A stretch of DNA of 64,000 bases from Ilyobacter polytropus DSM 2926. Its GTDB lineage: Bacteria; Fusobacteriota; Fusobacteriia; Fusobacteriales; Fusobacteriaceae. Positions 1 through 64,000 of the stretch are shown here, piece after piece. The stretch is taken from the NCBI RefSeq assembly GCF_000165505.1, contig NC_014632.1, positions 62,001 through 126,000 on the forward strand. Direction: 5' to 3'. The number at the start of each line of letters is the position of its first letter. The stretch's first letter is position 1. The translations under genes were made by a program, and so were the position numbers. The notes under the pieces were generated by a model. That model worked only from the letters and a program-made list of their open reading frames with translations, had not been told where the DNA came from and did not search any database.

Positions 1-60
1 TTATTCGCTAATAGTGAATTTATTATTTTTTAGAAAAAAGTATTTGGAGGAGGTAATCGA

Positions 61-1008
61 TTGTTGAACGGAGGAATTATTTTCAATATTCAGCATTTTA
101 CAATTCATGACGGACCAGGAATCCGTACAGAGTTGTTTTTGAAGGGATGTCCACTAAGATGTGATTGGTGTGGTAATCCTGAGAGCTTAAAAGCTTATAT
201 AGAACCAGGTGTATATAGCAGTAAGTGCATAACGCAAGAAAAATGTGGTGCATGTGAAGAAGTGTGTTCAGATAAAAATATGCTCAATTTTAAAGATGGA
301 AAATTAGTTTCTATAGATGGTGGAAAATCAACAGATTGGATTGCCTGTTATAATGAGTGTCCTTCAGATGCAATCAAACAATGGGGAAAATCCATGTCTG
401 TAGAAGAGTGTATGAAAGAGATACTAAAAGATAAGGGCTACTACGAACGTTCTGGCGGAGGTGTTACTGTTTCAGGGGGAGATCCAATCCTTCAAATTGA
501 TTTTGTCAGAGAACTTTTTAAAGCTTGTAAAGGTGAAGATATTCATACTTGTTTTGAATCAACTTTTTATGGAGAGTGGAAGGAAGTTGAGAAAGTTTTA
601 TCTTATACAGATCTTTTTATCTCAGATTTAAAACATATGGATACAAATATTCATAAAAAACATACTGGAGTGCATAATGAAAAGATATTAGAAAATCTTA
701 AGAGACTTACAAATGAAGATCGGGAGCTTATTTTAAGAATTCCAGTTATTCCAAATGTAAATGATGATATGGAAAATATAAAAGCGACTGCTGATTTTAT
801 ATTAAACGATCTCGGTGGTCGTGTGAGAACGCTACAGCTTTTGAGCTTTATGCGTCTAGGTGAGGAGAAATATAAATCATTGGGTATAGCTTATAAAATT
901 AAGGATGTCAATATTGACAGAGAATCATTTCAAAAGCATGTTAATAAACTTGCAGACTATTTTAATAGCCGAGGCATACACTGTCTGGTAGGTACCAAAG
1001 AAAAATAA
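61..1008 (+). CDS. islB: Glycyl-radical enzyme activating protein (radical SAM), isethionate lyase activase type
   Basis: Radical SAM activase that installs the glycyl radical on the enzyme encoded 38 bp downstream, using S-adenosylmethionine and a reduced [4Fe-4S] cluster. The protein has 315 residues, usual for the family. The radical SAM cluster motif CPLRCDWC lies at residues 30-37. A Cys-rich insert follows (CITQEKCGACEEVC and CYNECPSDA), as in activases that carry extra ferredoxin-type clusters. The GGGVTVSGGDP motif typical of this family is present. The start is a TTG behind a strong GGAGGAGG ribosome site at about 46-53; a second TTG follows immediately. Being the first gene of the cluster with its partner enzyme next supports an operon. 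The family assignment is firm. The isl name depends on the substrate of the partner, which is inferred. Confidence 0.85.
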   Translation: MLNGGIIFNIQHFTIHDGPGIRTELFLKGCPLRCDWCGNPESLKAYIEPGVYSSKCITQEKCGACEEVCSDKNMLNFKDGKLVSIDGGKSTDWIACYNECPSDAIKQWGKSMSVEECMKEILKDKGYYERSGGGVTVSGGDPILQIDFVRELFKACKGEDIHTCFESTFYGEWKEVEKVLSYTDLFISDLKHMDTNIHKKHTGVHNEKILENLKRLTNEDRELILRIPVIPNVNDDMENIKATADFILNDLGGRVRTLQLLSFMRLGEEKYKSLGIAYKIKDVNIDRESFQKHVNKLADYFNSRGIHCLVGTKEK

Positions 1009-1046
1009 TAAAAAATAAACTTTATATTTATAAGGGAGGAATTTTA

Positions 1047-3605
1047 ATGAATGTTAACGCTACGAGTGTATCACAGGTGGAAGAGTCAAATGATATTTTA
1101 ATCAATTCTTTACAAAATACAAAAGGTGATGGGGTTGCATGTGGAACTGAGCCTTTTGATCATACTTACGGCGTAGGTTACCAGGTTGGCCATGAAGACT
1201 GGTCTCCTTTTCCTAGAGTAAACAAGTTAAGACAAACATTTTTAGACAGAACTTATGAAATTGACGTACAAAGATTAAGGTTGGTCACAGAAGCGTATAA
1301 AAATAATGAAAATGTCCCAAGAATATTACAATGTGCATATGCATTTGATAATGTATTGCGTAATGTTGAGTTAAATGTGTATGATGAAGAGCTTATTTTA
1401 GGAGAGTTAGCAGCTCCGGCAAAAGCTACACCTATCTATCCTGAGTTTTCTGTTGAATGGATCATCGATGAAATTTTGAACTTCCCATTTGAGGAGCGAG
1501 CATATGATCAATTCTACATAAGAAATGATAAAGAGAGACAAGAGATCTTAGATCTTTGTGAGTACTGGAGAGGTAAAACAGTTGCTAGTTTAGCAGATGC
1601 GAGACTAGATCAGGATCAGAGAAAGGGTTCTCAGTTCGGAGAGGATATCTATAAAACCAACTATTACCACTATGCAGGTGTTGGACACATTTCTATTGAT
1701 TATGAAAGATTGATGAAGCTTGGATATGATGGTATTATTGAAAGTGCTGAAAAAGCAAAGGCTAACTTGAATAAAAGAGATTTTGAATATGCAGATAAAA
1801 GAGATTTCTATCAGGCAACATTAATTATGCTAAAGGCTGCAAAGGCTCATATTGCTCGTTATGTACCTCTTGTAAGAGAACATGCAGAAAAAGAAGCAGA
1901 TCCAAAGAGAAAAGAAGAGTTACTAGCTATGGCAGCTAACTGTGAACAAATATCCGGTGGAGCACCTAAAACTTTCTGGCAAGCTATGCAGTTATTCAGC
2001 TTTACCACAGCATTAATCCAGGTAGAAAGTAATGGACACTCAATTTCCTACGGTCGTATGGATCAGTGGTTAAACCCGTTCTATGAAGCAGATATGGAAA
2101 ATGGGACTCTTACTAAAGAATTTGCACTTGAATTAATTGAAGTACAGTATGTTAAATTAAACAACCCTGTAAAACTAAAAGAAAAAGGAACAGTGATAGT
2201 TCGTAACGGAAGATGTGCAGGTGGAGAAAGTTTAACTATCGGTGGAATGGATAAAGATGGAAATGATGCAACAAATGACATAACAATGATGATGTTAGAA
2301 GCATCTGCTCACACACGTATGATGAATCCATGGTTGTGTGTACGTATGCATGAAAATACTCCATATGAATTAAAGATAAAAACAGTTGAGGTAATAAGAG
2401 CAGGTTTTGGACATCCAAAAATCTTTAATGATGAACCAGCAATAAAAGCTCTACTCAGAAAAGGAACATCACTTGAAGAAGCAAGAGATTATGCAGTTGT
2501 TGGTTGTGTTGAGCCAAATATTCCAGGAAAAGAATATGGATGGCATGATGCTGCATACGTAAATACACCTAAGATGATGGAGATGGTTGTTAATGGTGGA
2601 AGAATATTAGATGGAGCAGATAAGGATAAGCAGCTTGGCCCAGACACAGGAAGCCTAGATACTTATGAAAGTTTTGATGAGGTTCTTGAAAGTGTCGATG
2701 CTCAGTTTGCTTACTGGTTAGATCAAATGTGCAGTAGCTTAAATATCATAGACGATGCTCATAAAACACGTAAACCAGTTCCATTCCTTTCAGCATTTTA
2801 TGAAGACTGTATAGAATCGGGTAAGGATATATCTGCAGGCGGAGCAAAATATAACGGTATCGGACCACAGGCAGCTGGTATTGCTACTTGTGCTGATTCT
2901 CTGACTGCTATCAAGCAGCTTGTATTTGATGAGAAACGTTGTACTGGATCTGAATTATTACAAGCTATTAAAGATAACTGGGAAGGGCATGAAAAACTTT
3001 ATGCTCTTGTAAATAGCAAAAAGGTACATCATTATGGTAATGACGATGACTATGCAGATGAGTTATTCAAATTTATGTTTGAGTGCTATTGTAGGAATGT
3101 TGCAGGAAGAGAAATTTCAAGAGGTGGACAATTCAACCCAGGAGTATACACAGTAAATGCCAATGTAGGAATGGGTATGAATACCAATGCATCAGTAGAT
3201 GGACGTAAAAAAGGAGAGCCGATTTCTGATAACATGGGACCAGTTCACACTGCGGGGGGGGCTCATGATTTCGCAGGTCCAACAGCTATAGCAAACTCTG
3301 TAAGTAAAGTGGATCACAGCCTTGCGACAAACGGAACACTTCTAAACCTTAAATTTCCTCAGGAAGCAGTTTCAGGGATAGAAGGTAGAGATAACCTAGT
3401 GAGTTACATTGGAGAATATATCGCAAAACAGGGAATGCATGTTCAGTTCAACGTTATGAGTTCAGAAACGTTGAAGGCAGCTCAAAAAAATCCTGAGAAG
3501 TACAAGGACATGCTTGTGCGTGTGGCTGGATACAGCGCCTACTTTGTAGAGCTTGGTAAGCCGTTACAGGAGGATTTGATTCAACGTACAGAGCTTAAAT
3601 TTTAA
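1047..3605 (+). CDS. islA: Glycyl-radical C-S lyase, probable isethionate sulfite-lyase
   Basis: Glycyl-radical enzyme of 852 residues. The active-site motif GCVEP places the thiyl Cys at residue 487 and the general-base Glu at 489. The radical loop RVAGYSAYF places the glycyl radical at Gly828. GCVEP is shared by the eliminating glycyl-radical enzymes (choline, isethionate and dihydroxypropanesulfonate lyases, diol dehydratases) and differs from the Cys-Cys site of pyruvate formate-lyase. The neighbours decide the call: a TauE/SafE anion exporter and an Fe-alcohol dehydrogenase, with no microcompartment genes. This fits cleavage of isethionate to acetaldehyde plus sulfite, then aldehyde reduction and sulfite export. 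Alternative: the related lyase acting on 2,3-dihydroxypropane-1-sulfonate. The N-terminus is about 20 residues longer than I expect. Enzyme class is near certain; the substrate is inferred. Confidence 0.75.
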   Translation: MNVNATSVSQVEESNDILINSLQNTKGDGVACGTEPFDHTYGVGYQVGHEDWSPFPRVNKLRQTFLDRTYEIDVQRLRLVTEAYKNNENVPRILQCAYAFDNVLRNVELNVYDEELILGELAAPAKATPIYPEFSVEWIIDEILNFPFEERAYDQFYIRNDKERQEILDLCEYWRGKTVASLADARLDQDQRKGSQFGEDIYKTNYYHYAGVGHISIDYERLMKLGYDGIIESAEKAKANLNKRDFEYADKRDFYQATLIMLKAAKAHIARYVPLVREHAEKEADPKRKEELLAMAANCEQISGGAPKTFWQAMQLFSFTTALIQVESNGHSISYGRMDQWLNPFYEADMENGTLTKEFALELIEVQYVKLNNPVKLKEKGTVIVRNGRCAGGESLTIGGMDKDGNDATNDITMMMLEASAHTRMMNPWLCVRMHENTPYELKIKTVEVIRAGFGHPKIFNDEPAIKALLRKGTSLEEARDYAVVGCVEPNIPGKEYGWHDAAYVNTPKMMEMVVNGGRILDGADKDKQLGPDTGSLDTYESFDEVLESVDAQFAYWLDQMCSSLNIIDDAHKTRKPVPFLSAFYEDCIESGKDISAGGAKYNGIGPQAAGIATCADSLTAIKQLVFDEKRCTGSELLQAIKDNWEGHEKLYALVNSKKVHHYGNDDDYADELFKFMFECYCRNVAGREISRGGQFNPGVYTVNANVGMGMNTNASVDGRKKGEPISDNMGPVHTAGGAHDFAGPTAIANSVSKVDHSLATNGTLLNLKFPQEAVSGIEGRDNLVSYIGEYIAKQGMHVQFNVMSSETLKAAQKNPEKYKDMLVRVAGYSAYFVELGKPLQEDLIQRTELKF

Positions 3606-3692
3606 CGACGTTTCCAACTTGATTTCAGAGGACACGAGCCAAGTTGATATGCTAACATGTCCACTACACAACTAGATATATAGGGGGATATT

Positions 3693-4592
3693 ATGATTTT
3701 TGAAATTAGTTTTTTAATTGTTGGTTTAATGCAGGTGATAGCCTTCTTTATTTTGGGTACTACAGGGTTTGGTGCTACGGTTATTTCTGCTCCAGTAACA
3801 AATGGTTTATTTGGAACAGCCATGGGGGTACCATATGGTACGATTGTTTGTATCCCTTTTCTATACTACCTGGCAATAAAAGACAGGAAGAACATTTCGT
3901 GGAAGGATCTAGCTAAAATTGTAGCTCTTTGTGCACCAGGTATTTTTATAGGACAGAAGTTATTTTACAGTATTAGTCCTCAGACTGCAAAAATCTCTAT
4001 TGGGACAATGATTTGCCTCATTGCAATAATGAATATTCATAAATATATCATAAAACCGTTGGTTCTAAATGAAGTAGAAGACACAGAAGCTCCAGACACA
4101 ATAACTCCAGACACAATAACTAGAAAGATTTTCCGTTACGGATGCCTTATATTAGGTGGTATTGTTCACGGTGCATTTACCATAGGTGGTCCACTGATCA
4201 CTGTTTATACATTGGAAGCAGTAAAGGATAAAAAGAAGTTCCGTAATACCATGACAAGTCTATGGTGTGTTCTCAATGTTTGGAACGCTTTTACTCAATA
4301 TCAGAATGGAGCATTCACTCTTAGATTAGGAAGCGCACTACTTGTTGCTATGCCTCTAGCAGCTATCGGTTATTTCCTTGGGATGAGATTCTTAGAAAAG
4401 ATTAATCGTGATCAATTTCTGCGTATTGTATATATGCTTCTATTATTCATAGGAGTTAACATGTTTCTACGTAATGTTCCTTCTGATATGTTGAAGGCAG
4501 TACTTATAACTACCTCCATAGTTTTTGTTGGATATATATTTATTATTTTAAAAAAGAAAAATACTAATAAAGAGCAAATAAAAAATGCTTAA
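3693..4592 (+). CDS. TauE/SafE family sulfite or sulfonate exporter
   Basis: Integral membrane protein of 299 residues with about eight hydrophobic segments and the glycine-rich duplicated architecture of TauE/SafE (DUF81) carriers. The family exports sulfite, sulfoacetate and related anions in sulfonate-degrading bacteria. It sits 87 bp after the lyase and 45 bp before the alcohol dehydrogenase, so removal of the sulfite released by the lyase is the simplest role. A GGGGGAT ribosome site precedes the ATG. The central cytoplasmic loop carries an exact 15-base tandem duplication giving PDTITPDTIT, a recent-looking slippage event. A second, shorter paralogue lies at 7722-8474. The transported ion is not readable from sequence. 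Confidence 0.8.
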   Translation: MIFEISFLIVGLMQVIAFFILGTTGFGATVISAPVTNGLFGTAMGVPYGTIVCIPFLYYLAIKDRKNISWKDLAKIVALCAPGIFIGQKLFYSISPQTAKISIGTMICLIAIMNIHKYIIKPLVLNEVEDTEAPDTITPDTITRKIFRYGCLILGGIVHGAFTIGGPLITVYTLEAVKDKKKFRNTMTSLWCVLNVWNAFTQYQNGAFTLRLGSALLVAMPLAAIGYFLGMRFLEKINRDQFLRIVYMLLLFIGVNMFLRNVPSDMLKAVLITTSIVFVGYIFIILKKKNTNKEQIKNA

Positions 4593-4637
4593 AGATAAGC
4601 AGAAAGTTCCCTATTACTATCTGAAGGAGAAAACCAA

Positions 4638-5786
4638 ATGAAAGATTTTAACTTTAAAATACCACAAAATATAAATTTTGGAATGGGTAGTTTGAAAAAG
4701 CTTCCAGAAATATTAAAAGAGAATAATTCAGAGCATGTGTTCCTTATATCTGACCGAGGTCTGGAAAGTATAGGGGTTGTGAAGAAAGTCCAGGATATTA
4801 TTGAATCTGGAGGAATAAAATGTACAGCTTATCTAGATGTAAAACCTAATCCAACAATAGATATCGTAAATGAAGCGACTGCACTTTATAAAGATTGTGG
4901 AGCTACAAGTATTGTTGCTCTCGGCGGAGGAAGTCCACTAGATGTATCAAAAACTGTAGGAGTACTTGCTAAGTATGGTGGGAGGATAACAGACTATGAA
5001 GGAATGGATAAAGTTCCTGGACCAATTGTACCTATGATTGCAATTCCTACAACTGCAGGCACAGGAAGCGAAGTAACAGCCTCATCTGTAATTACAGATG
5101 AATCTAGAAACTACAAGTTTTCAATAGTTAGTTATGAAACTCTTCCTAAATATGCAGTTTTAGATCCTGAGCTTATTATGACAGCTCCAGCCTCAATAGC
5201 TTCTTCTTGTGGAGTTGATGCACTGATTCATGCAATAGAGGCATATCTTTCAAGAAATGCTTCACCTTTTTCAGACGCAATGGCTGAAAAAGCAATGGAA
5301 TTAATCGGAAAAAATTTAAGAAGATTTGTAGAAAACAGAAAAGATGAAGAAGCTGCATGCGGAATGATGTCAGGTTCTAATTTTGCTGGAATCTCATTTG
5401 CATGGGCAAGACTTGGGAATGTACATGCCATGAGCCATCCAGTAAGTGCATTTTGCCACGTTCCACACGGTGTAGCAAACTCTGTTCTTCTTCCGACAGT
5501 TATGGAGTTTAACGCTCTTGTTGATAACGGACGTTATGAGAAGATTTATAACTATATCCGTGAAGGTAACGAAGCAATAAAAGACTTTAAACCGGAGATG
5601 CTTATAGAAGAACTTAAAAATCTAAATGAAGATCTTGGTATTCCAAAATCACTTTCAGAAGTGGGAGTCAAAGAACATATGATTGAAGATATGGCAAAGG
5701 ATGCAATGAAGAGTGGTAATGTTCTTGCAAATCCAAGAGAGACAAGTTTGGATGATATGATTGAACTTTATAAGAAGGCAATATAA
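4638..5786 (+). CDS. Iron-containing alcohol dehydrogenase (group III)
   Basis: NAD(P)-dependent, iron-binding alcohol dehydrogenase of 382 residues, the normal family length. Visible motifs are the nucleotide-binding GGGSPLDVSK, the family signature PTTAGTGSEVT, and metal ligands in GVDALIHAIEAY and the His-rich HAMSHPVSAFCHVPHG segment. In sulfonate clusters this family acts either as sulfoacetaldehyde reductase (making isethionate) or reduces the acetaldehyde released by the lyase to ethanol, which would regenerate NAD+. With no taurine aminotransferase nearby, acetaldehyde reduction is at least as likely. It is the last gene of the first transcription unit, followed by a terminator-like hairpin. 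Confidence 0.8.
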   Translation: MKDFNFKIPQNINFGMGSLKKLPEILKENNSEHVFLISDRGLESIGVVKKVQDIIESGGIKCTAYLDVKPNPTIDIVNEATALYKDCGATSIVALGGGSPLDVSKTVGVLAKYGGRITDYEGMDKVPGPIVPMIAIPTTAGTGSEVTASSVITDESRNYKFSIVSYETLPKYAVLDPELIMTAPASIASSCGVDALIHAIEAYLSRNASPFSDAMAEKAMELIGKNLRRFVENRKDEEAACGMMSGSNFAGISFAWARLGNVHAMSHPVSAFCHVPHGVANSVLLPTVMEFNALVDNGRYEKIYNYIREGNEAIKDFKPEMLIEELKNLNEDLGIPKSLSEVGVKEHMIEDMAKDAMKSGNVLANPRETSLDDMIELYKKAI

Positions 5787-5806
5787 AATAAATTTGTTAT
5801 AAAAGA

Positions 5807-5853
5807 CGCCCCAAATGCTTGGGAAATGTTCTAGGCATTTGGGAGGTTTTTTT
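5807..5853 (+). terminator. Intrinsic terminator after the sulfonate lyase operon
   Basis: An inverted repeat pairs CCCAAATGC with GCATTTGGG across a 17-base loop and is followed by a run of seven T. It lies 21 bp after the alcohol dehydrogenase stop codon and separates that unit from the SLC13-type carrier. Confidence 0.8.
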
Positions 5854-5929
5854 ATAGACTTTGTTAATAGAATCACAAAATTAACCAATGAACTATTAAT
5901 ATTAACTCTTAAATTATGGAGGGGATTAT

Positions 5930-7342
5930 GTGGAAAATTTGATTAAAAAAACAATGCCAAGTAGAAGTGAATTTCTAAGTAAAAGCGCTATGCAGTGGCA
6001 TTTAACGATTATTATTCCTTTGGTGTTGGGCTTTATTCTTATGAGGAATCATGTGGATATGACAATGGTTATGTTTCTTTCAGTCACTGTCACGGGTATA
6101 TTAATGTTTTTGTTTGAGCGTGTTCATATGGTTATCACCTCTTTATTACTAATGACTGCCTATGTGCTATTTGGTATTGCGCCAATGGAGACTGTATTTT
6201 CTGGTTGGATGGCCGAAAGTATTTGGATTACTTTTGGGTGTCTCGTGTTGGTAATGGTCTTAGGAAATACAACGCTTGTAGAGCGTGTCACATTCCATTT
6301 AATTATACTTAGTGGTGGGACATATAAGGGTATTTTGTTTGCACTTATCGGTTTGGGAATTATTACTAACCTCTTGGTTCCAGGTGTCATGGTAGGCGTT
6401 ATGATTGCGGCACTGGCTTATAGTTTGTGTCAAACTTTAGGTTTAGGTAAGTCTAAAGCATCTGCAGGTATTATGATCGGAGCTTTGGGTGTTGGATTTT
6501 ATGATGTGGAAACTTTTATTCTTTCACCAGGGAACTATACATTGATAACTAATTCTGCTTCAGATGTTATTGATTTAACGGTAAATTATTGGATTTTCTT
6601 TAAAGATAATTTTATATTTTTTCCAATAGTAATAATAGAAGCACTAATATTAAATAAACTGTTTGCACCGAAAGAAATGGGTAATATAAAAGATAAGTTT
6701 CAAGATAAGTTACACAGATTAGGCAGTATCAATTATAAAGAAAAAAAATTAATTGGTGTATTAATTTTACTTTTCTTATATTTGGTAACCCAACCATTGC
6801 ATAACTTCTCAATGTGGTATGGGTTTGTATTTGCACCAACAGTTTTGTTTTTTCCATTTTTTGATTTGGGAAAGTCAGAGGATATACCAAAAATTAATTT
6901 TAGCATCATCATATTTATGGTTGCATGCCTAGGCATTGGAAAGACTGCGGTATATATAGGAATAGGTGAAAAACTAGCTCTTTGGGCAGTCAATAATTTG
7001 ATGGTAGAAAATCCTCCAATGATCGTAGGATCCATTTTTATGTTGGCAGTAGCTGTTAATTTTCTGATGACACCATTTGCCGCCATGAGCTCTTTGGGCG
7101 GGACACTAGCGCAAATAGCATCGAGTTTGGATGTTAGTTTTTATCCGATATCTTATGCTTTTTTCTTTGGATGTCAGACAATCTTCTTTCCTTATGAAAC
7201 AGCCTTATACGCTATCCTTTATGGGTTTGGAAATATTCGTTTAATGGATTTTCTAAAGTTTATGACGATTAGGGCAATTTTGTGGTTGGTATATTTGATG
7301 GTTATAGGTACTGGATACTGGAACTTGATAGGTTATTTTTAG
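5930..7342 (+). CDS. SLC13/DASS-type sodium:anion symporter
   Basis: Polytopic membrane protein of 470 residues with about twelve hydrophobic segments and the re-entrant, small-residue-rich regions of the divalent-anion:sodium symporter group (for example LLVPGVMVGVMIAAL and PFAAMSSLGGTLAQ). Members move sulfate, di- or tricarboxylates and some sulfonates with sodium. Between a sulfonate lyase operon and a second TauE-type exporter, the most economical role is uptake of the sulfonate substrate; this is inference. The start is GTG at 5930 behind a GGAGGGG site, because the ATG two bases upstream is out of frame and closes after four codons. The gene has its own leader and terminator. Confidence 0.65.
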   Translation: MENLIKKTMPSRSEFLSKSAMQWHLTIIIPLVLGFILMRNHVDMTMVMFLSVTVTGILMFLFERVHMVITSLLLMTAYVLFGIAPMETVFSGWMAESIWITFGCLVLVMVLGNTTLVERVTFHLIILSGGTYKGILFALIGLGIITNLLVPGVMVGVMIAALAYSLCQTLGLGKSKASAGIMIGALGVGFYDVETFILSPGNYTLITNSASDVIDLTVNYWIFFKDNFIFFPIVIIEALILNKLFAPKEMGNIKDKFQDKLHRLGSINYKEKKLIGVLILLFLYLVTQPLHNFSMWYGFVFAPTVLFFPFFDLGKSEDIPKINFSIIIFMVACLGIGKTAVYIGIGEKLALWAVNNLMVENPPMIVGSIFMLAVAVNFLMTPFAAMSSLGGTLAQIASSLDVSFYPISYAFFFGCQTIFFPYETALYAILYGFGNIRLMDFLKFMTIRAILWLVYLMVIGTGYWNLIGYF

Positions 7343-7424
7343 AACGACAATTATTTAGAAGGAAATACTATTAAAGTAAAAAACCTAATAATTTAAGTAG
7401 TTACGGAATCATAACTATTATATT

Positions 7425-7456
7425 TAAGACCTCCCCATGGAGGTCTTACTTGTTTT
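7425..7456 (+). terminator. Intrinsic terminator after the SLC13-type carrier
   Basis: Perfect 10-bp stem (TAAGACCTCC with GGAGGTCTTA, four-base loop CCAT) followed by CTTGTTTTTT. It lies 83 bp after the carrier stop codon. Confidence 0.85.
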
Positions 7457-7721
7457 TTAAATTGCTATTTATCGATATATTTTCAGTATAATTCATTTAT
7501 ACGCTTACACTTGTACATTGGTTGAAATATTGTGTTTTATAAATGATTTTAAAATTTACAAGGATTGAGTTAAATAAAATTTAAAAATAGAGTATACTTG
7601 AAATAAAATTATCATAAAATTTTTTTGATAAGATAAAAAGATTAATTAAAATTTACGAGATTTAGGTAGTAGATTTAATGGAGTAAAAAATTATTTTAGA
7701 GATAGATGTGAGGTATATATT
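7457..7721. other. AT-rich spacer before the second TauE-type gene
   Basis: No gene seen. It contains a degenerate copy of the TTGGTTGAAATATT motif (about 7518-7531) that recurs in other spacers of this window, and AT-rich sequence likely to hold the promoter of the next gene. A GAGGT ribosome site is at 7709-7713. Confidence 0.5.
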
Positions 7722-8474
7722 ATGATGGAAGTACTGAGTAATTATGATTTTACAATGATACAATGGGCAGTTGTAATTATGACAAGTTTTGTTGTGGGTA
7801 TAGATAAATCTGGACTACCCACACTGCTAATAATTATACCTATAGTGGCTCAAATATTAGGAGGTAAACTTTCTGCAGGTTTTTTATTGCCCCTTTTGGT
7901 GATAGGAGATATTTTTGCGGTGATTTACTACAAGCGTCACATGGAAATAAAAATTCTTTTAAAACTTTTGCCTTGGGCCATATTTGGAGTAATGATTGGT
8001 CTTTTTGTTGGAGGTCTGGTTTCAGATGCCCAGTTTAAAATGATAATAGGTATAATAGTGTTGATTTGTGTTTTTCTGCTTATAGCAAAAAAAGATTCTC
8101 TGAGTAATTATTTGAGTGAAAAATGGTATTTTCACATTGTTATGGGAATTTTAGGGGGCTTTTCTAGTATGATAGGGAATGCAGCAGGTCCTATCATGGT
8201 GGTATATTTTTTATCAATGAACCTAAGTAAAAACCGCTTTATAGGAACGATGTCTTGGTTTTTCTTTGTATTAAATTTGATAAAATTACCTCTATACGCC
8301 TTTGTTTGGCATAACATAACCTTAGAGAGTTTTCAGTTAAATTTAATGATATTCCCCCTAATACTAGTTGGAGCCTTTATAGGAGTTAGGGTTGTTAAGT
8401 TTGTTCCTGAAAAATCCTATAGGCTGATGATGATAGGAGTTACCATAATTGGTGCAGCTAGACTCCTCAGTTAA
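7722..8474 (+). CDS. TauE/SafE family anion exporter, second copy
   Basis: Membrane protein of 250 residues with about seven or eight hydrophobic segments and the family's glycine-rich first segment (FVVGIDKSGLPTLLIIIPI). It is not a simple duplicate of the copy at 3693-4592: lengths differ and sequence similarity is low by eye. It is monocistronic, with its own leader and a strong terminator. It probably exports sulfite, thiosulfate or another small anion and extends the sulfonate region. Two adjacent ATG codons offer starts at 7722 and 7725. Confidence 0.75.
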   Translation: MMEVLSNYDFTMIQWAVVIMTSFVVGIDKSGLPTLLIIIPIVAQILGGKLSAGFLLPLLVIGDIFAVIYYKRHMEIKILLKLLPWAIFGVMIGLFVGGLVSDAQFKMIIGIIVLICVFLLIAKKDSLSNYLSEKWYFHIVMGILGGFSSMIGNAAGPIMVVYFLSMNLSKNRFIGTMSWFFFVLNLIKLPLYAFVWHNITLESFQLNLMIFPLILVGAFIGVRVVKFVPEKSYRLMMIGVTIIGAARLLS

Positions 8475-8491
8475 AGCTATATTTTAAGCTG

Positions 8492-8528
8492 AAAAAAGGT
8501 GATCCTGACTTTAAGGATCACCTTTTTT
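8492..8528. terminator. Bidirectional intrinsic terminator between convergent genes
   Basis: AAAAAAGGTGATCC pairs with GGATCACCTTTTTT over a nine-base loop. T-runs are present on both strands, so it can end both the TauE-type gene and the convergent endonuclease gene. Confidence 0.9.
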
Positions 8529-8607
8529 CATTTTTTTTAAACCATGCGTCCGAAAATTTTAGTTAAATTGATTAATGAATAACAACAGATATAAGTAGGG
8601 ATCTGGA

Positions 8608-9429
8608 TTAATTTTCAGGCCAAATATATCCAACCCATTCAGGATTATCTATAAATGGATTTCTATTTTTTTGAATTTCATAAACTCTTTCGTGTCTCAA
8701 CCTTTCACGATCATCCACAGGATCTAGGGCATGCCATTCTAATAATGTGCTTAGTTTTCCGTATCTTCCGTCAAAATCCTCTTTTGAGCTCTCAGTGCCA
8801 GTGTAATCAACTAATTCTAAATCATAATCATCATATTTATCTCCTAGACCCTCATATCTAACGGCCATATAAAACATCATTCTGGCCACGTCTCCCTTTA
8901 TCTCGTCTCTTGGTTCCCAGGAGTCATAGTCTGATTTAGTTCCTTTGGCTTCCTTGACGTTTTTTCCTCCGTCGTCTAAATCCTTATTTCCCTTTGAACT
9001 ATTAACAGTAGTGTCTGTAGGTCTTAAGTGATGCAGGTCTGTATAGGCATAGTTGCTACTTTGGGATTTGAATCCCTTGGATTTTGGCCAAACATGTTCT
9101 CTGTTCCAGCCGTTTTTATAATCAAACTGTGATCTTAGTTTTTTTGCCTGACTTCTTCCTGTATAGAATAAAATTATATTTTCGGGGTTATTGGGATCTT
9201 CATCTGTAAATTCCAAAGCATTATATGCCTTTTTATATGTTAATTTTTTATGATTTTCTGTAATTATCTTGTTTAGAGTTTTCTTGAGTTCTTCCCCTGT
9301 TTTCCCGTTAACTTTGGTATAATACTTATCATTGGTAGATGCAATTTTATTAATAACTTTTTCTTGTGATTTTTTTTCACAGCTCAGTAAAAATAATGAG
9401 AGTAATAATATACTTAGTATTTTTTTCAT
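8608..9429 (-). CDS. Endonuclease I family lipoprotein (extracellular DNase)
   Basis: 273-residue nuclease of the endonuclease I family (Bsn/Dns type), a metal-dependent non-specific nuclease. The N-terminus MKKILSILLLSLFLLSC is a lipoprotein signal peptide with the lipobox Cys at residue 17, so the mature enzyme is probably membrane-anchored outside the cytoplasm. The catalytic motif NREHVWPKS is intact, followed by DLHHLRPTD, both typical of the family. Likely role: degrading environmental DNA for nutrients. It lies 14 bp after the S24-type regulator on the same strand, so the two could be co-transcribed, which would place a secreted nuclease under a stress-type repressor. Confidence 0.85.
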   Translation of the reverse strand: MKKILSILLLSLFLLSCEKKSQEKVINKIASTNDKYYTKVNGKTGEELKKTLNKIITENHKKLTYKKAYNALEFTDEDPNNPENIILFYTGRSQAKKLRSQFDYKNGWNREHVWPKSKGFKSQSSNYAYTDLHHLRPTDTTVNSSKGNKDLDDGGKNVKEAKGTKSDYDSWEPRDEIKGDVARMMFYMAVRYEGLGDKYDDYDLELVDYTGTESSKEDFDGRYGKLSTLLEWHALDPVDDRERLRHERVYEIQKNRNPFIDNPEWVGYIWPEN

Positions 9430-9443
9430 AATTTTCCCCCTAA

Positions 9444-10103
9444 TTATTTTAATAATTCTCTGTATCTCACTTCAACAACTCTTCCTACGATATTAAAGTC
9501 ATCGGTGCTTTTAATTGCAATATTGGGATACTTGTCATTTATACTTTGGAGAACCAATTTATTCTTATTAAGTTTCAGAACTTTGACATATGCCTCGTCA
9601 TTTAAGTTGAATACCACTATTTTATTTAAATTTTCTTCCAAAGTATTTTTGTTGGTATCAACGATTATTTCAGAACCATCTTTGATTCTAGGTTCCATGC
9701 TGTCTCCCTCTACCTTCATTATAAAGCATTTGGAGTAGCTCATGCCTTCATATGTGATAACAGGGGAGTGTTTTTCAGGGTTTTCAAAGTTTAGTTTTCC
9801 TGGACTTGCACTGGCAGTTCCTACAATAGGTAGCTTTATTATCTCACCTATTACATTTTTAACATTACTTCTAGAGTAATTCTTGTCTTTAGACTCTTTC
9901 CACAGTTCTAGCAACTCATTTCTTTCATCTTCAAGGAGTTTTAGGTTATCTAAAATTAAATTGAATATATGAAATGTGGGAGTTCTCCTTCCGCTTCTTA
10001 TGTCGCTCAGATACTGGGGACTTATCTGGCATTTTACTGCGAGCTCCTTTCCTTTGACAGAACTTCTTTTCATATATATTTTTATTCTTTCTTGGAAATT
10101 CAT
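9444..10103 (-). CDS. XRE-type repressor with C-terminal S24 (LexA/CI-like) peptidase domain
   Basis: 219-residue two-domain regulator. Residues 1-70 form a Cro/CI-type helix-turn-helix (KGKELAVKCQISPQYLSDI). Residues 90-219 form a LexA-like S24 domain with the catalytic Ser in KVEGDSMEPRIKDG and the Lys in EAYVKVLKL. Such proteins are inactivated by RecA-stimulated self-cleavage, usually at Ala-Gly. Here the expected cleavage segment reads TASASPG, with no clear Ala-Gly, so autocleavage is uncertain. It is divergent from DNA polymerase IV across 142 bp and upstream of a secreted nuclease, suggesting it controls a small damage or stress regulon. No phage genes are nearby, so a prophage repressor is less likely. 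Confidence 0.85.
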   Translation of the reverse strand: MNFQERIKIYMKRSSVKGKELAVKCQISPQYLSDIRSGRRTPTFHIFNLILDNLKLLEDERNELLELWKESKDKNYSRSNVKNVIGEIIKLPIVGTASASPGKLNFENPEKHSPVITYEGMSYSKCFIMKVEGDSMEPRIKDGSEIIVDTNKNTLEENLNKIVVFNLNDEAYVKVLKLNKNKLVLQSINDKYPNIAIKSTDDFNIVGRVVEVRYRELLK

Positions 10104-10127
10104 AACTACCTCCGTCTAAATCTTTTC

Positions 10128-10146
10128 ACTATTAGTATACCACTAT
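10128..10146. promoter_or_regulatory. Candidate operator for the S24-type repressor
   Basis: ACTATTAGTATACCACTAT contains a GTATAC core flanked by two ACTAT direct repeats. It lies between the divergent repressor and DNA polymerase IV genes, where an autoregulatory operator is expected. Position and symmetry are the only evidence. Confidence 0.4.
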
Positions 10147-10245
10147 TTTTTCAAATTTATATATTTTAAAGAGTATAAAAAAATTAAACTAGAAAAAATT
10201 AAACAAAAAGCGTATAATTTGAATAACAGAGTTGGGAGGTGCCAT

Positions 10246-11421
10246 ATGGATAGAATCATACTGCATATAGATTTTGATATGTTTTTTGCAGCTGTGGAGC
10301 TGCTAGATAATCCTATGTTAAAAAATAAGGCAATTGCAGTTGCGCCACCTAAGGCCAAAAGAGGAATAATAACAACAGCTAGTTATGAAGCACGAAAGTT
10401 CGGAATAGGCAGCGGTATGGCTATAGATATAGCCAAGAGAAAATGTCCTGACCTGACTCTGGTATCTCCTCGTATGTGGAAATATGAAAAAATAAACAGA
10501 ATCTTTCGGGAAATTGTTTCTCAATATACAGATAGATACGAGTTTGTGGCTTTAGATGAAGCCTATCTCGATATAACCTACACCTATGAATTTTATGATA
10601 CTCCTGATCAGTTGGCGGTGAATATCCAGAAAGATATGTATAGAAAAACAGGATGTACCTGTTCTGTTGGCCTGGGATACAACAAAATCTCTGCCAAACT
10701 TGCATCAGAAAAAAACAAGCCCAATGGTTTTGGAAAATTAAAAACCAAAAAGGAGTTCATAAAATATACGGCGGATAAAAAGTTAACTAAAATAAATGGA
10801 ATTGGAAATAAAATGGCTGAGAATCTATATCATCTTTTTTATAAAGAGACACTGGGGCAACTGAGAGAAGTATCACTAGATGAGCTAAGGTTTTATCTAG
10901 GCAAACCAGGGGTCACTATATACCACATGATAAGGGGGATAGACAGCAGAATAATAGGCGACTGCTATAAGAGAGACGGTTATGCCAGCAGGCAGACCTT
11001 TCAAAAAGATATCTTCGGTAGAGAAGAGGTTTTGAAAAAAATAGTTAAACGTATAGAGGAAGCCAGCTGGCAGATGAAGAAAGATAATAAATCAGCTTAC
11101 ACAGTTTCTTTGATAATAAGGTATTCAGAGGGGTTTCATAGGATTACAAAAAATAAAACTCTTAAAAATCCAGTGAAAGAACCTCTTGAAATATATAAAG
11201 TCATAGAAAAAATATCTGAGGAAGTGGAGTTGGACAAGTTTATCAGACAGATAGGAGTCAGACTTAGTAAGACCGGGAAAACTAGTAAACTATATCAGCT
11301 TTCATTTGGAGAGGGAAAATCCTTTACAAGAAAAAAAGAGGTATTCAAGTTGACTTATGAGCTTAAAAAGAATTTTGGAAGAAGGGTAATACTAGATCCT
11401 TTAGAGGCGAGATCAAGATAG
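10246..11421 (+). CDS. dinB: DNA polymerase IV (Y-family)
   Basis: 391-residue translesion DNA polymerase. The N-terminal catalytic motif HIDFDMFFAAVELLDNP and the second acidic motif VALDEAYLDIT (in place of the usual SIDE/SMDE) carry the metal-binding Asp and Glu residues. These are followed by CSVGLGYNKISAKLASEKNKP (the SxGIxxNKxLAK-type motif) and the helix-hairpin-helix KINGIGNKMAENL. A little-finger domain follows. The ATG at 10246 has a GGGAGGTG site five bases upstream, so it is preferred over an in-frame TTG 27 bases earlier. Divergent from the S24-type repressor, which suggests damage-inducible control. Confidence 0.92.
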   Translation: MDRIILHIDFDMFFAAVELLDNPMLKNKAIAVAPPKAKRGIITTASYEARKFGIGSGMAIDIAKRKCPDLTLVSPRMWKYEKINRIFREIVSQYTDRYEFVALDEAYLDITYTYEFYDTPDQLAVNIQKDMYRKTGCTCSVGLGYNKISAKLASEKNKPNGFGKLKTKKEFIKYTADKKLTKINGIGNKMAENLYHLFYKETLGQLREVSLDELRFYLGKPGVTIYHMIRGIDSRIIGDCYKRDGYASRQTFQKDIFGREEVLKKIVKRIEEASWQMKKDNKSAYTVSLIIRYSEGFHRITKNKTLKNPVKEPLEIYKVIEKISEEVELDKFIRQIGVRLSKTGKTSKLYQLSFGEGKSFTRKKEVFKLTYELKKNFGRRVILDPLEARSR

Positions 11422-11445
11422 AATATTATGAAAGAAGTGAATGAT

Positions 11446-11844
11446 ATGGGAATAATAAATATATTAGCCTTAAATGAAAGAGAGATAGAAACAATAAAAC
11501 TTCTCCTTGAATACGCTGAAAAAAAGGCAAAAAATGAGGAGATGAAACTTATATGCAGTCAACTTCTAGAAAAGATTAGCCTGAAGTATTACTTTTCTCC
11601 CGAAGAGGATGGCAAACTAAAAGGGTTATCACCCAAGGCAAGAAGCCTATACTATGAGTTTTATGAAAAGTATGATTTTGATCTTATAGACTTTGTAGGA
11701 AGGATATCCCAGGAGTACAGAGCACCTAATGATATCTACAAGGCTCTTTTACGTCAATTTCCAATATCAACCTCACTTTTTAAGGGCCATCCTCAGGAGA
11801 TAATCGATATAATTATCCTTGTTCTTGATGATAACATTGGTTAA
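11446..11844 (+). CDS. Hypothetical protein, 132 residues
   Basis: Not recognised. Acidic, helix-rich soluble protein with no signal peptide or membrane segment; the sequence alternates Glu/Lys-rich helices (ETIKLLLEYAEKKAKNEEMKL) and ends in a hydrophobic tail (IDIIILVLDDNIG). It begins 24 bp after dinB and is probably co-transcribed with it. An alternative ATG at 11428 lacks a ribosome site; the ATG at 11446 follows a weak AAAGAAG. Linkage to dinB hints at a DNA-stress role, nothing firmer. Confidence 0.6.
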   Translation: MGIINILALNEREIETIKLLLEYAEKKAKNEEMKLICSQLLEKISLKYYFSPEEDGKLKGLSPKARSLYYEFYEKYDFDLIDFVGRISQEYRAPNDIYKALLRQFPISTSLFKGHPQEIIDIIILVLDDNIG

Positions 11845-11941
11845 GGACTCTTTAAGCACCTCTAGAGATATCTATATTTATTTTAGTCTATTTAATTAAT
11901 CTAAATTCTTAAACAGCTATAATAAATGACATTACAATTTA

Positions 11942-12524
11942 TTAAAAATTTCTTTCAAGCCAGTTGCAAGTATTCAAATATTTATCAAGTGATGAAGTAA
12001 ATAATTTTATTGCATCTAATTGACTTCCTTTTGGATATTTATGCATCAGTTCGTAACAGCTATGTTTTGGTGGATTTGGCAATGTTTCATAGTAAGTAAA
12101 TTCTCCGTTATTCTGCAGAGATTTTATTACAGAGTAAGGTGCTATGGCCCATGAATTTTTATTATTTTCTAAATAATTTGAAAGCATAGAACCTGTATTT
12201 ATTTTTATATATAAATCTTCATTGAAATCCCAAAGTTGATCATGCCATTGATTATAGTCAGGGCCCCACGACAAAAATATTTCATTGATTCTTTTTAATT
12301 CTGATAACTTAATTTTGTCATAGTAGGGACTATCATTATGACAGATAAGGTACATTTTTTCAGAATAAAGATGTTTGGTTAGGATATTTTTATTTTGAAC
12401 CTTGCTAAAGACATATCCAATATCTATATTGTAATTTTCTAATAAACTATATATTTCATTTGAATGATATGTTCTAATATCCAAATTTATTTTTTTAAGA
12501 TCTATTAAGTCTAAGTTGGTCTTC
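11942..12524 (-). pseudogene. LysR-family regulator, 3' part (substrate-binding domain), separated by IS insertion
   Basis: About 190 codons encoding the effector-binding half of a LysR regulator (LDIRTYHSNEIYSLLENYNIDIGYVF and onward). The reading frame stays open upstream to about 12522 and then meets a stop codon inside the IS end, so the fragment has no start of its own. Its missing N-terminal half lies beyond the IS at 13785-14121. Together they make a normal-length LysR protein of about 300 residues. The intact gene would have been divergent from the RraA-like gene and presumably regulated it. Confidence 0.85.
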
Positions 12525-12538
12525 TGTCAATATAGTAG

Positions 12539-13441
12539 TCAACCTAACACCAATTTTTTCTGTATTTTTTCAAACTCAACAGGGGAGACATTTCCTAAGA
12601 AACTGTGTCTCCTCTCTTTATTATAAAATTCTATGTAATCAAATACCATTGCCTTCATATACCTTTTAGTTACTAAACCTTCTACATAAATCATCTCTTT
12701 CTTCAAAGAAGCATGAAAGGATTCTATTACTGCATTATCATAACAGTTCCCACGTCTACTCATAGATTGGATTAATCCTAGCTTCTTTACAAGGTTAGAG
12801 TACTCCCTACTCGAATATTGCGATCCTTGATCACTATGAATTATCAGTTCTTCCTCTGGTTCCTCCAGTAAAAATGACCTTGTTAAAGTATCTATTACTA
12901 ACTCACTAGTCATGCGCTTACCTATATCGTAGGCGATAATCCTTCTAGAAAAAAGATCCATAATTGTGCTTAAATATAGCCAACCTTCGCTTGTCCAAAT
13001 ATATGTGATATCTGTAACCCAGACCTCATTTTTTCTACCTACTTTGAATTTTCTTTTTACAATATTTCCTGTGATATTTTCTCTTTTACTCTTTTCATTT
13101 CCTGTTTTAAACTTCTTGGTAGAATTAACTGATATATCATTTTCTTTCATTATTCTATTTATTCGTCTTTCGCTTGTTATTATGCCATATTCATCTTTGA
13201 GCTCAACCTTTAGTCTAGGGGCTCCATAGCTCCTCTTATGTCTGTTCTTTCTGACCTCTAGAATACTATCTAGAATCCCTTGATCCTTTTTCTTTCTCTC
13301 AGTAGTTTTGTTATTCTGAAACTTATTAAAACCACTTCGAGAGACTTCTAGGGCTCTACATATCTGAGATATAGAATGAACATTTCTGTGTATTTCAACG
13401 AAGATAAAGAGTTCCCTCTTAGTTATCTTTTTTTCCTTGAG
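12539..13441 (-). CDS. IS3-family transposase OrfB (DDE integrase), read by -1 frameshift from OrfA
   Basis: Catalytic subunit of the IS3-family transposase. The frame is open from about 13441 to the stop at 12539-12541, roughly 300 codons. In order it holds an N-terminal HTH region with VSRSGFNKF, the YGAPRLKVEL and INRIMKEN motifs, and the rve/DDE core: Asp in VTDITYIW, Asp in HSDQGSQYSS and Glu in VIESFHASLKKE. The only ATG in frame (13150) would remove the DNA-binding region. The frame overlaps the end of OrfA at an A-rich slippery stretch (seven A then G in the sense strand), so a -1 frameshift giving an OrfAB fusion is expected. All catalytic residues are present, so the element may be active. 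Confidence 0.88.
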   Translation of the reverse strand, partial: LKEKKITKRELFIFVEIHRNVHSISQICRALEVSRSGFNKFQNNKTTERKKKDQGILDSILEVRKNRHKRSYGAPRLKVELKDEYGIITSERRINRIMKENDISVNSTKKFKTGNEKSKRENITGNIVKRKFKVGRKNEVWVTDITYIWTSEGWLYLSTIMDLFSRRIIAYDIGKRMTSELVIDTLTRSFLLEEPEEELIIHSDQGSQYSSREYSNLVKKLGLIQSMSRRGNCYDNAVIESFHASLKKEMIYVEGLVTKRYMKAMVFDYIEFYNKERRHSFLGNVSPVEFEKIQKKLVLG

Positions 13442-13716
13442 AATATGGCTGTAGCCTTTTTTAAGATCTCTATATCCTCTTCTTTTTCCTTAAGTAGATT
13501 TTTCAACCTGATAATTTCTTTGTCTTGAGCGCTTAACTCCATGTCCTTCTTAGGACCTCCAAAGTATTTCTTTTCCCAGGCAGCAACAGTATTAGTGGTA
13601 ATACCGTATTCATTTGATAGCTCTACCTTTGTTTTTATTTTAAGGAAAGAAAGCTCAGCGATTTGCTTCTGTTTCTCCTCTGAAAATCTTGCATATCTTC
13701 TTTTTTCTTCCATCAT
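13423..13716 (-). CDS. IS3-family transposase OrfA (HTH_Tnp_1)
   Basis: 97-residue DNA-binding subunit. The N-terminal helix-turn-helix (RFSEEKQKQIAEL, then YGITTNTVAAWEKKYFGG) is followed by a leucine-zipper-like coiled coil (IIRLKNLLKEKEEDIEILKKA) that mediates oligomerisation in this family. The ATG at 13716 follows an AGGAG site by five bases and is preferred over a GTG two codons upstream. It ends in FSRKKR at the frameshift region shared with OrfB. Confidence 0.85.
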   Translation of the reverse strand: MMEEKRRYARFSEEKQKQIAELSFLKIKTKVELSNEYGITTNTVAAWEKKYFGGPKKDMELSAQDKEIIRLKNLLKEKEEDIEILKKATAIFSRKKR

Positions 13717-13784
13717 AGCCACTCCTAAATATGTTTATTTTTTATTATATATTTTTGAGTGCTAAACTGTCTACTAAACCATCA

Positions 13785-14121
13785 TAACACCAAAGTAGTG
13801 TGATACAAAGGAGTGGTTATTTATACTGTCTACACTTCCTATTGTGATATTGTAAATATCTTGTTTATTTTTTATATTTTTAGTATCTTTCCATAAAGAC
13901 ATCCATTGATTTGCAATAGCTAAAAAATCTTTTCCCTTATTTGTTAATTCTATATTTTTATGCCCCTTACTTCTAACTAATAATTTAAATCCTAGTTCTT
14001 CTTCTAATAGTTTAATTCTATAACTTACTGTTGATTGCGTGGCAAACATCTTTCTTGCTGAGGCAGAAATACTTCCTGTTTTTACGGTCATTAAAAATGT
14101 TTCAATTTCTATAATTTTCAT
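13785..14121 (-). pseudogene. LysR-family regulator, 5' part (DNA-binding domain), truncated by IS insertion
   Basis: Encodes the winged helix-turn-helix of a LysR regulator (IIEIETFLMTVKTGSISASA, then TQSTVSYRIKLLEEELGFKL) and the linker helix. It stops near residue 110 where IS sequence begins; the last few codons before the stop derive from the IS. The start is ATG 14121 behind GGAG. It is divergent from the RraA-like gene, the usual arrangement for a LysR activator, so loss of function may have altered expression of the rraA-gltS unit. The DNA-binding half could still be translated as a short protein. Confidence 0.85.
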
Positions 14122-14274
14122 ATAATACTCCAAATATCGAATTTTTTAATATTATATAATAAATATATTCGTTTTTCAAATATATAATTTTATTATACAC
14201 TTAGATCATACAAAAGGTTCTTTAATTAATCAAAAACAACCTTTTTAATGAGTACTCATAGCTTTAAAATTATT

Positions 14275-14304
14275 TAAAAAAGATATGCGCATATCTTTTT
14301 TATT
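14275..14304 (+). promoter_or_regulatory. Perfect palindrome in the RraA leader (attenuator or operator)
   Basis: AAAAAGATATGCGCATATCTTTTT is a perfect palindrome with a T-run after it, 30 bp before the RraA-like start codon. As RNA it resembles a terminator; as DNA it could be an operator. I cannot separate the two. Confidence 0.5.
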
Positions 14305-14331
14305 ACATTTTATTTAAGAAAGGGGAGAAAT

Positions 14332-15024
14332 ATGTCTGCAAATAACAGAAAAATCATTAAAGATTTTCCTAGACCTGAAAAGAGTTTAATTAATGAATTT
14401 GAAAATATCCAAACTGCTAATATTGGTGATTGCCTAGACAGAGATGCTGCATTATACTCAAATATTAAAACTATTAATAATAAAAATTTAGTAGGTCCAG
14501 CTTTTACAATTGATATTTCCGATGGAGATAATCTTTTGGTATATATTGCATTAGACCTTGCTAAAGAGGGAGATGTTTTAGTAATAAGTGGAGGAAATTA
14601 TAAAGAAAGAGCCATATTAGGTGAGATAATTGCAAAATATGCGGAGAAAAAAAATCTAGGAGGCATAGTCCTTGATGGGTGCCTAAGAGACTACGAGGTA
14701 CTTTCGAATATGGATTTTCCTATTTTTGCAACGAGTATTTCACCAAATGGACCTTATAAAAATGGACCGGGTAAAATTAATACCCCTATATCTATTGGAG
14801 GAAAAATGGTAACACCTGGGGATTTAATTATTGGAGATTCAGATGGAGTCGTAGTTGTTTCACCAAAAGACATGAACGACATTTTAAAAAAAGTTAATGA
14901 AATTAGTATATACGAAGAAAAGTTGTTAAAGAACATAGAAGAAAATAATGTTCTTGATATTAGGTGGGCGTATGATAAATTGGAAAAGGAAAATTATTAT
15001 TTTATTGACTATCAAAATTATTAA
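14332..15024 (+). CDS. RraA-like aldolase/decarboxylase (HMG/CHA aldolase superfamily)
   Basis: 230-residue protein of the RraA-like fold. Members include 4-hydroxy-4-methyl-2-oxoglutarate/4-carboxy-4-hydroxy-2-oxoadipate aldolases and oxaloacetate decarboxylases. Metal and substrate residues are visible: the N-terminal ANIGDCLDR, the glycine-rich GDVLVISGGNYKERAILGE, and the hallmark GGIVLDGCLRDYE where Arg-Asp binds pyruvate and metal. It ends 18 bp before gltS with a good ribosome site (AGGGGAG) of its own, so the two form a unit that probably imports and cleaves a dicarboxylic hydroxy- or oxoacid to pyruvate. The precise substrate is unknown. RNase E regulator function is unlikely given the context. 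Confidence 0.8.
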   Translation: MSANNRKIIKDFPRPEKSLINEFENIQTANIGDCLDRDAALYSNIKTINNKNLVGPAFTIDISDGDNLLVYIALDLAKEGDVLVISGGNYKERAILGEIIAKYAEKKNLGGIVLDGCLRDYEVLSNMDFPIFATSISPNGPYKNGPGKINTPISIGGKMVTPGDLIIGDSDGVVVVSPKDMNDILKKVNEISIYEEKLLKNIEENNVLDIRWAYDKLEKENYYFIDYQNY

Positions 15025-15042
15025 TAAAAAAGGAGCAAAAAC

Positions 15043-16227
15043 ATGAATATATCACTTGATGTAATCCAAACACTTGGTCTTGCGGTTATTGTATTTATCT
15101 TTGGTAGTTTTGTTAAAAGTAGGGTTAAAGTTTTTCAAACATATTTTATACCTGCCCCAGTTATTGGAGGACTATCTTTCAGTTTTTTGATGTTTGCTTT
15201 ATATAATCTGAATGGAACTACAATTATATTTGATAAAGTTTTACAGAATTTCTTTATGAACATATTTTTTACTTGTGTCGGATTCACCGTAAGTGTGAAA
15301 TTAATGAAGAAGAGTGGAAGACAAGGAGTTCTCCTTGCATTAATTGCAGTTTTATTTTTAGTTATCCAAAACCTTGTAGGTGTTTCCCTTGCCTCTGTAT
15401 TTGGGATAAATAAACTGCTTGGAATAGCAATGGGGTCTATATCTATGTCAGGTGGGGTCGGTTCAGGTGCAGCTTTTGGGCCCACTTTAGAAAAGTTTGG
15501 TGCTGAAGGAGCTACGACAATTGGAGTTGCTGCCGCAACATTCGGTCTATTAATGGGAAGTATGATAGGAGGACCTGTTGCTAAAAAACTGATAGACAGA
15601 CATAATTTAAAAAGTGATTTCCTTAAAAGTGGTGTCAATGAAGAAAAAAAATTATTAGGAGATGTTTTGATTGAAAAAAATCTTTTAAACAGTGTATTAA
15701 TTGTACTTCTAGGAGCAGCCACAGGTACTATTATCTCTATGTTATTAAAATTTACAGGATTTACTTTCCCATATTATGTAGGGTGTTTATTTGGAGGAGC
15801 AATTGCAAGAAATTTAGCTGATATAGGTGCTTTTGAACTCCGTATGAAAGAAGTTGATATTCTTGGAAATATCTCACTCGCATTATTTTTATCTATGGCA
15901 CTTATGTCATTAAATATAAATAAATTGGTTGATCTTGCTATCCCAATGCTTATGATTCTTGTAATACAAGCAACTACAATGATTATTTATGCATATTTTA
16001 TTACGTTTAGATCAATGGGAAAAAGTTACGATGCTGCTGTTATGGCGGCCGGTCATTGTGGTGTTGGGTTAGGTCAGACACCTAATGCACTTGCAAACAT
16101 GTCTTCTGTTATTGAAAAAAATGGTCCTGCTCCAAATGCCTGGTTTGTGCTTCCAGTAATAACAGTTGTATTTATTAATATTTTTAACCCCATAATAATT
16201 ACTTTCTTTATAAATTTTTTTAAATAG
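15043..16227 (+). CDS. gltS: Sodium/glutamate symporter family (GltS/ESS)
   Basis: 394-residue membrane carrier with about ten to twelve hydrophobic segments arranged as two inverted halves. Each half has the glycine/serine-rich re-entrant motif of the ESS family (SMSGGVGSGAAFGP and the C-terminal MAAGHCGVGLGQTPNA). Family members import glutamate with sodium. Linkage to an RraA-like aldolase raises the possibility that this copy carries a related substituted dicarboxylate instead. A terminator follows 20 bp after the stop. Confidence 0.88.
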   Translation: MNISLDVIQTLGLAVIVFIFGSFVKSRVKVFQTYFIPAPVIGGLSFSFLMFALYNLNGTTIIFDKVLQNFFMNIFFTCVGFTVSVKLMKKSGRQGVLLALIAVLFLVIQNLVGVSLASVFGINKLLGIAMGSISMSGGVGSGAAFGPTLEKFGAEGATTIGVAAATFGLLMGSMIGGPVAKKLIDRHNLKSDFLKSGVNEEKKLLGDVLIEKNLLNSVLIVLLGAATGTIISMLLKFTGFTFPYYVGCLFGGAIARNLADIGAFELRMKEVDILGNISLALFLSMALMSLNINKLVDLAIPMLMILVIQATTMIIYAYFITFRSMGKSYDAAVMAAGHCGVGLGQTPNALANMSSVIEKNGPAPNAWFVLPVITVVFINIFNPIIITFFINFFK

Positions 16228-16247
16228 AATATTATTACTACAAGATC

Positions 16248-16272
16248 AGGCACTCTTCGGAGTGCCTTTTTG
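16248..16272 (+). terminator. Intrinsic terminator after gltS (head of a dispersed repeat)
   Basis: AGGCACTC-TTCG-GAGTGCCT stem-loop followed by TTTTT. The same hairpin recurs after other operons (22030, 31151, 48091). Bases 16273-16312 continue with a diverged copy of the repeat tail described at 22025-22101. Confidence 0.9.
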
Positions 16273-16335
16273 TGTTTAAAACGTAGATATTATTACGTTT
16301 AGACTTTGGTAAAAAGATTATTTTTAATTATTTTT

Positions 16336-16380
16336 TTGACTTTCAGAAAAAATGGTAGTATAGTCTTAGTGGTTGAACCA
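16336..16380 (+). promoter_or_regulatory. Promoter and operator of the sugar-acid operon
   Basis: TTGACT (16336-16341), a 17-bp spacer and TATAGT (16359-16364) form a near-consensus sigma-70 promoter. The inverted repeat TGGTTGAACCA (16370-16380) covers the expected transcription start, the right place for repression by the GntR regulator encoded at 21226-21912. Confidence 0.75.
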
Positions 16381-16405
16381 ATAGACCTAATAAAGGAGGA
16401 AATGT

Positions 16406-16699
16406 ATGAAAGTAAAAGCAATTGTAGCAAAAGGTATCGACAATGTAGCATCAGTAATTAGCTTTATTGAGAAAAACGAGGTGGTAGGGGTAAATTTAGA
16501 CGGAGAAATCAAAGAAGTTTTCGTAAATCATAGTGTTCCTTATGGTCATAAAATAGCATTAAGGGATATTAAGAATGGTGAAGATGTCTATAAATATGGT
16601 GAAGTAATAGGAAGAGCGACTGATGATATCAAATATGGTGATTATGTACATGTTCATAATGTAGAAAGCAAAAGAGGAAGAGGAGACTGGAAAAAATAA
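16406..16699 (+). CDS. UxaA-family dehydratase, small subunit (SAF domain)
   Basis: 97-residue stand-alone SAF domain, equivalent to the N-terminal part of altronate and galactarate dehydratases. The typical core DNVASVISFIEKNEVV and VPYGHKIALRDIKNGEDVYKYGEVIG is present. It pairs with the large subunit 34 bp downstream. Split small/large UxaA-type enzymes include (R)-sulfolactate sulfo-lyase (SuyA/SuyB) and sugar-acid dehydratases. The adjacent ketodeoxygluconate-type permease and acid-sugar kinase favour a sugar acid, but sulfolactate cannot be excluded in a window that also carries sulfonate genes. Confidence 0.85.
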   Translation: MKVKAIVAKGIDNVASVISFIEKNEVVGVNLDGEIKEVFVNHSVPYGHKIALRDIKNGEDVYKYGEVIGRATDDIKYGDYVHVHNVESKRGRGDWKK

Positions 16700-16733
16700 G
16701 TTTAACCAAATAACTCAAGGGGGAAAATAAAAA

Positions 16734-17894
16734 ATGAAAATTCAGGGATACAGAAGAGAAAATGGAAAAGTAGGAATAAGAAATCATGTAGCAATATTAC
16801 CATCTTCGGTCTGTGCTTCAGAAACTGCAGTGAGGATAAGTAATTTAGTTCCAGGAACTGTTGCATTACCTCATCAACATGGGTGTTGTCAAGTTGGAGC
16901 TGATTCGGAACAGACGATAAATACCCTAATTGGTTTGGGATCCAATCCAAATGTAGCAAAAGTTTTAGTAGTTGGTTTAGGATGCGAAGGAGCGGAGCCT
17001 TTAAGAATCTCGGAAGAAATAAAAAAAACTGGAAAAGAAGTTCAAATGATTACAATTCAAAATTGTGGAGGGACACTAAAAACAATTGAAGAAGGTGCAA
17101 GAATAGCAAGAAAAATGATCACGAAAGTTGCGATGTTAAAAAAGGAAGAGATTGATATTTCCGAATTAACTTTAGCGATAGAATGTGGGGGGACAGATAC
17201 AACTTCTGGTCTTTGTGCAAATCCAGCTGTAGGAACGGCGTCAGATATTTTATTGAGTCATGGTGGTACTGCAATGCTATCAGAAACAACAGAATTGATT
17301 GGTGCAGAACATGTTCTTGCAAATAGGGCTGTGTCAAGTGAAGTTAAGGATAAACTGTTAGAGATTGTTAAACGAACAGAAGATAGAGCTATGTCTTTAG
17401 GTGTTGATATTAGAGGTGGACAGCCTACTCCAGGAAATATAGAAGGTGGAGTTATAACAATTGAAGAAAAATCATTGGGTTGTATTTATAAAGCTGGAAG
17501 TTCTGATATTCAAGGAGTTCTAGAATATGGCGAAATACCTTCAAGCGGGAAAGGATTTTATGTCATGGATACTCCAGGGCAAGATATTGAGTCAATTACA
17601 GGAATGGTAGCAGGAGGAGCTCAACTGGTTATTTTTACAACAGGAAGAGGAACACCTACAGGATTTCCAATAGCTCCAGTAATAAAAATAACTGGTAACG
17701 AGACAACTTATAATAATATGATTGATAATATAGATATAAATGCTGGAAGAGTTATAACAGAGGGGGCATCAATCAAATCGATAGGAGAAGAAATCTTTTC
17801 AGAAATGATGGAAGTATCTAATGGAAAGCCGACAAAATCAGAGTCATTGGGACATAAAGAATTTGGAATTTATAAAATTGCACCAACTTTTTAG
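16734..17894 (+). CDS. UxaA-family dehydratase, large subunit
   Basis: 386-residue catalytic subunit of an altronate/galactarate dehydratase-type Fe-dependent lyase. It starts with the family signature [19 protein letters not shown] and has the conserved [20 protein letters not shown] and [10 protein letters not shown] segments whose Cys and His residues bind metal and substrate. The pair probably dehydrates a sugar acid to a 2-keto-3-deoxy acid. Alternative: SuyB-type sulfolactate lyase. It lies 11 bp before the permease gene, so the two are co-transcribed. Confidence 0.85.
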
Positions 17895-17905
17895 GAGGGA
17901 TCCAA

Positions 17906-18850
17906 ATGGAGATAAAAAGAAGCATCGAAAAAATACCTGGAGGAATGATGGTTATTCCACTTGTATTAGGAGCTCTAATGAATACATTTACACCTGGAAT
18001 ATTAAAAATAGGAGGATTCACCACAGCGATTGCTTCTGGAGCTTCAGCATTAATAGGGGTTTTCTTGGTATGTATGGGAGCAGGTATAAATTTAAAAGCA
18101 GCTCCTATGGCAGCAAAAAAAGGTTTTAGTATAACACTGAGTAAATTTTTAATAGGTACTGTAGTAGGTTTATTGGTTGCAAAATTTCTAGGACCTAATG
18201 GGTTATTCGGTTTATCTTCTCTGGCTATAATTAGTGCAATGACAAACACAAATGGCGGTTTATACGCAGCACTAGCTGGTGAATTTGGAGATGAGACAGA
18301 CATTGGAGCGATAGCTATAATTTCCGTAAATGATGGTCCATTTTTAACGATGATTGCCTTAGGAACAGCAGGGGTTGCTACAATTCCTATTAAAGCACTG
18401 ATAGGAGTATTACTTCCAATTGTAGTAGGAATGATTCTTGGAAATTTAGATCCCAAAATGAAAGAATTTTTAACAAAGGGAGGACCAATGTTGATACCTT
18501 TCTTTGCTTTCGGCTTAGGAGCAGGTATTAATTTCGCAATGTTATTGAAGGCCGGTCTTCCTGGGATACTATTAGGAGTATTAACAGCAGTAGTTGGAGG
18601 AACATTCAATGTTATGGCAGATAAAGCCAGTGGAGGAACTGGAATAGCTGGGGCAGCAGCATCAAGTACAGCCGGAAACGCAGTGGCAACTCCAGCCGCA
18701 GTGGCATTAGCAGATCCAAGTCTTGCTGGAATAGCTGCTATTGCTACTCCCCAAGTTGCAGCTTCAACTATAACAACAGCTCTCTTGGTTCCTATAATAA
18801 CTAGTTACTTGGTAAAAAGAAATAAAAAACAAGAATCTATAAAAGTTTAG
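17906..18850 (+). CDS. kdgT: 2-keto-3-deoxygluconate permease family transporter
   Basis: 314-residue membrane protein with about ten hydrophobic segments and the KdgT start [25 protein letters not shown]. The family imports 2-keto-3-deoxy acids with protons. The long alanine/glycine-rich segment [20 protein letters not shown] is typical. It sits between the UxaA pair and the kinase, so it is the probable substrate importer of this operon. Whether the substrate is ketodeoxygluconate or a four-carbon acid is open. Confidence 0.88.
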
Positions 18851-18854
18851 GAAT

Positions 18855-18884
18855 TAAAAAAGGGGGGATGGCCCCCTTTTTTTT
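18855..18884 (+). terminator. Strong hairpin between kdgT and the acid-sugar kinase
   Basis: AAAAAAGGGGG and CCCCCTTTTTTTT pair across GATGG, followed by eight T. It lies inside the gene cluster, 26 bp before the kinase start, so it should lower expression of the downstream genes relative to the dehydratase and permease, unless they have their own promoter. Confidence 0.85.
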
Positions 18885-18909
18885 ATAAAATCTTTATAAG
18901 GAGGAAGAG

Positions 18910-20184
18910 ATGAGTAAATATGTAATTATTGCAGATGATTTTACAGGGGCAAATGACACTGGTGTAAAATTTAGTAAAAAATCCATAAAAACTATAGTGA
19001 CAACAAAGTTAGAAGACTTTAAAGTTGAGTTGATGAATTGTAATACTTTAGTAGTAGATTTAGAGAGTAGATTTGATGACAAAGATACTGCATTCGAAAA
19101 AGCTTATCAAGTATCTAAAAACCTTAAATCAATGGGGATAAAAAAGATTTATAAAAAAATAGATTCTACATTTAGGGGAAACATTGGCAGTGAAATAGAT
19201 GGAGCAATGGAAGGCGGAAAATTTAACGCAACGTTTCTAATACCAGCTCTACCCAATGCAATGAGAACCACAGAAAATGGAAACGTATTTTTAAATGACG
19301 TACTTTTAGAAAAAACAGAAATATCGATAGATCCTAGAACTCCTGTTAAAGAATCATTTATTCCTAAAATACTATCAATTCAATCCAAAAGAAAAGTAGG
19401 ATTAGTTAATTATGAAGAAATTGAAACAGGAAAAATAAAAAAAAGAATTGATGAATTATTTTTAAATGGTTGCGAGATAATTATCTTTGACTCGATAACA
19501 GATAATCACTTAAATTTAATATCAATCTGCATAGAGAAGAACTTTAAAAATGAAAATATAATGATGGCTGGATCAGCAGGTTTTGCCGAAAAAATTCCCC
19601 ATATATATAATTTGATTCCAAAAGCTCCACCAGCTCTGCTAATAGCAGGAAGTATAAGTGAAGTGACTAGGAAACAGGTAGATTTTTTAAGAGAAAAATC
19701 CAAAATAAGAGCAATAAAAGTTGTTGTAGAAAATTTATTTAACGGAAATAAAAGTTTGGAAAAGCTTGAGATAATGAAAGAAGTTGAGAATAGATATATC
19801 AAAAATGAAGATATTTTGATATATACAACTGATAAAAGAGAGGAAGTTAATGGGCTCTTTTCTAAAATTGAAACAAATGGATTAAGCTTAGAAAAAATTT
19901 CCGAAGAAATAGCTAATTTTTTGGGAGAGATAGCCAAAGAGATATTAGAAAAATTTGAGATAAGCGGTTTATTTTTAACAGGAGGTGATACTGCAATAAA
20001 AGTAAGTGTAGCCTTAAAAGCAGAGGGGGTTATTATTAAAAATGAGATTATAGAAGGCGTACCATATGGTTATTTTTTAGATGAAAAATACAAAGATATT
20101 ATTATAGTTAGTAAAGCTGGTGCCTTTGGAACAGAAGATGCTATCTTGAAATCGCTTGAATTTATAAAAAAGGAGAGTAAATAA
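18910..20184 (+). CDS. Four-carbon acid sugar kinase (DUF1537; OtnK/DtnK type)
   Basis: 424-residue kinase of the DUF1537 family, which phosphorylates D-threonate, D-erythronate or 2-oxo-tetronates at C4. The N-terminal ADDFTGANDTG motif (substrate site) and the C-terminal nucleotide region LFLTGGDTAIKVSVAL and IVSKAGAFG are intact. It is followed two bases later by a PdxA2 dehydrogenase, the defining pair of the D-threonate/D-erythronate pathway to dihydroxyacetone phosphate. The GAGGAAGAG ribosome site is good. Confidence 0.88.
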   Translation: MSKYVIIADDFTGANDTGVKFSKKSIKTIVTTKLEDFKVELMNCNTLVVDLESRFDDKDTAFEKAYQVSKNLKSMGIKKIYKKIDSTFRGNIGSEIDGAMEGGKFNATFLIPALPNAMRTTENGNVFLNDVLLEKTEISIDPRTPVKESFIPKILSIQSKRKVGLVNYEEIETGKIKKRIDELFLNGCEIIIFDSITDNHLNLISICIEKNFKNENIMMAGSAGFAEKIPHIYNLIPKAPPALLIAGSISEVTRKQVDFLREKSKIRAIKVVVENLFNGNKSLEKLEIMKEVENRYIKNEDILIYTTDKREEVNGLFSKIETNGLSLEKISEEIANFLGEIAKEILEKFEISGLFLTGGDTAIKVSVALKAEGVIIKNEIIEGVPYGYFLDEKYKDIIIVSKAGAFGTEDAILKSLEFIKKESK

Positions 20185-20186
20185 AA

Positions 20187-21170
20187 ATGAATAAAATAAT
20201 AGGAATAACTATGGGAGATCCTTCAGGAATAGGTCCTGAAATCATCTTGAAAAGTTTTTTTAATAAAAAAATAAAATCTGGAAAATATCTAGTTATTGGT
20301 GATTATGAAATTATAGAGTTTTTTAATAAAAAATTAGGTTTAAATGTTAAATTAGAAAAGCTGATTAATATTGATAATATTAATTTTTCTAAAGATGTTC
20401 TTAGTATTTTAGATTTAGGATTAATTAAAATAGAAAATTTAAAAATTGGTGAGGTTAGTTTAAATTCAGGAAATGCTGCTTTTCAGTATTTGAAAAAAGC
20501 GATAGAATTAGCGATGAATGGAAAAATTTCTGGGATTGCAACAGCGCCATTAAACAAAGAAGCTATGAATAAAGCAGGGCATTTTTATTCAGGACATACG
20601 GAGATATTGGGTTACTACACTTCAACAAAAGATTACGCAATGCTACTTTATGATGAAAAATTAAGTACTATACATGTTTCGACACATGTTTCTCTAAAGG
20701 AAGCAATAAAAAGAACAAAAAAAGAAAGAGTTGAAGAAGTTATAAGATTGGCAGATAAGACATTTAGAAAATTAGGATTAAAAAATCCAAAGATAGCTGT
20801 TGCAGGTCTAAATCCTCACTCAGGGGAGAATGGACTCTTTGGAATGGAAGAAATTGAGGAAATAATTCCGGCAATAAACTCCTCCATATCAAAAGGTATA
20901 AACGTAGAAGGTCCAATACCGCCCGATACAGTTTTTTTAAAAGCAGTGGAAGGTAATTATGATGTCGTTGTTGCAATGTATCATGACCAGGGTCATATTC
21001 CTCTAAAATTGTTGGGATTTAATAGTGGAGTTAATATAACAGTGGGATTACCAATAATAAGGACTTCAGTCGATCACGGAACCGCTTTTGAAATAGCCGG
21101 GAAAAATATTGCCAACGAAGAAAGTATGATAAATGCGATAAATTTAGTTCATAAACTTAGTGATGCTTAA
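20187..21170 (+). CDS. pdxA2: 4-phospho-D-threonate/erythronate 3-dehydrogenase (PdxA2)
   Basis: 327-residue NAD-dependent dehydrogenase of the PdxA family. ITMGDPSGIGPEI opens the protein, SGHTEILG and the metal-binding His in MYHDQGHIPLK are present, and VGLPIIRTSVDHGTAFEIAG closes it. True PdxA acts in vitamin B6 synthesis; the paralogue PdxA2 oxidises and decarboxylates 4-phosphothreonate or 4-phosphoerythronate to dihydroxyacetone phosphate and CO2. Direct coupling to the DUF1537 kinase makes the catabolic role much more likely. Confidence 0.88.
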   Translation: MNKIIGITMGDPSGIGPEIILKSFFNKKIKSGKYLVIGDYEIIEFFNKKLGLNVKLEKLINIDNINFSKDVLSILDLGLIKIENLKIGEVSLNSGNAAFQYLKKAIELAMNGKISGIATAPLNKEAMNKAGHFYSGHTEILGYYTSTKDYAMLLYDEKLSTIHVSTHVSLKEAIKRTKKERVEEVIRLADKTFRKLGLKNPKIAVAGLNPHSGENGLFGMEEIEEIIPAINSSISKGINVEGPIPPDTVFLKAVEGNYDVVVAMYHDQGHIPLKLLGFNSGVNITVGLPIIRTSVDHGTAFEIAGKNIANEESMINAINLVHKLSDA

Positions 21171-21225
21171 ATACTATAATTGTGATATAATTATGTTATA
21201 TTTAAGAACATAAAAGGAGTTTAGG

Positions 21226-21912
21226 ATGTTTTTTCCAATAGAAGTAAGTGACATATCTGAATTGATATCTAATTCAATTAAAAACCTGATTATAGAGGGG
21301 AAACTTAAACCTGGAGACAAATTGCCGTCAGAAAGAGTATTAGCTGAAAAATTTAATGTTAGCAGAAATACTTTAAGAGAAGCTTTGGGGAACCTAAGGT
21401 TACTTGGGATTATAGAAACTAAGAGAAACGATGGGAATTTTGTAAGTCTTAATTTAGAAAAGGTTTTTATTGAAATGTTAAAATTTATGTTTCTTCTCAA
21501 AGGGACTAGAAAAGATGTATTTATTTTTAGAAAGTCAATAGAAGTTGAGGCAACAATTGATTCAGTGAAAAACTTTACAGATGAGGATCTCCTAGAATTG
21601 TCTGAAAAATTAGAAAAATTTAAGAACACACCTGAAAAAGATTACGAGGAAATAGCAAAATTAGATATGGATTTCCATTTCAAATTAATTAGCAAATGTG
21701 AAAATTACTTGATGTTCACACTTTATAAAGCTATTTATGCTTTAATCACTGAATTTTTAAATGACTCAGTAAAAATAATGGATAAAAAATTATTGGATCA
21801 ACATCATGAAGAAATGTTTAATTATGCTAAAGTAAAAGATATAAAACAGCTAAAGAAATCATTGGAAAATCACTTGGAAGTTGTTCAGGAATTTAATTTT
21901 GAAAGAAATTAG
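21226..21912 (+). CDS. GntR-family regulator, FadR/FCD subfamily
   Basis: 228-residue regulator. The N-terminal winged HTH (GKLKPGDKLPSERVLAEKFNVSRNTLREAL) is followed by an all-helical FCD effector domain with metal-site residues in LDMDFHFKL, DQHHEEM and LENHLEVV. It ends the sugar-acid cluster and is the obvious ligand-responsive repressor of it, with the inverted repeat TGGTTGAACCA at 16370 as candidate operator. A TATAAT-like hexamer in the 55-bp gap before it suggests its own promoter. Confidence 0.88.
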   Translation: MFFPIEVSDISELISNSIKNLIIEGKLKPGDKLPSERVLAEKFNVSRNTLREALGNLRLLGIIETKRNDGNFVSLNLEKVFIEMLKFMFLLKGTRKDVFIFRKSIEVEATIDSVKNFTDEDLLELSEKLEKFKNTPEKDYEEIAKLDMDFHFKLISKCENYLMFTLYKAIYALITEFLNDSVKIMDKKLLDQHHEEMFNYAKVKDIKQLKKSLENHLEVVQEFNFERN

Positions 21913-22024
21913 TTAATTTTGTCAGTCTCTTCAAACTAAACTAGGCTATGAAATAATCTCTGTAAATAGATAATTTTTTACTGTGGAAAGTTTAAAAATA
22001 ACAAAACCAAATATAGTAGCCATA

Positions 22025-22101
22025 AGATTAGGCACTCTTCGGAGTGTTTTTTTTTGTTTAAAATCTAGATATTATTACAATTAGACCTTGGTTGAAATAT
22101 T
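22025..22101 (+). repeat. Dispersed intergenic repeat with terminator head, copy 1
   Basis: Begins with the hairpin GGCACTC-TTCG-GAGTG plus nine T (terminator after the GntR gene), continues with TTTAAAATCTAGATATTATT, and ends with TTAGACCTTGGTTGAAATAT. Nearly identical over its whole length to 31147-31222, and partly to 16242-16312 and 35823-35870. Such sharing beyond the hairpin is unusual for plain terminators. Confidence 0.8.
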
Positions 22102-22331
22102 GGGATAACAATACTTTTTTAGAAAAATTTTTAAGGTTTGCGTGGTCCATAAGTAGGTTGGATAATTTCTGAAGGTCATATGAAATTCCGGACATTCAAT
22201 AAGTACAAGATACTTTGAGTAGTATAAATTTATTCCACTTAAATTTTTTCAGAATATTGCATACGAGATATTAGAAATAACCATACAAGAGGTCAAGGTT
22301 ATAATTAATTTGACAATATATTAAAAAAATA

Positions 22332-22360
22332 TTGACAAATATATAATAAAAAGATATATT
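22332..22360 (+). promoter_or_regulatory. Promoter of the nitrilase/TRAP operon
   Basis: Consensus TTGACA (22332-22337), 17-bp spacer, TATATT (22355-22360). The predicted start near 22367 lies just upstream of the structured leader RNA at 22391-22507. Confidence 0.8.
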
Positions 22361-22390
22361 ATGTCAATGTGAACCAGAAAGAAAATAAAT

Positions 22391-22507
22391 TAAGTAAATG
22401 ATATTCTTCGTCAGTTGGAATAGAGCAACCCTCATTCTGCCCTGAGAAGACCTGTGGTCGGCTTACTTTCATTAGGAAAATTAATGGAGGAGTGCGGACT
22501 TTTTTTG
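22391..22507 (+). ncRNA. Candidate attenuator RNA, copy in the nitrilase operon leader
   Basis: Order of parts: AAGTAA (22392-22397), P1 5' strand TCTTC (22405), inner hairpin, junction CCCT (about 22440), P1 3' strand GAAGA (22446), TTACTT (22463-22468) within the 5' arm of a long imperfect hairpin, then its 3' arm ending GTGCGGAC and TTTTTTT. AAGTAA and TTACTT can pair and would disrupt the terminator. Same architecture as the elements at 36199 and 53116, but with a more diverged P1/P2. It is followed by about 500 nt of leader before the nitrilase start. Confidence 0.7.
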
Positions 22508-22917
22508 ATTGATGTTGCCAATAAATACAATAGTTTTACAAGGAGTTATTTCAGGTTCATAGTTATAATAATAGTAGTTTTTAACTGTTTGAATATTGAG
22601 AAAAAATTAGAGCTTTAAGAGAATAAGTTAAACTCTAACGTAGGCAACACTCGTAAGAAACTATACAAACATTAGTTTGGTTAAATTTACTACTTTAGGT
22701 ACAATAGAATGCTTTTTTATATAAAAATAATTATTTTAAAGGAAACAAAAAAAAATAAAGTAAGTATATTAACAATAAGAATTGATCGCTTAATAAACCT
22801 TACGTTAAAGAATTGAATTATTCCATTAAAATAAAATAGATAAAATAAATGAAGTTCCAACTAAAATCTAAACAGAGAGGAGTACAGAATAAGATGTAAA
22901 ATTTTTTTCAAAATAAA
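22508..22917. other. Long untranslated stretch before the nitrilase gene
   Basis: AT-rich, with no credible open frame, no repeat copy and no clear hairpin that I can see. It lies downstream of the attenuator and upstream of the 7-bp-spaced operator. Confidence 0.5.
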
Positions 22918-22944
22918 TTTGGTATACCAAATACCAAATACCAG
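22918..22944. promoter_or_regulatory. Candidate GntR operator with three phased half-sites
   Basis: The 14-bp palindrome TTTGGTATACCAAA (22918-22931) is followed by two more copies of its right half, so ATACCAA recurs at 22924, 22931 and (as ATACCAG) 22938, exactly 7 bp apart. The core resembles FadR-type GntR sites. The likely binder is the regulator encoded at 27516-28166. Confidence 0.65.
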
Positions 22945-23018
22945 TTTAAATTTAAATAATTTGTTTTTTTGATAATTTAAAAATATTTTTTAATTAAAAA
23001 CAATGGGGGGATGTTGAA

Positions 23019-23807
23019 ATGCGAGTAAGTGCGGTTCAAATGGATATGAAGTTTGAAGATCCAGAAAAAAATTATGAAAAAGCTGAACAACTGATTAGAA
23101 TGGCTGCAAAACAAAAACCTGATACGATTGTATTGCCAGAAACATGGAATACAGGGTTTTTTCCTGAAAAGAACGTAAGTTCTTTTTCTGACAAGGGAGG
23201 GCAACGTACCATAGAGTTGTTCTCAGCTTTATCTAAAGAATTAGATGTTAATATAATAGCTGGGTCTGTTGTTAATGAAAAACAAGAAGGTATGTACAAC
23301 ACAACTTACATATTTGATAGAAAAGGTAAATGTATAGCTGAGTATGACAAGACCCATCTTTTCTCATATATGAATGAGGATGAGCATTTTAAAAAAGGCG
23401 AAAAACTAACTACTTTTGAATTAGATGGAGTAAAATGTGGGGTAATTATATGCTATGATATACGATTTTTAGAGCTTATACGAACTTTAACACTACAAGG
23501 AATAAAAATACTTTTTGTCGTAGCACAGTGGCCTGTTCCTAGAATTAAACATTGGGAAATATTAAACCAGGCAAGAGCTATTGAAAATCAGATTTTTGTA
23601 GCTTGTGTAAATTCATGCGGTACTGCAGGTGAAACTATATACGGAGGTCACTCAGCACTGATTGATCCTTGGGGTGAAAATATTGTTCAGGCAGGAAATA
23701 CGGAAGAAATAATTACCGGTGATTTTGATATAGAGATTGTTGACAAAATCAGGGATACAATAAATGTTTATAACGATAGAAGAACAGAATTATATAAAAT
23801 AATTTAA
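23019..23807 (+). CDS. Carbon-nitrogen hydrolase (nitrilase superfamily amidase)
   Basis: 262-residue amidase of the nitrilase superfamily. The catalytic triad is visible: Glu in IVLPETWNTGF, Lys in YDKTHLF and Cys in GVIICYDIRF. Length and motifs resemble omega-amidase/YafV-like enzymes that hydrolyse small amides to acid plus ammonia, but the substrate cannot be read from sequence. It opens an operon with a DUF2848 protein and a complete TRAP transporter, so the imported compound is probably an organic acid bearing an amide. The ATG follows a GGGGGGAT site. Confidence 0.88.
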   Translation: MRVSAVQMDMKFEDPEKNYEKAEQLIRMAAKQKPDTIVLPETWNTGFFPEKNVSSFSDKGGQRTIELFSALSKELDVNIIAGSVVNEKQEGMYNTTYIFDRKGKCIAEYDKTHLFSYMNEDEHFKKGEKLTTFELDGVKCGVIICYDIRFLELIRTLTLQGIKILFVVAQWPVPRIKHWEILNQARAIENQIFVACVNSCGTAGETIYGGHSALIDPWGENIVQAGNTEEIITGDFDIEIVDKIRDTINVYNDRRTELYKII

Positions 23808-23822
23808 AAAGGGGAATATGCA

Positions 23823-24515
23823 ATGAAAAATGTAGATTTTATGTTAAATAAACTATCAGGACAAGAAAAATTTTCAGTTCCTTATGAAAAGGTGTTGGTA
23901 ATAGGATATTCAGGAAGAAATATGGAAAAAACCATGGAGCACATTAAAGAGTTGGAGGAACAGTTAAATGTTCCAGCGCCAAAGAAGATTCCAACTATAT
24001 TTGAATGTTCTCTAGAAACATTGACACAAGAAAAAAATATAAAGTTTGTTGGAGATCAAACATCAGGTGAGATAGAATACATTATCATATATATGAACGG
24101 GAAAACATATATTGGTATTGGAAGCGATCATACAGACAGAAAATTAGAAAGTGTTAGTGTACCAAAATCGAAGCAAGTTTGTGCAAAGCCTATTGGAAAT
24201 GAATTATGGGATTATGATGATATAAAGGAGCATTGGGATCAAATAAAAATGGTGTCTTGTCAAATAATTGATGGTAAAGAAGTTAAATATCAAGATGGTA
24301 AACTTGCTGATATTTTAAAAGTTGAAAAAATATTAGAAGAACTAAAGGAGAGAGTGGGAAATATTGACAATAGCATTATTTATTCAGGTACAGTGCCTTT
24401 GCTGGACGGATTTAAGTATGGAGACACTTTTAAATGCATGATGATAGATGAGGTTTTGAAAAGAACTTTAAAATTGGAGTATGGCATTGATACAATTTCA
24501 GAGGAGGAGAGATAA
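23823..24515 (+). CDS. DUF2848 family protein
   Basis: 230-residue soluble protein of a family with no assigned reaction. Recognisable family segments are KVLVIGYSGRN near the N-terminus, PTIFECS, GIGSDHTDRKLE in the middle and YSGTVPLLDGFKYGD near the end; the conserved Asp-His and Glu residues look like a metal or catalytic site related to fumarylacetoacetase-like proteins (inference). It lies 15 bp after the nitrilase and 1 bp before the TRAP binding protein, so it probably acts on the imported substrate or on the amidase product. Confidence 0.75.
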   Translation: MKNVDFMLNKLSGQEKFSVPYEKVLVIGYSGRNMEKTMEHIKELEEQLNVPAPKKIPTIFECSLETLTQEKNIKFVGDQTSGEIEYIIIYMNGKTYIGIGSDHTDRKLESVSVPKSKQVCAKPIGNELWDYDDIKEHWDQIKMVSCQIIDGKEVKYQDGKLADILKVEKILEELKERVGNIDNSIIYSGTVPLLDGFKYGDTFKCMMIDEVLKRTLKLEYGIDTISEEER

Positions 24516-24516
24516 T

Positions 24517-25542
24517 ATGAAAAAAAATGTGAGCATTGCTTTAATGTTAGTTGTAATATTAGGTATGTTAGTTGGATGTGGAGAAAAAAGCACCAGTGAT
24601 GCAGAAAAGGGGAATAAATCTGGGAAAGCTCCTGTAGAAATTAAGATAGCGACTGTTGGAAACGAAGAACATCAATCTACTATAATGGCAAAATTATTTG
24701 AAGAAGAACTTGAAAAAGTTTATGATGGTGATGTAAAGGTATCAATTTATTCCAATGGTTCACTAGGCGGTGAAAGAGAAGCGGCTGAAGGTGTAAAATT
24801 GGGTACAATTCAGATGACGGTAGTAACTTCAGATGGAGCTCTTCCTGCTTGGGTTCCAGATATCCAGGTTTTATCTATTCCATATTTATTTGAAAATAAA
24901 GAGCAAGCATTTAAGATTCTAGATGGAGTTATGTCAGAACAATTGAATCCTAAATTTGAAAAGCAAGGTTTCAAGCATTTAGGATTTGGTGAACTTGGTT
25001 TTAGACATTTTACAAACAATAAGAAAGAAATAAGATCTGTAAAAGATATGGAAGGATTATCAATAAGAGTTCAGGAGGCTCCAATTTGGTTTGCTTTGAT
25101 GAAAAGTCTGAAAGCCTCAGCTGTACCAGTTTCTTTTAATGAGTTATATACAGCACTCCAACAAGGCATGGTTGATGGTCAGGAAAATCCTATTGCATCA
25201 ATAGCTACTTCTAAATTTAATGAAGTTCAAAAATATTTAACTCTTGACGGACATACTTATGCTGCAGTGAGCATGGTTATGAATAAATCTTTCTATGACG
25301 GACTCTCTGAAGAGTTAAAATCAGCAATAGATCAAGCGGCTAAAAATTCGATCCCGAGACAGCGTAAGGCGATAGATGATAAAGAACAAGCTTATCTAAA
25401 ACAACTAGAAGATAGTGGGATGGTCATAACAGACCCCGATAAAAAAAGTTTTGTAGAAGCAACTAAAGATCTGTACACAAAAGAAGAAGTTAAAAAGCTA
25501 GTAGACCCGGATTTAGTTGAGTTAGTAATGCAAAATAAATAA
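24517..25542 (+). CDS. TRAP transporter substrate-binding lipoprotein (DctP)
   Basis: 341-residue extracytoplasmic binding protein. The N-terminus MKKNVSIALMLVVILGMLVGC is a lipoprotein signal peptide. The DctP core is clear: NGSLGGEREAAEGVKLGTIQ, then SIRVQEAPIWFALMKSL carrying the Arg that binds the substrate carboxylate, then GMVDGQENPIASI. Hence the substrate is probably a carboxylate. The ATG at 24517 follows GAGGAGGAGAG; an upstream in-frame ATG would place residues in front of the signal peptide. Confidence 0.9.
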   Translation: MKKNVSIALMLVVILGMLVGCGEKSTSDAEKGNKSGKAPVEIKIATVGNEEHQSTIMAKLFEEELEKVYDGDVKVSIYSNGSLGGEREAAEGVKLGTIQMTVVTSDGALPAWVPDIQVLSIPYLFENKEQAFKILDGVMSEQLNPKFEKQGFKHLGFGELGFRHFTNNKKEIRSVKDMEGLSIRVQEAPIWFALMKSLKASAVPVSFNELYTALQQGMVDGQENPIASIATSKFNEVQKYLTLDGHTYAAVSMVMNKSFYDGLSEELKSAIDQAAKNSIPRQRKAIDDKEQAYLKQLEDSGMVITDPDKKSFVEATKDLYTKEEVKKLVDPDLVELVMQNK

Positions 25543-25615
25543 GTTTTACGGTTGTATTTCAAAAAGTGAGGTGATGCTCTTAGTAGCTTTTTCACTAAAA
25601 AATGGGGGGATTTAA

Positions 25616-26113
25616 ATGAAAACAATAGACTCTTTTATTGGTGGATTTTTAAAATTTGTTATGGCGTTTAGTTCATTAATACTTTCTGTAGTTACTTTTA
25701 TACAGGTAATCACTAGATTTATATATAAAGATCCTATAGCTTGGGGACAGGATGTAATAAGGTTAAGTTTTATATATTTGGTATTTTGGGGAGGTGCCTA
25801 CTGCATCAAGGAGAAGGAACACCTAAATATCGATATTTTATTAACATCAGTGGGCATCAAAACTAGAAAAATTATGGAGATTGTTATAAATCTCATATTG
25901 GCGATATTCTTTATTTTTATAGTTTACTATGGCTTTATCTTTATGCAATCAGGTGCTTCTCAAAAGGCACCTTATTTACCAATTCCAATGTCGCTATATT
26001 ACTTAGCATTACCATCAAGTGTTTTATTGATGCTTTATTATCAAATACAAATTATTTTTCAACAGATAAAAAATTTTAACAAAATCAGCAACGAAGTAGA
26101 GGTACAAATATGA
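25616..26113 (+). CDS. TRAP transporter small membrane subunit (DctQ)
   Basis: 165 residues with four transmembrane segments, as expected for DctQ. The VITRFIYKDPIAWGQDVIRL motif after the first helix is typical. It overlaps the start of the DctM gene by 4 bp, so the two are translationally coupled and form the membrane complex served by the binding lipoprotein upstream. Confidence 0.88.
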   Translation: MKTIDSFIGGFLKFVMAFSSLILSVVTFIQVITRFIYKDPIAWGQDVIRLSFIYLVFWGGAYCIKEKEHLNIDILLTSVGIKTRKIMEIVINLILAIFFIFIVYYGFIFMQSGASQKAPYLPIPMSLYYLALPSSVLLMLYYQIQIIFQQIKNFNKISNEVEVQI

Positions 26114-27375
26114 TTATTTTAGCTTTATTTACGGTATTCTTATTAGGTTTTCCTATAGCGTTTTCTTTAGGGATGGTTTCATTAGGACAGATATTGATAA
26201 ATGACTTTCCAGTATTAGTAGTTATCCAAAGAATGTTTACAGGAGCTGACAGTATAGCACTTACTGCTATTCCACTCTTCATATTATCAGGTGGGTTGAT
26301 GTATAAGGGTGGTATGTCAAAAAGAATAGTTAATTTTGCAGATCTATTGCTAGGCCATTTTCCAAGTGGCCTTGCAATGGTAAGTATTTTAGCGTGTATG
26401 TTCTTTGCGGCTATAACGGGTTCTGCCATAGCTGCAACGGCTGCTATAGGTGGAATTATGATTCCGTTGATGGTTGAGAAGGGCTATGACAAAAAGTTTT
26501 GTACTCCTTTAGTAGCTTGCGGTGGTTCCATAGGACCAATAATTCCTCCAAGTATACCACTTCTTATTTTTGGTGTTATGGCCAATGTGAGTGTAGCAAA
26601 ATTGTTTTTAGGTGGATTTTTACCAGGGCTACTAATGGGAGCGGGGCTGATGGGATATAGCTACGTTGTAGGTAAAAATAGAGGATACATAGGTAGAGAA
26701 ACCAAGGCTCCCTCTAATGAAGTTTTTAAAGCAGCAAAAGATGCACTTCTAGCGTTGTTGATGCCAATTATCATAATTGGGGGTATCATGAGTGGTTTGT
26801 TCACGCCGACTGAATCTGGAACGATAGCTGTTTTTTATGCCCTTGGTGTGGGGATGTTTGTATATAGGGAGTTAACCTTGTCAGATTTATGGGAAGCATT
26901 AAGAGATTGTGCAAAGTCAACTGGACAGGTGCTAGTAGTTGTGGCTTTTGCCTCGTTATTTACTTGGGTGATTACGGTAAATAATATTCCACAAGAGGTA
27001 GGGGCATATTTAAGTGCTGCCATTGGTAATAAATATGTTCTTCTATTGGTTATTAATGTTATCTTACTTATTGCTGGAACATTTATAGATACAACTAGTG
27101 CTGTTGTAATATTTACACCATTATTTTTGCCTTTAGCTAAAAGCTTTGGTATAGACTTAATACACTTCGGTTTGATTATGGCAGTTAACCTAACAATTGG
27201 AATGTGCACTCCTCCCTTAGGTGTATGCTTATTCGTATCAGGATCTGTTGCAAAAGTATCCCTCAAAGAACAATTCAAAGATTTAATGCCTATGTTAGTT
27301 GTGCTTCTCACTGTTTTAATGATAGTGACATATATACCAGAAATTGTACTGATGTTGCCAAACTTCTTGGGATAG
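26110..27375 (+). CDS. TRAP transporter large membrane subunit (DctM)
   Basis: 421-residue sodium-coupled transport subunit with about twelve membrane segments. Family motifs GSAIAATAAIGGIMIPLM, CGGSIGPIIPPSIPLLIFG and GMCTPPLGVCLFVSG are present. Start overlaps dctQ by 4 bp. Completes the transporter of the nitrilase operon. Confidence 0.92.
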   Translation: MIILALFTVFLLGFPIAFSLGMVSLGQILINDFPVLVVIQRMFTGADSIALTAIPLFILSGGLMYKGGMSKRIVNFADLLLGHFPSGLAMVSILACMFFAAITGSAIAATAAIGGIMIPLMVEKGYDKKFCTPLVACGGSIGPIIPPSIPLLIFGVMANVSVAKLFLGGFLPGLLMGAGLMGYSYVVGKNRGYIGRETKAPSNEVFKAAKDALLALLMPIIIIGGIMSGLFTPTESGTIAVFYALGVGMFVYRELTLSDLWEALRDCAKSTGQVLVVVAFASLFTWVITVNNIPQEVGAYLSAAIGNKYVLLLVINVILLIAGTFIDTTSAVVIFTPLFLPLAKSFGIDLIHFGLIMAVNLTIGMCTPPLGVCLFVSGSVAKVSLKEQFKDLMPMLVVLLTVLMIVTYIPEIVLMLPNFLG

Positions 27376-27422
27376 GTTGTGAAACAGTAGATATTTAATA
27401 AGTAAATTCTCTTGGTTATATT

Positions 27423-27467
27423 ACCTCTTTTCTTCAAAAGTGATATAATGTATTGAAGAAAAGAGGT
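27423..27467. promoter_or_regulatory. Inverted repeat around a -10-like element before the GntR gene
   Basis: A perfect 15-bp inverted repeat (ACCTCTTTTCTTCAA and its complement) encloses a 15-base loop containing TATAATG. There is no T-run, so it is a poor terminator. It fits an operator bracketing the promoter of the regulator gene 49 bp downstream. Confidence 0.55.
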
Positions 27468-27515
27468 TAGGTCAGCTGAATCAATATAAAAATTTTAGAA
27501 TTGAGGTATATTAAA

Positions 27516-28166
27516 ATGATAGAAAAGCAATTGGCTTATAAATACAAACTTTATGAAAAAATTAAGGAAGATATAATAACTGGGGTATATTCTCAGGGAG
27601 AAGTTTTAAACGAAAGAAAGTTATCAAAAACAATGGGAATTAGCAGAACTCCTGTTAGAGAGGCTTTACAGTTATTAAGTCACGATGGCTGGGTAGTCAA
27701 TGAAATATATAAAGGAACAGTCGTTAGGACATTTGAAGAAGGTTATGTTCTTAATACTTTGAAAGTAAGAACAGCTTTAGAATTATTAGCAATTGAAGAT
27801 GCTATTTTATATATGAATAATCAAGGTATTGAAGAGATAGATGAGATAATATATAGACAAGAAAAATCTTTAATAGATTACAATCCAACCGAATTTATGA
27901 AATTAGATAGAGAATTTCATGATAAAATATATAGTTTTAGTAAAAATAATGTTTTAATCGATTTGTTGAAAAATTTTAATGATATTATACGTTATTTTGG
28001 GATTCAAGCTCTAACGATACCTGAAAGAAATTTACATACACTAAAAGAACATAAAAATATAGTATCTGAAATGAAAAATAAAAATATAGAGGAAGCAAAA
28101 AAAACAATGGAAACTCACATGCTAATGACAGGAAGCGCAATTTTTGAATATAGTGGAAAAAAATAG
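27516..28166 (+). CDS. GntR-family regulator, FCD subfamily, of the nitrilase operon
   Basis: 216-residue regulator with a winged HTH (GEVLNERKLSKTMGISRTPVREALQLL) and a C-terminal FCD domain carrying the metal-site residues in LDREFHDKIY, LKEHKNI and METHMLM. The ATG at 27516 follows GAGGT by eight bases, so an in-frame TTG at 27501, which overlaps the ribosome site, is rejected. It probably represses the nitrilase/TRAP operon at the phased half-sites near 22918 and its own promoter. Confidence 0.88.
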   Translation: MIEKQLAYKYKLYEKIKEDIITGVYSQGEVLNERKLSKTMGISRTPVREALQLLSHDGWVVNEIYKGTVVRTFEEGYVLNTLKVRTALELLAIEDAILYMNNQGIEEIDEIIYRQEKSLIDYNPTEFMKLDREFHDKIYSFSKNNVLIDLLKNFNDIIRYFGIQALTIPERNLHTLKEHKNIVSEMKNKNIEEAKKTMETHMLMTGSAIFEYSGKK

Positions 28167-28252
28167 ATTGAAGGAATAATTTTAAATAAGAAAGACTCCT
28201 ATTTTACGGGGGATTTTTCTAAAGATACACGTAAATTAAATGTTAAATCCAT

Positions 28253-28278
28253 AGGGGGACCATTTGGAACCCCCTTTT
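28253..28278 (+). terminator. Intrinsic terminator between the GntR gene and korDABC
   Basis: GGGGGACCA pairs with TGGAACCCCC around a short loop, followed by TTTT. It lies 29 bp before the ferredoxin subunit start, so it may also act as a leader hairpin of the kor operon. Confidence 0.6.
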
Positions 28279-28306
28279 AAATTGGTGTTTATATAAGGAG
28301 GCCAGC

Positions 28307-28501
28307 GTGGAAGAAAAAGTACTTGTTGTAAAAAAAGGGTTGTGTAAGGGCTGTGAAATCTGTGTTGAATTCTGTCCAAAGGATATTTTGGACATGAAAG
28401 ATGGAAAAGTCAATGTTAAAAATATCAGTGCATGCATACAGTGTAATATGTGTGGTAAACTATGTCCTGATTATGCTATCGGTATTAGGAGGAATGGATA
28501 A
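28307..28501 (+). CDS. korD: 2-oxoacid:ferredoxin oxidoreductase, delta (ferredoxin) subunit
   Basis: 64-residue 2x[4Fe-4S] ferredoxin. Cluster motifs CKGCEICVEFCP and CIQCNMCGKLCP are complete. The start is GTG (GTGGAAGAA) behind AAGGAGG. Overlaps the alpha subunit gene by 1 bp (TAATG). Passes electrons from the thiamine-diphosphate core to free ferredoxin. Confidence 0.9.
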   Translation: MEEKVLVVKKGLCKGCEICVEFCPKDILDMKDGKVNVKNISACIQCNMCGKLCPDYAIGIRRNG

Positions 28502-29634
28502 TGAGCAAAATTAAGTTTATGCAAGGAAACGAAGCGTGTGTTGAAGGTGCAATCGCTGCTGGAATGAAATTTTTTGCAGGGTATCCTATCACACCGTCAA
28601 CTGAAGTTATGGAAAAATCTGCTGAAATGCTTCCTAAAGTTGAAGGAAAATTTATTCAGATGGAAGATGAGATTGCCGGTATAGCTGCTGCAATCGGTGG
28701 ATCAATTGCAGGATCAAAGTCTATGACTGCAACAAGCGGACCTGGATTCTCACTTAAAATGGAAAACCTAGGATATGCAGTAATCGCCGAGATTCCTTTA
28801 GTTGTAGTAAACGTTCAGAGAAACGGGCCAAGTACAGGTCTTCCTACATCACCATCTCAAGGAGATATGATGCAGGCTAAATGGGGAACTCACGGTGACC
28901 ATCCTGTAATTGCTCTTTCACCATCTACAGTGCAAGAGTGCTATTCTCTTACAGCTAGAGCCTTCAACCTTGCTGAAAAATATAGAATGCCTGTTCTTTT
29001 CATGCTAGATGAGGTTGTTGGACATATGAGAGAAAAAGTGGTTTTAGACACGACTCTTATTGAGGAAATAGTAGACAGAGCGAAGCCTGCAAAAGACGAT
29101 GCTTCTTATCTTCCTTACGGAGTTTCAGGAGACGAACTTGTTCCTAAAATGTCTTCATTTGGAGAGGGACACAGATACCATATCACAGGTCTTGTGCATG
29201 ACGAGACAGGTTTCCCTACAAACAGTACAAAAGTAGCAGATAAGTTAATGACAAGATTAATGGATAAAGTTGAAAAAAATAAAGATGACATTATTCAGTA
29301 TGAAGAGTACATGATGGAAGATGCTGAATATGTTATATTCTCTTATGGAAGTACAGCCAGATCTTCAAAGCAGGCGGTTATGGACCTTAGAGAAAAAGGT
29401 ATAAAAGCAGGACTATTCAGAGCCATTACAATCTGGCCTTTCCCTGAGGATAGAATCAGAGAATTAGCTCAAAAATCAAAAGGAATTCTTGTGGCTGAGA
29501 TGAACCTTGGACAGATGGTACTTGAGGTTGAGCGTATTGCCAACGGAAGCTGTCCTGTAAAATTAATGGGTAAAGGTAACGGAGAGTTCATAAGCCCTGC
29601 TGAAATAGTTGAAAAATTTGGGGAGGTAATGTAA
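28501..29634 (+). CDS. korA: 2-oxoacid:ferredoxin oxidoreductase, alpha subunit
   Basis: 377-residue alpha subunit. MQGNEACVEGAIAAGMKFFAGYPITPSTE and the TATSGPGFSLKMENLGYA segment are diagnostic of the pyrimidine-binding subunit of 2-oxoglutarate/2-oxoacid oxidoreductases. The KorDABC order fits 2-oxoglutarate as substrate (making succinyl-CoA and reduced ferredoxin), although branched or other oxoacids are possible. Confidence 0.9.
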   Translation: MSKIKFMQGNEACVEGAIAAGMKFFAGYPITPSTEVMEKSAEMLPKVEGKFIQMEDEIAGIAAAIGGSIAGSKSMTATSGPGFSLKMENLGYAVIAEIPLVVVNVQRNGPSTGLPTSPSQGDMMQAKWGTHGDHPVIALSPSTVQECYSLTARAFNLAEKYRMPVLFMLDEVVGHMREKVVLDTTLIEEIVDRAKPAKDDASYLPYGVSGDELVPKMSSFGEGHRYHITGLVHDETGFPTNSTKVADKLMTRLMDKVEKNKDDIIQYEEYMMEDAEYVIFSYGSTARSSKQAVMDLREKGIKAGLFRAITIWPFPEDRIRELAQKSKGILVAEMNLGQMVLEVERIANGSCPVKLMGKGNGEFISPAEIVEKFGEVM

Positions 29635-29636
29635 TA

Positions 29637-30461
29637 ATGGATACTTGTAAAAATAAAAGCTATTATAGAGAAGATAAATTACCTCACATCTGGTGTCCTG
29701 GATGTGCTCACGGTATAGTAATGCACGCACTGGTTAACGCCATAGAAAATATAGGTCTAAATAAAGACGACGTATGTGTAGTATCTGGAATAGGATGTTC
29801 ATCTAGAGCTCCTGGATATTTAGATTTCAACACTTTACATACTACTCACGGAAGATCTCTTGCATTTGCTACAGGGATAAAGATGGCAAAACCTGGTATG
29901 AAAGTAATCGCACTAGGAGGAGACGGTGACTTCACTGCAATCGGAGGTAACCACTTAATCCATGCTGCAAGAAGAAACATCGACATCGCAGCAATTATTT
30001 TTAACAACAACATCTACGGAATGACAGGAGGTCAATTCTCTCCTACTACTCCTGTTGGTGATTATGCTACTACGACTCCAACTGGAAATATCGATCCGAA
30101 CTTTGATATAGTAAAGCTTGTAGACGGTGCCGGAGCTAGTTATGTTGCAAGAGGTACTGCATATCACTTTGATGCTCTTGTAAAATTATTTGAAAATGCC
30201 ATCAACCACAAAGGATTCTCTCTTGTAGAGGCTGTAAGTACTTGTCCTACAAGTTACGGAAGAAAAAACAAAGGATTCAAGGGAAATCCTGCAGCTATGC
30301 TTAAGTATATGAGAGACAACACTGTTCCTGTGGCTGCTGTTGCAAAACTTCCAAAGGAAAAAGTAGAAGGAAAGCTTGTTATCGGAGAATTCAAAAATGA
30401 GCAGAGACCTGAATACACAGAAGAATATCAAAAAATCATAGATAAAGTAAGAGGGGTGTAA
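29637..30461 (+). CDS. korB: 2-oxoacid:ferredoxin oxidoreductase, beta subunit
   Basis: 274-residue thiamine-diphosphate-binding subunit. HIWCPGCAHGIV supplies cluster Cys residues and LGGDGDFTAIGGNHLIHAARRN is the thiamine-diphosphate/Mg motif. Two bases after korA. Forms the catalytic core with the alpha subunit. Confidence 0.92.
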   Translation: MDTCKNKSYYREDKLPHIWCPGCAHGIVMHALVNAIENIGLNKDDVCVVSGIGCSSRAPGYLDFNTLHTTHGRSLAFATGIKMAKPGMKVIALGGDGDFTAIGGNHLIHAARRNIDIAAIIFNNNIYGMTGGQFSPTTPVGDYATTTPTGNIDPNFDIVKLVDGAGASYVARGTAYHFDALVKLFENAINHKGFSLVEAVSTCPTSYGRKNKGFKGNPAAMLKYMRDNTVPVAAVAKLPKEKVEGKLVIGEFKNEQRPEYTEEYQKIIDKVRGV

Positions 30462-30464
30462 GAA

Positions 30465-30986
30465 ATGGCAAAGGAAATCAGATTAAGCGGTTCAGGTGGA
30501 CAGGGTCTTATTTTGGCAGGTATCATCCTTGCAGAAGCTGCCTTACATCAGGGTAAAGTAGCTGTTCAGTCACAATCTTACGGTCCTGAGGCAAGAGGAG
30601 GAGCCAGTAAGTCAGAGGTAATCATAAGCGATACTGAGATTCTTTACCCGAAGGTAAATCATTCTGATATATTTCTTTCACTGACTCAGAAATCTTTTGA
30701 TACATATTCAAGTGGAAACAAAGAAAATTGTATCATAGTAATCGATTCAAGTGTTAAGACTCCAGAAGGTTTAAATGTAGTAAAACTTCCTATTCTTGAA
30801 ACAGCTAAGGAAAAAGTAGGAAACTCAATAGTTGCAAACATTGTATCTCTAGGTGCCATACAGGCAGCTACAAATATTGTAGACAGAGATGTTCTAGAAG
30901 AGGCTATCCTTGGAAGAGTTCCGGCCCATGTAAAAGAGCTAAATAAAAAGGCATTCCAGGCTGGTATTGATTTAGTTAATCTATAA
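30465..30986 (+). CDS. korC: 2-oxoacid:ferredoxin oxidoreductase, gamma subunit
   Basis: 173-residue gamma subunit that helps bind coenzyme A. It begins with the family motif IRLSGSGGQGLILAGIILAEAA and contains SYGPEARGGASKSEVIIS. Three bases after korB; last gene of the operon. Confidence 0.92.
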   Translation: MAKEIRLSGSGGQGLILAGIILAEAALHQGKVAVQSQSYGPEARGGASKSEVIISDTEILYPKVNHSDIFLSLTQKSFDTYSSGNKENCIIVIDSSVKTPEGLNVVKLPILETAKEKVGNSIVANIVSLGAIQAATNIVDRDVLEEAILGRVPAHVKELNKKAFQAGIDLVNL

Positions 30987-31020
30987 GGATTTTAGATTTT
31001 AAAGAATCCGAAGATCAACC

Positions 31021-31078
31021 ACTACTAAAGAAGTCTGTTTGAGGGCTTCAAAAATTATATGTAGTTTCTTTTTTTTAT
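31021..31078 (+). terminator. Probable terminator of the korDABC operon
   Basis: ACTAC pairs with GTAGT and GAAGTC with GGCTTC inside it, followed by a T-rich tail of eight T. A two-part stem, weaker than the others in this window. Confidence 0.5.
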
Positions 31079-31146
31079 TAATGGGACTTCAGCTCGAGCT
31101 TATTTTTGTAATTCAAGAAATAATAAAAATAAATATAATACCCAAA

Positions 31147-31222
31147 GATTAGGCACTTTTCGGAGTGCTTTTTTTTATGTTTAAAATCTAGATATTATTA
31201 CAATTAGACCTTGGCTGAAATA
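31147..31222 (+). repeat. Dispersed intergenic repeat with terminator head, copy 2
   Basis: Nearly identical to 22025-22101: the hairpin GCACTTTTCGGAGTGC plus T-run, then TTTAAAATCTAGATATTATT and TTAGACCTTGGCTGAAATAT. It differs by a few substitutions and short indels only. Confidence 0.8.
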
Positions 31223-31238
31223 TATTATGTTATTAAAA

Positions 31239-31267
31239 CAAAAAAGGGCGCCCAAAATGGACGTCCT
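31239..31267 (-). terminator. Terminator of the Rrf2 regulator gene
   Basis: On the minus strand AGGACGTCC pairs with GGGCGCCCT (one mismatch, one wobble), followed by TTTTTTG. Confidence 0.75.
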
Positions 31268-31317
31268 AGTTAATAGTTAGGAATATAATTTAAATTGGGA
31301 AATCTTAAATGAATCTA

Positions 31318-31815
31318 TTAATTTGGAGTGAACCATTTTTTTGTAGCCTCTATTCTTGTTTCAGAAACTTCTTCTTTAACTTTTTCATTTAGCCAGTATA
31401 AAGATTTCTCTCTTAGATATATTCTCATTTGTTCTTCTGCATCTAACATAACATTTTTTATTATACACGGGCAATCTCCTGAATATTTTTCAACTTCTTC
31501 TTCAGTGTTTATAACTGTGCTTTTTAGGATTCCAGCACATTGAAAAAGATTAGAATTGCCTTCTATTGCTTCAATCACATCCCAAAAACTAATATCCTTA
31601 GAATCTCGTGCAAGTTCATATCCACCTTTAACTCCAGGGGTAGATCTTACAATTCCAGATTTTTTAAGTTTAGTGAATACTTTAGAAAGATATGTTTCTG
31701 AAATTCCTTGAAAAGTAGATAATTCCTTAACGGAAATAGCCTTTCCTTCTGGGTGATCAACTAGATATAATAAACAGTGCAATCCATATTCTACTCCAAT
31801 ACTAAACTGCAACAT
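31318..31815 (-). CDS. Rrf2-family transcriptional regulator
   Basis: 165-residue winged-helix regulator of the Rrf2 family (IscR/NsrR relatives). LQFSIGVEYGLHCLLYLVDH and the recognition helix region GISETYLSKVFTKLKKSGIVRSTPGVKGGYEL are typical. Three Cys residues in the expected region (LFQCAGILKS and SGDCPCIIKN) could bind an iron-sulfur cluster, making it a redox, NO or iron sensor. The ATG at 31815 follows AAGGAGG; a longer upstream frame is out of keeping with the family. Divergent from a small flavoprotein gene that it probably controls. Confidence 0.88.
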   Translation of the reverse strand: MLQFSIGVEYGLHCLLYLVDHPEGKAISVKELSTFQGISETYLSKVFTKLKKSGIVRSTPGVKGGYELARDSKDISFWDVIEAIEGNSNLFQCAGILKSTVINTEEEVEKYSGDCPCIIKNVMLDAEEQMRIYLREKSLYWLNEKVKEEVSETRIEATKKWFTPN

Positions 31816-31919
31816 TATCCTCCTTATATAAAATGATTTTTTAAAGCCTAGTTCATTTAATATTTGTTTTTGACCCATATTATAACATATAGATACGTTA
31901 TATAAAATATTAAAAATAA

Positions 31920-31985
31920 TTGACAAGGAATAAAAAGAGTGTTATATTCTAATTATAGATATTGTAGATATATGTTATCTATAAT
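31920..31985 (+). promoter_or_regulatory. Promoter and candidate Rrf2 operator
   Basis: Consensus TTGACA (31920-31925), 17-bp spacer, TATATT (31943-31948), reading towards the flavoprotein gene. Just downstream, ATTATAGATA (31952) and TATCTATAAT (31976) form perfect 10-bp inverted arms over the transcription start, a fitting repressor site. Confidence 0.7.
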
Positions 31986-32013
31986 ATTGTACTGAATTAC
32001 AAGGAGGAAAAAA

Positions 32014-32391
32014 ATGTTGAATGAAAAATTATTAGAAATCTTATCCCATGAGGTAGATAGTGCTGTAACAATTGTTTCTGAAGGGGAAAATGGACCACAT
32101 TTAGTCAATACATGGAATAGTTATATACAAGTAGTTGAAGAAAATAAATTATTGATTCCAGCAGCTGGTTTCATTAAAACTGAGAAGAATTTATTGAAAA
32201 ATAATAAATTGAGACTTTCAATTTGTAATCGTAACGTGGATGGATACAGAGGTCAAGGAACAGGTGTAATAGTAGAAGGGACTGGTGAAATTATAAAATC
32301 AGGAGAATACTTTGATTTTATGAAAGAAAAATTTGACTGGGCAAGGGCTATTTTAGTTGTAAATATTGATGTTGCTAAACAAACTTTTTAA
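32014..32391 (+). CDS. Pyridoxamine 5'-phosphate oxidase-like flavin-binding protein
   Basis: 125-residue split-barrel FMN-binding protein. It starts LNEKLLEILSHEVDSAVTIVSEG, contains the flavin-contacting KTEKNLLKNNKLRLSI segment and a GQGTGVIVEGTGEI turn. The precise reaction is unknown; small proteins of this kind are often flavin reductases or nitrosative-stress proteins. Transcribed from a strong promoter under probable Rrf2 control. A distant relative lies at 34834-35229. Confidence 0.75.
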   Translation: MLNEKLLEILSHEVDSAVTIVSEGENGPHLVNTWNSYIQVVEENKLLIPAAGFIKTEKNLLKNNKLRLSICNRNVDGYRGQGTGVIVEGTGEIIKSGEYFDFMKEKFDWARAILVVNIDVAKQTF

Positions 32392-32430
32392 TTTTACAAG
32401 ACGGCTATTAAAGAATATGTAGGATTGAAA

Positions 32431-32565
32431 ATGAATATAAAAGAAAAGATTATAAAATTATTGAAAGACTCTGATCCACTAAGATCTGGTGAAATAGCTA
32501 AAAAGATAGGAGAAGAAAAAAATGAAGTAGATAAAGCTATAAAAGAATTAAAAAAGAACAAATAA
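32431..32565 (+). CDS. Small winged-helix-like protein, 44 residues
   Basis: Starts at ATG 32431 after a weak TAGGA site, 39 bp downstream of the flavoprotein stop. The sequence MNIKEKIIKLLKDSDPLRSG then EIAKKIGEEKNEVDKAIKEL reads as one helix-turn-helix unit with a Lys-rich end. Similar mini-regulators accompany redox proteins in anaerobes. Probably co-transcribed with the flavoprotein. Confidence 0.6.
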   Translation: MNIKEKIIKLLKDSDPLRSGEIAKKIGEEKNEVDKAIKELKKNK

Positions 32566-32753
32566 TAATTTCTCCAAAAAGATGCTGTTGTTCAGTAAAA
32601 AATTAACAAGACATTCAGTAGTTAAATGGTTATATATTAAAAAGGGTATTTTAAAACCTCAAAAACATACTTGAATACTAAAAAAATTACACTCAAATTT
32701 TGGTTATAATTTAATATGAAAAATAACAATACGAAATATAGTTCCCGGAATGG

Positions 32754-32803
32754 TAAAAGCACTCTTGATAGTGCTTTTTTACATTTTAACCAAGGTTTAA
32801 ATG
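32754..32803 (+). repeat. Terminator and diverged dispersed-repeat copy
   Basis: AAAAGCACT-CTTGAT-AGTGCTTTTTT is an intrinsic terminator. It is followed by ATTTTAACCAAGGTTTAAAT, an imperfect palindrome containing the CCAAGG/CCTTGG core of the dispersed repeat family. Confidence 0.65.
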
Positions 32804-32993
32804 TTATGATTTCAATATGACTTTAAGAAAACTGTCCAACTTATTGTAGCCTATCCAGATCATATTAAAAAAATAGGACTCTAAAGAGTGTAATGCTCTA
32901 AGTTGATTGAAAATATGGTATAATACAGTTAGAAATAATTTTAATAATGATAATGTATAATTAAATTTTATAGAATATTATAGGGGGATTAGG

Positions 32994-33890
32994 ATGGAAA
33001 AAAAAGGATATGGTCTTGCATTTCTAGCAGGAGTTGCATGGGGTACATTGGGAATTATTTCGAATTATTTAGGGCAAACGGGAGTGGGATCTTTTGAAGT
33101 GGCTTTTTTAAGGTTGTTTTTTGCATTTTTATCTATGTTTATTTTTTATTTGATAGCGGATGTAAATAAAATAAAGATAAGAAGGGAAGGTGTAAAACAC
33201 ACTCTTTTAATTGGAATTATAACTCAGGTAACAATGAGTTTAGCAGTGTTTAAGTGTATATCAATGACGTCAACAACAGTTGCAATAATGATGGTATGTC
33301 TAGGGCCGCTTTTTACAGCAATATTATCGATGATATTTTTTAATGAAAAAATAACTTTATTTAAGGGCTTAGCTTTATTTTTAGCATTTTATGGAGCATT
33401 TCTTATGATAACATCGGGAGATTTTTCTGTATTAAAAGCCAACGGAGCTGGAATTTTTGTTGGACTTATATCAGCATTAGCATATGGTTTTTTTCCAATA
33501 TTAAGTAAGAATATTCCTAAAGAATGTAATTTAACAGGTATAATTATGTATAGTTTTTTGGTAGGATCTATTTGTATCTTTCCAATTATAGATACAAAAA
33601 TGATTTTACAGGCCTTGAGTTTTAATATGATATGTTTTTCAATTATATTAGGGATAGTTCCGACAATTCTTTCTTTCAATTTTTATTCTAAAGCAATTAA
33701 ATACACAACACCTACAAAAGCTGGGATAGTTACTCTTGTGGAACTTCCAACAGCTGCTATTATAGGTCATTTTTTCTTGGAAGAATACCTTTTTACTATA
33801 AATGTAGTAGGTATTATTATATTATTAGTCGGTATAATGATCTCTAAAATTGACTTAACTAATAAAAAAATAATACTAGACAAAGTATAA
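32994..33890 (+). CDS. EamA/DMT-family transporter
   Basis: 298-residue membrane protein with ten hydrophobic segments forming two EamA repeats; each repeat shows the family ending (for example GLALFLAFYGAFLMI). KGYGLAFLAGVAWGTLGIIS opens the first. Drug/metabolite transporters of this family export amino acids or other metabolites; the substrate is unknown. Monocistronic, with its own AT-rich leader and a GGGGGATTAGG ribosome site. Confidence 0.85.
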   Translation: MEKKGYGLAFLAGVAWGTLGIISNYLGQTGVGSFEVAFLRLFFAFLSMFIFYLIADVNKIKIRREGVKHTLLIGIITQVTMSLAVFKCISMTSTTVAIMMVCLGPLFTAILSMIFFNEKITLFKGLALFLAFYGAFLMITSGDFSVLKANGAGIFVGLISALAYGFFPILSKNIPKECNLTGIIMYSFLVGSICIFPIIDTKMILQALSFNMICFSIILGIVPTILSFNFYSKAIKYTTPTKAGIVTLVELPTAAIIGHFFLEEYLFTINVVGIIILLVGIMISKIDLTNKKIILDKV

Positions 33891-34018
33891 TAAATTTTGA
33901 TTTACTGAAACTAATTTTTTTATATTTTCACCTTAATTTAAGTTCAAGTTGTCCTTTTGTAAAAAATATGATTTTCATAAAAAATAAAATACTATAGTTT
34001 TTAGAATTCTTTAGAAAT

Positions 34019-34059
34019 AACCAAGGTCTAAGTGTAATGTCTGCACTTAGACCTTGGTT
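34019..34059. repeat. Perfect 16-bp inverted repeat, paired form of the dispersed-repeat end
   Basis: AACCAAGGTCTAAGTG and CACTTAGACCTTGGTT flank a nine-base loop. The right arm plus GAAA matches the TTAGACCTTGGTTGAAA tail of the dispersed repeat. No T-run follows on either strand, so it is not a standard terminator. Confidence 0.8.
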
Positions 34060-34101
34060 GAAACAGAAAAATTAAATAACTAGAGAAAATTATATTTAGA
34101 T

Positions 34102-34800
34102 TTATTTACGACCAATATCTTGCATTCGGGCGATTACCTCTTTGGTAAGTTCACTTGGAACATATTCATCCTCTCTATTAATTAACTTACCTAATTTTAC
34201 ACCGACTTCTTTACCTTTTTTCCAAACATCTTGATTTTCAACATTAATACAGTTGTGTGATCCAGCAGTGGCTTCTTCTCCATGAAGAGCTTTTACAGCA
34301 CTTGTTTCACAAATATCCCCTCTTCCGCAAGTATTACAAGGTAATGAACCTGTGATATCAAGAGCTTCTACATGTTTCATATTTTCAATGATAGATTCTA
34401 CAACTAATGCTCTATGAGCTGTCTTTTGAGCATCTATATCAATAGAAGAAACTATTGAAACTAAAAATTTTCCAGATAAATGACCACCATTATGATGAAG
34501 AGAGAAAAATCTTTCTAAAAGCGCCTTTGTAAAACCATCGATGATTCCATAAGGAGTATAGCTTGCAATTACTATCGAATCAGAGTTTCTAACTTTTTCA
34601 GCAATTTCTAAAAAGTCATCTTTCACAACGCAAGTATTATCTTCTACACAGCCCTTACATGCGATACATGGTTTTATATTGTAGTGACTTAATTTAATAA
34701 ACTCATATTCTTGACCACTATTTTCTAACACTTGTTTTAATAATCTATCGGTGTTACTATTTTTTACTGGACTTCCAGAAAAACCAATTATTTTCCCCAT
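34102..34800 (-). CDS. Flavodoxin-fold NAD(P)H-dependent oxidoreductase with Cys motifs
   Basis: 232-residue multimeric-flavodoxin (iron-sulfur flavoprotein/WrbA-like) reductase. The FMN phosphate loop GFSGSPVKNSNTDRLL is at the N-terminus. CIACKGCVEDNTC at about residues 48-60 resembles the compact cluster motif of iron-sulfur flavoproteins. A second Cys group, LPCNTCGRGDICE, lies near residue 160, which is unusual. It is 33 bp downstream of a flavin-binding protein on the same strand and probably in one operon with it; both point to flavin redox chemistry. Confidence 0.8.
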   Translation of the reverse strand: MGKIIGFSGSPVKNSNTDRLLKQVLENSGQEYEFIKLSHYNIKPCIACKGCVEDNTCVVKDDFLEIAEKVRNSDSIVIASYTPYGIIDGFTKALLERFFSLHHNGGHLSGKFLVSIVSSIDIDAQKTAHRALVVESIIENMKHVEALDITGSLPCNTCGRGDICETSAVKALHGEEATAGSHNCINVENQDVWKKGKEVGVKLGKLINREDEYVPSELTKEVIARMQDIGRK

Positions 34801-34833
34801 TTTAATACTCCCCCTTTTTTATATTAAATTCAT

Positions 34834-35229
34834 TTAAGAAATTTTTGTTCCTGCATTAGGTCCAGCACTTTGGTCGTAAATAGCTGTCGGATTGAAAGTC
34901 CACACTGCCTGAGTAGGCAAGCCTAATTTTTTCAGCTCCTCTGCTACTGTATCAAATAAATTACCGCTTATTTGTCTTTCGATAACAGTTGCATTTACCA
35001 GGTAAGATTCAGTTCCCTTTACTGCTAAAACAGCAATATTTTTATTTGTTTCAAGGTTTTTAGCAGTTTTTTTCATTAAAACTTCAGCAGCACATAACAG
35101 ATCTCCTGCTGGAGCCATAATACTTCCTACTACAATTGAGTGTGGGATTCCCTGCGAATCAACAGTTGTTAAAACTTTTGAAGCTTCCCTGTCATTTAAT
35201 AAATTCATAACATTTTCCGGCATTTTCAT
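34834..35229 (-). CDS. Pyridoxamine 5'-phosphate oxidase-like flavin-binding protein, second
   Basis: 131-residue split-barrel flavoprotein. MKMPENVMNLLNDREASKVL and VVGSIMAPAGDLLCAAEVLMKKTAKNLE match small FMN-binding family members. Ribosome site GGAGAG. Divergent from an HxlR regulator and upstream of the flavodoxin-fold reductase, so probably a redox-responsive two-gene unit. The reaction is not known. Confidence 0.75.
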   Translation of the reverse strand: MKMPENVMNLLNDREASKVLTTVDSQGIPHSIVVGSIMAPAGDLLCAAEVLMKKTAKNLETNKNIAVLAVKGTESYLVNATVIERQISGNLFDTVAEELKKLGLPTQAVWTFNPTAIYDQSAGPNAGTKIS

Positions 35230-35377
35230 TGATAGCTCTCCTTTTAAACTTTATTTTTTTATTCGTTGACTTTTGAATAATTTCATTATAAGCTTAAGAT
35301 ATCCAAAAAACAAGTACAAACATTTTTAATACTTAGTATGTAAAACATACTTAAAGCTAAGGAAGGAGCGAAACCAA

Positions 35378-35746
35378 TTGGAACAATTAATGCAAGAATG
35401 TAAGGAATGTAAGGTCATTGAAGAGTTAAGAAGTAAGTTGTGTTCTGTTTGTTTAACCCAGAGATTAATAAGGGGCAAATGGAAAATTTTAATTATTTTC
35501 CTATTAAAAGATGGTGCCTTAAGATTTTCACACATAAAAAAATCTATACCTAAAGTAACTCAAGCTTATTTAAGTAGTCAGCTAAAAGAGTTGGAAGCTA
35601 CGGGAATAATTGTTAGACATTCTTATAATCAAGTGCCTCCAAAAGTTGAATATTATTTAACAGATGAGGGAAAATCTTTTATTGAAGTAATTGATAACAT
35701 GCACTTTTGGGGAGTGGACTATATAAATAAAAATTTGAAAAAATAA
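35378..35746 (+). CDS. HxlR-family winged-helix regulator
   Basis: 122-residue regulator with the HxlR core RGKWKILIIFLLKDGALRFS and KSIPKVTQAYLSSQLKELEATGII. The N-terminus has four Cys residues (QECKECKVIEELRSKLCSVC), more than usual, suggesting thiol or metal sensing. The start is TTG 35378, eight bases after GGAAGGAGCG. Divergent from the flavoprotein operon that it probably controls. Confidence 0.85.
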   Translation: MEQLMQECKECKVIEELRSKLCSVCLTQRLIRGKWKILIIFLLKDGALRFSHIKKSIPKVTQAYLSSQLKELEATGIIVRHSYNQVPPKVEYYLTDEGKSFIEVIDNMHFWGVDYINKNLKK

Positions 35747-35822
35747 AATATCTTTAGAATATTTTTAAAGGTCTGGATTAAAATTAATAATTACGGGATT
35801 TAAAAAATTGGATATAATATCA

Positions 35823-35870
35823 AGCACTCTTATGAGTGCCCTTTTGTAATTAGATCTTGGTTAAAATATC
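35823..35870 (+). repeat. Terminator and dispersed-repeat copy after the HxlR gene
   Basis: GCACTC-TTAT-GAGTGC followed by CCTTTTG, then TTAGATCTTGGTTAAAATAT, a diverged version of the repeat tail with the middle section missing. Confidence 0.65.
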
Positions 35871-36104
35871 ATAAATTCTTCTATTTTATAGAGAGATTTT
35901 TTTGATTACTCAATTTTTTAAGATACGCATATAGTCAAAAGAAAATAAGCCCCACCCAGACTAATATATTTAGTGAATGGTTTAGCTTTATTATATATAT
36001 TTGCTAAACGTTGTTAATAAGTGTTAAAGTTATTTAAATTGAATTGAAATTATTTTATAAATTTAAGATATAAGAGAATAAATTAATTATACAGTTCAAT
36101 CTTT

Positions 36105-36158
36105 ATAATATCTTATTAGAAAAAAGAGACTTCTCTTTCATGCCCTAAAAAGATATAT
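36105..36158 (+). ncRNA. Upstream copy of the candidate aptamer in the ectoine-operon leader
   Basis: P1 pairs ATATCTT (36108-36114) with AAGATAT (36150-36156). Inside are a hairpin AAAGAGA/TCTCTTT and the junction GCCCT (36142-36146), the same layout as the element 45 nt downstream. It has no terminator of its own, so the leader would present two aptamer-like domains in tandem. Confidence 0.55.
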
Positions 36159-36198
36159 GAATTATTATAAAATAATATAAAAATAGAATAATATTCAT

Positions 36199-36313
36199 CT
36201 AAGTAAAGGGCATCTTTGTAAGAAAAGATAAGGTCAGCCTTATTTTACCCTTCAAAGATATAAAGTCATATTACTTTCATTTGATTTTTAAATGGGAGTA
36301 GTCTGACTTTTTT
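36199..36313 (+). ncRNA. Candidate attenuator RNA, copy in the ectoine operon leader
   Basis: AAGTAA (36201-36206); P1 ATCTTTG (36212) with CAAAGAT (36253); inner hairpin of AAGATAAGG with CCTTATTTT; junction ACCCTT (36247-36252); TTACTT (36271-36276) inside a 19-bp terminator stem (AGTCATATTACTTTCATTT with AAATGGGAGTAGTCTGACT, one mismatch) followed by TTTTTT. AAGTAA:TTACTT pairing would enclose P1 and break the terminator. Confidence 0.8.
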
Positions 36314-36408
36314 ATTTTGAATTATTTTACAGAAAATCATTCGATAACCAATTATTATTCTATTTAGGAGACCATTTTATATAAAATGGTTATTTAATTC
36401 AAAATAAA

Positions 36409-36436
36409 TATTGTCGACAATAGACAATAGACAATT
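36409..36436. promoter_or_regulatory. Candidate GntR operator with three phased half-sites (ectoine operon)
   Basis: The palindrome TATTGTCGACAATA (36409-36422) is extended by two further right halves, so GACAATA recurs at 36416, 36423 and (as GACAATT) 36430, exactly 7 bp apart. Same geometry as 22918-22944 with a different sequence. The likely binder is the regulator encoded at 42837-43505. Confidence 0.65.
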
Positions 36437-36494
36437 TTTGTTAAACTTAAATAATAAAACTTGGTTAAGTTTTCAGTAGCAGGAGGGGTTGTGC

Positions 36495-37676
36495 GTGGAC
36501 ATAATAAGAGAGATAGAAGATTTAAGAGAAGAATTGATAAACTTAAGAAGAGATTTCCATAAACATCCTGAATTGGGATTCCAGGAATTTAGAACTTCAG
36601 AAATAATAACAAACTATCTTAAGGAGTTAGGCATTGAAGTAAAATCAGGAATTGCAAAAACAGGCGTAGTAGGATTGTTAAAAGGTAAAAGTCCAGGGCG
36701 TACTGTCTTACTTCGTGCAGATATGGACGCTTTAGCTATACAAGAAGAAGTAGATACCACTTATAAATCTGTCCATGATGGAAAGATGCACGCCTGTGGT
36801 CATGACGGTCATATAGCAATGCTTTTAATTGCAGCTAAAATCTTAGTGAAGTATAAAGATGAGATAAACGGAAATATAAAATTTCTTTTTCAACCAAATG
36901 AAGAAGAAGCAGGAGCAAGAGCCATGATAGACGAAGGTGTACTTGAAAATCCACATGTAGATGCTGCTTTTGCAATTCATCTATGGACTCCAATAGAATA
37001 TAAAAATATAGGAGTTACACCTGGACCTGTAATGGCTGCCCATGATAATTTCAAGGTTACCATCAAAGGGAAGGGGGGACATACTTCATCACCACATATT
37101 TCAATTGACCCAATGATTGCGGCAGCAAATGTTATTCAATCCGTTCAAAGCATTCAAACAAGAGAAATAGATGTACTTTCTCCTACATCTATAATATTTG
37201 GAAAAATTAATGGAGGAACAGCATCTAATATTATTCCTGAAACAGTTGAATTAGAAGGTACTATTAGATATTTATATGAAGGTAAGGACAATAGTGAAGA
37301 AAAACCAAGAATTAGATTTGAAAGGATTGTGAGAAATGTTTGTAATTTGTACAGAACAGAGTATGAATTACAGATAATGCCAAGCAGTTATGCAGTAATA
37401 AATAATGATAAATTGACTAATATTGCCATGGATGAATCCAGTATGATAGTAAATAGAAATGGTGGAAAAATCGTTTCGTATATTTGTATGGCAGGAGAAG
37501 ATTTTTCGGAATTCTCTAGTGAAGTACCAAGTACTTTGATTTTTGTAGGAGCTGGTAATAAAGCAAAGGAAGCTCATTATCCTCATCATCATCCAAGGTT
37601 TGATATAGACGAAGATGCATTGGCTGTAGGGGTAGAACTACATGTTAGAAATGTAATTGCGTTTTTAAAAAGATAA
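36495..37676 (+). CDS. M20-family amidohydrolase, probable N-acetyl-diaminobutyrate deacetylase (DoeB2 type)
   Basis: 393-residue zinc-dependent M20D peptidase/aminoacylase. Metal motifs are RADMDALAI, HACGHDGHIAML and the catalytic Glu pair in PNEEEAGARAM; the C-terminal HHHPRFDIDEDAL is typical. M20D enzymes deacylate N-acyl amino acids. Placed before the ectoine hydrolase gene, the likely substrate is N-acetyl-2,4-diaminobutyrate, giving diaminobutyrate and acetate. The GTG at 36495 has AGGAGG eight bases upstream; the in-frame TTG at 36489 is too close to it. The family is certain; the substrate is from context. Confidence 0.8.
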   Translation: MDIIREIEDLREELINLRRDFHKHPELGFQEFRTSEIITNYLKELGIEVKSGIAKTGVVGLLKGKSPGRTVLLRADMDALAIQEEVDTTYKSVHDGKMHACGHDGHIAMLLIAAKILVKYKDEINGNIKFLFQPNEEEAGARAMIDEGVLENPHVDAAFAIHLWTPIEYKNIGVTPGPVMAAHDNFKVTIKGKGGHTSSPHISIDPMIAAANVIQSVQSIQTREIDVLSPTSIIFGKINGGTASNIIPETVELEGTIRYLYEGKDNSEEKPRIRFERIVRNVCNLYRTEYELQIMPSSYAVINNDKLTNIAMDESSMIVNRNGGKIVSYICMAGEDFSEFSSEVPSTLIFVGAGNKAKEAHYPHHHPRFDIDEDALAVGVELHVRNVIAFLKR

Positions 37677-37711
37677 AAAAATTATTATAAAATATAAGGG
37701 GGGGTATTACA

Positions 37712-38887
37712 ATGATGCCATTTGAGAAAAAAGAATATTTGGAAAGAATGAAAAAAGTAAAAGAAAGTATGAATCATAAAGGAATAGAAGTCCTTTTAAT
37801 TACGGATCCAGCAAATATTTGTTATCTTTCTGGTCATAATGCTTGGTCATTTTATGTACACCAAATTCTATTAGTTACATTAGATGATGAAATGCCAATT
37901 TTTATCGGAAGATACATGGATGCTTTCTGTGGGGTGGTAAAAACTACTTGGTTAGATGAAAATCATGTTAGAGCTTACCCAGATTATTATGTTCAAAGTT
38001 TAATAAAGCATCCAATGGATTACGTTTGTGATGTAGTTAAAGAATTGAATCTTGATAAAAAATCTATTGGAGTTGAAATGGATAATTATTATTTTACAGC
38101 TTCAGCGTATAAACATCTAGTACAAGGACTACCTGATGCTCGTTTTGTGGATGGTGATTTAGTTGTAAATTGGGTAAGAGTAATAAAATCGGATAAGGAA
38201 ATTGAATTGCAAAGAAGAGCTGCTAAGATTGTTGAAAAAGCAATGCAAACGGCTATTGATTCATTAGAACCTGGAGCTAGAAAATGCGATGTAGCTGCAG
38301 ACATACTTCATGCTCAAGTTAGTGGTACTCAAGAATTTGGCGGAGATTATACAAGTATTGTACCCCTTATGCCTTGTGGAGAAACCGCCGGAGCTCCTCA
38401 TTTAACATGGGATGAAAGTAGATATACTGATAATACAGTAGTTGCAGTGGAATTGGCAGGCTGTCACCAAAGATATCATTCCCCAATGGCGAGAACTGTT
38501 TCTTTAGGAAAACCAAGTCCCAAAGTAGAAGAAATTGCTAAAATTACAATTGAAGGATTAAATGCAGCATTGGACGTTATTAAACCAGGCGTAACCTGCG
38601 AAGAGGTAGAATTAGCTTGGAGAAAGACTATAGGTAAGTATGGTATAGAAAAAGAATCTCGTATAGGATATTCTATGGGACTTAACTATCCACCTGATTG
38701 GGGTGAGCATACAATAAGTTTAAGACCAGGAGATAAAACTATTTTAAAACCTAATATGACGCTACACTGTATACCAGGTATGTACTTTGATGATTTTGGA
38801 GTATCAATTAGTGAAGCGCTAGTTGTTACAGAAAATGGATGTGAAACTTTAGCTAATTTTCCTCGTAAGTTATTTGTTAAAGAATAA
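37712..38887 (+). CDS. doeA: Ectoine hydrolase (M24 peptidase-fold)
   Basis: 391-residue creatinase/aminopeptidase P-fold hydrolase. Long segments agree with DoeA/EutD as I remember it: DPANICYLSGHNAWSFYVHQ, YVQSLIKHPMDYV, GVEMDNYYFTASAY, PHLTWDESRY and LNYPPDWGEHTISLRPGD. DoeA opens the ectoine ring to N-acetyl-2,4-diaminobutyrate. No metal-ligand set of true M24 aminopeptidases is complete, as expected for this subgroup. It sits after the M20 deacetylase and before a TRAP transporter, the transporter class used for ectoine in halophiles. The start is one of two adjacent ATG codons. Confidence 0.85.
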   Translation: MMPFEKKEYLERMKKVKESMNHKGIEVLLITDPANICYLSGHNAWSFYVHQILLVTLDDEMPIFIGRYMDAFCGVVKTTWLDENHVRAYPDYYVQSLIKHPMDYVCDVVKELNLDKKSIGVEMDNYYFTASAYKHLVQGLPDARFVDGDLVVNWVRVIKSDKEIELQRRAAKIVEKAMQTAIDSLEPGARKCDVAADILHAQVSGTQEFGGDYTSIVPLMPCGETAGAPHLTWDESRYTDNTVVAVELAGCHQRYHSPMARTVSLGKPSPKVEEIAKITIEGLNAALDVIKPGVTCEEVELAWRKTIGKYGIEKESRIGYSMGLNYPPDWGEHTISLRPGDKTILKPNMTLHCIPGMYFDDFGVSISEALVVTENGCETLANFPRKLFVKE

Positions 38888-38944
38888 ACAAGTAATGCTA
38901 GGAATAGTTAGTATAAAATTTAGCCATTAGAAAGGAGCTATAAT

Positions 38945-39481
38945 ATGAATTTGATTAAAAAGGTAGATGATTTTACCCGTAAAATTGAAGAAGTAATATT
39001 AAGTTATGGAATTATTTTTATGGCTATAACCTTAATTGGAAATGTTATTAGTAGAACTTTGTTTAATAAAAGTTGGACATGGGCTGAGGAAGTGGGACAA
39101 ATACTTGTAATATCAATTACCTTTGTAGGAACTAGTCATGCGGCAAGAGTGGGAAGACATATCAGAATGTCAGCTTTCTTTGACATGTTGTCTCAAAAAA
39201 ATCAGAAGATATTAATATTGATTATGTCTTTAGTCACTTCTATTACAATGTTTTACTTAAGTTATTTATCTTTATTGTACACAATGAAAATATACTCTAT
39301 AGGAAGAGTGACTCCTTCAATGAGACTTCCAATGTATAAAATAACTTCTGTAGTTGTATTTGGGTTTTTCTTGACAGGAATTCAATACTTAATAAATTTC
39401 ATATTAAATATAAAAGAAAAAGACGTTTATATAGGAACGGAGAAAAAAATAGGTGATGAAGAGCTTATAAGTGGTTATTAA
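38945..39481 (+). CDS. TRAP transporter small membrane subunit (DctQ), ectoine operon
   Basis: 178 residues with four transmembrane helices and the DctQ motif ISRTLFNKSWTWAEEVGQIL after the first helix, then VGTSHAARVGRHIRMSAFFDML. Ribosome site AAAGGAGC. Followed by the large subunit 53 bp later. Probably the membrane anchor of an ectoine/hydroxyectoine importer (TeaABC/UehABC-like by role). Confidence 0.88.
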   Translation: MNLIKKVDDFTRKIEEVILSYGIIFMAITLIGNVISRTLFNKSWTWAEEVGQILVISITFVGTSHAARVGRHIRMSAFFDMLSQKNQKILILIMSLVTSITMFYLSYLSLLYTMKIYSIGRVTPSMRLPMYKITSVVVFGFFLTGIQYLINFILNIKEKDVYIGTEKKIGDEELISGY

Positions 39482-39534
39482 GTATACAATTTAAGCAAAT
39501 TTATTCGCTAATCCTAATAAAGGAGGAGAGTAAG

Positions 39535-40815
39535 ATGATAGTAACACTGATTGGAATTATGATAGTTTTATTATTATTGGGTTTCCCAATGTTAATGTCT
39601 ATGATTGTGTCACCCTTAGCAGTTACACTAATATATTTTCCAAATATTAATGCGACACTGTTAATACAACAACTAGTAGCCGGAGTTCAACCTTTCGTTC
39701 TTTTAGCAGTACCGATGTTTATATTTGCAGCAGATATTATGTGTGCTGGTAAAACAGCAAATAGATTACTAGATTTTGTCGAAAAATTTGTTGGCCATAT
39801 ACATGGGGGCATGGCAATTACCACTGCAACTGCTTGCACATTGTTTGGGGCAATTTCAGGTTCAACTCAAGCAACAGTAGTAGCAATTGGAAAACCTATG
39901 CGCCAGAAATTATTGAAAATGGGTTACGATGATAGTGATGCTATGGCCTTAATAATTAATGCCAGTGATATTGCATTACTGATTCCACCAAGTATAGGAA
40001 TGATCATGTACGCTGTGGTTACAGGAGCTTCAGTAGGGGAATTGTTTATAGCAGGGATTGGACCTGGACTAGTTCTTTTAGTTTGTTTTTCGATCTATAG
40101 TTATATTTTTGCCAGAAAGAATAATATTCCAAGAACCCCCAAAGCAAGTATTAAAGAAAAGATGAGAGCAACTAAAAAAGCATTATTACCTTTGGGATTT
40201 CCAGTAATAATTATTGGGGGAATTTATTCAGGTATTTTCAGCCCAACTGAAGCTGCAGCAGCCTCTGTGTTATACGCAGTAATTTTGGAAGTTGTGGTAT
40301 ACAAAGCTATAAAGATAAAAGAATTATATAATATTGCTTTATCCACTGGTTTAGTTACTGCAGCTGTTTTTATTCTAGTAGGTGGAGGACAAGCATTCTC
40401 ATGGTTAATTTCTTATGCGAAGATTCCTCAAATGATGACTTCTGTGCTCTTGGGAGGAAGTCCATCACCATTAAGAATTTTATTAACAGTAACTATATTT
40501 TATTTCGTTGGTTGTATGTTTGTAGATCCGATTGTAGTAATTATCATCTTAACACCGATCTTTTATCCGCTAGCTATGGCTGCAGGTATTGATCCTATAC
40601 ATTTAGGTATACTTATCACATTGCAGTCAGCAATAGGTTCAGCAACACCACCATTTGGGTGCGATATTTTTACAGCCTGTGCGGTGTTTGAGAAACCATA
40701 CCTGGAAGTAATAAGAAAAACACCGCCATATATATTTATATTAGTGGTAATTTCTATTATAATGATATTTTTTCCAGGAATTGCTCTGTTTTTCAGAGAT
40801 TTAGTTTTTTCCTAG
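39535..40815 (+). CDS. TRAP transporter large membrane subunit (DctM), ectoine operon
   Basis: 426-residue transport subunit with about twelve membrane segments. Family motifs FGAISGSTQATVVAIGKPM, SDIALLIPPSIGMIMYAVV and GSATPPFGCDIFTACAVF are present. Preceded by GGAGGAGAG. Sodium-coupled uptake partner of the DctQ and DctP proteins beside it. Confidence 0.9.
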   Translation: MIVTLIGIMIVLLLLGFPMLMSMIVSPLAVTLIYFPNINATLLIQQLVAGVQPFVLLAVPMFIFAADIMCAGKTANRLLDFVEKFVGHIHGGMAITTATACTLFGAISGSTQATVVAIGKPMRQKLLKMGYDDSDAMALIINASDIALLIPPSIGMIMYAVVTGASVGELFIAGIGPGLVLLVCFSIYSYIFARKNNIPRTPKASIKEKMRATKKALLPLGFPVIIIGGIYSGIFSPTEAAAASVLYAVILEVVVYKAIKIKELYNIALSTGLVTAAVFILVGGGQAFSWLISYAKIPQMMTSVLLGGSPSPLRILLTVTIFYFVGCMFVDPIVVIIILTPIFYPLAMAAGIDPIHLGILITLQSAIGSATPPFGCDIFTACAVFEKPYLEVIRKTPPYIFILVVISIIMIFFPGIALFFRDLVFS

Positions 40816-40893
40816 TTAAATCATTAGCAATATAAAATAAATAAATCCGTTTGGCAGGGGTGCTATACGAGATAATACAAGGGGGAGTAAATA

Positions 40894-41946
40894 ATGATAA
40901 AAAAAATATCTTTGCTTATGTTAATTGTGATATTAACTCTTTCACTTTTTGGGTGCAGTGATGGTGGTTCTGCAAATAATGAAGCTTCTTCAGGTAAGCC
41001 AGTTACTTGGAGAATAACACATGAAGAAGTAGTTGGTAGCGTACAAGATGTTTATGCGAATAAATTTAAAGAGCTTATTGAAGAAAAATCAGCCGGAAAA
41101 ATTAAAGTAGAGGTCTATCCAGTGGGTCAATTAGGAGACGGTGTTACCCAAGTTGAGCTCCTTCAAGATGGAGGTGTAGACTTTGCTATCAATAATCCTG
41201 GTGCAGTGGCAACAATAATTCCAGAAAATCAAGTGTTTTCACTACAGTTTCTTTTGTCCGATGATATGGATGTAAATCAAAAGGTAATGACAGAGGGTGC
41301 AGCTAAAGATGAACTTAATAATATTTATTTAAAGAAAGGCATTAAAGTGTTAGATTGGTTTACAGAAGGATTTCAAATGTGGACAGGAAACAAATCATTA
41401 ACAAGTATTGATGATTTTAAAGGGTTTAAGATGAGAACAATGGCTTCTCCTATGATATCGGCAGGATATGAAGCATACGGTGCTAATCCCACACCAATAC
41501 CTTATATGGAGGTTTACAGTAGTTTACAATTAAATATGATTGATGGACAAGTTAATCCTATCTTTGCTATAGAGGAAATGAAATTTTATGAAGTGCAAAA
41601 ATATTTAATGATGTCTAAACAAAACACTTTTGTTGGTACCTTTTGCGTGAATCCTGATTTTTGGGATAAATTAGGGGATTCTGATAAAGGAATGGTTGAG
41701 AGTATAGTACCAGAACTAAACAAATATATTTTTGAAGTTCAGGAAAATTTAAATACAGAAAGACTGGAAAAAATTAAAGAGGTAAGTGATATACAAATTG
41801 TTGAACTTACAGATGGAGAAAGGGATTCTTTTAAGGAAGCAAGCATACCAGTTAGAGATGTTTATGTAAATGAGGTAGGAGAAAAAGGTAAAAAAATATT
41901 AGATTTATTGATTAAGGATGTAGAGAAATTTGAAAATGAGAAATAA
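40894..41946 (+). CDS. TRAP transporter substrate-binding lipoprotein (DctP), ectoine operon
   Basis: 350-residue binding protein with the lipoprotein signal MIKKISLLMLIVILTLSLFGC. The DctP core is visible: YPVGQLGDGVTQVELLQDGG, then FKGFKMRTMASPMISAGYEA with the carboxylate-binding Arg, then MIDGQVNPIFAIEEMKFYEV. Encoded after its membrane subunits, the reverse of the nitrilase operon order. Proposed ligand: ectoine or hydroxyectoine, from context. Confidence 0.88.
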   Translation: MIKKISLLMLIVILTLSLFGCSDGGSANNEASSGKPVTWRITHEEVVGSVQDVYANKFKELIEEKSAGKIKVEVYPVGQLGDGVTQVELLQDGGVDFAINNPGAVATIIPENQVFSLQFLLSDDMDVNQKVMTEGAAKDELNNIYLKKGIKVLDWFTEGFQMWTGNKSLTSIDDFKGFKMRTMASPMISAGYEAYGANPTPIPYMEVYSSLQLNMIDGQVNPIFAIEEMKFYEVQKYLMMSKQNTFVGTFCVNPDFWDKLGDSDKGMVESIVPELNKYIFEVQENLNTERLEKIKEVSDIQIVELTDGERDSFKEASIPVRDVYVNEVGEKGKKILDLLIKDVEKFENEK

Positions 41947-42040
41947 ACATTTAATTTAGAATCGGTAATACTGACAGATAAATATAAAATTAAGATATTA
42001 TAATAACTTATTTTACTGTAATTTTACGGAGGAAGATTAT

Positions 42041-42769
42041 ATGAAAGATTTTTTATACGGAGAGAAATTAAAGATAGGACTTATTTATCCCTGTGGTGGG
42101 TGGGTTATGGAGCCAGAGTTTTATGATATGTCTCCAGTGGGAGTATCTACATATACAACCCGAGTTTTATTAGATAATGTTAATGAAAATGAGTTAACTA
42201 AAGTTGGTGACAGGGCTATCCGTGCTACTAAATTGCTATGCAAAGCTCCCGTAGATATAGTTGCATTAGGATGTACCAGTGGTAGCTTTATAGGTGGGGC
42301 CAAGTATGATGAGGAATTGATAAAAAAAATGGAGAAAGCTTCAGAGGGAGTACCTTGTCTAACTACATCTTCAGCCGTTGTTGCGGCATTAAAAAATCTA
42401 AATATAAAAAAAGTAGCATTAGCGACTCCGTACACTAATGATGTAAATATGCGATGTAAAATATTTTTAGAAGAATATGGATTTGAGATTACAAATATTT
42501 GTGGGTTAGGATTAACAAATGATTCTGAGATTGATAGACAAAAATTGGAAGTTATTTACAAATTAGCTAAAGATGCAGATACTACCGATGCAGAGGCAGT
42601 GGCTATATTATGTACTGGTGTTAGAAGCATACCTATTTTACAGGATTTAGAAACAGATTTAGGTAAACCAGTTATATCTGCTGTTCAGGCTACATTTTGG
42701 CATTGTCTTTGCATGGCGGGAGTTAAGGAAAAGATATCTGGTTATGGAAGTTTATTAGAAAGTATTTAA
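42041..42769 (+). CDS. eutA: Asp/Glu racemase-fold protein, EutA/maleate isomerase-like
   Basis: 242-residue protein of the aspartate/glutamate/hydantoin racemase superfamily. Two catalytic Cys are in expected places: VALGCTSGSFIGG near residue 75 and AILCTGVRSIPIL near 190. The opening KIGLIYPCGGWVMEPEFYDM resembles maleate isomerase and arylmalonate decarboxylase relatives. EutA of this fold is encoded in ectoine-utilisation operons of rhizobia, where its reaction may be epimerisation of hydroxyectoine; that matches this context. The name is given on family plus neighbourhood, not on a search. Confidence 0.65.
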   Translation: MKDFLYGEKLKIGLIYPCGGWVMEPEFYDMSPVGVSTYTTRVLLDNVNENELTKVGDRAIRATKLLCKAPVDIVALGCTSGSFIGGAKYDEELIKKMEKASEGVPCLTTSSAVVAALKNLNIKKVALATPYTNDVNMRCKIFLEEYGFEITNICGLGLTNDSEIDRQKLEVIYKLAKDADTTDAEAVAILCTGVRSIPILQDLETDLGKPVISAVQATFWHCLCMAGVKEKISGYGSLLESI

Positions 42770-42836
42770 AGGATAATTAAAAAAATAATCTATTTTGAAA
42801 TAGAAATTTTACATTATTATAATTAGGAGCGGAAAC

Positions 42837-43505
42837 ATGATAATTAAAAGTAAATTTTTTCATGAAAATCTCAGTGATAAAGTTGTAGAGTTTATTAAAC
42901 AAAAAATTTTTACAGGTGAGTATAAGAAAGGACACCATATTTTAGAACAGGAAATAGCTAATGAATTAAATATAAGTAGAGCACCAGTAAGGGAAGGAAT
43001 AAAATTATTGCAAAATCAAGAATTAATTAAATTTATACCAAGAAAAGGTAATTATGTAAATGAATTTACGATGGAAGATATAAAAGAAATTTATGACATA
43101 AGGTTATTAATAGAGACTAGCGTTTTTGAAATATTAATTAATGAAAAAAAATTAACAGAAGAGGATTTTCAAAACCTAATAAAAATTATTGATGAAATGG
43201 TTGAATTAGCTAAAAAAGAAGGTGAATTATCAACAAAAATCATGAATTTAAATAAAAAAGACATGGAATTTCATAGATATATTTGGAATAAATCTGGAAG
43301 CAACAGGAGAATAAGGATTTTATCAACTTTATATACTCAGTTACAACTAGCTATGATTATAGATACAAAATTAGCAGGAAATCTAGAAAATACTGCAAAA
43401 GAGCATTATGCAATAATAGAATATTTAAGACAAGGGGATTTAGATAGCTGTATAAAAGCCTTTGAAGATCATATATTAATATACAGAAATAAAAATAATC
43501 AATAG
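42837..43505 (+). CDS. GntR-family regulator, FCD subfamily, of the ectoine operon
   Basis: 222-residue regulator with a winged HTH (KKGHHILEQEIANELNISRAPVREGIKLL) and FCD domain (KKDMEFHRYIW, AKEHYAIIEYL and FEDHILIY carry the metal site). It ends the ectoine cluster. It is not the MocR-type EnuR regulator of proteobacterial ectoine operons, so control here has a different origin. The candidate operator is the phased palindrome at 36409-36436. Confidence 0.88.
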   Translation: MIIKSKFFHENLSDKVVEFIKQKIFTGEYKKGHHILEQEIANELNISRAPVREGIKLLQNQELIKFIPRKGNYVNEFTMEDIKEIYDIRLLIETSVFEILINEKKLTEEDFQNLIKIIDEMVELAKKEGELSTKIMNLNKKDMEFHRYIWNKSGSNRRIRILSTLYTQLQLAMIIDTKLAGNLENTAKEHYAIIEYLRQGDLDSCIKAFEDHILIYRNKNNQ

Positions 43506-43557
43506 GTAGCATAATTTATACATATAAATAATTTTAAATTAAAAGGAGTGTTTAAAT

Positions 43558-44733
43558 ATGAAAATTAATACAGATTTACTTCATGCACAACAAAAACATG
43601 ACCCGGTAACAGGTTCTCATGTGAGTCCATTATATCAAACTTCTACATTTGTACTTCCAAATTTTGACGAAGCTGTAAGATTAAATCAGAATATTGATCA
43701 AGGATTTGTATATAGTAGATTTGGAAATCCAACAGTTGATGAATTTGAAAGAAAGGTGGCTCATTTAGAACAAGCAGAAGCCGCCGTAGCATCTGCTTCA
43801 GGTTTAGGAGCCATAACACTAGCCGTAATGTCATTAGTAAAGACCGGAGATCATGTTATTTTTGGTGATGTTATTTATGGATGTACATTTGCCTTATTTA
43901 CAAAAATATTACCATCTCTTGGTGTCGCATATACTATTGTAGATACAACAAACCCTGAGGCTATAGAAGCAGCAATTAAGCCTAATACCGTACTGGTATA
44001 TGTAGAAACACCAGCAAATCCAACTCTTAAAATAAGTGATATAGAAGCTGTTTCAAAAGTAACGAAAAAACATGAAAAAGTAAAGCTTGTTGTGGATAGT
44101 ACATTTGCATCACCATATCTACAAAATCCAATTGTTTTAGGTGCTGATATGGTTGTACACAGTGCAACCAAATATCTTTGTGGACATGGGACGGTAACTG
44201 CAGGAGTTCTTGCAGGAAGTAAAGAATTAATTGATAGAGCTAAAATGCCGTATCTTCAGTGTTTTGGATCTGTTTTGGATCCATTTGCAGCATGGACAAT
44301 TATGCAGGGGATGAAAACGTTGGGTGTTAGAATGGAAAAACATTGCTCTAATGCAATGAAGGTTGCGGAATTCCTTGATAATCATCCAATGGTAGATAAG
44401 GTATATTATCCAGGTTTACCGTCCCATGAAAGTCATGAGACTGCCAAAAAACAAATGAAAGATTTTGGAGCAATGATGAGTGTTGATATAAAAGGTGGAA
44501 TTGATTCATGTAGAACTGTAATGAATTCAGTAAAAGTATTTAGTCTTGCAACAAGTCTTGGAAATGTAGATTCGTTGATTCAACATTCTCCAACTATGAG
44601 TCACTTTGACATGACTCTAGAAGAAAGATGTAAAGTTAATATCTTTGATGGTCAAGTACGAATTTCAGTAGGAATTGAAGATGTTGAAGATTTAATAGAA
44701 GATTTAGATCAAGCACTTAAATCTATTAAATAA
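43558..44733 (+). CDS. megL: Methionine gamma-lyase (PLP-dependent)
   Basis: 391-residue Cys/Met metabolism PLP enzyme. The PLP Lys is in HSATKYLCGHG, and the Cys in DVIYGCTFALF near residue 109 is the residue that marks methionine gamma-lyases among cystathionine lyases. Product from methionine: 2-oxobutyrate, ammonia and methanethiol. Two genes downstream region is a 2-oxoacid:ferredoxin oxidoreductase that could take the 2-oxobutyrate to propionyl-CoA. Good AAGGAG ribosome site; 52 bp after the GntR gene, so possibly read through from it. Confidence 0.88.
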   Translation: MKINTDLLHAQQKHDPVTGSHVSPLYQTSTFVLPNFDEAVRLNQNIDQGFVYSRFGNPTVDEFERKVAHLEQAEAAVASASGLGAITLAVMSLVKTGDHVIFGDVIYGCTFALFTKILPSLGVAYTIVDTTNPEAIEAAIKPNTVLVYVETPANPTLKISDIEAVSKVTKKHEKVKLVVDSTFASPYLQNPIVLGADMVVHSATKYLCGHGTVTAGVLAGSKELIDRAKMPYLQCFGSVLDPFAAWTIMQGMKTLGVRMEKHCSNAMKVAEFLDNHPMVDKVYYPGLPSHESHETAKKQMKDFGAMMSVDIKGGIDSCRTVMNSVKVFSLATSLGNVDSLIQHSPTMSHFDMTLEERCKVNIFDGQVRISVGIEDVEDLIEDLDQALKSIK

Positions 44734-44921
44734 TTAACTAATCTAATACCTTTTATTCTCGAAAGAACTACTTTAGAATTAATCTAAACCTCTTTACACA
44801 AAGTATAAGACCAATTGTGGTAATATATTGCTGTAAGGGGGTGTTTTTTATGAAAAGAAAATAATGTTCAAAAAATTACAATGAACAGAAAATATATTTA
44901 AAAGAATCAAAGGGGGGAATA

Positions 44922-45506
44922 ATGTCTAATTTGGTAGAAATAAGATGGCATGGGAGAGGGGGCCAAGGCGCCAAGACAGCATCGCTGCTTTTGGCAGATG
45001 CAGCCTTTACAATTGGGAAATTTGTACAGGGATTTCCAGAATACGGTCCTGAGAGGATGGGGGCACCGATAACTGCATATAACAGGATAAGTGGCGAAAA
45101 AATAAGAGTTCACTCAAATATTTATGAGCCTGATTATGTAGTTGTAGTAGATGACACTCTTTTAAGCGCAGTTGACGTTACAAAAGGGCTTAAAAAAGAA
45201 GGGGCAATTATAATAAATACGTCAATACCTCAGAAAGAGATTTTAAGTAAACTAAAAAAATATGATGGAAATGTATTTTTGTGTGATGCAAGAAAAATCT
45301 CAGAGGAATCTCTCGGAAAGAATTTCCCTAACACTCCTATGCTTGGAGCTGTTGTAAAGGTAAGTGGTATTATGAGTGAAGAGGAGTTTTTGGGATCTAT
45401 GGAGGAATCTTTTAAGCATAAGTTTGCCTCAAAACCTGAAGTTATAAAAGGAAATATGAAAGCGTTGAAAGTTTCCATGGGAGAGGTGAAGATCTGTGAA
45501 AAATAA
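44922..45506 (+). CDS. porG: Pyruvate/2-oxoacid:ferredoxin oxidoreductase, gamma subunit
   Basis: 194-residue gamma subunit beginning VEIRWHGRGGQGAKTASLLL, with FVQGFPEYGPERMGAPITAYNR. First gene of a gamma-delta-alpha-beta operon typical of archaeal-type pyruvate or 2-oxoisovalerate oxidoreductases. Overlaps the delta gene by 11 bp. Confidence 0.9.
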   Translation: MSNLVEIRWHGRGGQGAKTASLLLADAAFTIGKFVQGFPEYGPERMGAPITAYNRISGEKIRVHSNIYEPDYVVVVDDTLLSAVDVTKGLKKEGAIIINTSIPQKEILSKLKKYDGNVFLCDARKISEESLGKNFPNTPMLGAVVKVSGIMSEEEFLGSMEESFKHKFASKPEVIKGNMKALKVSMGEVKICEK

Positions 45507-45798
45507 AAAAGGTATGGTAATTGACGAAAATATTAAATGGCAGGACATAACTCCAGGGGGAATAGTCTATGGTGGTGGAACTTCTGAAGCTGTAAATACA
45601 GGGGATTGGAGAACGAAAAAACCAGTTTTTATAGAGGGTAAATGCAAACAGTGCCTGCTTTGTACACCTGTATGCCCAGACATGTCTATCCCAATAAAGG
45701 ATGGCAAAAGAGCTGACTTTAATTATTATTTTTGTAAGGGTTGCGGAATATGTTACGAGGTATGTCCTTTTGATGCAATAAAAATGGAAAATGAATAG
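45496..45798 (+). CDS. porD: Pyruvate/2-oxoacid:ferredoxin oxidoreductase, delta (ferredoxin) subunit
   Basis: 100-residue ferredoxin subunit with two complete [4Fe-4S] motifs, CKQCLLCTPVCP and CKGCGICYEVCP, after a roughly 45-residue N-terminal arm usual for PorD. GTG start inside the gamma gene, after a GGGAGAGG site, so the two are translationally coupled. Confidence 0.9.
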   Translation: MKNKKGMVIDENIKWQDITPGGIVYGGGTSEAVNTGDWRTKKPVFIEGKCKQCLLCTPVCPDMSIPIKDGKRADFNYYFCKGCGICYEVCPFDAIKMENE

Positions 45799-45812
45799 GG
45801 AGGTAAAATCAG

Positions 45813-46991
45813 ATGGCAATAAAAGAAAGAATGTCAGGAAACGAATCAATAGCTATAGCAATGAGGCAGATAAATCCTGATGTATTACCTGCCTTTCCAA
45901 TAACTCCGTCTACAGAAATTCCACAGTATTTTTCAAAGTATGTGGCAGATGGATTGGTGCAAACAGAATTTATACCGGTAGAATCAGAACACAGTGCTAT
46001 GTCAGCAGCGATAGGAGCTCAGGCAGCAGGAGCAAGAACTACATCAGCAACTTCATCAGCCGGTCTTGCCCTTATGTGGGAGATGCTCCATGTGGCTGCT
46101 TCCTGTAAATTACCAATAACACTTGCATGCGTAAACAGAGCTCTTACCGGGCCAATTAATATAAATGCAGATCACAGTGACTCTATGGGAGCTAGAGACA
46201 CAGGGTGGATTCAAATATATAGCGAAACAAATCAAGAAGCTTATGATAACTATATTCAAGCAGTAAGAATTGCAGAGCACAAAGATGTTATGTTGCCTGC
46301 AATGGTGTGCCAGGACGGATTTATAACAAGTCATGCTGTTGAAAACATAGAACTTCTAGAAGATAAAGAAGTAAGGGATTTTGTAGGAGAATACGCTCCA
46401 GAAGATAGTCTCTTAAATCCAGGGTATCCTATTTCTCATGGTCCTTATGATACGGCAACTTTTTATATGGAACATAAAAGACTTCAGGCAGAGTCTATGA
46501 AAAAAGCTAAGAAAGTTATTCTTTCAGTGGCTGAAGAATTTAAAAAAGTTTCAGGAAGAGAGTACGGACTTTTTGAAGAATACAGAATGGAAGATGCAGA
46601 ATATGCAATGGTTATAATCAACTCATCTGCTGGAACTGCAAAGGTAGCAGTGGATGAGCTTAGAAAAGAGGGTAAAAAAGTAGGACTTATCAAGATAAGG
46701 GTATTCAGACCATTCCCGATGGAGGAACTGGCAGAGGCTCTGAAGCATCTTAAGGCTATTGCCGTTATGGATAAAAGTGAAGGGTTTTCTTCAGCGGGGG
46801 GACCTATTTTTGCTGAAGTAAGATCGGCAATGTATGATCTATCTGAAAAGCCAAGTGTTGTAAACTACATCTATGGTCTAGGTGGAAGAGATTTCACTGT
46901 TGATTCGGCGAAACAGGTGTATGATGAAATCGAAGACATAAAAGGAACATCTATAGATGACATATACAGATACCTTGGTGTAAGAGGATAG
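45813..46991 (+). CDS. porA: Pyruvate/2-oxoacid:ferredoxin oxidoreductase, alpha subunit
   Basis: 392-residue alpha subunit. RMSGNESIAIAMRQINPDVLPAFPITPSTEI and the TSATSSAGLALMWEMLHVAAS segment are diagnostic. The short C-terminal domain (VGLIKIRVFRPFPMEEL) is as expected. With the other subunits it oxidises pyruvate or a related oxoacid to acyl-CoA with ferredoxin reduction; linkage to methionine gamma-lyase suggests 2-oxobutyrate as a further substrate. Confidence 0.9.
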   Translation: MAIKERMSGNESIAIAMRQINPDVLPAFPITPSTEIPQYFSKYVADGLVQTEFIPVESEHSAMSAAIGAQAAGARTTSATSSAGLALMWEMLHVAASCKLPITLACVNRALTGPININADHSDSMGARDTGWIQIYSETNQEAYDNYIQAVRIAEHKDVMLPAMVCQDGFITSHAVENIELLEDKEVRDFVGEYAPEDSLLNPGYPISHGPYDTATFYMEHKRLQAESMKKAKKVILSVAEEFKKVSGREYGLFEEYRMEDAEYAMVIINSSAGTAKVAVDELRKEGKKVGLIKIRVFRPFPMEELAEALKHLKAIAVMDKSEGFSSAGGPIFAEVRSAMYDLSEKPSVVNYIYGLGGRDFTVDSAKQVYDEIEDIKGTSIDDIYRYLGVRG

Positions 46992-47001
46992 GAGGAGAGA
47001 A

Positions 47002-47940
47002 ATGGCATATAATTTAAAAGAACAGATGAATAAACCTGAAAGACTTTCAGGGGGGCACAGAATGTGTGCCGGGTGCGGAGCGCCTATAGCAGTAAGAACT
47101 ATGCTTAGAGCGTTAAAACCAGAAGATAAGGCGACTATTGTTAGTGCAACAAGTTGTTTAGAAGTTTCAACGTTTCTTTATCCGTATACAGCATGGAAGG
47201 ATTCCTTTATTCATACAGCCTTTGAAAATGCAGGAGCAACAATGAGTGGAGTGGAAGGAGCCTATAATGCCCTTAGAAGGAAGGGGAAATTAGATGAAAC
47301 CTATAAATTTATTGCGTTTGGTGGAGATGGTGGAACTTATGATATAGGATTCCAGTCACTTTCTGGAGCAATGGAAAGAAATCATGACATGGTGTATGTG
47401 TGTTATGACAACGGTGCCTATATGAATACAGGGATACAGAGGTCGTCTGCTACACCTAAGTATGCAGATACCACAACAACTCCAGTAGGAACGGAAAGTT
47501 CCGGTAAAATTCAGCCAAGAAAAGATATGGCTGCAATAATGGCTGCTCACAATATTCCTTATGCTGCTCAGACTACTTTTATGGGGAATATGAAAGATAT
47601 GCATGAAAAGGCAGAAAAAGCAATCTATACAAAGGGAGCGGCCTATCTGAATGTAATGGCACCATGTCCTAGAGGATGGAGGTATGATGAGTCAAAATTA
47701 ATGGAAATCTGCAAAGCAGCCGTAGATACATGCTATTGGCCTTGTTTTGAGGTTATCAACGGAGAATGGAAACTTTCATACAGACCTAAGGAAAAGCTTC
47801 CCATTGAAGAATTTTTAAAATCTCAAGGAAGGTTTAAACATCTTTTTAAACCTGAAAATAAGCACCTTATAGAAGAGATGCAAAAAGAGGTGGACAGAAG
47901 ATGGAATGAACTTTTAAAAAAATGTGGAGAAGAAGTATAG
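47002..47940 (+). CDS. porB: Pyruvate/2-oxoacid:ferredoxin oxidoreductase, beta subunit
   Basis: 312-residue thiamine-diphosphate subunit. HRMCAGCGAPIAVRTML supplies cluster Cys residues; AFGGDGGTYDIGFQSLSGAMERN is the thiamine-diphosphate/Mg motif; CPRGWRYDESK is typical of PorB. Last gene of the operon; a terminator of the dispersed-repeat type follows at 48091. Confidence 0.92.
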   Translation: MAYNLKEQMNKPERLSGGHRMCAGCGAPIAVRTMLRALKPEDKATIVSATSCLEVSTFLYPYTAWKDSFIHTAFENAGATMSGVEGAYNALRRKGKLDETYKFIAFGGDGGTYDIGFQSLSGAMERNHDMVYVCYDNGAYMNTGIQRSSATPKYADTTTTPVGTESSGKIQPRKDMAAIMAAHNIPYAAQTTFMGNMKDMHEKAEKAIYTKGAAYLNVMAPCPRGWRYDESKLMEICKAAVDTCYWPCFEVINGEWKLSYRPKEKLPIEEFLKSQGRFKHLFKPENKHLIEEMQKEVDRRWNELLKKCGEEV

Positions 47941-48090
47941 TCTATTTTAATTTTGAAATGATATATTTAGTTCTTTTAAAATTTTTTTAAAAAACTTTCA
48001 TTTGATTTAAAAATCTATTTATAGGGCTTAAAAATTATATTCAAGAATTATTAAAAATAAGAAAATTAAATATAATTTTCATGGAGGATT

Positions 48091-48115
48091 AGGCACTCTT
48101 CGGAGTGCCTTTTTC
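48091..48115 (+). terminator. Intrinsic terminator after porGDAB, dispersed-repeat hairpin
   Basis: AGGCACTC-TTCG-GAGTGCCT followed by TTTTTC. Identical to the hairpin after gltS and preceded, as at 22030 and 31151, by GATT. The A/T-rich tail of the repeat is missing here. Confidence 0.9.
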
Positions 48116-48276
48116 TTATGAGAAGCGACAAAAATCAAAATAATATAAATTATATTGAGGTTGACTCTTTTAATTTTATTGTTGGGTATGATCTAAATTC
48201 TTTCCAACTCATTTATTTACTTTTTAAGTCAACTATTATATAATAACCATATAAAACATTATAAAGCAGGTGATAT

Positions 48277-49863
48277 ATGAGAAAAAGGTTGGAAAAGATA
48301 ATAGATGAATTAAATATATCTCTAGTAGAGAGGGGAAGTCATACAAGACTAGCCCTTCTTACTGCCCTTGCAGGAGAAAATATGATCCTTGTAGGTCCTC
48401 CGGGGACAGCAAAGAGTGAGATATCTAGAAGAGTAGCTGAGGTGTTTGATACCAAGTACTTTGAGTATCTACTCACAAAGTTTACAACACCTGAGGAGTT
48501 ATTCGGACCTGTATCTATAAGGGAACTAGAGCAAGATAACTTTCGTAGAAAGACTGATGGCTATCTTTCTGATGCCAATATAGTTTTTTTGGATGAGATA
48601 TTCAAATCAAATTCTTCAATATTAAACTCACTGCTAACTATATTAAATGAGAAAATATATCACAACGGAAACCTCAAGGAAAAGACGGATATATACTCTA
48701 TTATATCGGCATCAAATGAGCTTCCAACTGATTCAGGGGAACTTATGGCACTTTATGACAGATTTCTTTTGAGAGTAGTCGTGGATTATGTAAAGGAACC
48801 GTCAAAATTACTGACACTTGAAGACAGGTATAGGGGAATTTCTCAGGACCTGAAACTTAATAAAGAAACTCTTGAGGAGATCGGAAAAGAGAGCAAAAAA
48901 GTAGAGGTTCCTCATCATATAGCAATGATAATACTAAACCTAAAGGAAAAGCTAGACGAACACTTTAAGGATGAAATTAAAGGTAAGATCCAGGAAAAGG
49001 TCTCTGACAGAAAACTTGTAAAAAGTATAAAGCTTCTTAAAACCAGTGCCTATACTAATGGTAGAGACTGTTTAAATATAAGTGATACACTACTTTTACT
49101 TCACTGCTACTGGAACAAGATAGAAAATAGGGATGTGATTAAGAAATACCTTTTCGAGGAGATAATTAAGCTCACAAAAGAGGATCTTGAAAACTATAGA
49201 AATATATCCCGGGTATGGTCGGAGGAGTTTAATGGATTATTTAAGAAACAAAGGGTAGATGAGAATGGAACCCCCCTATACTACGATGTGGATAATAAGC
49301 TAGTTGATTTTTCCTACGGAGATATCCACGTAATGGATAAATACGGGGATTATGTTCACTATAAGGGGCATACTGAATATGTAAAAGTCCTGGCCGAACT
49401 TGGAAATTTTGATTATGGGTATATAGACAGCGGAATAGCCACCGATAATGGTAAAATAGTCTGGAAATATGAATGTTCACCGGTGGAAGTGGTAACGTCG
49501 GCTGAAAGAGAATTGGAAGGATACGAAAGACTTGTAGTAAAGGGAAATCTGAAACCTGCCAATATAGAATCCTACGAGGAGTATATAAAGGCTTATACCG
49601 TAATATCTGCAAATCTCATTCCAAAGATGGAGGGGATTAGAAGAAATATAGAGGAGGAGATAATAGAGATAAGAAGTGTCTCAGATTATCTAAACAAAGT
49701 GAGACAATCCTTGAAAGCAGAAAACTTATGGGTTGTTGGTGATGATATAAAAGAACTGCAGACCCTTGTGGAAAAAACTTACGAAGGAATGAATGCTTCA
49801 CTTCTGAAGTTAGAGGAAGTAACTGATAAGATCGATAGGGCTAAAGTATCGTCAGAGAGGTAG
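48277..49863 (+). CDS. ravA: MoxR-family AAA+ ATPase RavA
   Basis: 528-residue AAA+ ATPase. Walker A GPPGTAKSE near residue 40, Walker B IVFLDEIFKSNSSILNSLL, and sensor-type ASNELPTDSGELMALYDRFLLR are intact. The long C-terminal region after the AAA+ module matches the RavA type rather than short MoxR proteins. RavA forms a hexamer that works with the VWA protein ViaA, encoded four bases downstream, as a chaperone for respiratory and iron-sulfur protein assembly in E. coli; the client here is unknown. Confidence 0.88.
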   Translation: MRKRLEKIIDELNISLVERGSHTRLALLTALAGENMILVGPPGTAKSEISRRVAEVFDTKYFEYLLTKFTTPEELFGPVSIRELEQDNFRRKTDGYLSDANIVFLDEIFKSNSSILNSLLTILNEKIYHNGNLKEKTDIYSIISASNELPTDSGELMALYDRFLLRVVVDYVKEPSKLLTLEDRYRGISQDLKLNKETLEEIGKESKKVEVPHHIAMIILNLKEKLDEHFKDEIKGKIQEKVSDRKLVKSIKLLKTSAYTNGRDCLNISDTLLLLHCYWNKIENRDVIKKYLFEEIIKLTKEDLENYRNISRVWSEEFNGLFKKQRVDENGTPLYYDVDNKLVDFSYGDIHVMDKYGDYVHYKGHTEYVKVLAELGNFDYGYIDSGIATDNGKIVWKYECSPVEVVTSAERELEGYERLVVKGNLKPANIESYEEYIKAYTVISANLIPKMEGIRRNIEEEIIEIRSVSDYLNKVRQSLKAENLWVVGDDIKELQTLVEKTYEGMNASLLKLEEVTDKIDRAKVSSER

Positions 49864-49867
49864 AGCC

Positions 49868-51304
49868 ATGGATATATTTGATAAAAGGGTAAAAAATAAC
49901 TTTGATATAATGAAGAATATATGGATAAACTATCCTGAGACCAGGCTAAAAAGGGAGAGTATTGCTAAAAAGTGGTGGATGGCCTTATATGAGGGAAAAG
50001 CAGACCAAGAGTCCAATGGCTTTTTAGAGGCTAGTATAGAGGTACTTTCTATATTTAAGGAGATGACTATAGGAAATGAGATTCTTTGCAACAAGCTTAT
50101 AGGGGATTATTTTGCTAAGGTAAAGGAAAAGTATGACAATGATATCTATAGTGAGGTGATAGGAGAGGAAAAAAAGATAATAGATATTCTCAACCAGTCG
50201 GAGATAAAAAGACTTCTTCAGTCAAAGGAAGAGAATACGGAACCTAGCTTTTTCAAGGAAGACAAATATAATGGCTATAGGGAAAAAAAAGATAAGTACA
50301 GTGAAATGTGGAAAGATATACAAGGGGAGGTAACTGAGTATTTTCAGCTAGAGTATGAAAAAATGAAGAAAATGAGGGATATATTGGGAGATTCTATGAT
50401 GGATAAGATGGGATGGGATCTTTCCAAGGTGGATAAAAAAACTCTCTTTGACCTGGAGGAGCTTAATCGAATAGCTTTAGAGGACGAAAAACTCAATTAT
50501 CTTTTAAAGATGCTCGGTAGGAAAAAGAGAAAGAAAAATCTGGATTTGGATATAAGTGAAATCCAAAAATCGCCCAATAAGAAAGACCTTTTGGGAGTAC
50601 ATCTGAGTAACGACTTGGTACGACTTCTTCCATCGGAACTATCACTAATGCATAACAAGCACCTGAGAAGATACTTCCATGCCAAGTATATCGAAAACAG
50701 ACTCTCCACCTATCTTCTTTCAGATATGGATGAGGACCCGAACCCCGGAGAAAGGGACAATCAGGATTCTGAGGGGCCAATAATTTTATGCATAGATACC
50801 TCAAGTAGTATGAAGGGTCTTCCAGAGAAACTGGCTAAGGCATCCACTCTATTTCTTCTTAAAGAAGCTCAAAAAAAAGAGAGAAAGGTATATATAATAG
50901 CTTTTTCCGGAGATGAATCTTTAAAAGAGCTTGAACTGGTTCAGAGTTCAGATGGCATAAGGAGGGCACTGGAATTTTTTAATTGGGAGTTTTATGGTGG
51001 AACAGACTATCTCACTCCCTTGAGACGGAGCATCGAAATTATAGAGAAGAGTGGTTACAGAAAAGCTGATTTACTTATGATAAGTGACGGTATAGCTGAG
51101 GTGCCCGATGAATTTATAGAGTATATAGATAGGGTAAAGCAGAGTCTTAAATTCAAGATTTATTCACTGATAATAGGTTCAAAAGATGTAAAAAATACAT
51201 TTAGTGATAAGGTTCTCTACTATGAATATAGAAAGAAGAAAGAGGCTTATATAGGTTCCGAATATCAGTCTCTTAACAGAAGCTTCCTTTCAAACCATGG
51301 ATAG
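49868..51304 (+). CDS. viaA: VWA-domain protein ViaA, RavA partner
   Basis: 478-residue protein with a helical N-terminal region and a C-terminal von Willebrand A domain. The MIDAS metal site is complete: CIDTSSSMKGLPEK (DxSxS), the Thr in FYGGTDYLTPL, and the Asp in MISDGIAEVP. Start four bases after ravA with an AGAGAGG site. Works with RavA; length and domain order agree with ViaA. Confidence 0.88.
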   Translation: MDIFDKRVKNNFDIMKNIWINYPETRLKRESIAKKWWMALYEGKADQESNGFLEASIEVLSIFKEMTIGNEILCNKLIGDYFAKVKEKYDNDIYSEVIGEEKKIIDILNQSEIKRLLQSKEENTEPSFFKEDKYNGYREKKDKYSEMWKDIQGEVTEYFQLEYEKMKKMRDILGDSMMDKMGWDLSKVDKKTLFDLEELNRIALEDEKLNYLLKMLGRKKRKKNLDLDISEIQKSPNKKDLLGVHLSNDLVRLLPSELSLMHNKHLRRYFHAKYIENRLSTYLLSDMDEDPNPGERDNQDSEGPIILCIDTSSSMKGLPEKLAKASTLFLLKEAQKKERKVYIIAFSGDESLKELELVQSSDGIRRALEFFNWEFYGGTDYLTPLRRSIEIIEKSGYRKADLLMISDGIAEVPDEFIEYIDRVKQSLKFKIYSLIIGSKDVKNTFSDKVLYYEYRKKKEAYIGSEYQSLNRSFLSNHG

Positions 51305-51331
51305 GTTATCTGGCAGTCAAAGAATAAAAAT

Positions 51332-51380
51332 AAAAAAAACCTCCCTAATCAATAGACTATATTTCTAATGATTAGGGGGG
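51332..51380 (-). terminator. Terminator of the LacI-family gene
   Basis: CCTCCCTAATCA pairs with TGATTAGGGGGG. On the minus strand the stem is followed by eight T, so it serves the LacI gene; on the plus strand it may also slow read-through from viaA. Confidence 0.8.
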
Positions 51381-51419
51381 CTGTTAAATTTAAACAAAAT
51401 TTAGGTTTCGACATTTAAG

Positions 51420-52427
51420 TCAAATTTTTGCAACACTTTTTCGTACACTTAATTTATAATTGATAAGAATTTCATTTTCTTCAACTGTTTTATTTTCAAT
51501 TATATTTAACATTAATTCTGCAGCTTTTTCACCTGCATAATAATTATCAAAACAGGCAGTTGTAATACTAGGGGAATAGTATTTTGATTCTTCACATTCA
51601 TCAACACCCACAACAGAGAAATCCTCTGGAATTTTGTATCCTTGCTCTGTAAGGGCGTGTATTGTAGCCATTGCCTTTCTATAGCTAACTGTAAAAAAAG
51701 CAGTTGGTTTATTCTTTGAATTTTTCATTATTTCGTTTACGTTTTCAACGGTGGAAGTCATTTCCCAATCGCCATCACAGATAATCTCTTCATCAATTTC
51801 AATATTACTTTCCCTAAGAGCAGATATATAGCCCTCTTTTCTTAGCTTTGCAAATTCATAATTGGTATATTTTACAGAAAGACATGCGATTCTTTTGTGT
51901 CCATTTTCTATCAAATATTTTACTACCGATCTTGCAGCATTAAAGTGGTCATATTTTACACAAGGCAGGTTCAATTTTTTATTTGATTGACCTAAAAAAA
52001 CAACAGGATATTTTACTTTTTTCAAAACATCAATATGTTGATCAGTTAATTCTGTAGCAAAGTATATTACTCCAGCAACACGTTTTTTCTCAAGAAAATC
52101 GAAATAACTTAATTCATCCTCTAGTTCCAAATTTGATTGAGTATTAATTAATATTATGCTAAAACCTTTATCTTTAAAAAAGTTACTAATTCCCTCTACA
52201 GCTAAAGAAAATGTAGCCAAATCAATTCTAGGCAGCATTACACCTATTGTATTACTCTTACTTTTAACAAATTCTCTGGCTAATAAATTTGGTTTATAAC
52301 CATTTTCTTTTATTATTTTATCAATTTTTTCTTTAGTTTTTGGGCTAACGTATGCAGTTCCATTTATTGCTCTAGAAACAGTTGCAATTGAAACGTTTGC
52401 TAATTTTGCAATATCTTTAATATTCAT
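51420..52427 (-). CDS. LacI-family transcriptional regulator
   Basis: 335-residue repressor. The N-terminal HTH MNIKDIAKLANVSIATVSRAING and hinge helix (SNTIGVMLPRID region) are followed by a periplasmic-binding-protein-like effector domain. It is divergent from the nicotinate operon across 846 bp. Three GNAAACGTTTTCTT sites lie in the gap, one close to its own start and two nearer the operon, which is the expected pattern for a regulator of both. The effector is unknown; LacI proteins usually bind sugars, so control of a nicotinate operon by one would be atypical. Confidence 0.88.
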   Translation of the reverse strand: MNIKDIAKLANVSIATVSRAINGTAYVSPKTKEKIDKIIKENGYKPNLLAREFVKSKSNTIGVMLPRIDLATFSLAVEGISNFFKDKGFSIILINTQSNLELEDELSYFDFLEKKRVAGVIYFATELTDQHIDVLKKVKYPVVFLGQSNKKLNLPCVKYDHFNAARSVVKYLIENGHKRIACLSVKYTNYEFAKLRKEGYISALRESNIEIDEEIICDGDWEMTSTVENVNEIMKNSKNKPTAFFTVSYRKAMATIHALTEQGYKIPEDFSVVGVDECEESKYYSPSITTACFDNYYAGEKAAELMLNIIENKTVEENEILINYKLSVRKSVAKI

Positions 52428-52460
52428 ATTCTAGTCCTCTTTCTTTTTATTTTTAAAAAT

Positions 52461-52475
52461 GGAAACGTTTTCTTG
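52461..52475. promoter_or_regulatory. LacI-type operator 1 (at the regulator's own start)
   Basis: GGAAACGTTTTCTTG, with the central AAACGTTT palindrome of LacI-family sites, 34 bp before the lacI start. A TTGACA on the minus strand near 52510 could be its -35. Confidence 0.75.
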
Positions 52476-52885
52476 ATGAAATAATTTATCATATATAAAA
52501 TTTTATGTCAATTTAAACCCAAATAAAATGACCTTAAATCATTCTAGAAACAATTGAAAAACTAATATAAAATAAAAAAAAGGTTGACAACTGCACCTTA
52601 TGAATATATAATATCAATCAAACACAACAGCATCATATTTTTAATAAATATAGCTTCTGGTTTGAAAACATAAATTAAGATTATAAATTTTTATTAGTAA
52701 AAAATTACTGACTTTATTTTACTTTAAAAGATATAATCATAAAACTAATTAAGTATCTGATCCCAACTAATCTAAATTCTAAATTCCTATTTTAGCTAAT
52801 CAAGAACCTCCACAGATACGTTTACCTCTATGAAACGATTGTTAGATATGTTTCTGCGGGTGATTAGGGCAATTTTACGCTACAA

Positions 52886-52901
52886 TGTAAACGTTTTCTT
52901 A
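52886..52901. promoter_or_regulatory. LacI-type operator 2
   Basis: TGTAAACGTTTTCTTA, sharing TAAACGTTTTCTT with operator 3 exactly. Confidence 0.7.
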
Positions 52902-52937
52902 AGTGTGATAAATACTTTAAAAACTTTTAAATAATTA

Positions 52938-52992
52938 CAGGTATCTTTTTAGCAAAAATAAATTATAGGTTTATTTTACCCTTAAAAGATAA
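52938..52992 (+). ncRNA. Upstream copy of the candidate aptamer in the nicotinate leader
   Basis: P1 ATCTTTT (52943) pairs with AAAAGAT (52984-52990); inner hairpin AAAATAAA/TTTATTTT; junction ACCCTT. It is almost identical to the P1/P2 part of the element at 53116 but has no terminator after it. Two partial copies are also seen: a 3' half at about 52711-52737 (CTTTATTTTACTTTAAAAGA) and a 5' half at 53072-53110 (GGTTATCTTTTTAATAAAAA). Confidence 0.6.
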
Positions 52993-53008
52993 AAACTTTA
53001 AACATCCA

Positions 53009-53023
53009 TGTAAACGTTTTCTT
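53009..53023. promoter_or_regulatory. LacI-type operator 3
   Basis: TGTAAACGTTTTCTT, 123 bp from operator 2 and between two aptamer-like RNA copies, suggesting looping between sites. Confidence 0.7.
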
Positions 53024-53115
53024 GAGTTTGGTATGCATTTATAAAATATTAAATCAATATCTTTCAACTAATCAAGGTTATCTTTTTAATAAAAATAAAT
53101 TTAAATAATCTCAAT

Positions 53116-53232
53116 CAAGTAAAAGGCATCTTTTTAGCAAAAATAAATTCTAGATTTATTTTACCCTATAAAAGATATAAAGTCGTGTTACTTTCATTTA
53201 TCTTAAGAATGGAAGTAGTGCGGCTTTTTTTT
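53116..53232 (+). ncRNA. Candidate attenuator RNA, copy in the nicotinate operon leader
   Basis: AAGTAA (53117-53122); P1 ATCTTTT (53128) with AAAAGAT (53170); perfect inner hairpin AAAATAAAT/ATTTATTTT; junction ACCCTA (53163-53168); TTACTT (53188-53193) inside an 18-bp terminator stem (AGTCGTGTTACTTTCATT with AATGGAAGTAGTGCGGCT) followed by eight T. The stop signal lies 42 bp before the first nicotinate gene, so ligand-dependent antitermination could control the whole operon. Confidence 0.8.
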
Positions 53233-53273
53233 ATAAAAAATTATAATTGTTCTAAATAAAAGGAGGGGGAATT

Positions 53274-54155
53274 GTGATAAGAGAGATAGAATATTATGCT
53301 CCGACACACAAAAAAGAACTATTTGAGATAATTCATAATGACAATAGGGATATATGTTTGATAGCAGGGGGGACAGATTTGATTATAAATATCAATAAAA
53401 AACATTTATCCCCAGATGCAATTGTTAATTTAAAGTCAATGGAAGAATTAAATTACATAGAAGAAGAAGACGGGATTATTAAAATCGGAGCAACGGCTAC
53501 CCACAACCAGATTGCAAATTCGTTGTTAATTAAAGAAAAAGCCTTGGCTTTGGCGCAGGCTTGTAAAAGCGTGGGGTCAACCCAAATAAGAAATCTCGGT
53601 ACAATAGGAGGAAATATTGTCAATGCTTCTCCAGCTGCTGACTCAGTTGCGGCATTGCTTGCTTTAGATGCAAGTGTTCTATTAGAAAGTTATGGAGACA
53701 AAAGAAAAGTTAAGATATCGGATTTGCATACACATACTGGCGGTATTGATCTTAATAAAGGTGAAGTCTTAACAGAAATTTCTTTTAAATCATACAGTAA
53801 AAATATTTTTTCGTACTTCGTAAAATTTGGTCTAAGGGAAGCTCTAGCCATAGTAGAACTTAGTGTAACTGCAGTAATGGAAATTGATGAAAATAATTTT
53901 TGTAAGGACGCAAAAATATCCATAGGTGCAATAGAGAGGCATCCTGTAAGTGCAAAATGTGTAGAAGAGGAATTTGTCGGAAAGGAATTAAACTTAGAAA
54001 CCATCGAAGACTGTATAGAAAAAATGTCCGAGTTTACAGCAAAAACTCTTTTTAAGACACCATTTAAAGACTTAATACCATATAAGAAACAATGTATAAA
54101 AGGAGTTTCAAGAGAAGTGTTTGAGGCAATTTACTATAAAGCAGTTCGAAAATAA
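53274..54155 (+). CDS. ndhF: Nicotinate dehydrogenase, FAD subunit
   Basis: 293-residue FAD-binding subunit of a molybdenum hydroxylase. The FAD motifs CLIAGGTDLIININ near residue 30 and LGTIGGNIVNASPAAD near 110 are intact, with the usual C-terminal CO-dehydrogenase flavoprotein domain. GTG start behind AGGAGGGGG. First gene of an operon whose split Mo subunits and downstream reductase/enamidase match Eubacterium barkeri nicotinate fermentation. Passes electrons from the 2Fe-2S subunit to NADP. Confidence 0.8.
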   Translation: MIREIEYYAPTHKKELFEIIHNDNRDICLIAGGTDLIININKKHLSPDAIVNLKSMEELNYIEEEDGIIKIGATATHNQIANSLLIKEKALALAQACKSVGSTQIRNLGTIGGNIVNASPAADSVAALLALDASVLLESYGDKRKVKISDLHTHTGGIDLNKGEVLTEISFKSYSKNIFSYFVKFGLREALAIVELSVTAVMEIDENNFCKDAKISIGAIERHPVSAKCVEEEFVGKELNLETIEDCIEKMSEFTAKTLFKTPFKDLIPYKKQCIKGVSREVFEAIYYKAVRK

Positions 54156-54178
54156 TTCTTTTTAATAAGGAGACTGAT

Positions 54179-54652
54179 ATGAAAAAATTTAAGATGTCAT
54201 TTAGTTTAAATCATAAAGATGTTTATGTAGAGGTTGACCCTAGCAAGAGACTTCTTGATATGTTGAGAGAAGATTTTGGACTAACCGGTGTAAAAGAAGG
54301 TTGCGGAGAAGGAGAGTGTGGGGCGTGTACCGTCATAATGAATGGTGATGCTATTACCTCTTGTACAGTTTTGGCACCACAAGTTGAAGACAGTAGGATC
54401 ATTACAATTGAAGGAATATCTAAAGAGGGAGAATTGGATGAAATACAGGAAGCATTTATAAAATACGGAGCTGTACAGTGCGGATTTTGTACCCCGGGAA
54501 TGGTTCTATCCATAAAAGCACTTTTAATGAAGAATTCAAATCCAAGTGATGATGACATTAAAGAGGCTATAGAAGGGAATCTATGCAGATGCACGGGTTA
54601 TAAAAAAATTATAGATGCTACAAAAGAAGTCGTAGCAAATTCAAATAGATAA
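54179..54652 (+). CDS. ndhS: Nicotinate dehydrogenase, [2Fe-2S] subunit
   Basis: 157-residue iron-sulfur subunit. The plant-type cluster motif CGEGECGACTVIMNGDAITSC is in the N-terminal half and the second cluster motif CGFCTPGM with CRCTGYKKI in the C-terminal half. Length equals that expected for NdhS. Between the FAD and large Mo subunits. Confidence 0.85.
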   Translation: MKKFKMSFSLNHKDVYVEVDPSKRLLDMLREDFGLTGVKEGCGEGECGACTVIMNGDAITSCTVLAPQVEDSRIITIEGISKEGELDEIQEAFIKYGAVQCGFCTPGMVLSIKALLMKNSNPSDDDIKEAIEGNLCRCTGYKKIIDATKEVVANSNR

Positions 54653-54664
54653 AGGGAGGTGAGG

Positions 54665-55924
54665 ATGATGAGTGATTTTGACGTAATTGGAAAAAATGTG
54701 ATTAAAAAGGATGCCATTTCAAAAGTAACTGGTAAAGCGCTTTTTTCTTCAGATTATGAATTTGAAAATATGTTATATGCAAAGGTTCTAAGAAGTGAAG
54801 TAGCTTCTGCAAAGATTATCAGTATAGACACATCTAAGGCAAAAGAACTTCAAGGAGTGGCTTGCGTACTCACTCACAAAGATATCCCTGGAGAAAACAG
54901 GGTCGGAATAATTATTAAAGATGAACCTGTTTTAGTTGAAGATAAAATAAGAAGAGTTGGGGATGCTCTTGCACTTGTAGCAGCTGAAACTATTGAAATA
55001 GCTGAAAAAGCTTTGGAGCTCATTAGTGTAGAATATGAAGAACTTCCAGTGGTGACGGATATATTTGAGGCGATGAAAGAGGACTCTCCAAAGGTTCACG
55101 GAGATACGAATATACTGATGGAAAAAAATCTTATTAAAGGTGATGTTAAAGAGGCTTTTAAAAAATGTGATGTTATCGTGGAAAACACATATAAAACGCC
55201 TGCAGTAGCCCATATGTTTATAGAACCAGAAGCAGGTGTTGCAAAATTTGAAAAAGGAAAGATTAGCTTCTGGTGTTCTACACAGAATCCACATTTTGAC
55301 AGAGGAGAAGTTGCAAGAGTTCTAGCATTACCACAAAGTAAGGTCAGAGGTGTTCGTTCAGAAGTAGGAGGGGGATTTGGAGGGAAGCTTGATATATCGG
55401 TACAGTGTCATATTGGATTGCTGACTTATTATACAAAAAGACCTGTAAAACTAGTTTTTTCTAGAGAAGAGTCAATGCAAGTATCTTCAAAAAGACACCC
55501 TCATATTATGAAAGTCAAAACAGGTGCCACTGAGGATGGTAAGTTATTGGCCATGGAGGCTGTGTTTTATGCCGATACAGGTGCTTATTCTTCTTATGGG
55601 CCTGCAGTTGTTTCGAGAGCCATGGTTCATGCAACAGGTCCTTATGAAATACCTAATGTAAAAATAAAATCAACAATGATGTATACCAATAATCCAATGT
55701 GTGGAGCAATGAGGGGTTTTGGTGTACCACAAGTGGCAATAGCTCATGAATCACAAATTGATATGATTGCAGAAAAATTAAATATAAGTTCTTTTGAAAT
55801 AAGGCTTATAAATGCATTTAAATATGGTTCTAAAAATGCAAATAACCAAATTATGAATAATAGTATTGGAATTATGGAGACCTTAGAAGCAGCTAAGAAA
55901 AAAGCAGATGAGATATTAAAATAA
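54665..55924 (+). CDS. ndhL: Nicotinate dehydrogenase, large molybdopterin subunit
   Basis: 419-residue subunit that corresponds only to the N-terminal half of a xanthine dehydrogenase-type Mo subunit. The cofactor motif EVGGGFGGKLDIS and the Arg-containing AMRGFGVPQ are present. The frame ends cleanly and the other half is a separate gene 14 bp later; the two do not share a frame and each has its own ribosome site. This split is the hallmark of E. barkeri nicotinate dehydrogenase. The ATG at 54665 is preferred over a GTG that overlaps the GGGAGG site. Confidence 0.85.
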   Translation: MMSDFDVIGKNVIKKDAISKVTGKALFSSDYEFENMLYAKVLRSEVASAKIISIDTSKAKELQGVACVLTHKDIPGENRVGIIIKDEPVLVEDKIRRVGDALALVAAETIEIAEKALELISVEYEELPVVTDIFEAMKEDSPKVHGDTNILMEKNLIKGDVKEAFKKCDVIVENTYKTPAVAHMFIEPEAGVAKFEKGKISFWCSTQNPHFDRGEVARVLALPQSKVRGVRSEVGGGFGGKLDISVQCHIGLLTYYTKRPVKLVFSREESMQVSSKRHPHIMKVKTGATEDGKLLAMEAVFYADTGAYSSYGPAVVSRAMVHATGPYEIPNVKIKSTMMYTNNPMCGAMRGFGVPQVAIAHESQIDMIAEKLNISSFEIRLINAFKYGSKNANNQIMNNSIGIMETLEAAKKKADEILK

Positions 55925-55938
55925 AAGGAGGGACCCCT

Positions 55939-56919
55939 ATGAAAAAAATAGGTATAGGAATAGGGAGTATGTTTTATGGGATAGGTAATACAGGACTTCC
56001 AAATCCGGCAGCAGCCTTTGTGGAAGTACATTCAGATGGGTCAGCAACTGTTTTGGCTGGAGCTGCTGATATAGGACAAGGGTCAAATACTGTCATGTGC
56101 CAGATAGTTGCCGAAGTCTTAGGTATAGATTATGAATCAGTTAATATTACAGCTGCTGATACAGCAGTTACACCTGAGGCAGGCGCTACTTCTGCAAGTC
56201 GGCAAACTTATGTTTCAGGAAATGCCTGCAAAATAGCTGCTGAAATGGCCAAAGAAACTCTAGTAAGAGTAGCAGGAGAAATCTTGTGTGAAGAACCGGC
56301 AAAGATAATACTAAAAAATAAGAAGGCTTTTGTAAAAGGTTGTGAGGAAAATTATATTACACTTTCAGATGTCTTAAAAGGCTTGAAAGAAAGAGGATTA
56401 ATTGCCGTTGGTTCTGGGACATTTAATCCAAATGCTTCATCCTTAGATCCAATAACAATGGAAGGAAACCCTTATGCAACCTATGCTTTTGCAACTCATA
56501 TAGCTCAGGTGGAGGTTGAAACAGAAACAGGCAAAGTAAAAGTTTTAAAAATCATAGCTGCACATGATGTAGGAAAGGCAATCAACACAATAAATGTTGA
56601 GGGTCAGATAGAAGGTGGATGTCTTATGGGGACGGGTTTTGCACTTAGTGAAGAGGTAAAAATAGAAAATGCAAAAATGAAGAATCCAAATTTTTCAAAA
56701 TATTTAATCCACACTTCTAAGGATATGCCTGAGATTTATCCTGTGATTGTAGAAGAAACTGATATAACCGGCCCTTTTGGTGCTAAAGGAGTAGGAGAAC
56801 CAACTTTAATTCCTGTTGCACCAGCAATAATAAATGCTGTATATGATGCTATAGGAATTAGATTTACTGAATTACCTATTACACCCAAGAAAGTTTTGGA
56901 AGCTTTACATAAAATTTAA
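55939..56919 (+). CDS. ndhM: Nicotinate dehydrogenase, medium molybdopterin subunit
   Basis: 326-residue subunit equal to the C-terminal half of the Mo-binding chain. ADIGQGSNTVMCQIVAE and SASRQTYVSGNA bind the molybdopterin cytosine dinucleotide, and the catalytic Glu lies in FGAKGVGEPTLIP near the C-terminus. Starts with AAGGAGGGACC in front. Completes the four-subunit enzyme that hydroxylates nicotinate to 6-hydroxynicotinate. In E. barkeri this enzyme carries labile selenium. Confidence 0.85.
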   Translation: MKKIGIGIGSMFYGIGNTGLPNPAAAFVEVHSDGSATVLAGAADIGQGSNTVMCQIVAEVLGIDYESVNITAADTAVTPEAGATSASRQTYVSGNACKIAAEMAKETLVRVAGEILCEEPAKIILKNKKAFVKGCEENYITLSDVLKGLKERGLIAVGSGTFNPNASSLDPITMEGNPYATYAFATHIAQVEVETETGKVKVLKIIAAHDVGKAINTINVEGQIEGGCLMGTGFALSEEVKIENAKMKNPNFSKYLIHTSKDMPEIYPVIVEETDITGPFGAKGVGEPTLIPVAPAIINAVYDAIGIRFTELPITPKKVLEALHKI

Positions 56920-56942
56920 TTTAAATAATCAGGAGGAATGTC

Positions 56943-57989
56943 ATGGAGAAAACAGTTGAATTAAAAAAGGAAAGTTTTTTGAAGAGAAAAAATATTGAGT
57001 TTTCGGTAAAGCGTTATCTTATTGATGCTTTGAGTTTTATGGCGTTGGGCCTTTTTTCATCTCTCATAATAGGAAGTATACTAAATCAAATTGGAAGCAA
57101 ATTTGGGATATTATTTTTAAGTGAGACTATATGGCCGATAGCCAGGCAGATGACGGGACCTGCAATTGGAGTAGCTGTTGCTTGTGGACTGCAGGCACCG
57201 CCATTAGTTATGTTTTCATCTGCTATTACTGGTGCCGCCGGTGCTGCTCTAGGAGGTCCTGTGGGTGCATTTGTTGCAGCTGTAGCCGGGGCAGAGTTTG
57301 GTAAAGCAGTTTCCAAAGAAACAAAGGTAGATATTTTGGTAACGCCAGCTACAACAATAATTGTGGGGTGTTTATTAGGATCGTTGGTTGGGCCAGGTGT
57401 GAGTGCATTTATGACTGGATTTGGTAACTTGATAATGTATGCAACTGAACTCAATCCTATTCCCATGGGAATATTGGTATCGACTTTAATGGGGATAGCA
57501 TTAACTCTTCCGATAAGTAGCGCAGCAATAGGAATAATGCTTGGCCTTGGGGGAATTGCATCTGGGGCCGCAACTGTAGGATGTGCAGCTCAAATGGTTG
57601 GATTTGCTGTTATAAGTTTCAGAGAAAATGGGGTAGGTGGATTGCTTGCACAAGGATTAGGAACATCAATGCTTCAAGTTCCTAATATTGTAAAGAACTG
57701 GAAAATATGGATACCTTCTATTATGACTTCTGCGATTCTTGGTCCCATATCTACAACTGTTCTAAAATTAGAAAATACACCGATAGGCTCTGGAATGGGA
57801 ACAAGCGGATTGGTTGGACAATTTGGAACTATCAGTGCAATGGAAGCTGCAGGTAGGGGTGGAGCCACTCTGTATATAACTATCTTATTATTTCACCTTG
57901 TTTTGCCAGCTATTATGACCCTAGCGATAGCAGAATATATGCGTAAAAAAGAATGGATTAAAGAAGGAGATTTGAAATTAGATTTATAA
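56943..57989 (+). CDS. PTS-IIC-like membrane protein, candidate nicotinate transporter
   Basis: 348-residue membrane protein with about nine hydrophobic segments, rich in Gly/Ala, of the stand-alone PTS_EIIC_2 family. The N-terminus KRYLIDALSFMALGLFSSLIIG and the internal IGSGMGTSGLVGQFGTI are typical. No IIA or IIB component is encoded nearby, so sugar phosphorylation is unlikely. It is embedded between dehydrogenase and Hgd genes with a close upstream junction (23 bp), so import of nicotinate or export of a product is the natural inference. Not demonstrated for this family to my knowledge. Confidence 0.7.
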   Translation: MEKTVELKKESFLKRKNIEFSVKRYLIDALSFMALGLFSSLIIGSILNQIGSKFGILFLSETIWPIARQMTGPAIGVAVACGLQAPPLVMFSSAITGAAGAALGGPVGAFVAAVAGAEFGKAVSKETKVDILVTPATTIIVGCLLGSLVGPGVSAFMTGFGNLIMYATELNPIPMGILVSTLMGIALTLPISSAAIGIMLGLGGIASGAATVGCAAQMVGFAVISFRENGVGGLLAQGLGTSMLQVPNIVKNWKIWIPSIMTSAILGPISTTVLKLENTPIGSGMGTSGLVGQFGTISAMEAAGRGGATLYITILLFHLVLPAIMTLAIAEYMRKKEWIKEGDLKLDL

Positions 57990-58185
57990 AAAAATACAAG
58001 CATTAGAACTGAGATATAAAAGTAAATTAAATAAAAACATTTTTTTGTGGCAGAAATAGTAAAATAGATCATTAAAACTTGCATTTTTAGAAGATGTAGA
58101 CAGAGGGTTACTGGAAAATGTATACCATTAAGGAGATAAGACCTAAAATAAGAATTTAATAATAAATAGAAATTGGGGGATTGAT

Positions 58186-59073
58186 GTGAAAGTTGCTTTT
58201 ATTGGGTTAGGTGTCATGGGTAAAAACATGGCAATTAATATTTTGAATAATAATTATCAATTAAGAATTTATGATGTAATAAAAGAGAATATGATTGAAC
58301 TAGAGGAAATGGGAGCTGGAGTAGGAAATTCACCGGCTGATGCCGCTAAAGGGTGTGACGTGATAATGACCTCATTACCTAACTCTAAAATAGTAGAAGA
58401 TGTAATACTTGGAAAAAATGGAGTTTTAGAAGCTGCAAAGGAAGGAGCAGTAATAGTAGATCTAAGTAGCATCACCCCTAAAGTTATTCAGAATATTTAT
58501 GAAAAATGTATTGAAAAATGTATAGAGGTAATTGATGCACCTGTCAGCGGAGGTGCTAAAGGTGCTAAAGAAGGTACGCTGACCATAATGGCTGGAGGCA
58601 AAATAGAAGTATTGGAAAAGGTTAGACCAATTTTAGATTGCATAGCTAAAAAAGTAAATTATGTAGGAGAAGTTGGAGCTGGTGATACTGTAAAACTTAT
58701 AAATAACATGCTTTTAGGAATAAATATGGTAGCTTGCGCTGAAGCAATGGCCTTGGGAACAAAGGCAGGAATAAAGCCAGACCTCTTATATGAAATTATA
58801 AGTCAGAGTTCAGGTAGTTCTTATGCATTAAAAGCAAAGTATGAAAATTTCATATCCCAGGGTAATTTTGAGCCTGGATTTATGATAGACCTACAATATA
58901 AAGATTTACAACTAGCCATATCAACTGCCAAGGAACTAAATGCACCAATGTTTATGGGAAATATAGCGCAGCAAATGTTTGAGACAGCAAGGGCGGAAGG
59001 ATTGGGTAAAAAAGACATATCAGCTGTCATAAATTTGTATGAGAAATGGCTGAATGTTTCAGTTAGAAAATAA
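58186..59073 (+). CDS. hgd: 2-(Hydroxymethyl)glutarate dehydrogenase (beta-hydroxyacid dehydrogenase family)
   Basis: 295-residue NAD-dependent dehydrogenase of the 3-hydroxyisobutyrate dehydrogenase family. The Rossmann motif AFIGLGVMGKNMA, substrate motif DAPVSGGAKGAKEGTLTIMAGG and catalytic Lys in GDTVKLINNMLL are intact. By sequence alone it could be tartronate semialdehyde reductase; beside enamidase and 6-hydroxynicotinate reductase, reduction of 2-formylglutarate to 2-(hydroxymethyl)glutarate is the better reading. Start GTG 58186, since the overlapping ATG is out of frame. Confidence 0.78.
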   Translation: MKVAFIGLGVMGKNMAINILNNNYQLRIYDVIKENMIELEEMGAGVGNSPADAAKGCDVIMTSLPNSKIVEDVILGKNGVLEAAKEGAVIVDLSSITPKVIQNIYEKCIEKCIEVIDAPVSGGAKGAKEGTLTIMAGGKIEVLEKVRPILDCIAKKVNYVGEVGAGDTVKLINNMLLGINMVACAEAMALGTKAGIKPDLLYEIISQSSGSSYALKAKYENFISQGNFEPGFMIDLQYKDLQLAISTAKELNAPMFMGNIAQQMFETARAEGLGKKDISAVINLYEKWLNVSVRK

Positions 59074-59096
59074 CTTTTCCAGTAAGGAGGCTACTA

Positions 59097-60257
59097 ATGA
59101 AGATGCTAGGGATTAAAAATATAGGAGTTTTAATAACAGGGGATGTTGCTAATCCAATTAGAAAGGCAACAACAATTATTGTTGCAGACGGGATAATAAA
59201 AAAAATTGGTAATGAAGATTTATTAACAGAATATCCTTGTAATAAGATAATCGATGCCAATGGAATAACCGTTGCACCGGGATTATTGGATTCACATGTC
59301 CACCCTGTATTAGGAGATTTTACTCCAAGACAAAATACAGTAGGATTTATATCAAGCTCATTACATGGTGGAGTCACAACGATGATATCAGCAGGAGAAC
59401 CACACACTCCAGGCAGGCCAAAAGATCCATCGGGAACAAAAGCTTTGGCAATATTAGGGAAAAAATCATCTCAAAATGTAAGACCTGGTGGAGTTAAACT
59501 TCACGGAGGGTCATTGATATTAGAAAAAGGGTTGGTGGAAAAAGATTTTGAAGAATTGGCAAAGGAAGGAGTTAATATAGTTGGAGAAATAGGACTAGGA
59601 TCAGTGAAGGATCCTGAGGAAGCTTCGATAATGGTAAAATGGGCAAAAAAGAATGGATTTAAGGTTATGATGCATACAGGTGGAACGTCGATACCGGGAA
59701 GTAGCTCAATATCAGCAGATGATGTAATAAAAACAAATCCAGATGTTGTATCACATATAAATGGTGGACCGACAGCAATACCACTGAGTGAAGTTGATAC
59801 ACTTATTGATGAAACAAAATTGACTTTAGAAGTGGTCCAATGTGGAAATTTTAAAGTTATGAAGCATGTTGTAAATAAATTAGTAGAAAAACAAGACCTA
59901 GAAAGATTAATAATTGGAAATGATTCCCCTTCGGGCTCTGGAATAATCCCGCTGGGAGTGTTAAGAACCATTTCTTATATAGCGTCAGAAACTAAGGCTA
60001 CTCCAGAACAAGCAATATGTTTTGCAACAGGAAATTCAGCAAAAGCCTTTGATTTAAACGTTGGTATAATTGAAGAAGGGAAAGCAGCGGATTTTGTTCT
60101 AATGGATGCTCCGATGGGTTCAGTGGGAACAGATAGCTTAAAAGCATTGGAAGCAGGTGACTTACCAGGGATCGCAAGCGTAATAATAGATGGAGAGATA
60201 TTGGTTACAAAAAGCAGGAATACTCCACCTGCAACAAATATGCCAACTATTTCTTAA
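59097..60257 (+). CDS. ena: Enamidase (amidohydrolase superfamily)
   Basis: 386-residue amidohydrolase with a bimetal site: HVH in PGLLDSHVHPVLGD near residue 67, later His in KVMMHTGGTSIPG and VVSHINGGPTA, and the Asp in IIGNDSPSGSGIIPLG. Length and the HTPGRPKDPSGTKALA segment agree with enamidase of nicotinate fermentation, which hydrolyses 1,4,5,6-tetrahydro-6-oxonicotinate to 2-formylglutarate and ammonia. Preceded by AAGGAGGC. The neighbouring hgd and hnr genes encode the next and previous pathway steps. Confidence 0.82.
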   Translation: MKMLGIKNIGVLITGDVANPIRKATTIIVADGIIKKIGNEDLLTEYPCNKIIDANGITVAPGLLDSHVHPVLGDFTPRQNTVGFISSSLHGGVTTMISAGEPHTPGRPKDPSGTKALAILGKKSSQNVRPGGVKLHGGSLILEKGLVEKDFEELAKEGVNIVGEIGLGSVKDPEEASIMVKWAKKNGFKVMMHTGGTSIPGSSSISADDVIKTNPDVVSHINGGPTAIPLSEVDTLIDETKLTLEVVQCGNFKVMKHVVNKLVEKQDLERLIIGNDSPSGSGIIPLGVLRTISYIASETKATPEQAICFATGNSAKAFDLNVGIIEEGKAADFVLMDAPMGSVGTDSLKALEAGDLPGIASVIIDGEILVTKSRNTPPATNMPTIS

Positions 60258-60361
60258 TACTTTAATCTATAGAAACTTAGATTTAGATATAGTTACTTTC
60301 TATCTAAAATTTTGGATATCTTATCTAGGATATGCGAAAAGAAGTATAAAGGAGAAAATTA

Positions 60362-61879
60362 ATGATTAAAATAGATTTAAAAAAATGTAAAGGGTGTAAA
60401 ATTTGTGCTAACAACTGCCCTATATCGGCAATTGATATGCTAGATAAAAAAGCTCTAATCAAAGATAACTGTGTGAGTTGTGGCATATGTTTAAGAGTTT
60501 GTCCTTTCGCAGCTATAGAAAAAACGACAGAAGAAAATAATAATTCTATGAAATGTACTAATTGTCCCGTAAACTGTGCAATTCCCCTAGGTATGACTGG
60601 AGCCTGCAAAAGGTATACCAACATAGATGGGAATATTACGAGAAGTAGAAAACTTGTAGTCGACGCTATCACTACAATACCAGAAAAAAATAATCTTCCA
60701 TATAAGCCTGTAATTACTGCGGTGGGCAGTGGAACTAATTACCCATGTTGTCGTCCAGCTCCTTTTATAATTCAAGAAAATCTAGAAGGTGTTGATGTTG
60801 TTACAGTTGTAACAGAAGCACCATTGAGCTATAGCGGCGTTAAGGTGAAGATTGATACAAATATGCATATAGGGGAAGAAGGTGCAAAAGTTAAAAGAGA
60901 TGGTAAAGTAGTGGGTATGGTAACTACCGAAGAATATGGTTCAAAAATGCTTACTATAGGTGGAGCAAATCTATTGAGCAACGGCAATGATGGATTCATA
61001 GTTGCCAAAACAATTGTAGACCTTGCAAACGGCAGAGAAGTCCAACTGAAAATTGACCAAGGAAGTGTTATAAAAATTAAACAAGGGGAATCACCAATTA
61101 TAGATGGGAAAAAAGAAAAACTGATGAGAGTTGGATGTGGAAGTGCCACAATTGGTATGTTTGCAAGAAACTTGTGTAAAGTAGTAGATGAGGCAATTAT
61201 TCTTGATTATCATGTAATAGGATTGCTTTCTGAGCATTTTGCCGGCGTAGAAGTAGGTATGAAATATAGTGGTATTATTCCAACAGGGACAAAGAGTACT
61301 AGAGGAAGGTATTTTGGCGAGCATGGTCATGGATGGGGAGGAACAAAAATAGATAACCCATTGGATGCAGTAAAATCCATTGACATGAATACTGCAAAAC
61401 CAGGATACAAAATATTGGTGACTGAAACCACGGGACAAAAGTCTGCATTGCTAGAAATAAAAGAAGATGGAGATGTGAAAGAGGTACCTTTGACTGAGGA
61501 AGTAGCCGATGTTGTGAGGCTTATTTCCAAAACTTGTGAAGAGGCAAAAGTTTCAGTGGTTTACACAGGAGGGACAGGTGGAAGCGCTAGAGCTGGTGTG
61601 ACAAACTTTCCAAAGAAGCTTACAGATGCCATACACAGAGAGGAAGTACATATGACAGTAGCAGGTGCACCAACATTTATCTTACCTGGAGGCGGAATAA
61701 ACTTTATGGTAGCAGTAGAAAAAATGGTACCTGAATCGACTACATGGGTTCCTACACCGGCAACTGTAGCACCTATTGAATATACTATGACACGAGAGAA
61801 ATACCAACAGCTTGGTGGCCATGTTGAGGAAATTCTAACAAAAAAAGAATTACTAAAGAAATTGAATTTAGAGGGATAA
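60362..61879 (+). CDS. hnr: 6-Hydroxynicotinate reductase
   Basis: 505-residue iron-sulfur reductase. The N-terminus holds two ferredoxin motifs, CKGCKICANNCP and CVSCGICLRVCP, then an extra Cys group CTNCPVNCAIPLGMTGACKRY. The remaining 400 residues have no other recognised domain; Gly-rich segments such as YTGGTGGSARAGVTNFPKK are conserved-looking. Gene order and size agree with the ferredoxin-dependent 6-hydroxynicotinate reductase of E. barkeri, which makes 1,4,5,6-tetrahydro-6-oxonicotinate. Two bases before the UPF0280 gene, so in the same unit. Confidence 0.78.
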   Translation: MIKIDLKKCKGCKICANNCPISAIDMLDKKALIKDNCVSCGICLRVCPFAAIEKTTEENNNSMKCTNCPVNCAIPLGMTGACKRYTNIDGNITRSRKLVVDAITTIPEKNNLPYKPVITAVGSGTNYPCCRPAPFIIQENLEGVDVVTVVTEAPLSYSGVKVKIDTNMHIGEEGAKVKRDGKVVGMVTTEEYGSKMLTIGGANLLSNGNDGFIVAKTIVDLANGREVQLKIDQGSVIKIKQGESPIIDGKKEKLMRVGCGSATIGMFARNLCKVVDEAIILDYHVIGLLSEHFAGVEVGMKYSGIIPTGTKSTRGRYFGEHGHGWGGTKIDNPLDAVKSIDMNTAKPGYKILVTETTGQKSALLEIKEDGDVKEVPLTEEVADVVRLISKTCEEAKVSVVYTGGTGGSARAGVTNFPKKLTDAIHREEVHMTVAGAPTFILPGGGINFMVAVEKMVPESTTWVPTPATVAPIEYTMTREKYQQLGGHVEEILTKKELLKKLNLEG

Positions 61880-61881
61880 TT

Positions 61882-62727
61882 ATGATTCAGGAATTAGATG
61901 ATAAGAGAGTCTTTATTAATTACGGGCCAATTCAAATGACTTTGGATATAAAAGTTGGTTTTATGAGAAACACTGAAATAGCATTTAAAGTTGCAGATTA
62001 TATCATCGGTGAATTGCAAAACTTATTAAAATATATGCCTCAATTAAAAGAGTTGAACTCTCTTCAGGATCTTAATGAGGATTATCCTAAAGTTTTGAAT
62101 AAAATGATTACTGGTGTAAATAGATGTGGAGATAAAACTATAAATGTACTAGGGGCTGTAGCAGGTTCTTTTTCAGATATAGCTTTAGAGAAAGCCATAG
62201 AGTTGGGTGCAAGTAGAGTAATAATCAACAATGGTGGAGACATAGCTTTTAAAGATATGAGCGGTGATCCGGTAAAAATTGGAATTCCTTTAAATAGAGA
62301 TTTGAGCAGAAATCAATTAGTAATGACAATCACCGACGATATGAATATCCGAGGAATCTGCACAAGTGGATTGGGAGGGAGAAGCTTCACAAAGGGTGTT
62401 GCAACTGCTTCGGTTGTATTGGCAGATAATGCAGCGGTGGCAGATGTCTGTGCAACATATTTAGGTAATATGACCAATGTTGAAGATGAAAGAATTACTC
62501 GTTGTTTTGCAGAAGATATTGATTCTGGTACCGATATCCCAGGACATATGGTTACCTTGAGTGTCGGTAATATTTCTAAAGAAAAAATCTATCAGGCACT
62601 ATTGAACGGAGCAAACGCTGCGGAAAAATTATATGAAAAAGGAATAATAAAGGGAGCGTTATTATGTGTTAAAAATGAAATTGTAATGATCCCAGATAAT
62701 ATCAATTATATTGAAAATAGAAATTAG
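61882..62727 (+). CDS. UPF0280 family protein (ApbE-like fold)
   Basis: 281-residue protein of the UPF0280 family, related to ApbE flavin transferases. KAIELGASRVIINNGGDIAF and ICTSGLGGRSFTKGVATASVVLADNA are the family signatures; the latter resembles the ApbE flavin/metal site. The family has no established reaction. Starting two bases after hnr implies translational coupling, so a role in assembling or modifying the reductase (for example flavin insertion) is a reasonable guess. Confidence 0.75.
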   Translation: MIQELDDKRVFINYGPIQMTLDIKVGFMRNTEIAFKVADYIIGELQNLLKYMPQLKELNSLQDLNEDYPKVLNKMITGVNRCGDKTINVLGAVAGSFSDIALEKAIELGASRVIINNGGDIAFKDMSGDPVKIGIPLNRDLSRNQLVMTITDDMNIRGICTSGLGGRSFTKGVATASVVLADNAAVADVCATYLGNMTNVEDERITRCFAEDIDSGTDIPGHMVTLSVGNISKEKIYQALLNGANAAEKLYEKGIIKGALLCVKNEIVMIPDNINYIENRN

Positions 62728-62743
62728 ATATCAGGAGGAGTTT

Positions 62744-63331
62744 ATGGATATTAAGATTAGAAAATTTTGTACTTTTGTAGAAGAGATCATGATAGACGGG
62801 GAAAAAACTATCCAAGGAAAAGTTAACAAAAGATCTTCAGCGGCAGTAATTATTAAAAATCCTTTTGCAGGAAAGTATGTTGAAGATTTATCTCAACTGA
62901 CTGAATGGAGCGTTGAAATAGCCCCTATACTTACCAAAAAAGCTTTAGAAGCGGCTGGAATGGAAATGGGTGAAGTTGAAAGTTATGGGAAAGCCGCAAT
63001 TGTAGGGGGAAATGGAGAGCTAGAGCATGCTGCTAGTATACTACATCCAAAATTAGGAAAACCGTTTCGTGATGAAGTTGGTGGAGGAAAAGCAATTATT
63101 CCTTCCTCCAAGAAAATGGGCTACCCAGGATGTACAATAGATGTCCCGCTACACTATAAAGATGCGGCGTTTGTAAGGTCTCATTTTGATGCTATGGAAG
63201 TAAGAATTCCAGACGCTCCAAGAGGTGACGAAATAGTTGTTATTTTATCCATTACAAATTGTGGCAGACCACATCCTAGAGTAGGTGGACTGAAAAAAGA
63301 TGAGGCTAAATGTGAAGACGGATTGAGATAA
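62744..63331 (+). CDS. DUF1185 'amino acid synthesis' family protein
   Basis: 195-residue protein of DUF1185. FVEEIMIDGEKTIQGKVNKRSS, NPFAGKYVEDLSQL and VGGNGELEHAASILHPKLGKPFRDEVGGG are family segments, and it ends with TNCGRPHPRVGGL. No reaction is established; relatives occur beside catabolic genes for cyclic nitrogen compounds. The ATG at 62744 follows AGGAGGAG; an upstream in-frame ATG lies inside the previous gene. Confidence 0.72.
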   Translation: MDIKIRKFCTFVEEIMIDGEKTIQGKVNKRSSAAVIIKNPFAGKYVEDLSQLTEWSVEIAPILTKKALEAAGMEMGEVESYGKAAIVGGNGELEHAASILHPKLGKPFRDEVGGGKAIIPSSKKMGYPGCTIDVPLHYKDAAFVRSHFDAMEVRIPDAPRGDEIVVILSITNCGRPHPRVGGLKKDEAKCEDGLR

Positions 63332-63370
63332 ATAATAGCATAGAATTGAAATATTTTAGGAGTGATACAT

Positions 63371-64000
63371 TTGAGTAGAATAATCAGCAGTGTTATACTT
63401 GTAATGTTAATGGTAGGTACGGGGTGTTTTTTAACGAAAAAAGAGATATTGGGGGAGGAAAGTAACAAACTTTTTTCTCAGCTTGTATTAAAAATATGCC
63501 TCCCTGCACTTATAATCCAAGGTCTTACTGGACGTTTTACAAGGGAAGGACTTATAAAATCCGCCCAGTGGTTGGGTTTGTCTTTTATTATAATTATTGT
63601 TTTAATAATAGCTTCTAAGGTGATTATTCTAAGCAAGCATATAAAAAGAAAGGCACTTTTTCAAATTTCATTTATATTTGCAAATACTATATTTGTAGGC
63701 CTTCCTGTAAACATAGCTCTTTTTGGAGATGAAAGTATACCTTATATTTTTCTTTATTATTTTGCTAGCACCACTTTCTTCTGGACCTACGGTATATATT
63801 GTGTACAAGGAGAAGGAAATATAAGAGAGGGTTTAAAAAAACTTTTGACTCCTACCACTACGGCATTTTTTATAGGGGTGATTTTGCTGTTATTCAAAGT
63901 TCCTATACCAGGATTTATTGCAACTTATATGAAATATATTGGTGGAATGACTACTCCTCTTGCTATGCTTTATCTAGGAACATCTATGTATAGCCTGGGA
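63371..64000 (+). CDS. AEC (auxin efflux carrier) family transporter, cut by the window end
   Basis: The first 210 residues of a membrane carrier; the frame is open to the window edge. SRIISSVILVMLMVGTGCFLTKK and LVLKICLPALIIQGLTGRF followed by FIFANTIFVGLPVNIALFGDES are typical of AEC permeases, which move malate, malonate and other organic anions. TTG start behind TTAGGAGTG. Located after the nicotinate genes, it may export a fermentation acid or import a related substrate. Usual family length is about 310 residues, so roughly 100 are missing. Confidence 0.85.
   Translation, partial: MSRIISSVILVMLMVGTGCFLTKKEILGEESNKLFSQLVLKICLPALIIQGLTGRFTREGLIKSAQWLGLSFIIIIVLIIASKVIILSKHIKRKALFQISFIFANTIFVGLPVNIALFGDESIPYIFLYYFASTTFFWTYGIYCVQGEGNIREGLKKLLTPTTTAFFIGVILLLFKVPIPGFIATYMKYIGGMTTPLAMLYLGTSMYSLG

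Follow-up and report, generated by a model that had tools for sequence, protein, structure and literature searches.

How might ectoine be broken down where there is no oxygen? This osmolyte is widespread in marine and saline places, and its breakdown has been established experimentally in respiring Proteobacteria, where it is oxidised to aspartate. A stretch of 64,000 nucleotides from the genome of Ilyobacter polytropus DSM 2926 (3,132,314 bp, 3 contigs), here called the window, raises this question, as the original prediction placed in it an ectoine catabolic operon of an anaerobe. The strain belongs to the Fusobacteriota and originates from marine mud. The host is indeed a strict anaerobe (PMC3035301). 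An ectoine operon in an anaerobe is, however, not new in itself, because putative ectoine-type clusters in anaerobes (Clostridia and Thermodesulfobacteriota), and in Bacillota without EnuR, were reported in April 2026 (PMC13188858). What does appear to be new is the Fusobacteriota case and the predicted fermentative exits: the open-access literature that we searched contained no report of either, and the accessible part of PMC13188858 describes neither.

Results

The ectoine-type block (36495-43505) consists of seven genes on the plus strand, with gaps of 35-94 bp and plausible ribosome-binding sites. All components that had been predicted are present, and in the predicted order: an M20 deacylase (36495-37676); a DoeA-like M24 protein (37712-38887); the small (DctQ/TeaB-like, 38945-39481; PF04290, 83 bits) and large (DctM/TeaC-like, 39535-40815; PF06808, 399 bits; TIGR00786 above cut-off) permeases of a TRAP transporter and its solute-binding lipoprotein (DctP, 40894-41946); a EutA-like protein of the arylmalonate-decarboxylase-fold racemases (42041-42769; PF17645, 134 bits); and a GntR/FCD transcriptional regulator (42837-43505; PF00392 and PF07729). 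The M20 gene starts with GTG at 36495, where the congener has ATG; a TTG at 36489 is also possible. DoeC, DoeD and EnuR are all missing from the block, in line with the predicted absence of EnuR and of an aminotransferase/dehydrogenase pair. The test for an EnuR-controlled cluster returned a GntR protein with an FCD domain and no MocR-type regulator; relatives of this GntR/FCD protein occur in Halanaerobiales DoeA loci (43-49% identity). The gene set is far beyond chance and recurs around DoeA in many loci of Bacillota and Thermodesulfobacteriota. The GC content of the cluster (32.6%) is close to that of the remaining window (33.6%), so composition gives no sign of recent transfer. The window had no Rfam match, and promoter-like sites occurred in it at a chance-level frequency, with none standing out.

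We compared the M24 protein with ectoine hydrolases and with M24 peptidases. Its best PDB match was DoeA (6twk, E 1e-117, versus 5e-31 for prolidase), and in the tree it clustered with characterised DoeA rather than with M24 peptidases. Alignment to H. elongata DoeA and to the genome's own prolidase-like M24 protein showed that the peptidase metal-ligand set is lost, as in DoeA. The PDB matches and this alignment rule out a prolidase or creatinase identity and bear out the original assignment to DoeA/EutD. As the TIGR02993 score (479 bits) lies below the equivalog cut-off (613), and Bacillota relatives are likewise only 41-50% identical to H. elongata DoeA, we term the protein, on its sequence, a divergent member of the DoeA/EutD family and not a proven equivalog.

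The M20 protein shares the fold of DoeB2 and is probably the N-alpha-acetyl-2,4-diaminobutyrate deacetylase, in place of DoeB/EutE. It scored 366 bits with TIGR01891, 392 with the CpsA model (cut-off 500) and 274 with the DoeB2 model NF038260 (cut-off 550); the M20 genes of most other anaerobe DoeA loci are 52-62% identical to it. The transporter appears related to TeaABC/UehABC. The best PDB matches of DctP were 4pfi, TeaA (2vpn/3gyy) and UehA (3fxb), and of the TeaA positions that we take to line the ligand pocket, E9, R144, N184, F187 and F209 are retained, while W167 is replaced by Y and F66 by A. DctP is a probable ectoine binder. It is quite improbable that the M24, M20 and TRAP proteins serve to break down a different cyclic amidine or N-acyl amino acid, as the changes at W167 and F66, the model scores below cut-offs and the DoeA homologues of low identity, unaccompanied by doeB, that Schwibbert et al. 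reported from Firmicutes (PMC3187862) might suggest. The M24 protein is 45% identical to H. elongata DoeA over its full length, with active-site motifs in common; among proteins with a known ligand, DctP is closest to TeaA and UehA, which bind ectoine; and EutB and EutC genes adjoin related DoeA copies.

The EutA-like protein has the predicted racemase fold, with a cysteine at both catalytic positions in an alignment to AMDase, but its sequence marks it as a separate subfamily. Since it scored only 143 bits with TIGR02990 (cut-off 318), and since none of 8 loci combined such a gene with EutB or EutC, it need not perform the job of EutA. No convincing EutB or EutC was found in the genome either, and we ruled out the canonical EutA role.

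The original prediction ended the cluster at 43505. Comparison with congeners, however, extends the co-inherited unit through the next gene on the plus strand (43558-44733), which encodes a fold-type-I PLP enzyme resembling methionine gamma-lyase (MGL; PF01053, 480 bits; MGL models below cut-off). One congener (G043) carries the block 35872-44733 at 94% identity at another genomic site, and the homology ends exactly at the MGL stop codon. The conserved block includes the region upstream of M20 (35872-36494, plus strand), inside which a genus-wide interspersed repeat lies at about 36174-36313. A second congener (G042) has lost both DoeA and MGL, and a 117-bp MGL stub (codons 353-391) remains beside the oxidoreductase described below. 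Among 98 Fusobacteriota, DoeA and an MGL of this type occur only in the same 2 genomes; other MGLs of the family are at most 53% identical to the product of 43558-44733, and a search of a plasmid collection returned only MGLs below 60% identity. The MGL-like gene thus belongs to a co-inherited module (35872-44733), and the change of genomic site suggests that the module is transferable. The adjacent PLP enzyme, which had been proposed as a possible exit for L-2,4-diaminobutyrate (DABA), is part of it and is the likely exit.

A Cys/Met-PLP gene is present in 51 of 77 DoeA loci, never together with a class III aminotransferase (0/5) or a GDH-like gene (0/9), although the P values of these counts are overstated because the loci are related by descent. 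The MGL of the window type is missing altogether from five genomes whose clusters are of the GDH type. In Alkalibacterium the cluster runs MGL-M20-DoeA-transporter-acetate/propionate kinase-RidA-PF08543 kinase. Outside Fusobacteriota MGLs were sampled via DoeA loci only, so ectoine-free members of the clade could have escaped notice.

The ectoine-type MGLs form one clade (support 100/100) with an altered methionine pocket. The motifs YGC (Tyr-Gly-Cys) and KD serve as a criterion for methioninases (PMC11568061). All 8 ectoine-type enzymes (the one in the window and 7 from other ectoine-cluster genomes) retain YGC, as in methioninases, and lack KD; the signature K239Q, loss of D240 and deletion of T242 is fixed in 8/8. 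Loss of the lysine would fit a substrate with a cationic side chain. Genes that would be annotated as methionine gamma-lyase in these clusters are probably not methionine gamma-lyases, and we predict from sequence that the enzyme is a 2,4-diaminobutyrate gamma-lyase (or a homoserine gamma-lyase). Alternatively, a housekeeping transaminase and dehydrogenase could convert DABA to aspartate, which is then fermented, with the MGL-like enzyme only recycling methionine or other sulphur amino acids. The genome does carry class III transaminases, and the species ferments malate and fumarate (PMC3035301). Nevertheless, the MGL-like gene moves and disappears with DoeA, is absent from DoeA-free relatives and encodes an enzyme without the KD pair of methioninases, which makes this alternative very doubtful.

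Downstream of MGL, a pyruvate/2-oxoacid:ferredoxin oxidoreductase is encoded on the plus strand (gamma, delta, alpha and beta subunits, 44922-47940; TIGR02175 above cut-off; PorA/PorB best models). We ruled it out as a part of the module, as G042 keeps it at 97% without the module and G043 has the module without it; it is a candidate for the next step, not specific to the module.

The sequence shows the family of each component, the co-inheritance of the MGL-like gene and its altered methionine pocket, while all substrates and products of the possible route, and the direct use of DABA rather than homoserine, are inferred. The TRAP transporter would import ectoine, and possibly hydroxyectoine; DoeA would open the ring to N-acetyl-diaminobutyrate; and the M20 enzyme would remove acetate to give DABA. 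The MGL-like enzyme would then eliminate the gamma-amino group, leaving 2-oxobutyrate and two ammonia. From 2-oxobutyrate, propionate, CO2, reduced ferredoxin and ATP would be formed via propionyl-CoA, by a 2-oxoacid:ferredoxin oxidoreductase together with a propionate/acetate kinase, whose genes lie adjacent to the module or elsewhere. The net reaction would be ectoine + 4 H2O → acetate + propionate + CO2 + 2 NH3 + 2[H]. We lean, by a little, towards this reading of the locus as a transferable module for ectoine fermentation.

Several observations count against it. The NCBIfam scores of DoeA, M20, EutA-like and MGL are all below equivalog cut-offs, and an amine leaves poorly from the gamma position. 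The retained YGC motif, the lack of a specific tie between the neighbouring oxidoreductase and the module, and the sampling of MGLs via DoeA loci also weigh against it. We know of no described DABA gamma-lyase, and the open-access literature that we searched contained nothing on a DABA lyase or on ectoine together with 2-oxobutyrate, propionate or homoserine. In addition, a GABA-transaminase-like gene (L100) of the genome could yield aspartate semialdehyde. Homoserine dehydrogenase would reduce the semialdehyde made by such a transaminase, and the MGL-like enzyme would eliminate water from homoserine to give 2-oxobutyrate. Consistent with this, the Cys/Met PLP enzyme in DoeA loci of Bacilli is of a different kind and is accompanied by homoserine dehydrogenase (42/51 PLP loci) and an aldehyde dehydrogenase. 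However, anaerobe clusters with the window-type MGL contain neither homoserine dehydrogenase nor an aminotransferase, the class III aminotransferases of the genome include no dedicated DABA/EctB-type enzyme, and hydroxide is no better as a leaving group. We therefore regard the detour through homoserine as unlikely, and direct elimination from DABA as the preferred reading. A search for ectoine synthase gave no match in the genome, but neither did the control query, so that its absence is not proven.

Discussion

The locus shares with the DoeABCD/EutABCDE and UehABC systems of Ruegeria pomeroyi and Halomonas elongata the ectoine hydrolase, deacetylation to DABA and a TRAP importer of the TeaA/UehA type. 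It differs in having M20 in place of DoeB/EutE and an MGL-like PLP enzyme, and in lacking DoeC/DoeD to aspartate, EnuR/AsnC and EutB/EutC. As far as the accessible part of PMC13188858 goes, its Bacillota and Thermodesulfobacteriota clusters, from Gram-positives and anaerobes, likewise combine DoeA with an amidohydrolase, without EnuR in Bacillota, whereas its Bacillus type, unlike this locus, also carries genes for PucR, EutB/C, homoserine dehydrogenase and aldehyde dehydrogenase, plus one labelled atf. Compared with methionine gamma-lyase (TIGR01328), the MGL-like enzyme has the same fold, PLP lysine and YGC, and is about 46-53% identical to canonical enzymes, but its Lys-Asp pair is replaced, one residue is deleted, and its clade is tied to DoeA genomes.

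These results name specific candidate enzymes for an oxygen-free ectoine route with acetate, propionate and ammonia as predicted products. They also would extend ectoine breakdown to Fusobacteriota, in a cultured type strain, and point to a group of genes which, though annotation would call them methionine gamma-lyase, probably encode something else.

Sister anaerobe clusters are predicted to use another exit, via beta-alanyl-CoA. Beta-alanyl-CoA:ammonia-lyase is known from beta-alanine fermentation in Clostridium/Anaerotignum propionicum. One sister cluster (L008) encodes such an enzyme (4mtu match, E 1e-83) beside DoeA and would likewise end at a C3 acyl-CoA; the window has the MGL-like gene instead. 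It is conceivable, at somewhat less than even chances, both that the MGL-like enzyme is an undescribed L-2,4-diaminobutyrate gamma-ammonia-lyase and that ectoine breakdown in anaerobes has evolved two or more alternative exits (MGL, or a GDH-like enzyme with 2-oxoacid:ferredoxin oxidoreductase and beta-alanyl-CoA:ammonia-lyase), both leading to acetate and propionate.

Results and discussion

An ectoine-type gene cluster, as the original prediction had it, is indeed present in the genome of Ilyobacter polytropus; its parts held up when checked by family, DoeA identity and gene order. The host (CuHbu1, DSM 2926), a Gram-negative Fusobacterium from marine mud, is a strict anaerobe that needs 1% NaCl for good growth and has a genome of 3,132,314 bp on three replicons (PMC3035301); the assembly used here, with the window at G000:C1:62001-126000, is 3,132,314 bp in three contigs. 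Eight genes in one direction (36495-44733) lie 35 to 94 bp apart and are preceded by good ribosome-binding sites. GC content of the GntR gene (42837-43505) is 24%, versus 33-35% in most of its module neighbours.

The M24 protein (37712-38887) had been taken for DoeA/EutD, and it is one: it scores 479 bits against TIGR02993, its top PDB match is H. elongata DoeA (E 1e-117, 45% identity; prolidase follows at 5e-31), and, when aligned with a prolidase-like protein of the same genome, it lacks the peptidase metal ligands that DoeA also lacks. The score lies under the curated cut-off, and by sequence the protein is a divergent member of the family. A 95-row tree groups it with Anaerotignum, Alkalibacterium, Peptococcaceae, Sporomusaceae and two Clostridia MAGs, in a clade of nine rows supported at SH-aLRT 99; because a Fusobacteriota sequence thus sits among Bacillota, the tree suggests transfer of DoeA between phyla. 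Among relatives of known ligand, the DctP binding protein (40894-41946) is closest to TeaA and UehA, which bind ectoine, and most, though not all, of the presumed TeaA pocket positions are kept.

The cluster had been placed at 36495-43505. The gene block stood, its end did not: on three grounds the unit runs to 44733 and includes the methionine-gamma-lyase (MGL)-like PLP gene (43558-44733). In congener G043, 35872-44733 is present at 94% identity at a different genomic site, and homology stops exactly at the MGL-like stop codon. Of 98 Fusobacteriota, two have DoeA, and these two alone have the MGL-like orthologue; the remaining MGLs of the family are at most 53% identical to the window's protein. 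Congener G042 lacks DoeA and an intact MGL-like gene, but 117 bp from the 3' end of the latter survive (codons 353-391; L115:13694-13810). Because this stub remains directly upstream of an oxidoreductase (PorGDAB) operon 97% identical to the window's, the ectoine cluster was most likely located here in a common ancestor and was then deleted in G042. The oxidoreductase (44922-47940) was ruled out as part of the module, as G042 keeps the operon yet has no cluster.

Canonical MGLs require YGC and Lys240-Asp241 (P. putida numbering; PMC11568061). YGC is common to both groups (8/8 ectoine-type enzymes), whereas the Lys-Asp pair is absent from all eight ectoine-type enzymes, with Lys replaced by Gln, Asp by Cys, Thr or Val, and one nearby residue deleted. 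More fixed differences separate them from canonical MGLs (n=10), and the seven included in the tree form a single clade (100/100). Because of the replaced pair, the deletion and the separate clade, these enzymes should not be classed as methioninases. The MGL-like enzyme would instead perform gamma-elimination on diaminobutyrate, giving 2-oxobutyrate and two ammonia; a positively charged side chain would fit the loss of the positive lysine from the pocket.

A Cys/Met-type PLP gene was found in 51 of 77 DoeA loci, a class III aminotransferase in five and a GDH-like gene in nine, and the first never occurred together with either of the others; the loci are phylogenetically related, and co-occurrence P values therefore overstate. 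These PLP genes form two separate subfamilies. The window type occurs in Clostridia MAGs, Alkalibacterium, Tissierellia and Sporolactobacillus. Alkalibacterium locus L012 has the order MGL, M20, DoeA, transporter, acetate/propionate kinase, RidA (imine deaminase family) and PF08543 kinase (possibly pyridoxal kinase), as would be required if a PLP enzyme formed a 2-imino acid by elimination and substrate-level phosphorylation followed. Locus L048 has no window-type MGL in its cluster but one elsewhere in the genome. The Bacilli type (PRK08249) is linked with homoserine dehydrogenase and aldehyde dehydrogenase, and may convert diaminobutyrate to homoserine, then aspartate semialdehyde and aspartate. 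Many Bacilli loci (L016, L019-L068; e.g. L020:11211-17229) read DoeA, EutC, CGS-like PLP (PRK08249), M20, homoserine dehydrogenase, aldehyde dehydrogenase.

No window-type MGL was found genome-wide in the genomes with GDH-type clusters L008, L013, L053, L069 and L078. The clusters of Anaerotignum neopropionicum (L008:4279-8757) and a Peptococcaceae MAG (L013:3362-7950 and 16370-19471) begin with a beta-alanyl-CoA:ammonia-lyase homologue, matching 4mtu (E 1e-83) in L008 and related aminoacyl-CoA ammonia-lyase models in L013. Both also contain a VorB-type 2-oxoacid:ferredoxin oxidoreductase and a GDH-like dehydrogenase, and L013 has acryloyl-CoA-reductase-like ACAD and Etf genes downstream. This gene content suggests an alternative fermentation, in which diaminobutyrate would pass through 4-amino-2-oxobutyrate, beta-alanyl-CoA and acryloyl-CoA to propionyl-CoA. 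The predicted balance is equal for both exits: ectoine + 4 H2O -> acetate + propionate + CO2 + 2 NH3 + 2[H]. In Halanaerobiales and Desulfoferrobacter DoeA clusters (L069:3239-6440, L053:596-3864, L072, L073, L075, L077, L078), a PanB-like (ketopantoate hydroxymethyltransferase) gene, a gene for 316-333 aa and a GDH-like gene stand in a row; retro-Mannich cleavage of 4-amino-2-oxobutyrate to pyruvate and methylene-THF is possible there.

One report (PMC13188858, April 2026) describes ectoine clusters, all of them putative, from Bacilli, Clostridia, Actinomycetes, Thermodesulfobacteriota and Halobacteria. Those of Bacillota have no EnuR, and an amidohydrolase, a homoserine dehydrogenase and an aldehyde dehydrogenase are noted among the cluster genes; because of these clusters, ectoine catabolism in anaerobes is already proposed. 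In the open-access literature we found no mention of a Fusobacteriota ectoine cluster, of an MGL-like gene as diaminobutyrate lyase or of a beta-alanyl-CoA route from ectoine. The cluster is real and partly anticipated, and its predicted exit step appears to be new and is testable.

Elsewhere in the window, an interspersed intergenic repeat, without a match in Rfam, occurs at 36174-36313, within the ectoine module's leader, and at 53092-53230, with copies (73-92%) at several loci in both congeners. A xanthine-dehydrogenase-like molybdoenzyme (53274-56919) has its large subunit on two ORFs (MoCoBD_1 and MoCoBD_2 domains); because a ribosome-binding site lies between them, this appears to be a natural split and not an obvious frameshift. 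A second TRAP transporter (DctP, DctM; 24481-27375) lies ~10 kb upstream of the module, near sugar-acid genes (16734-20184).
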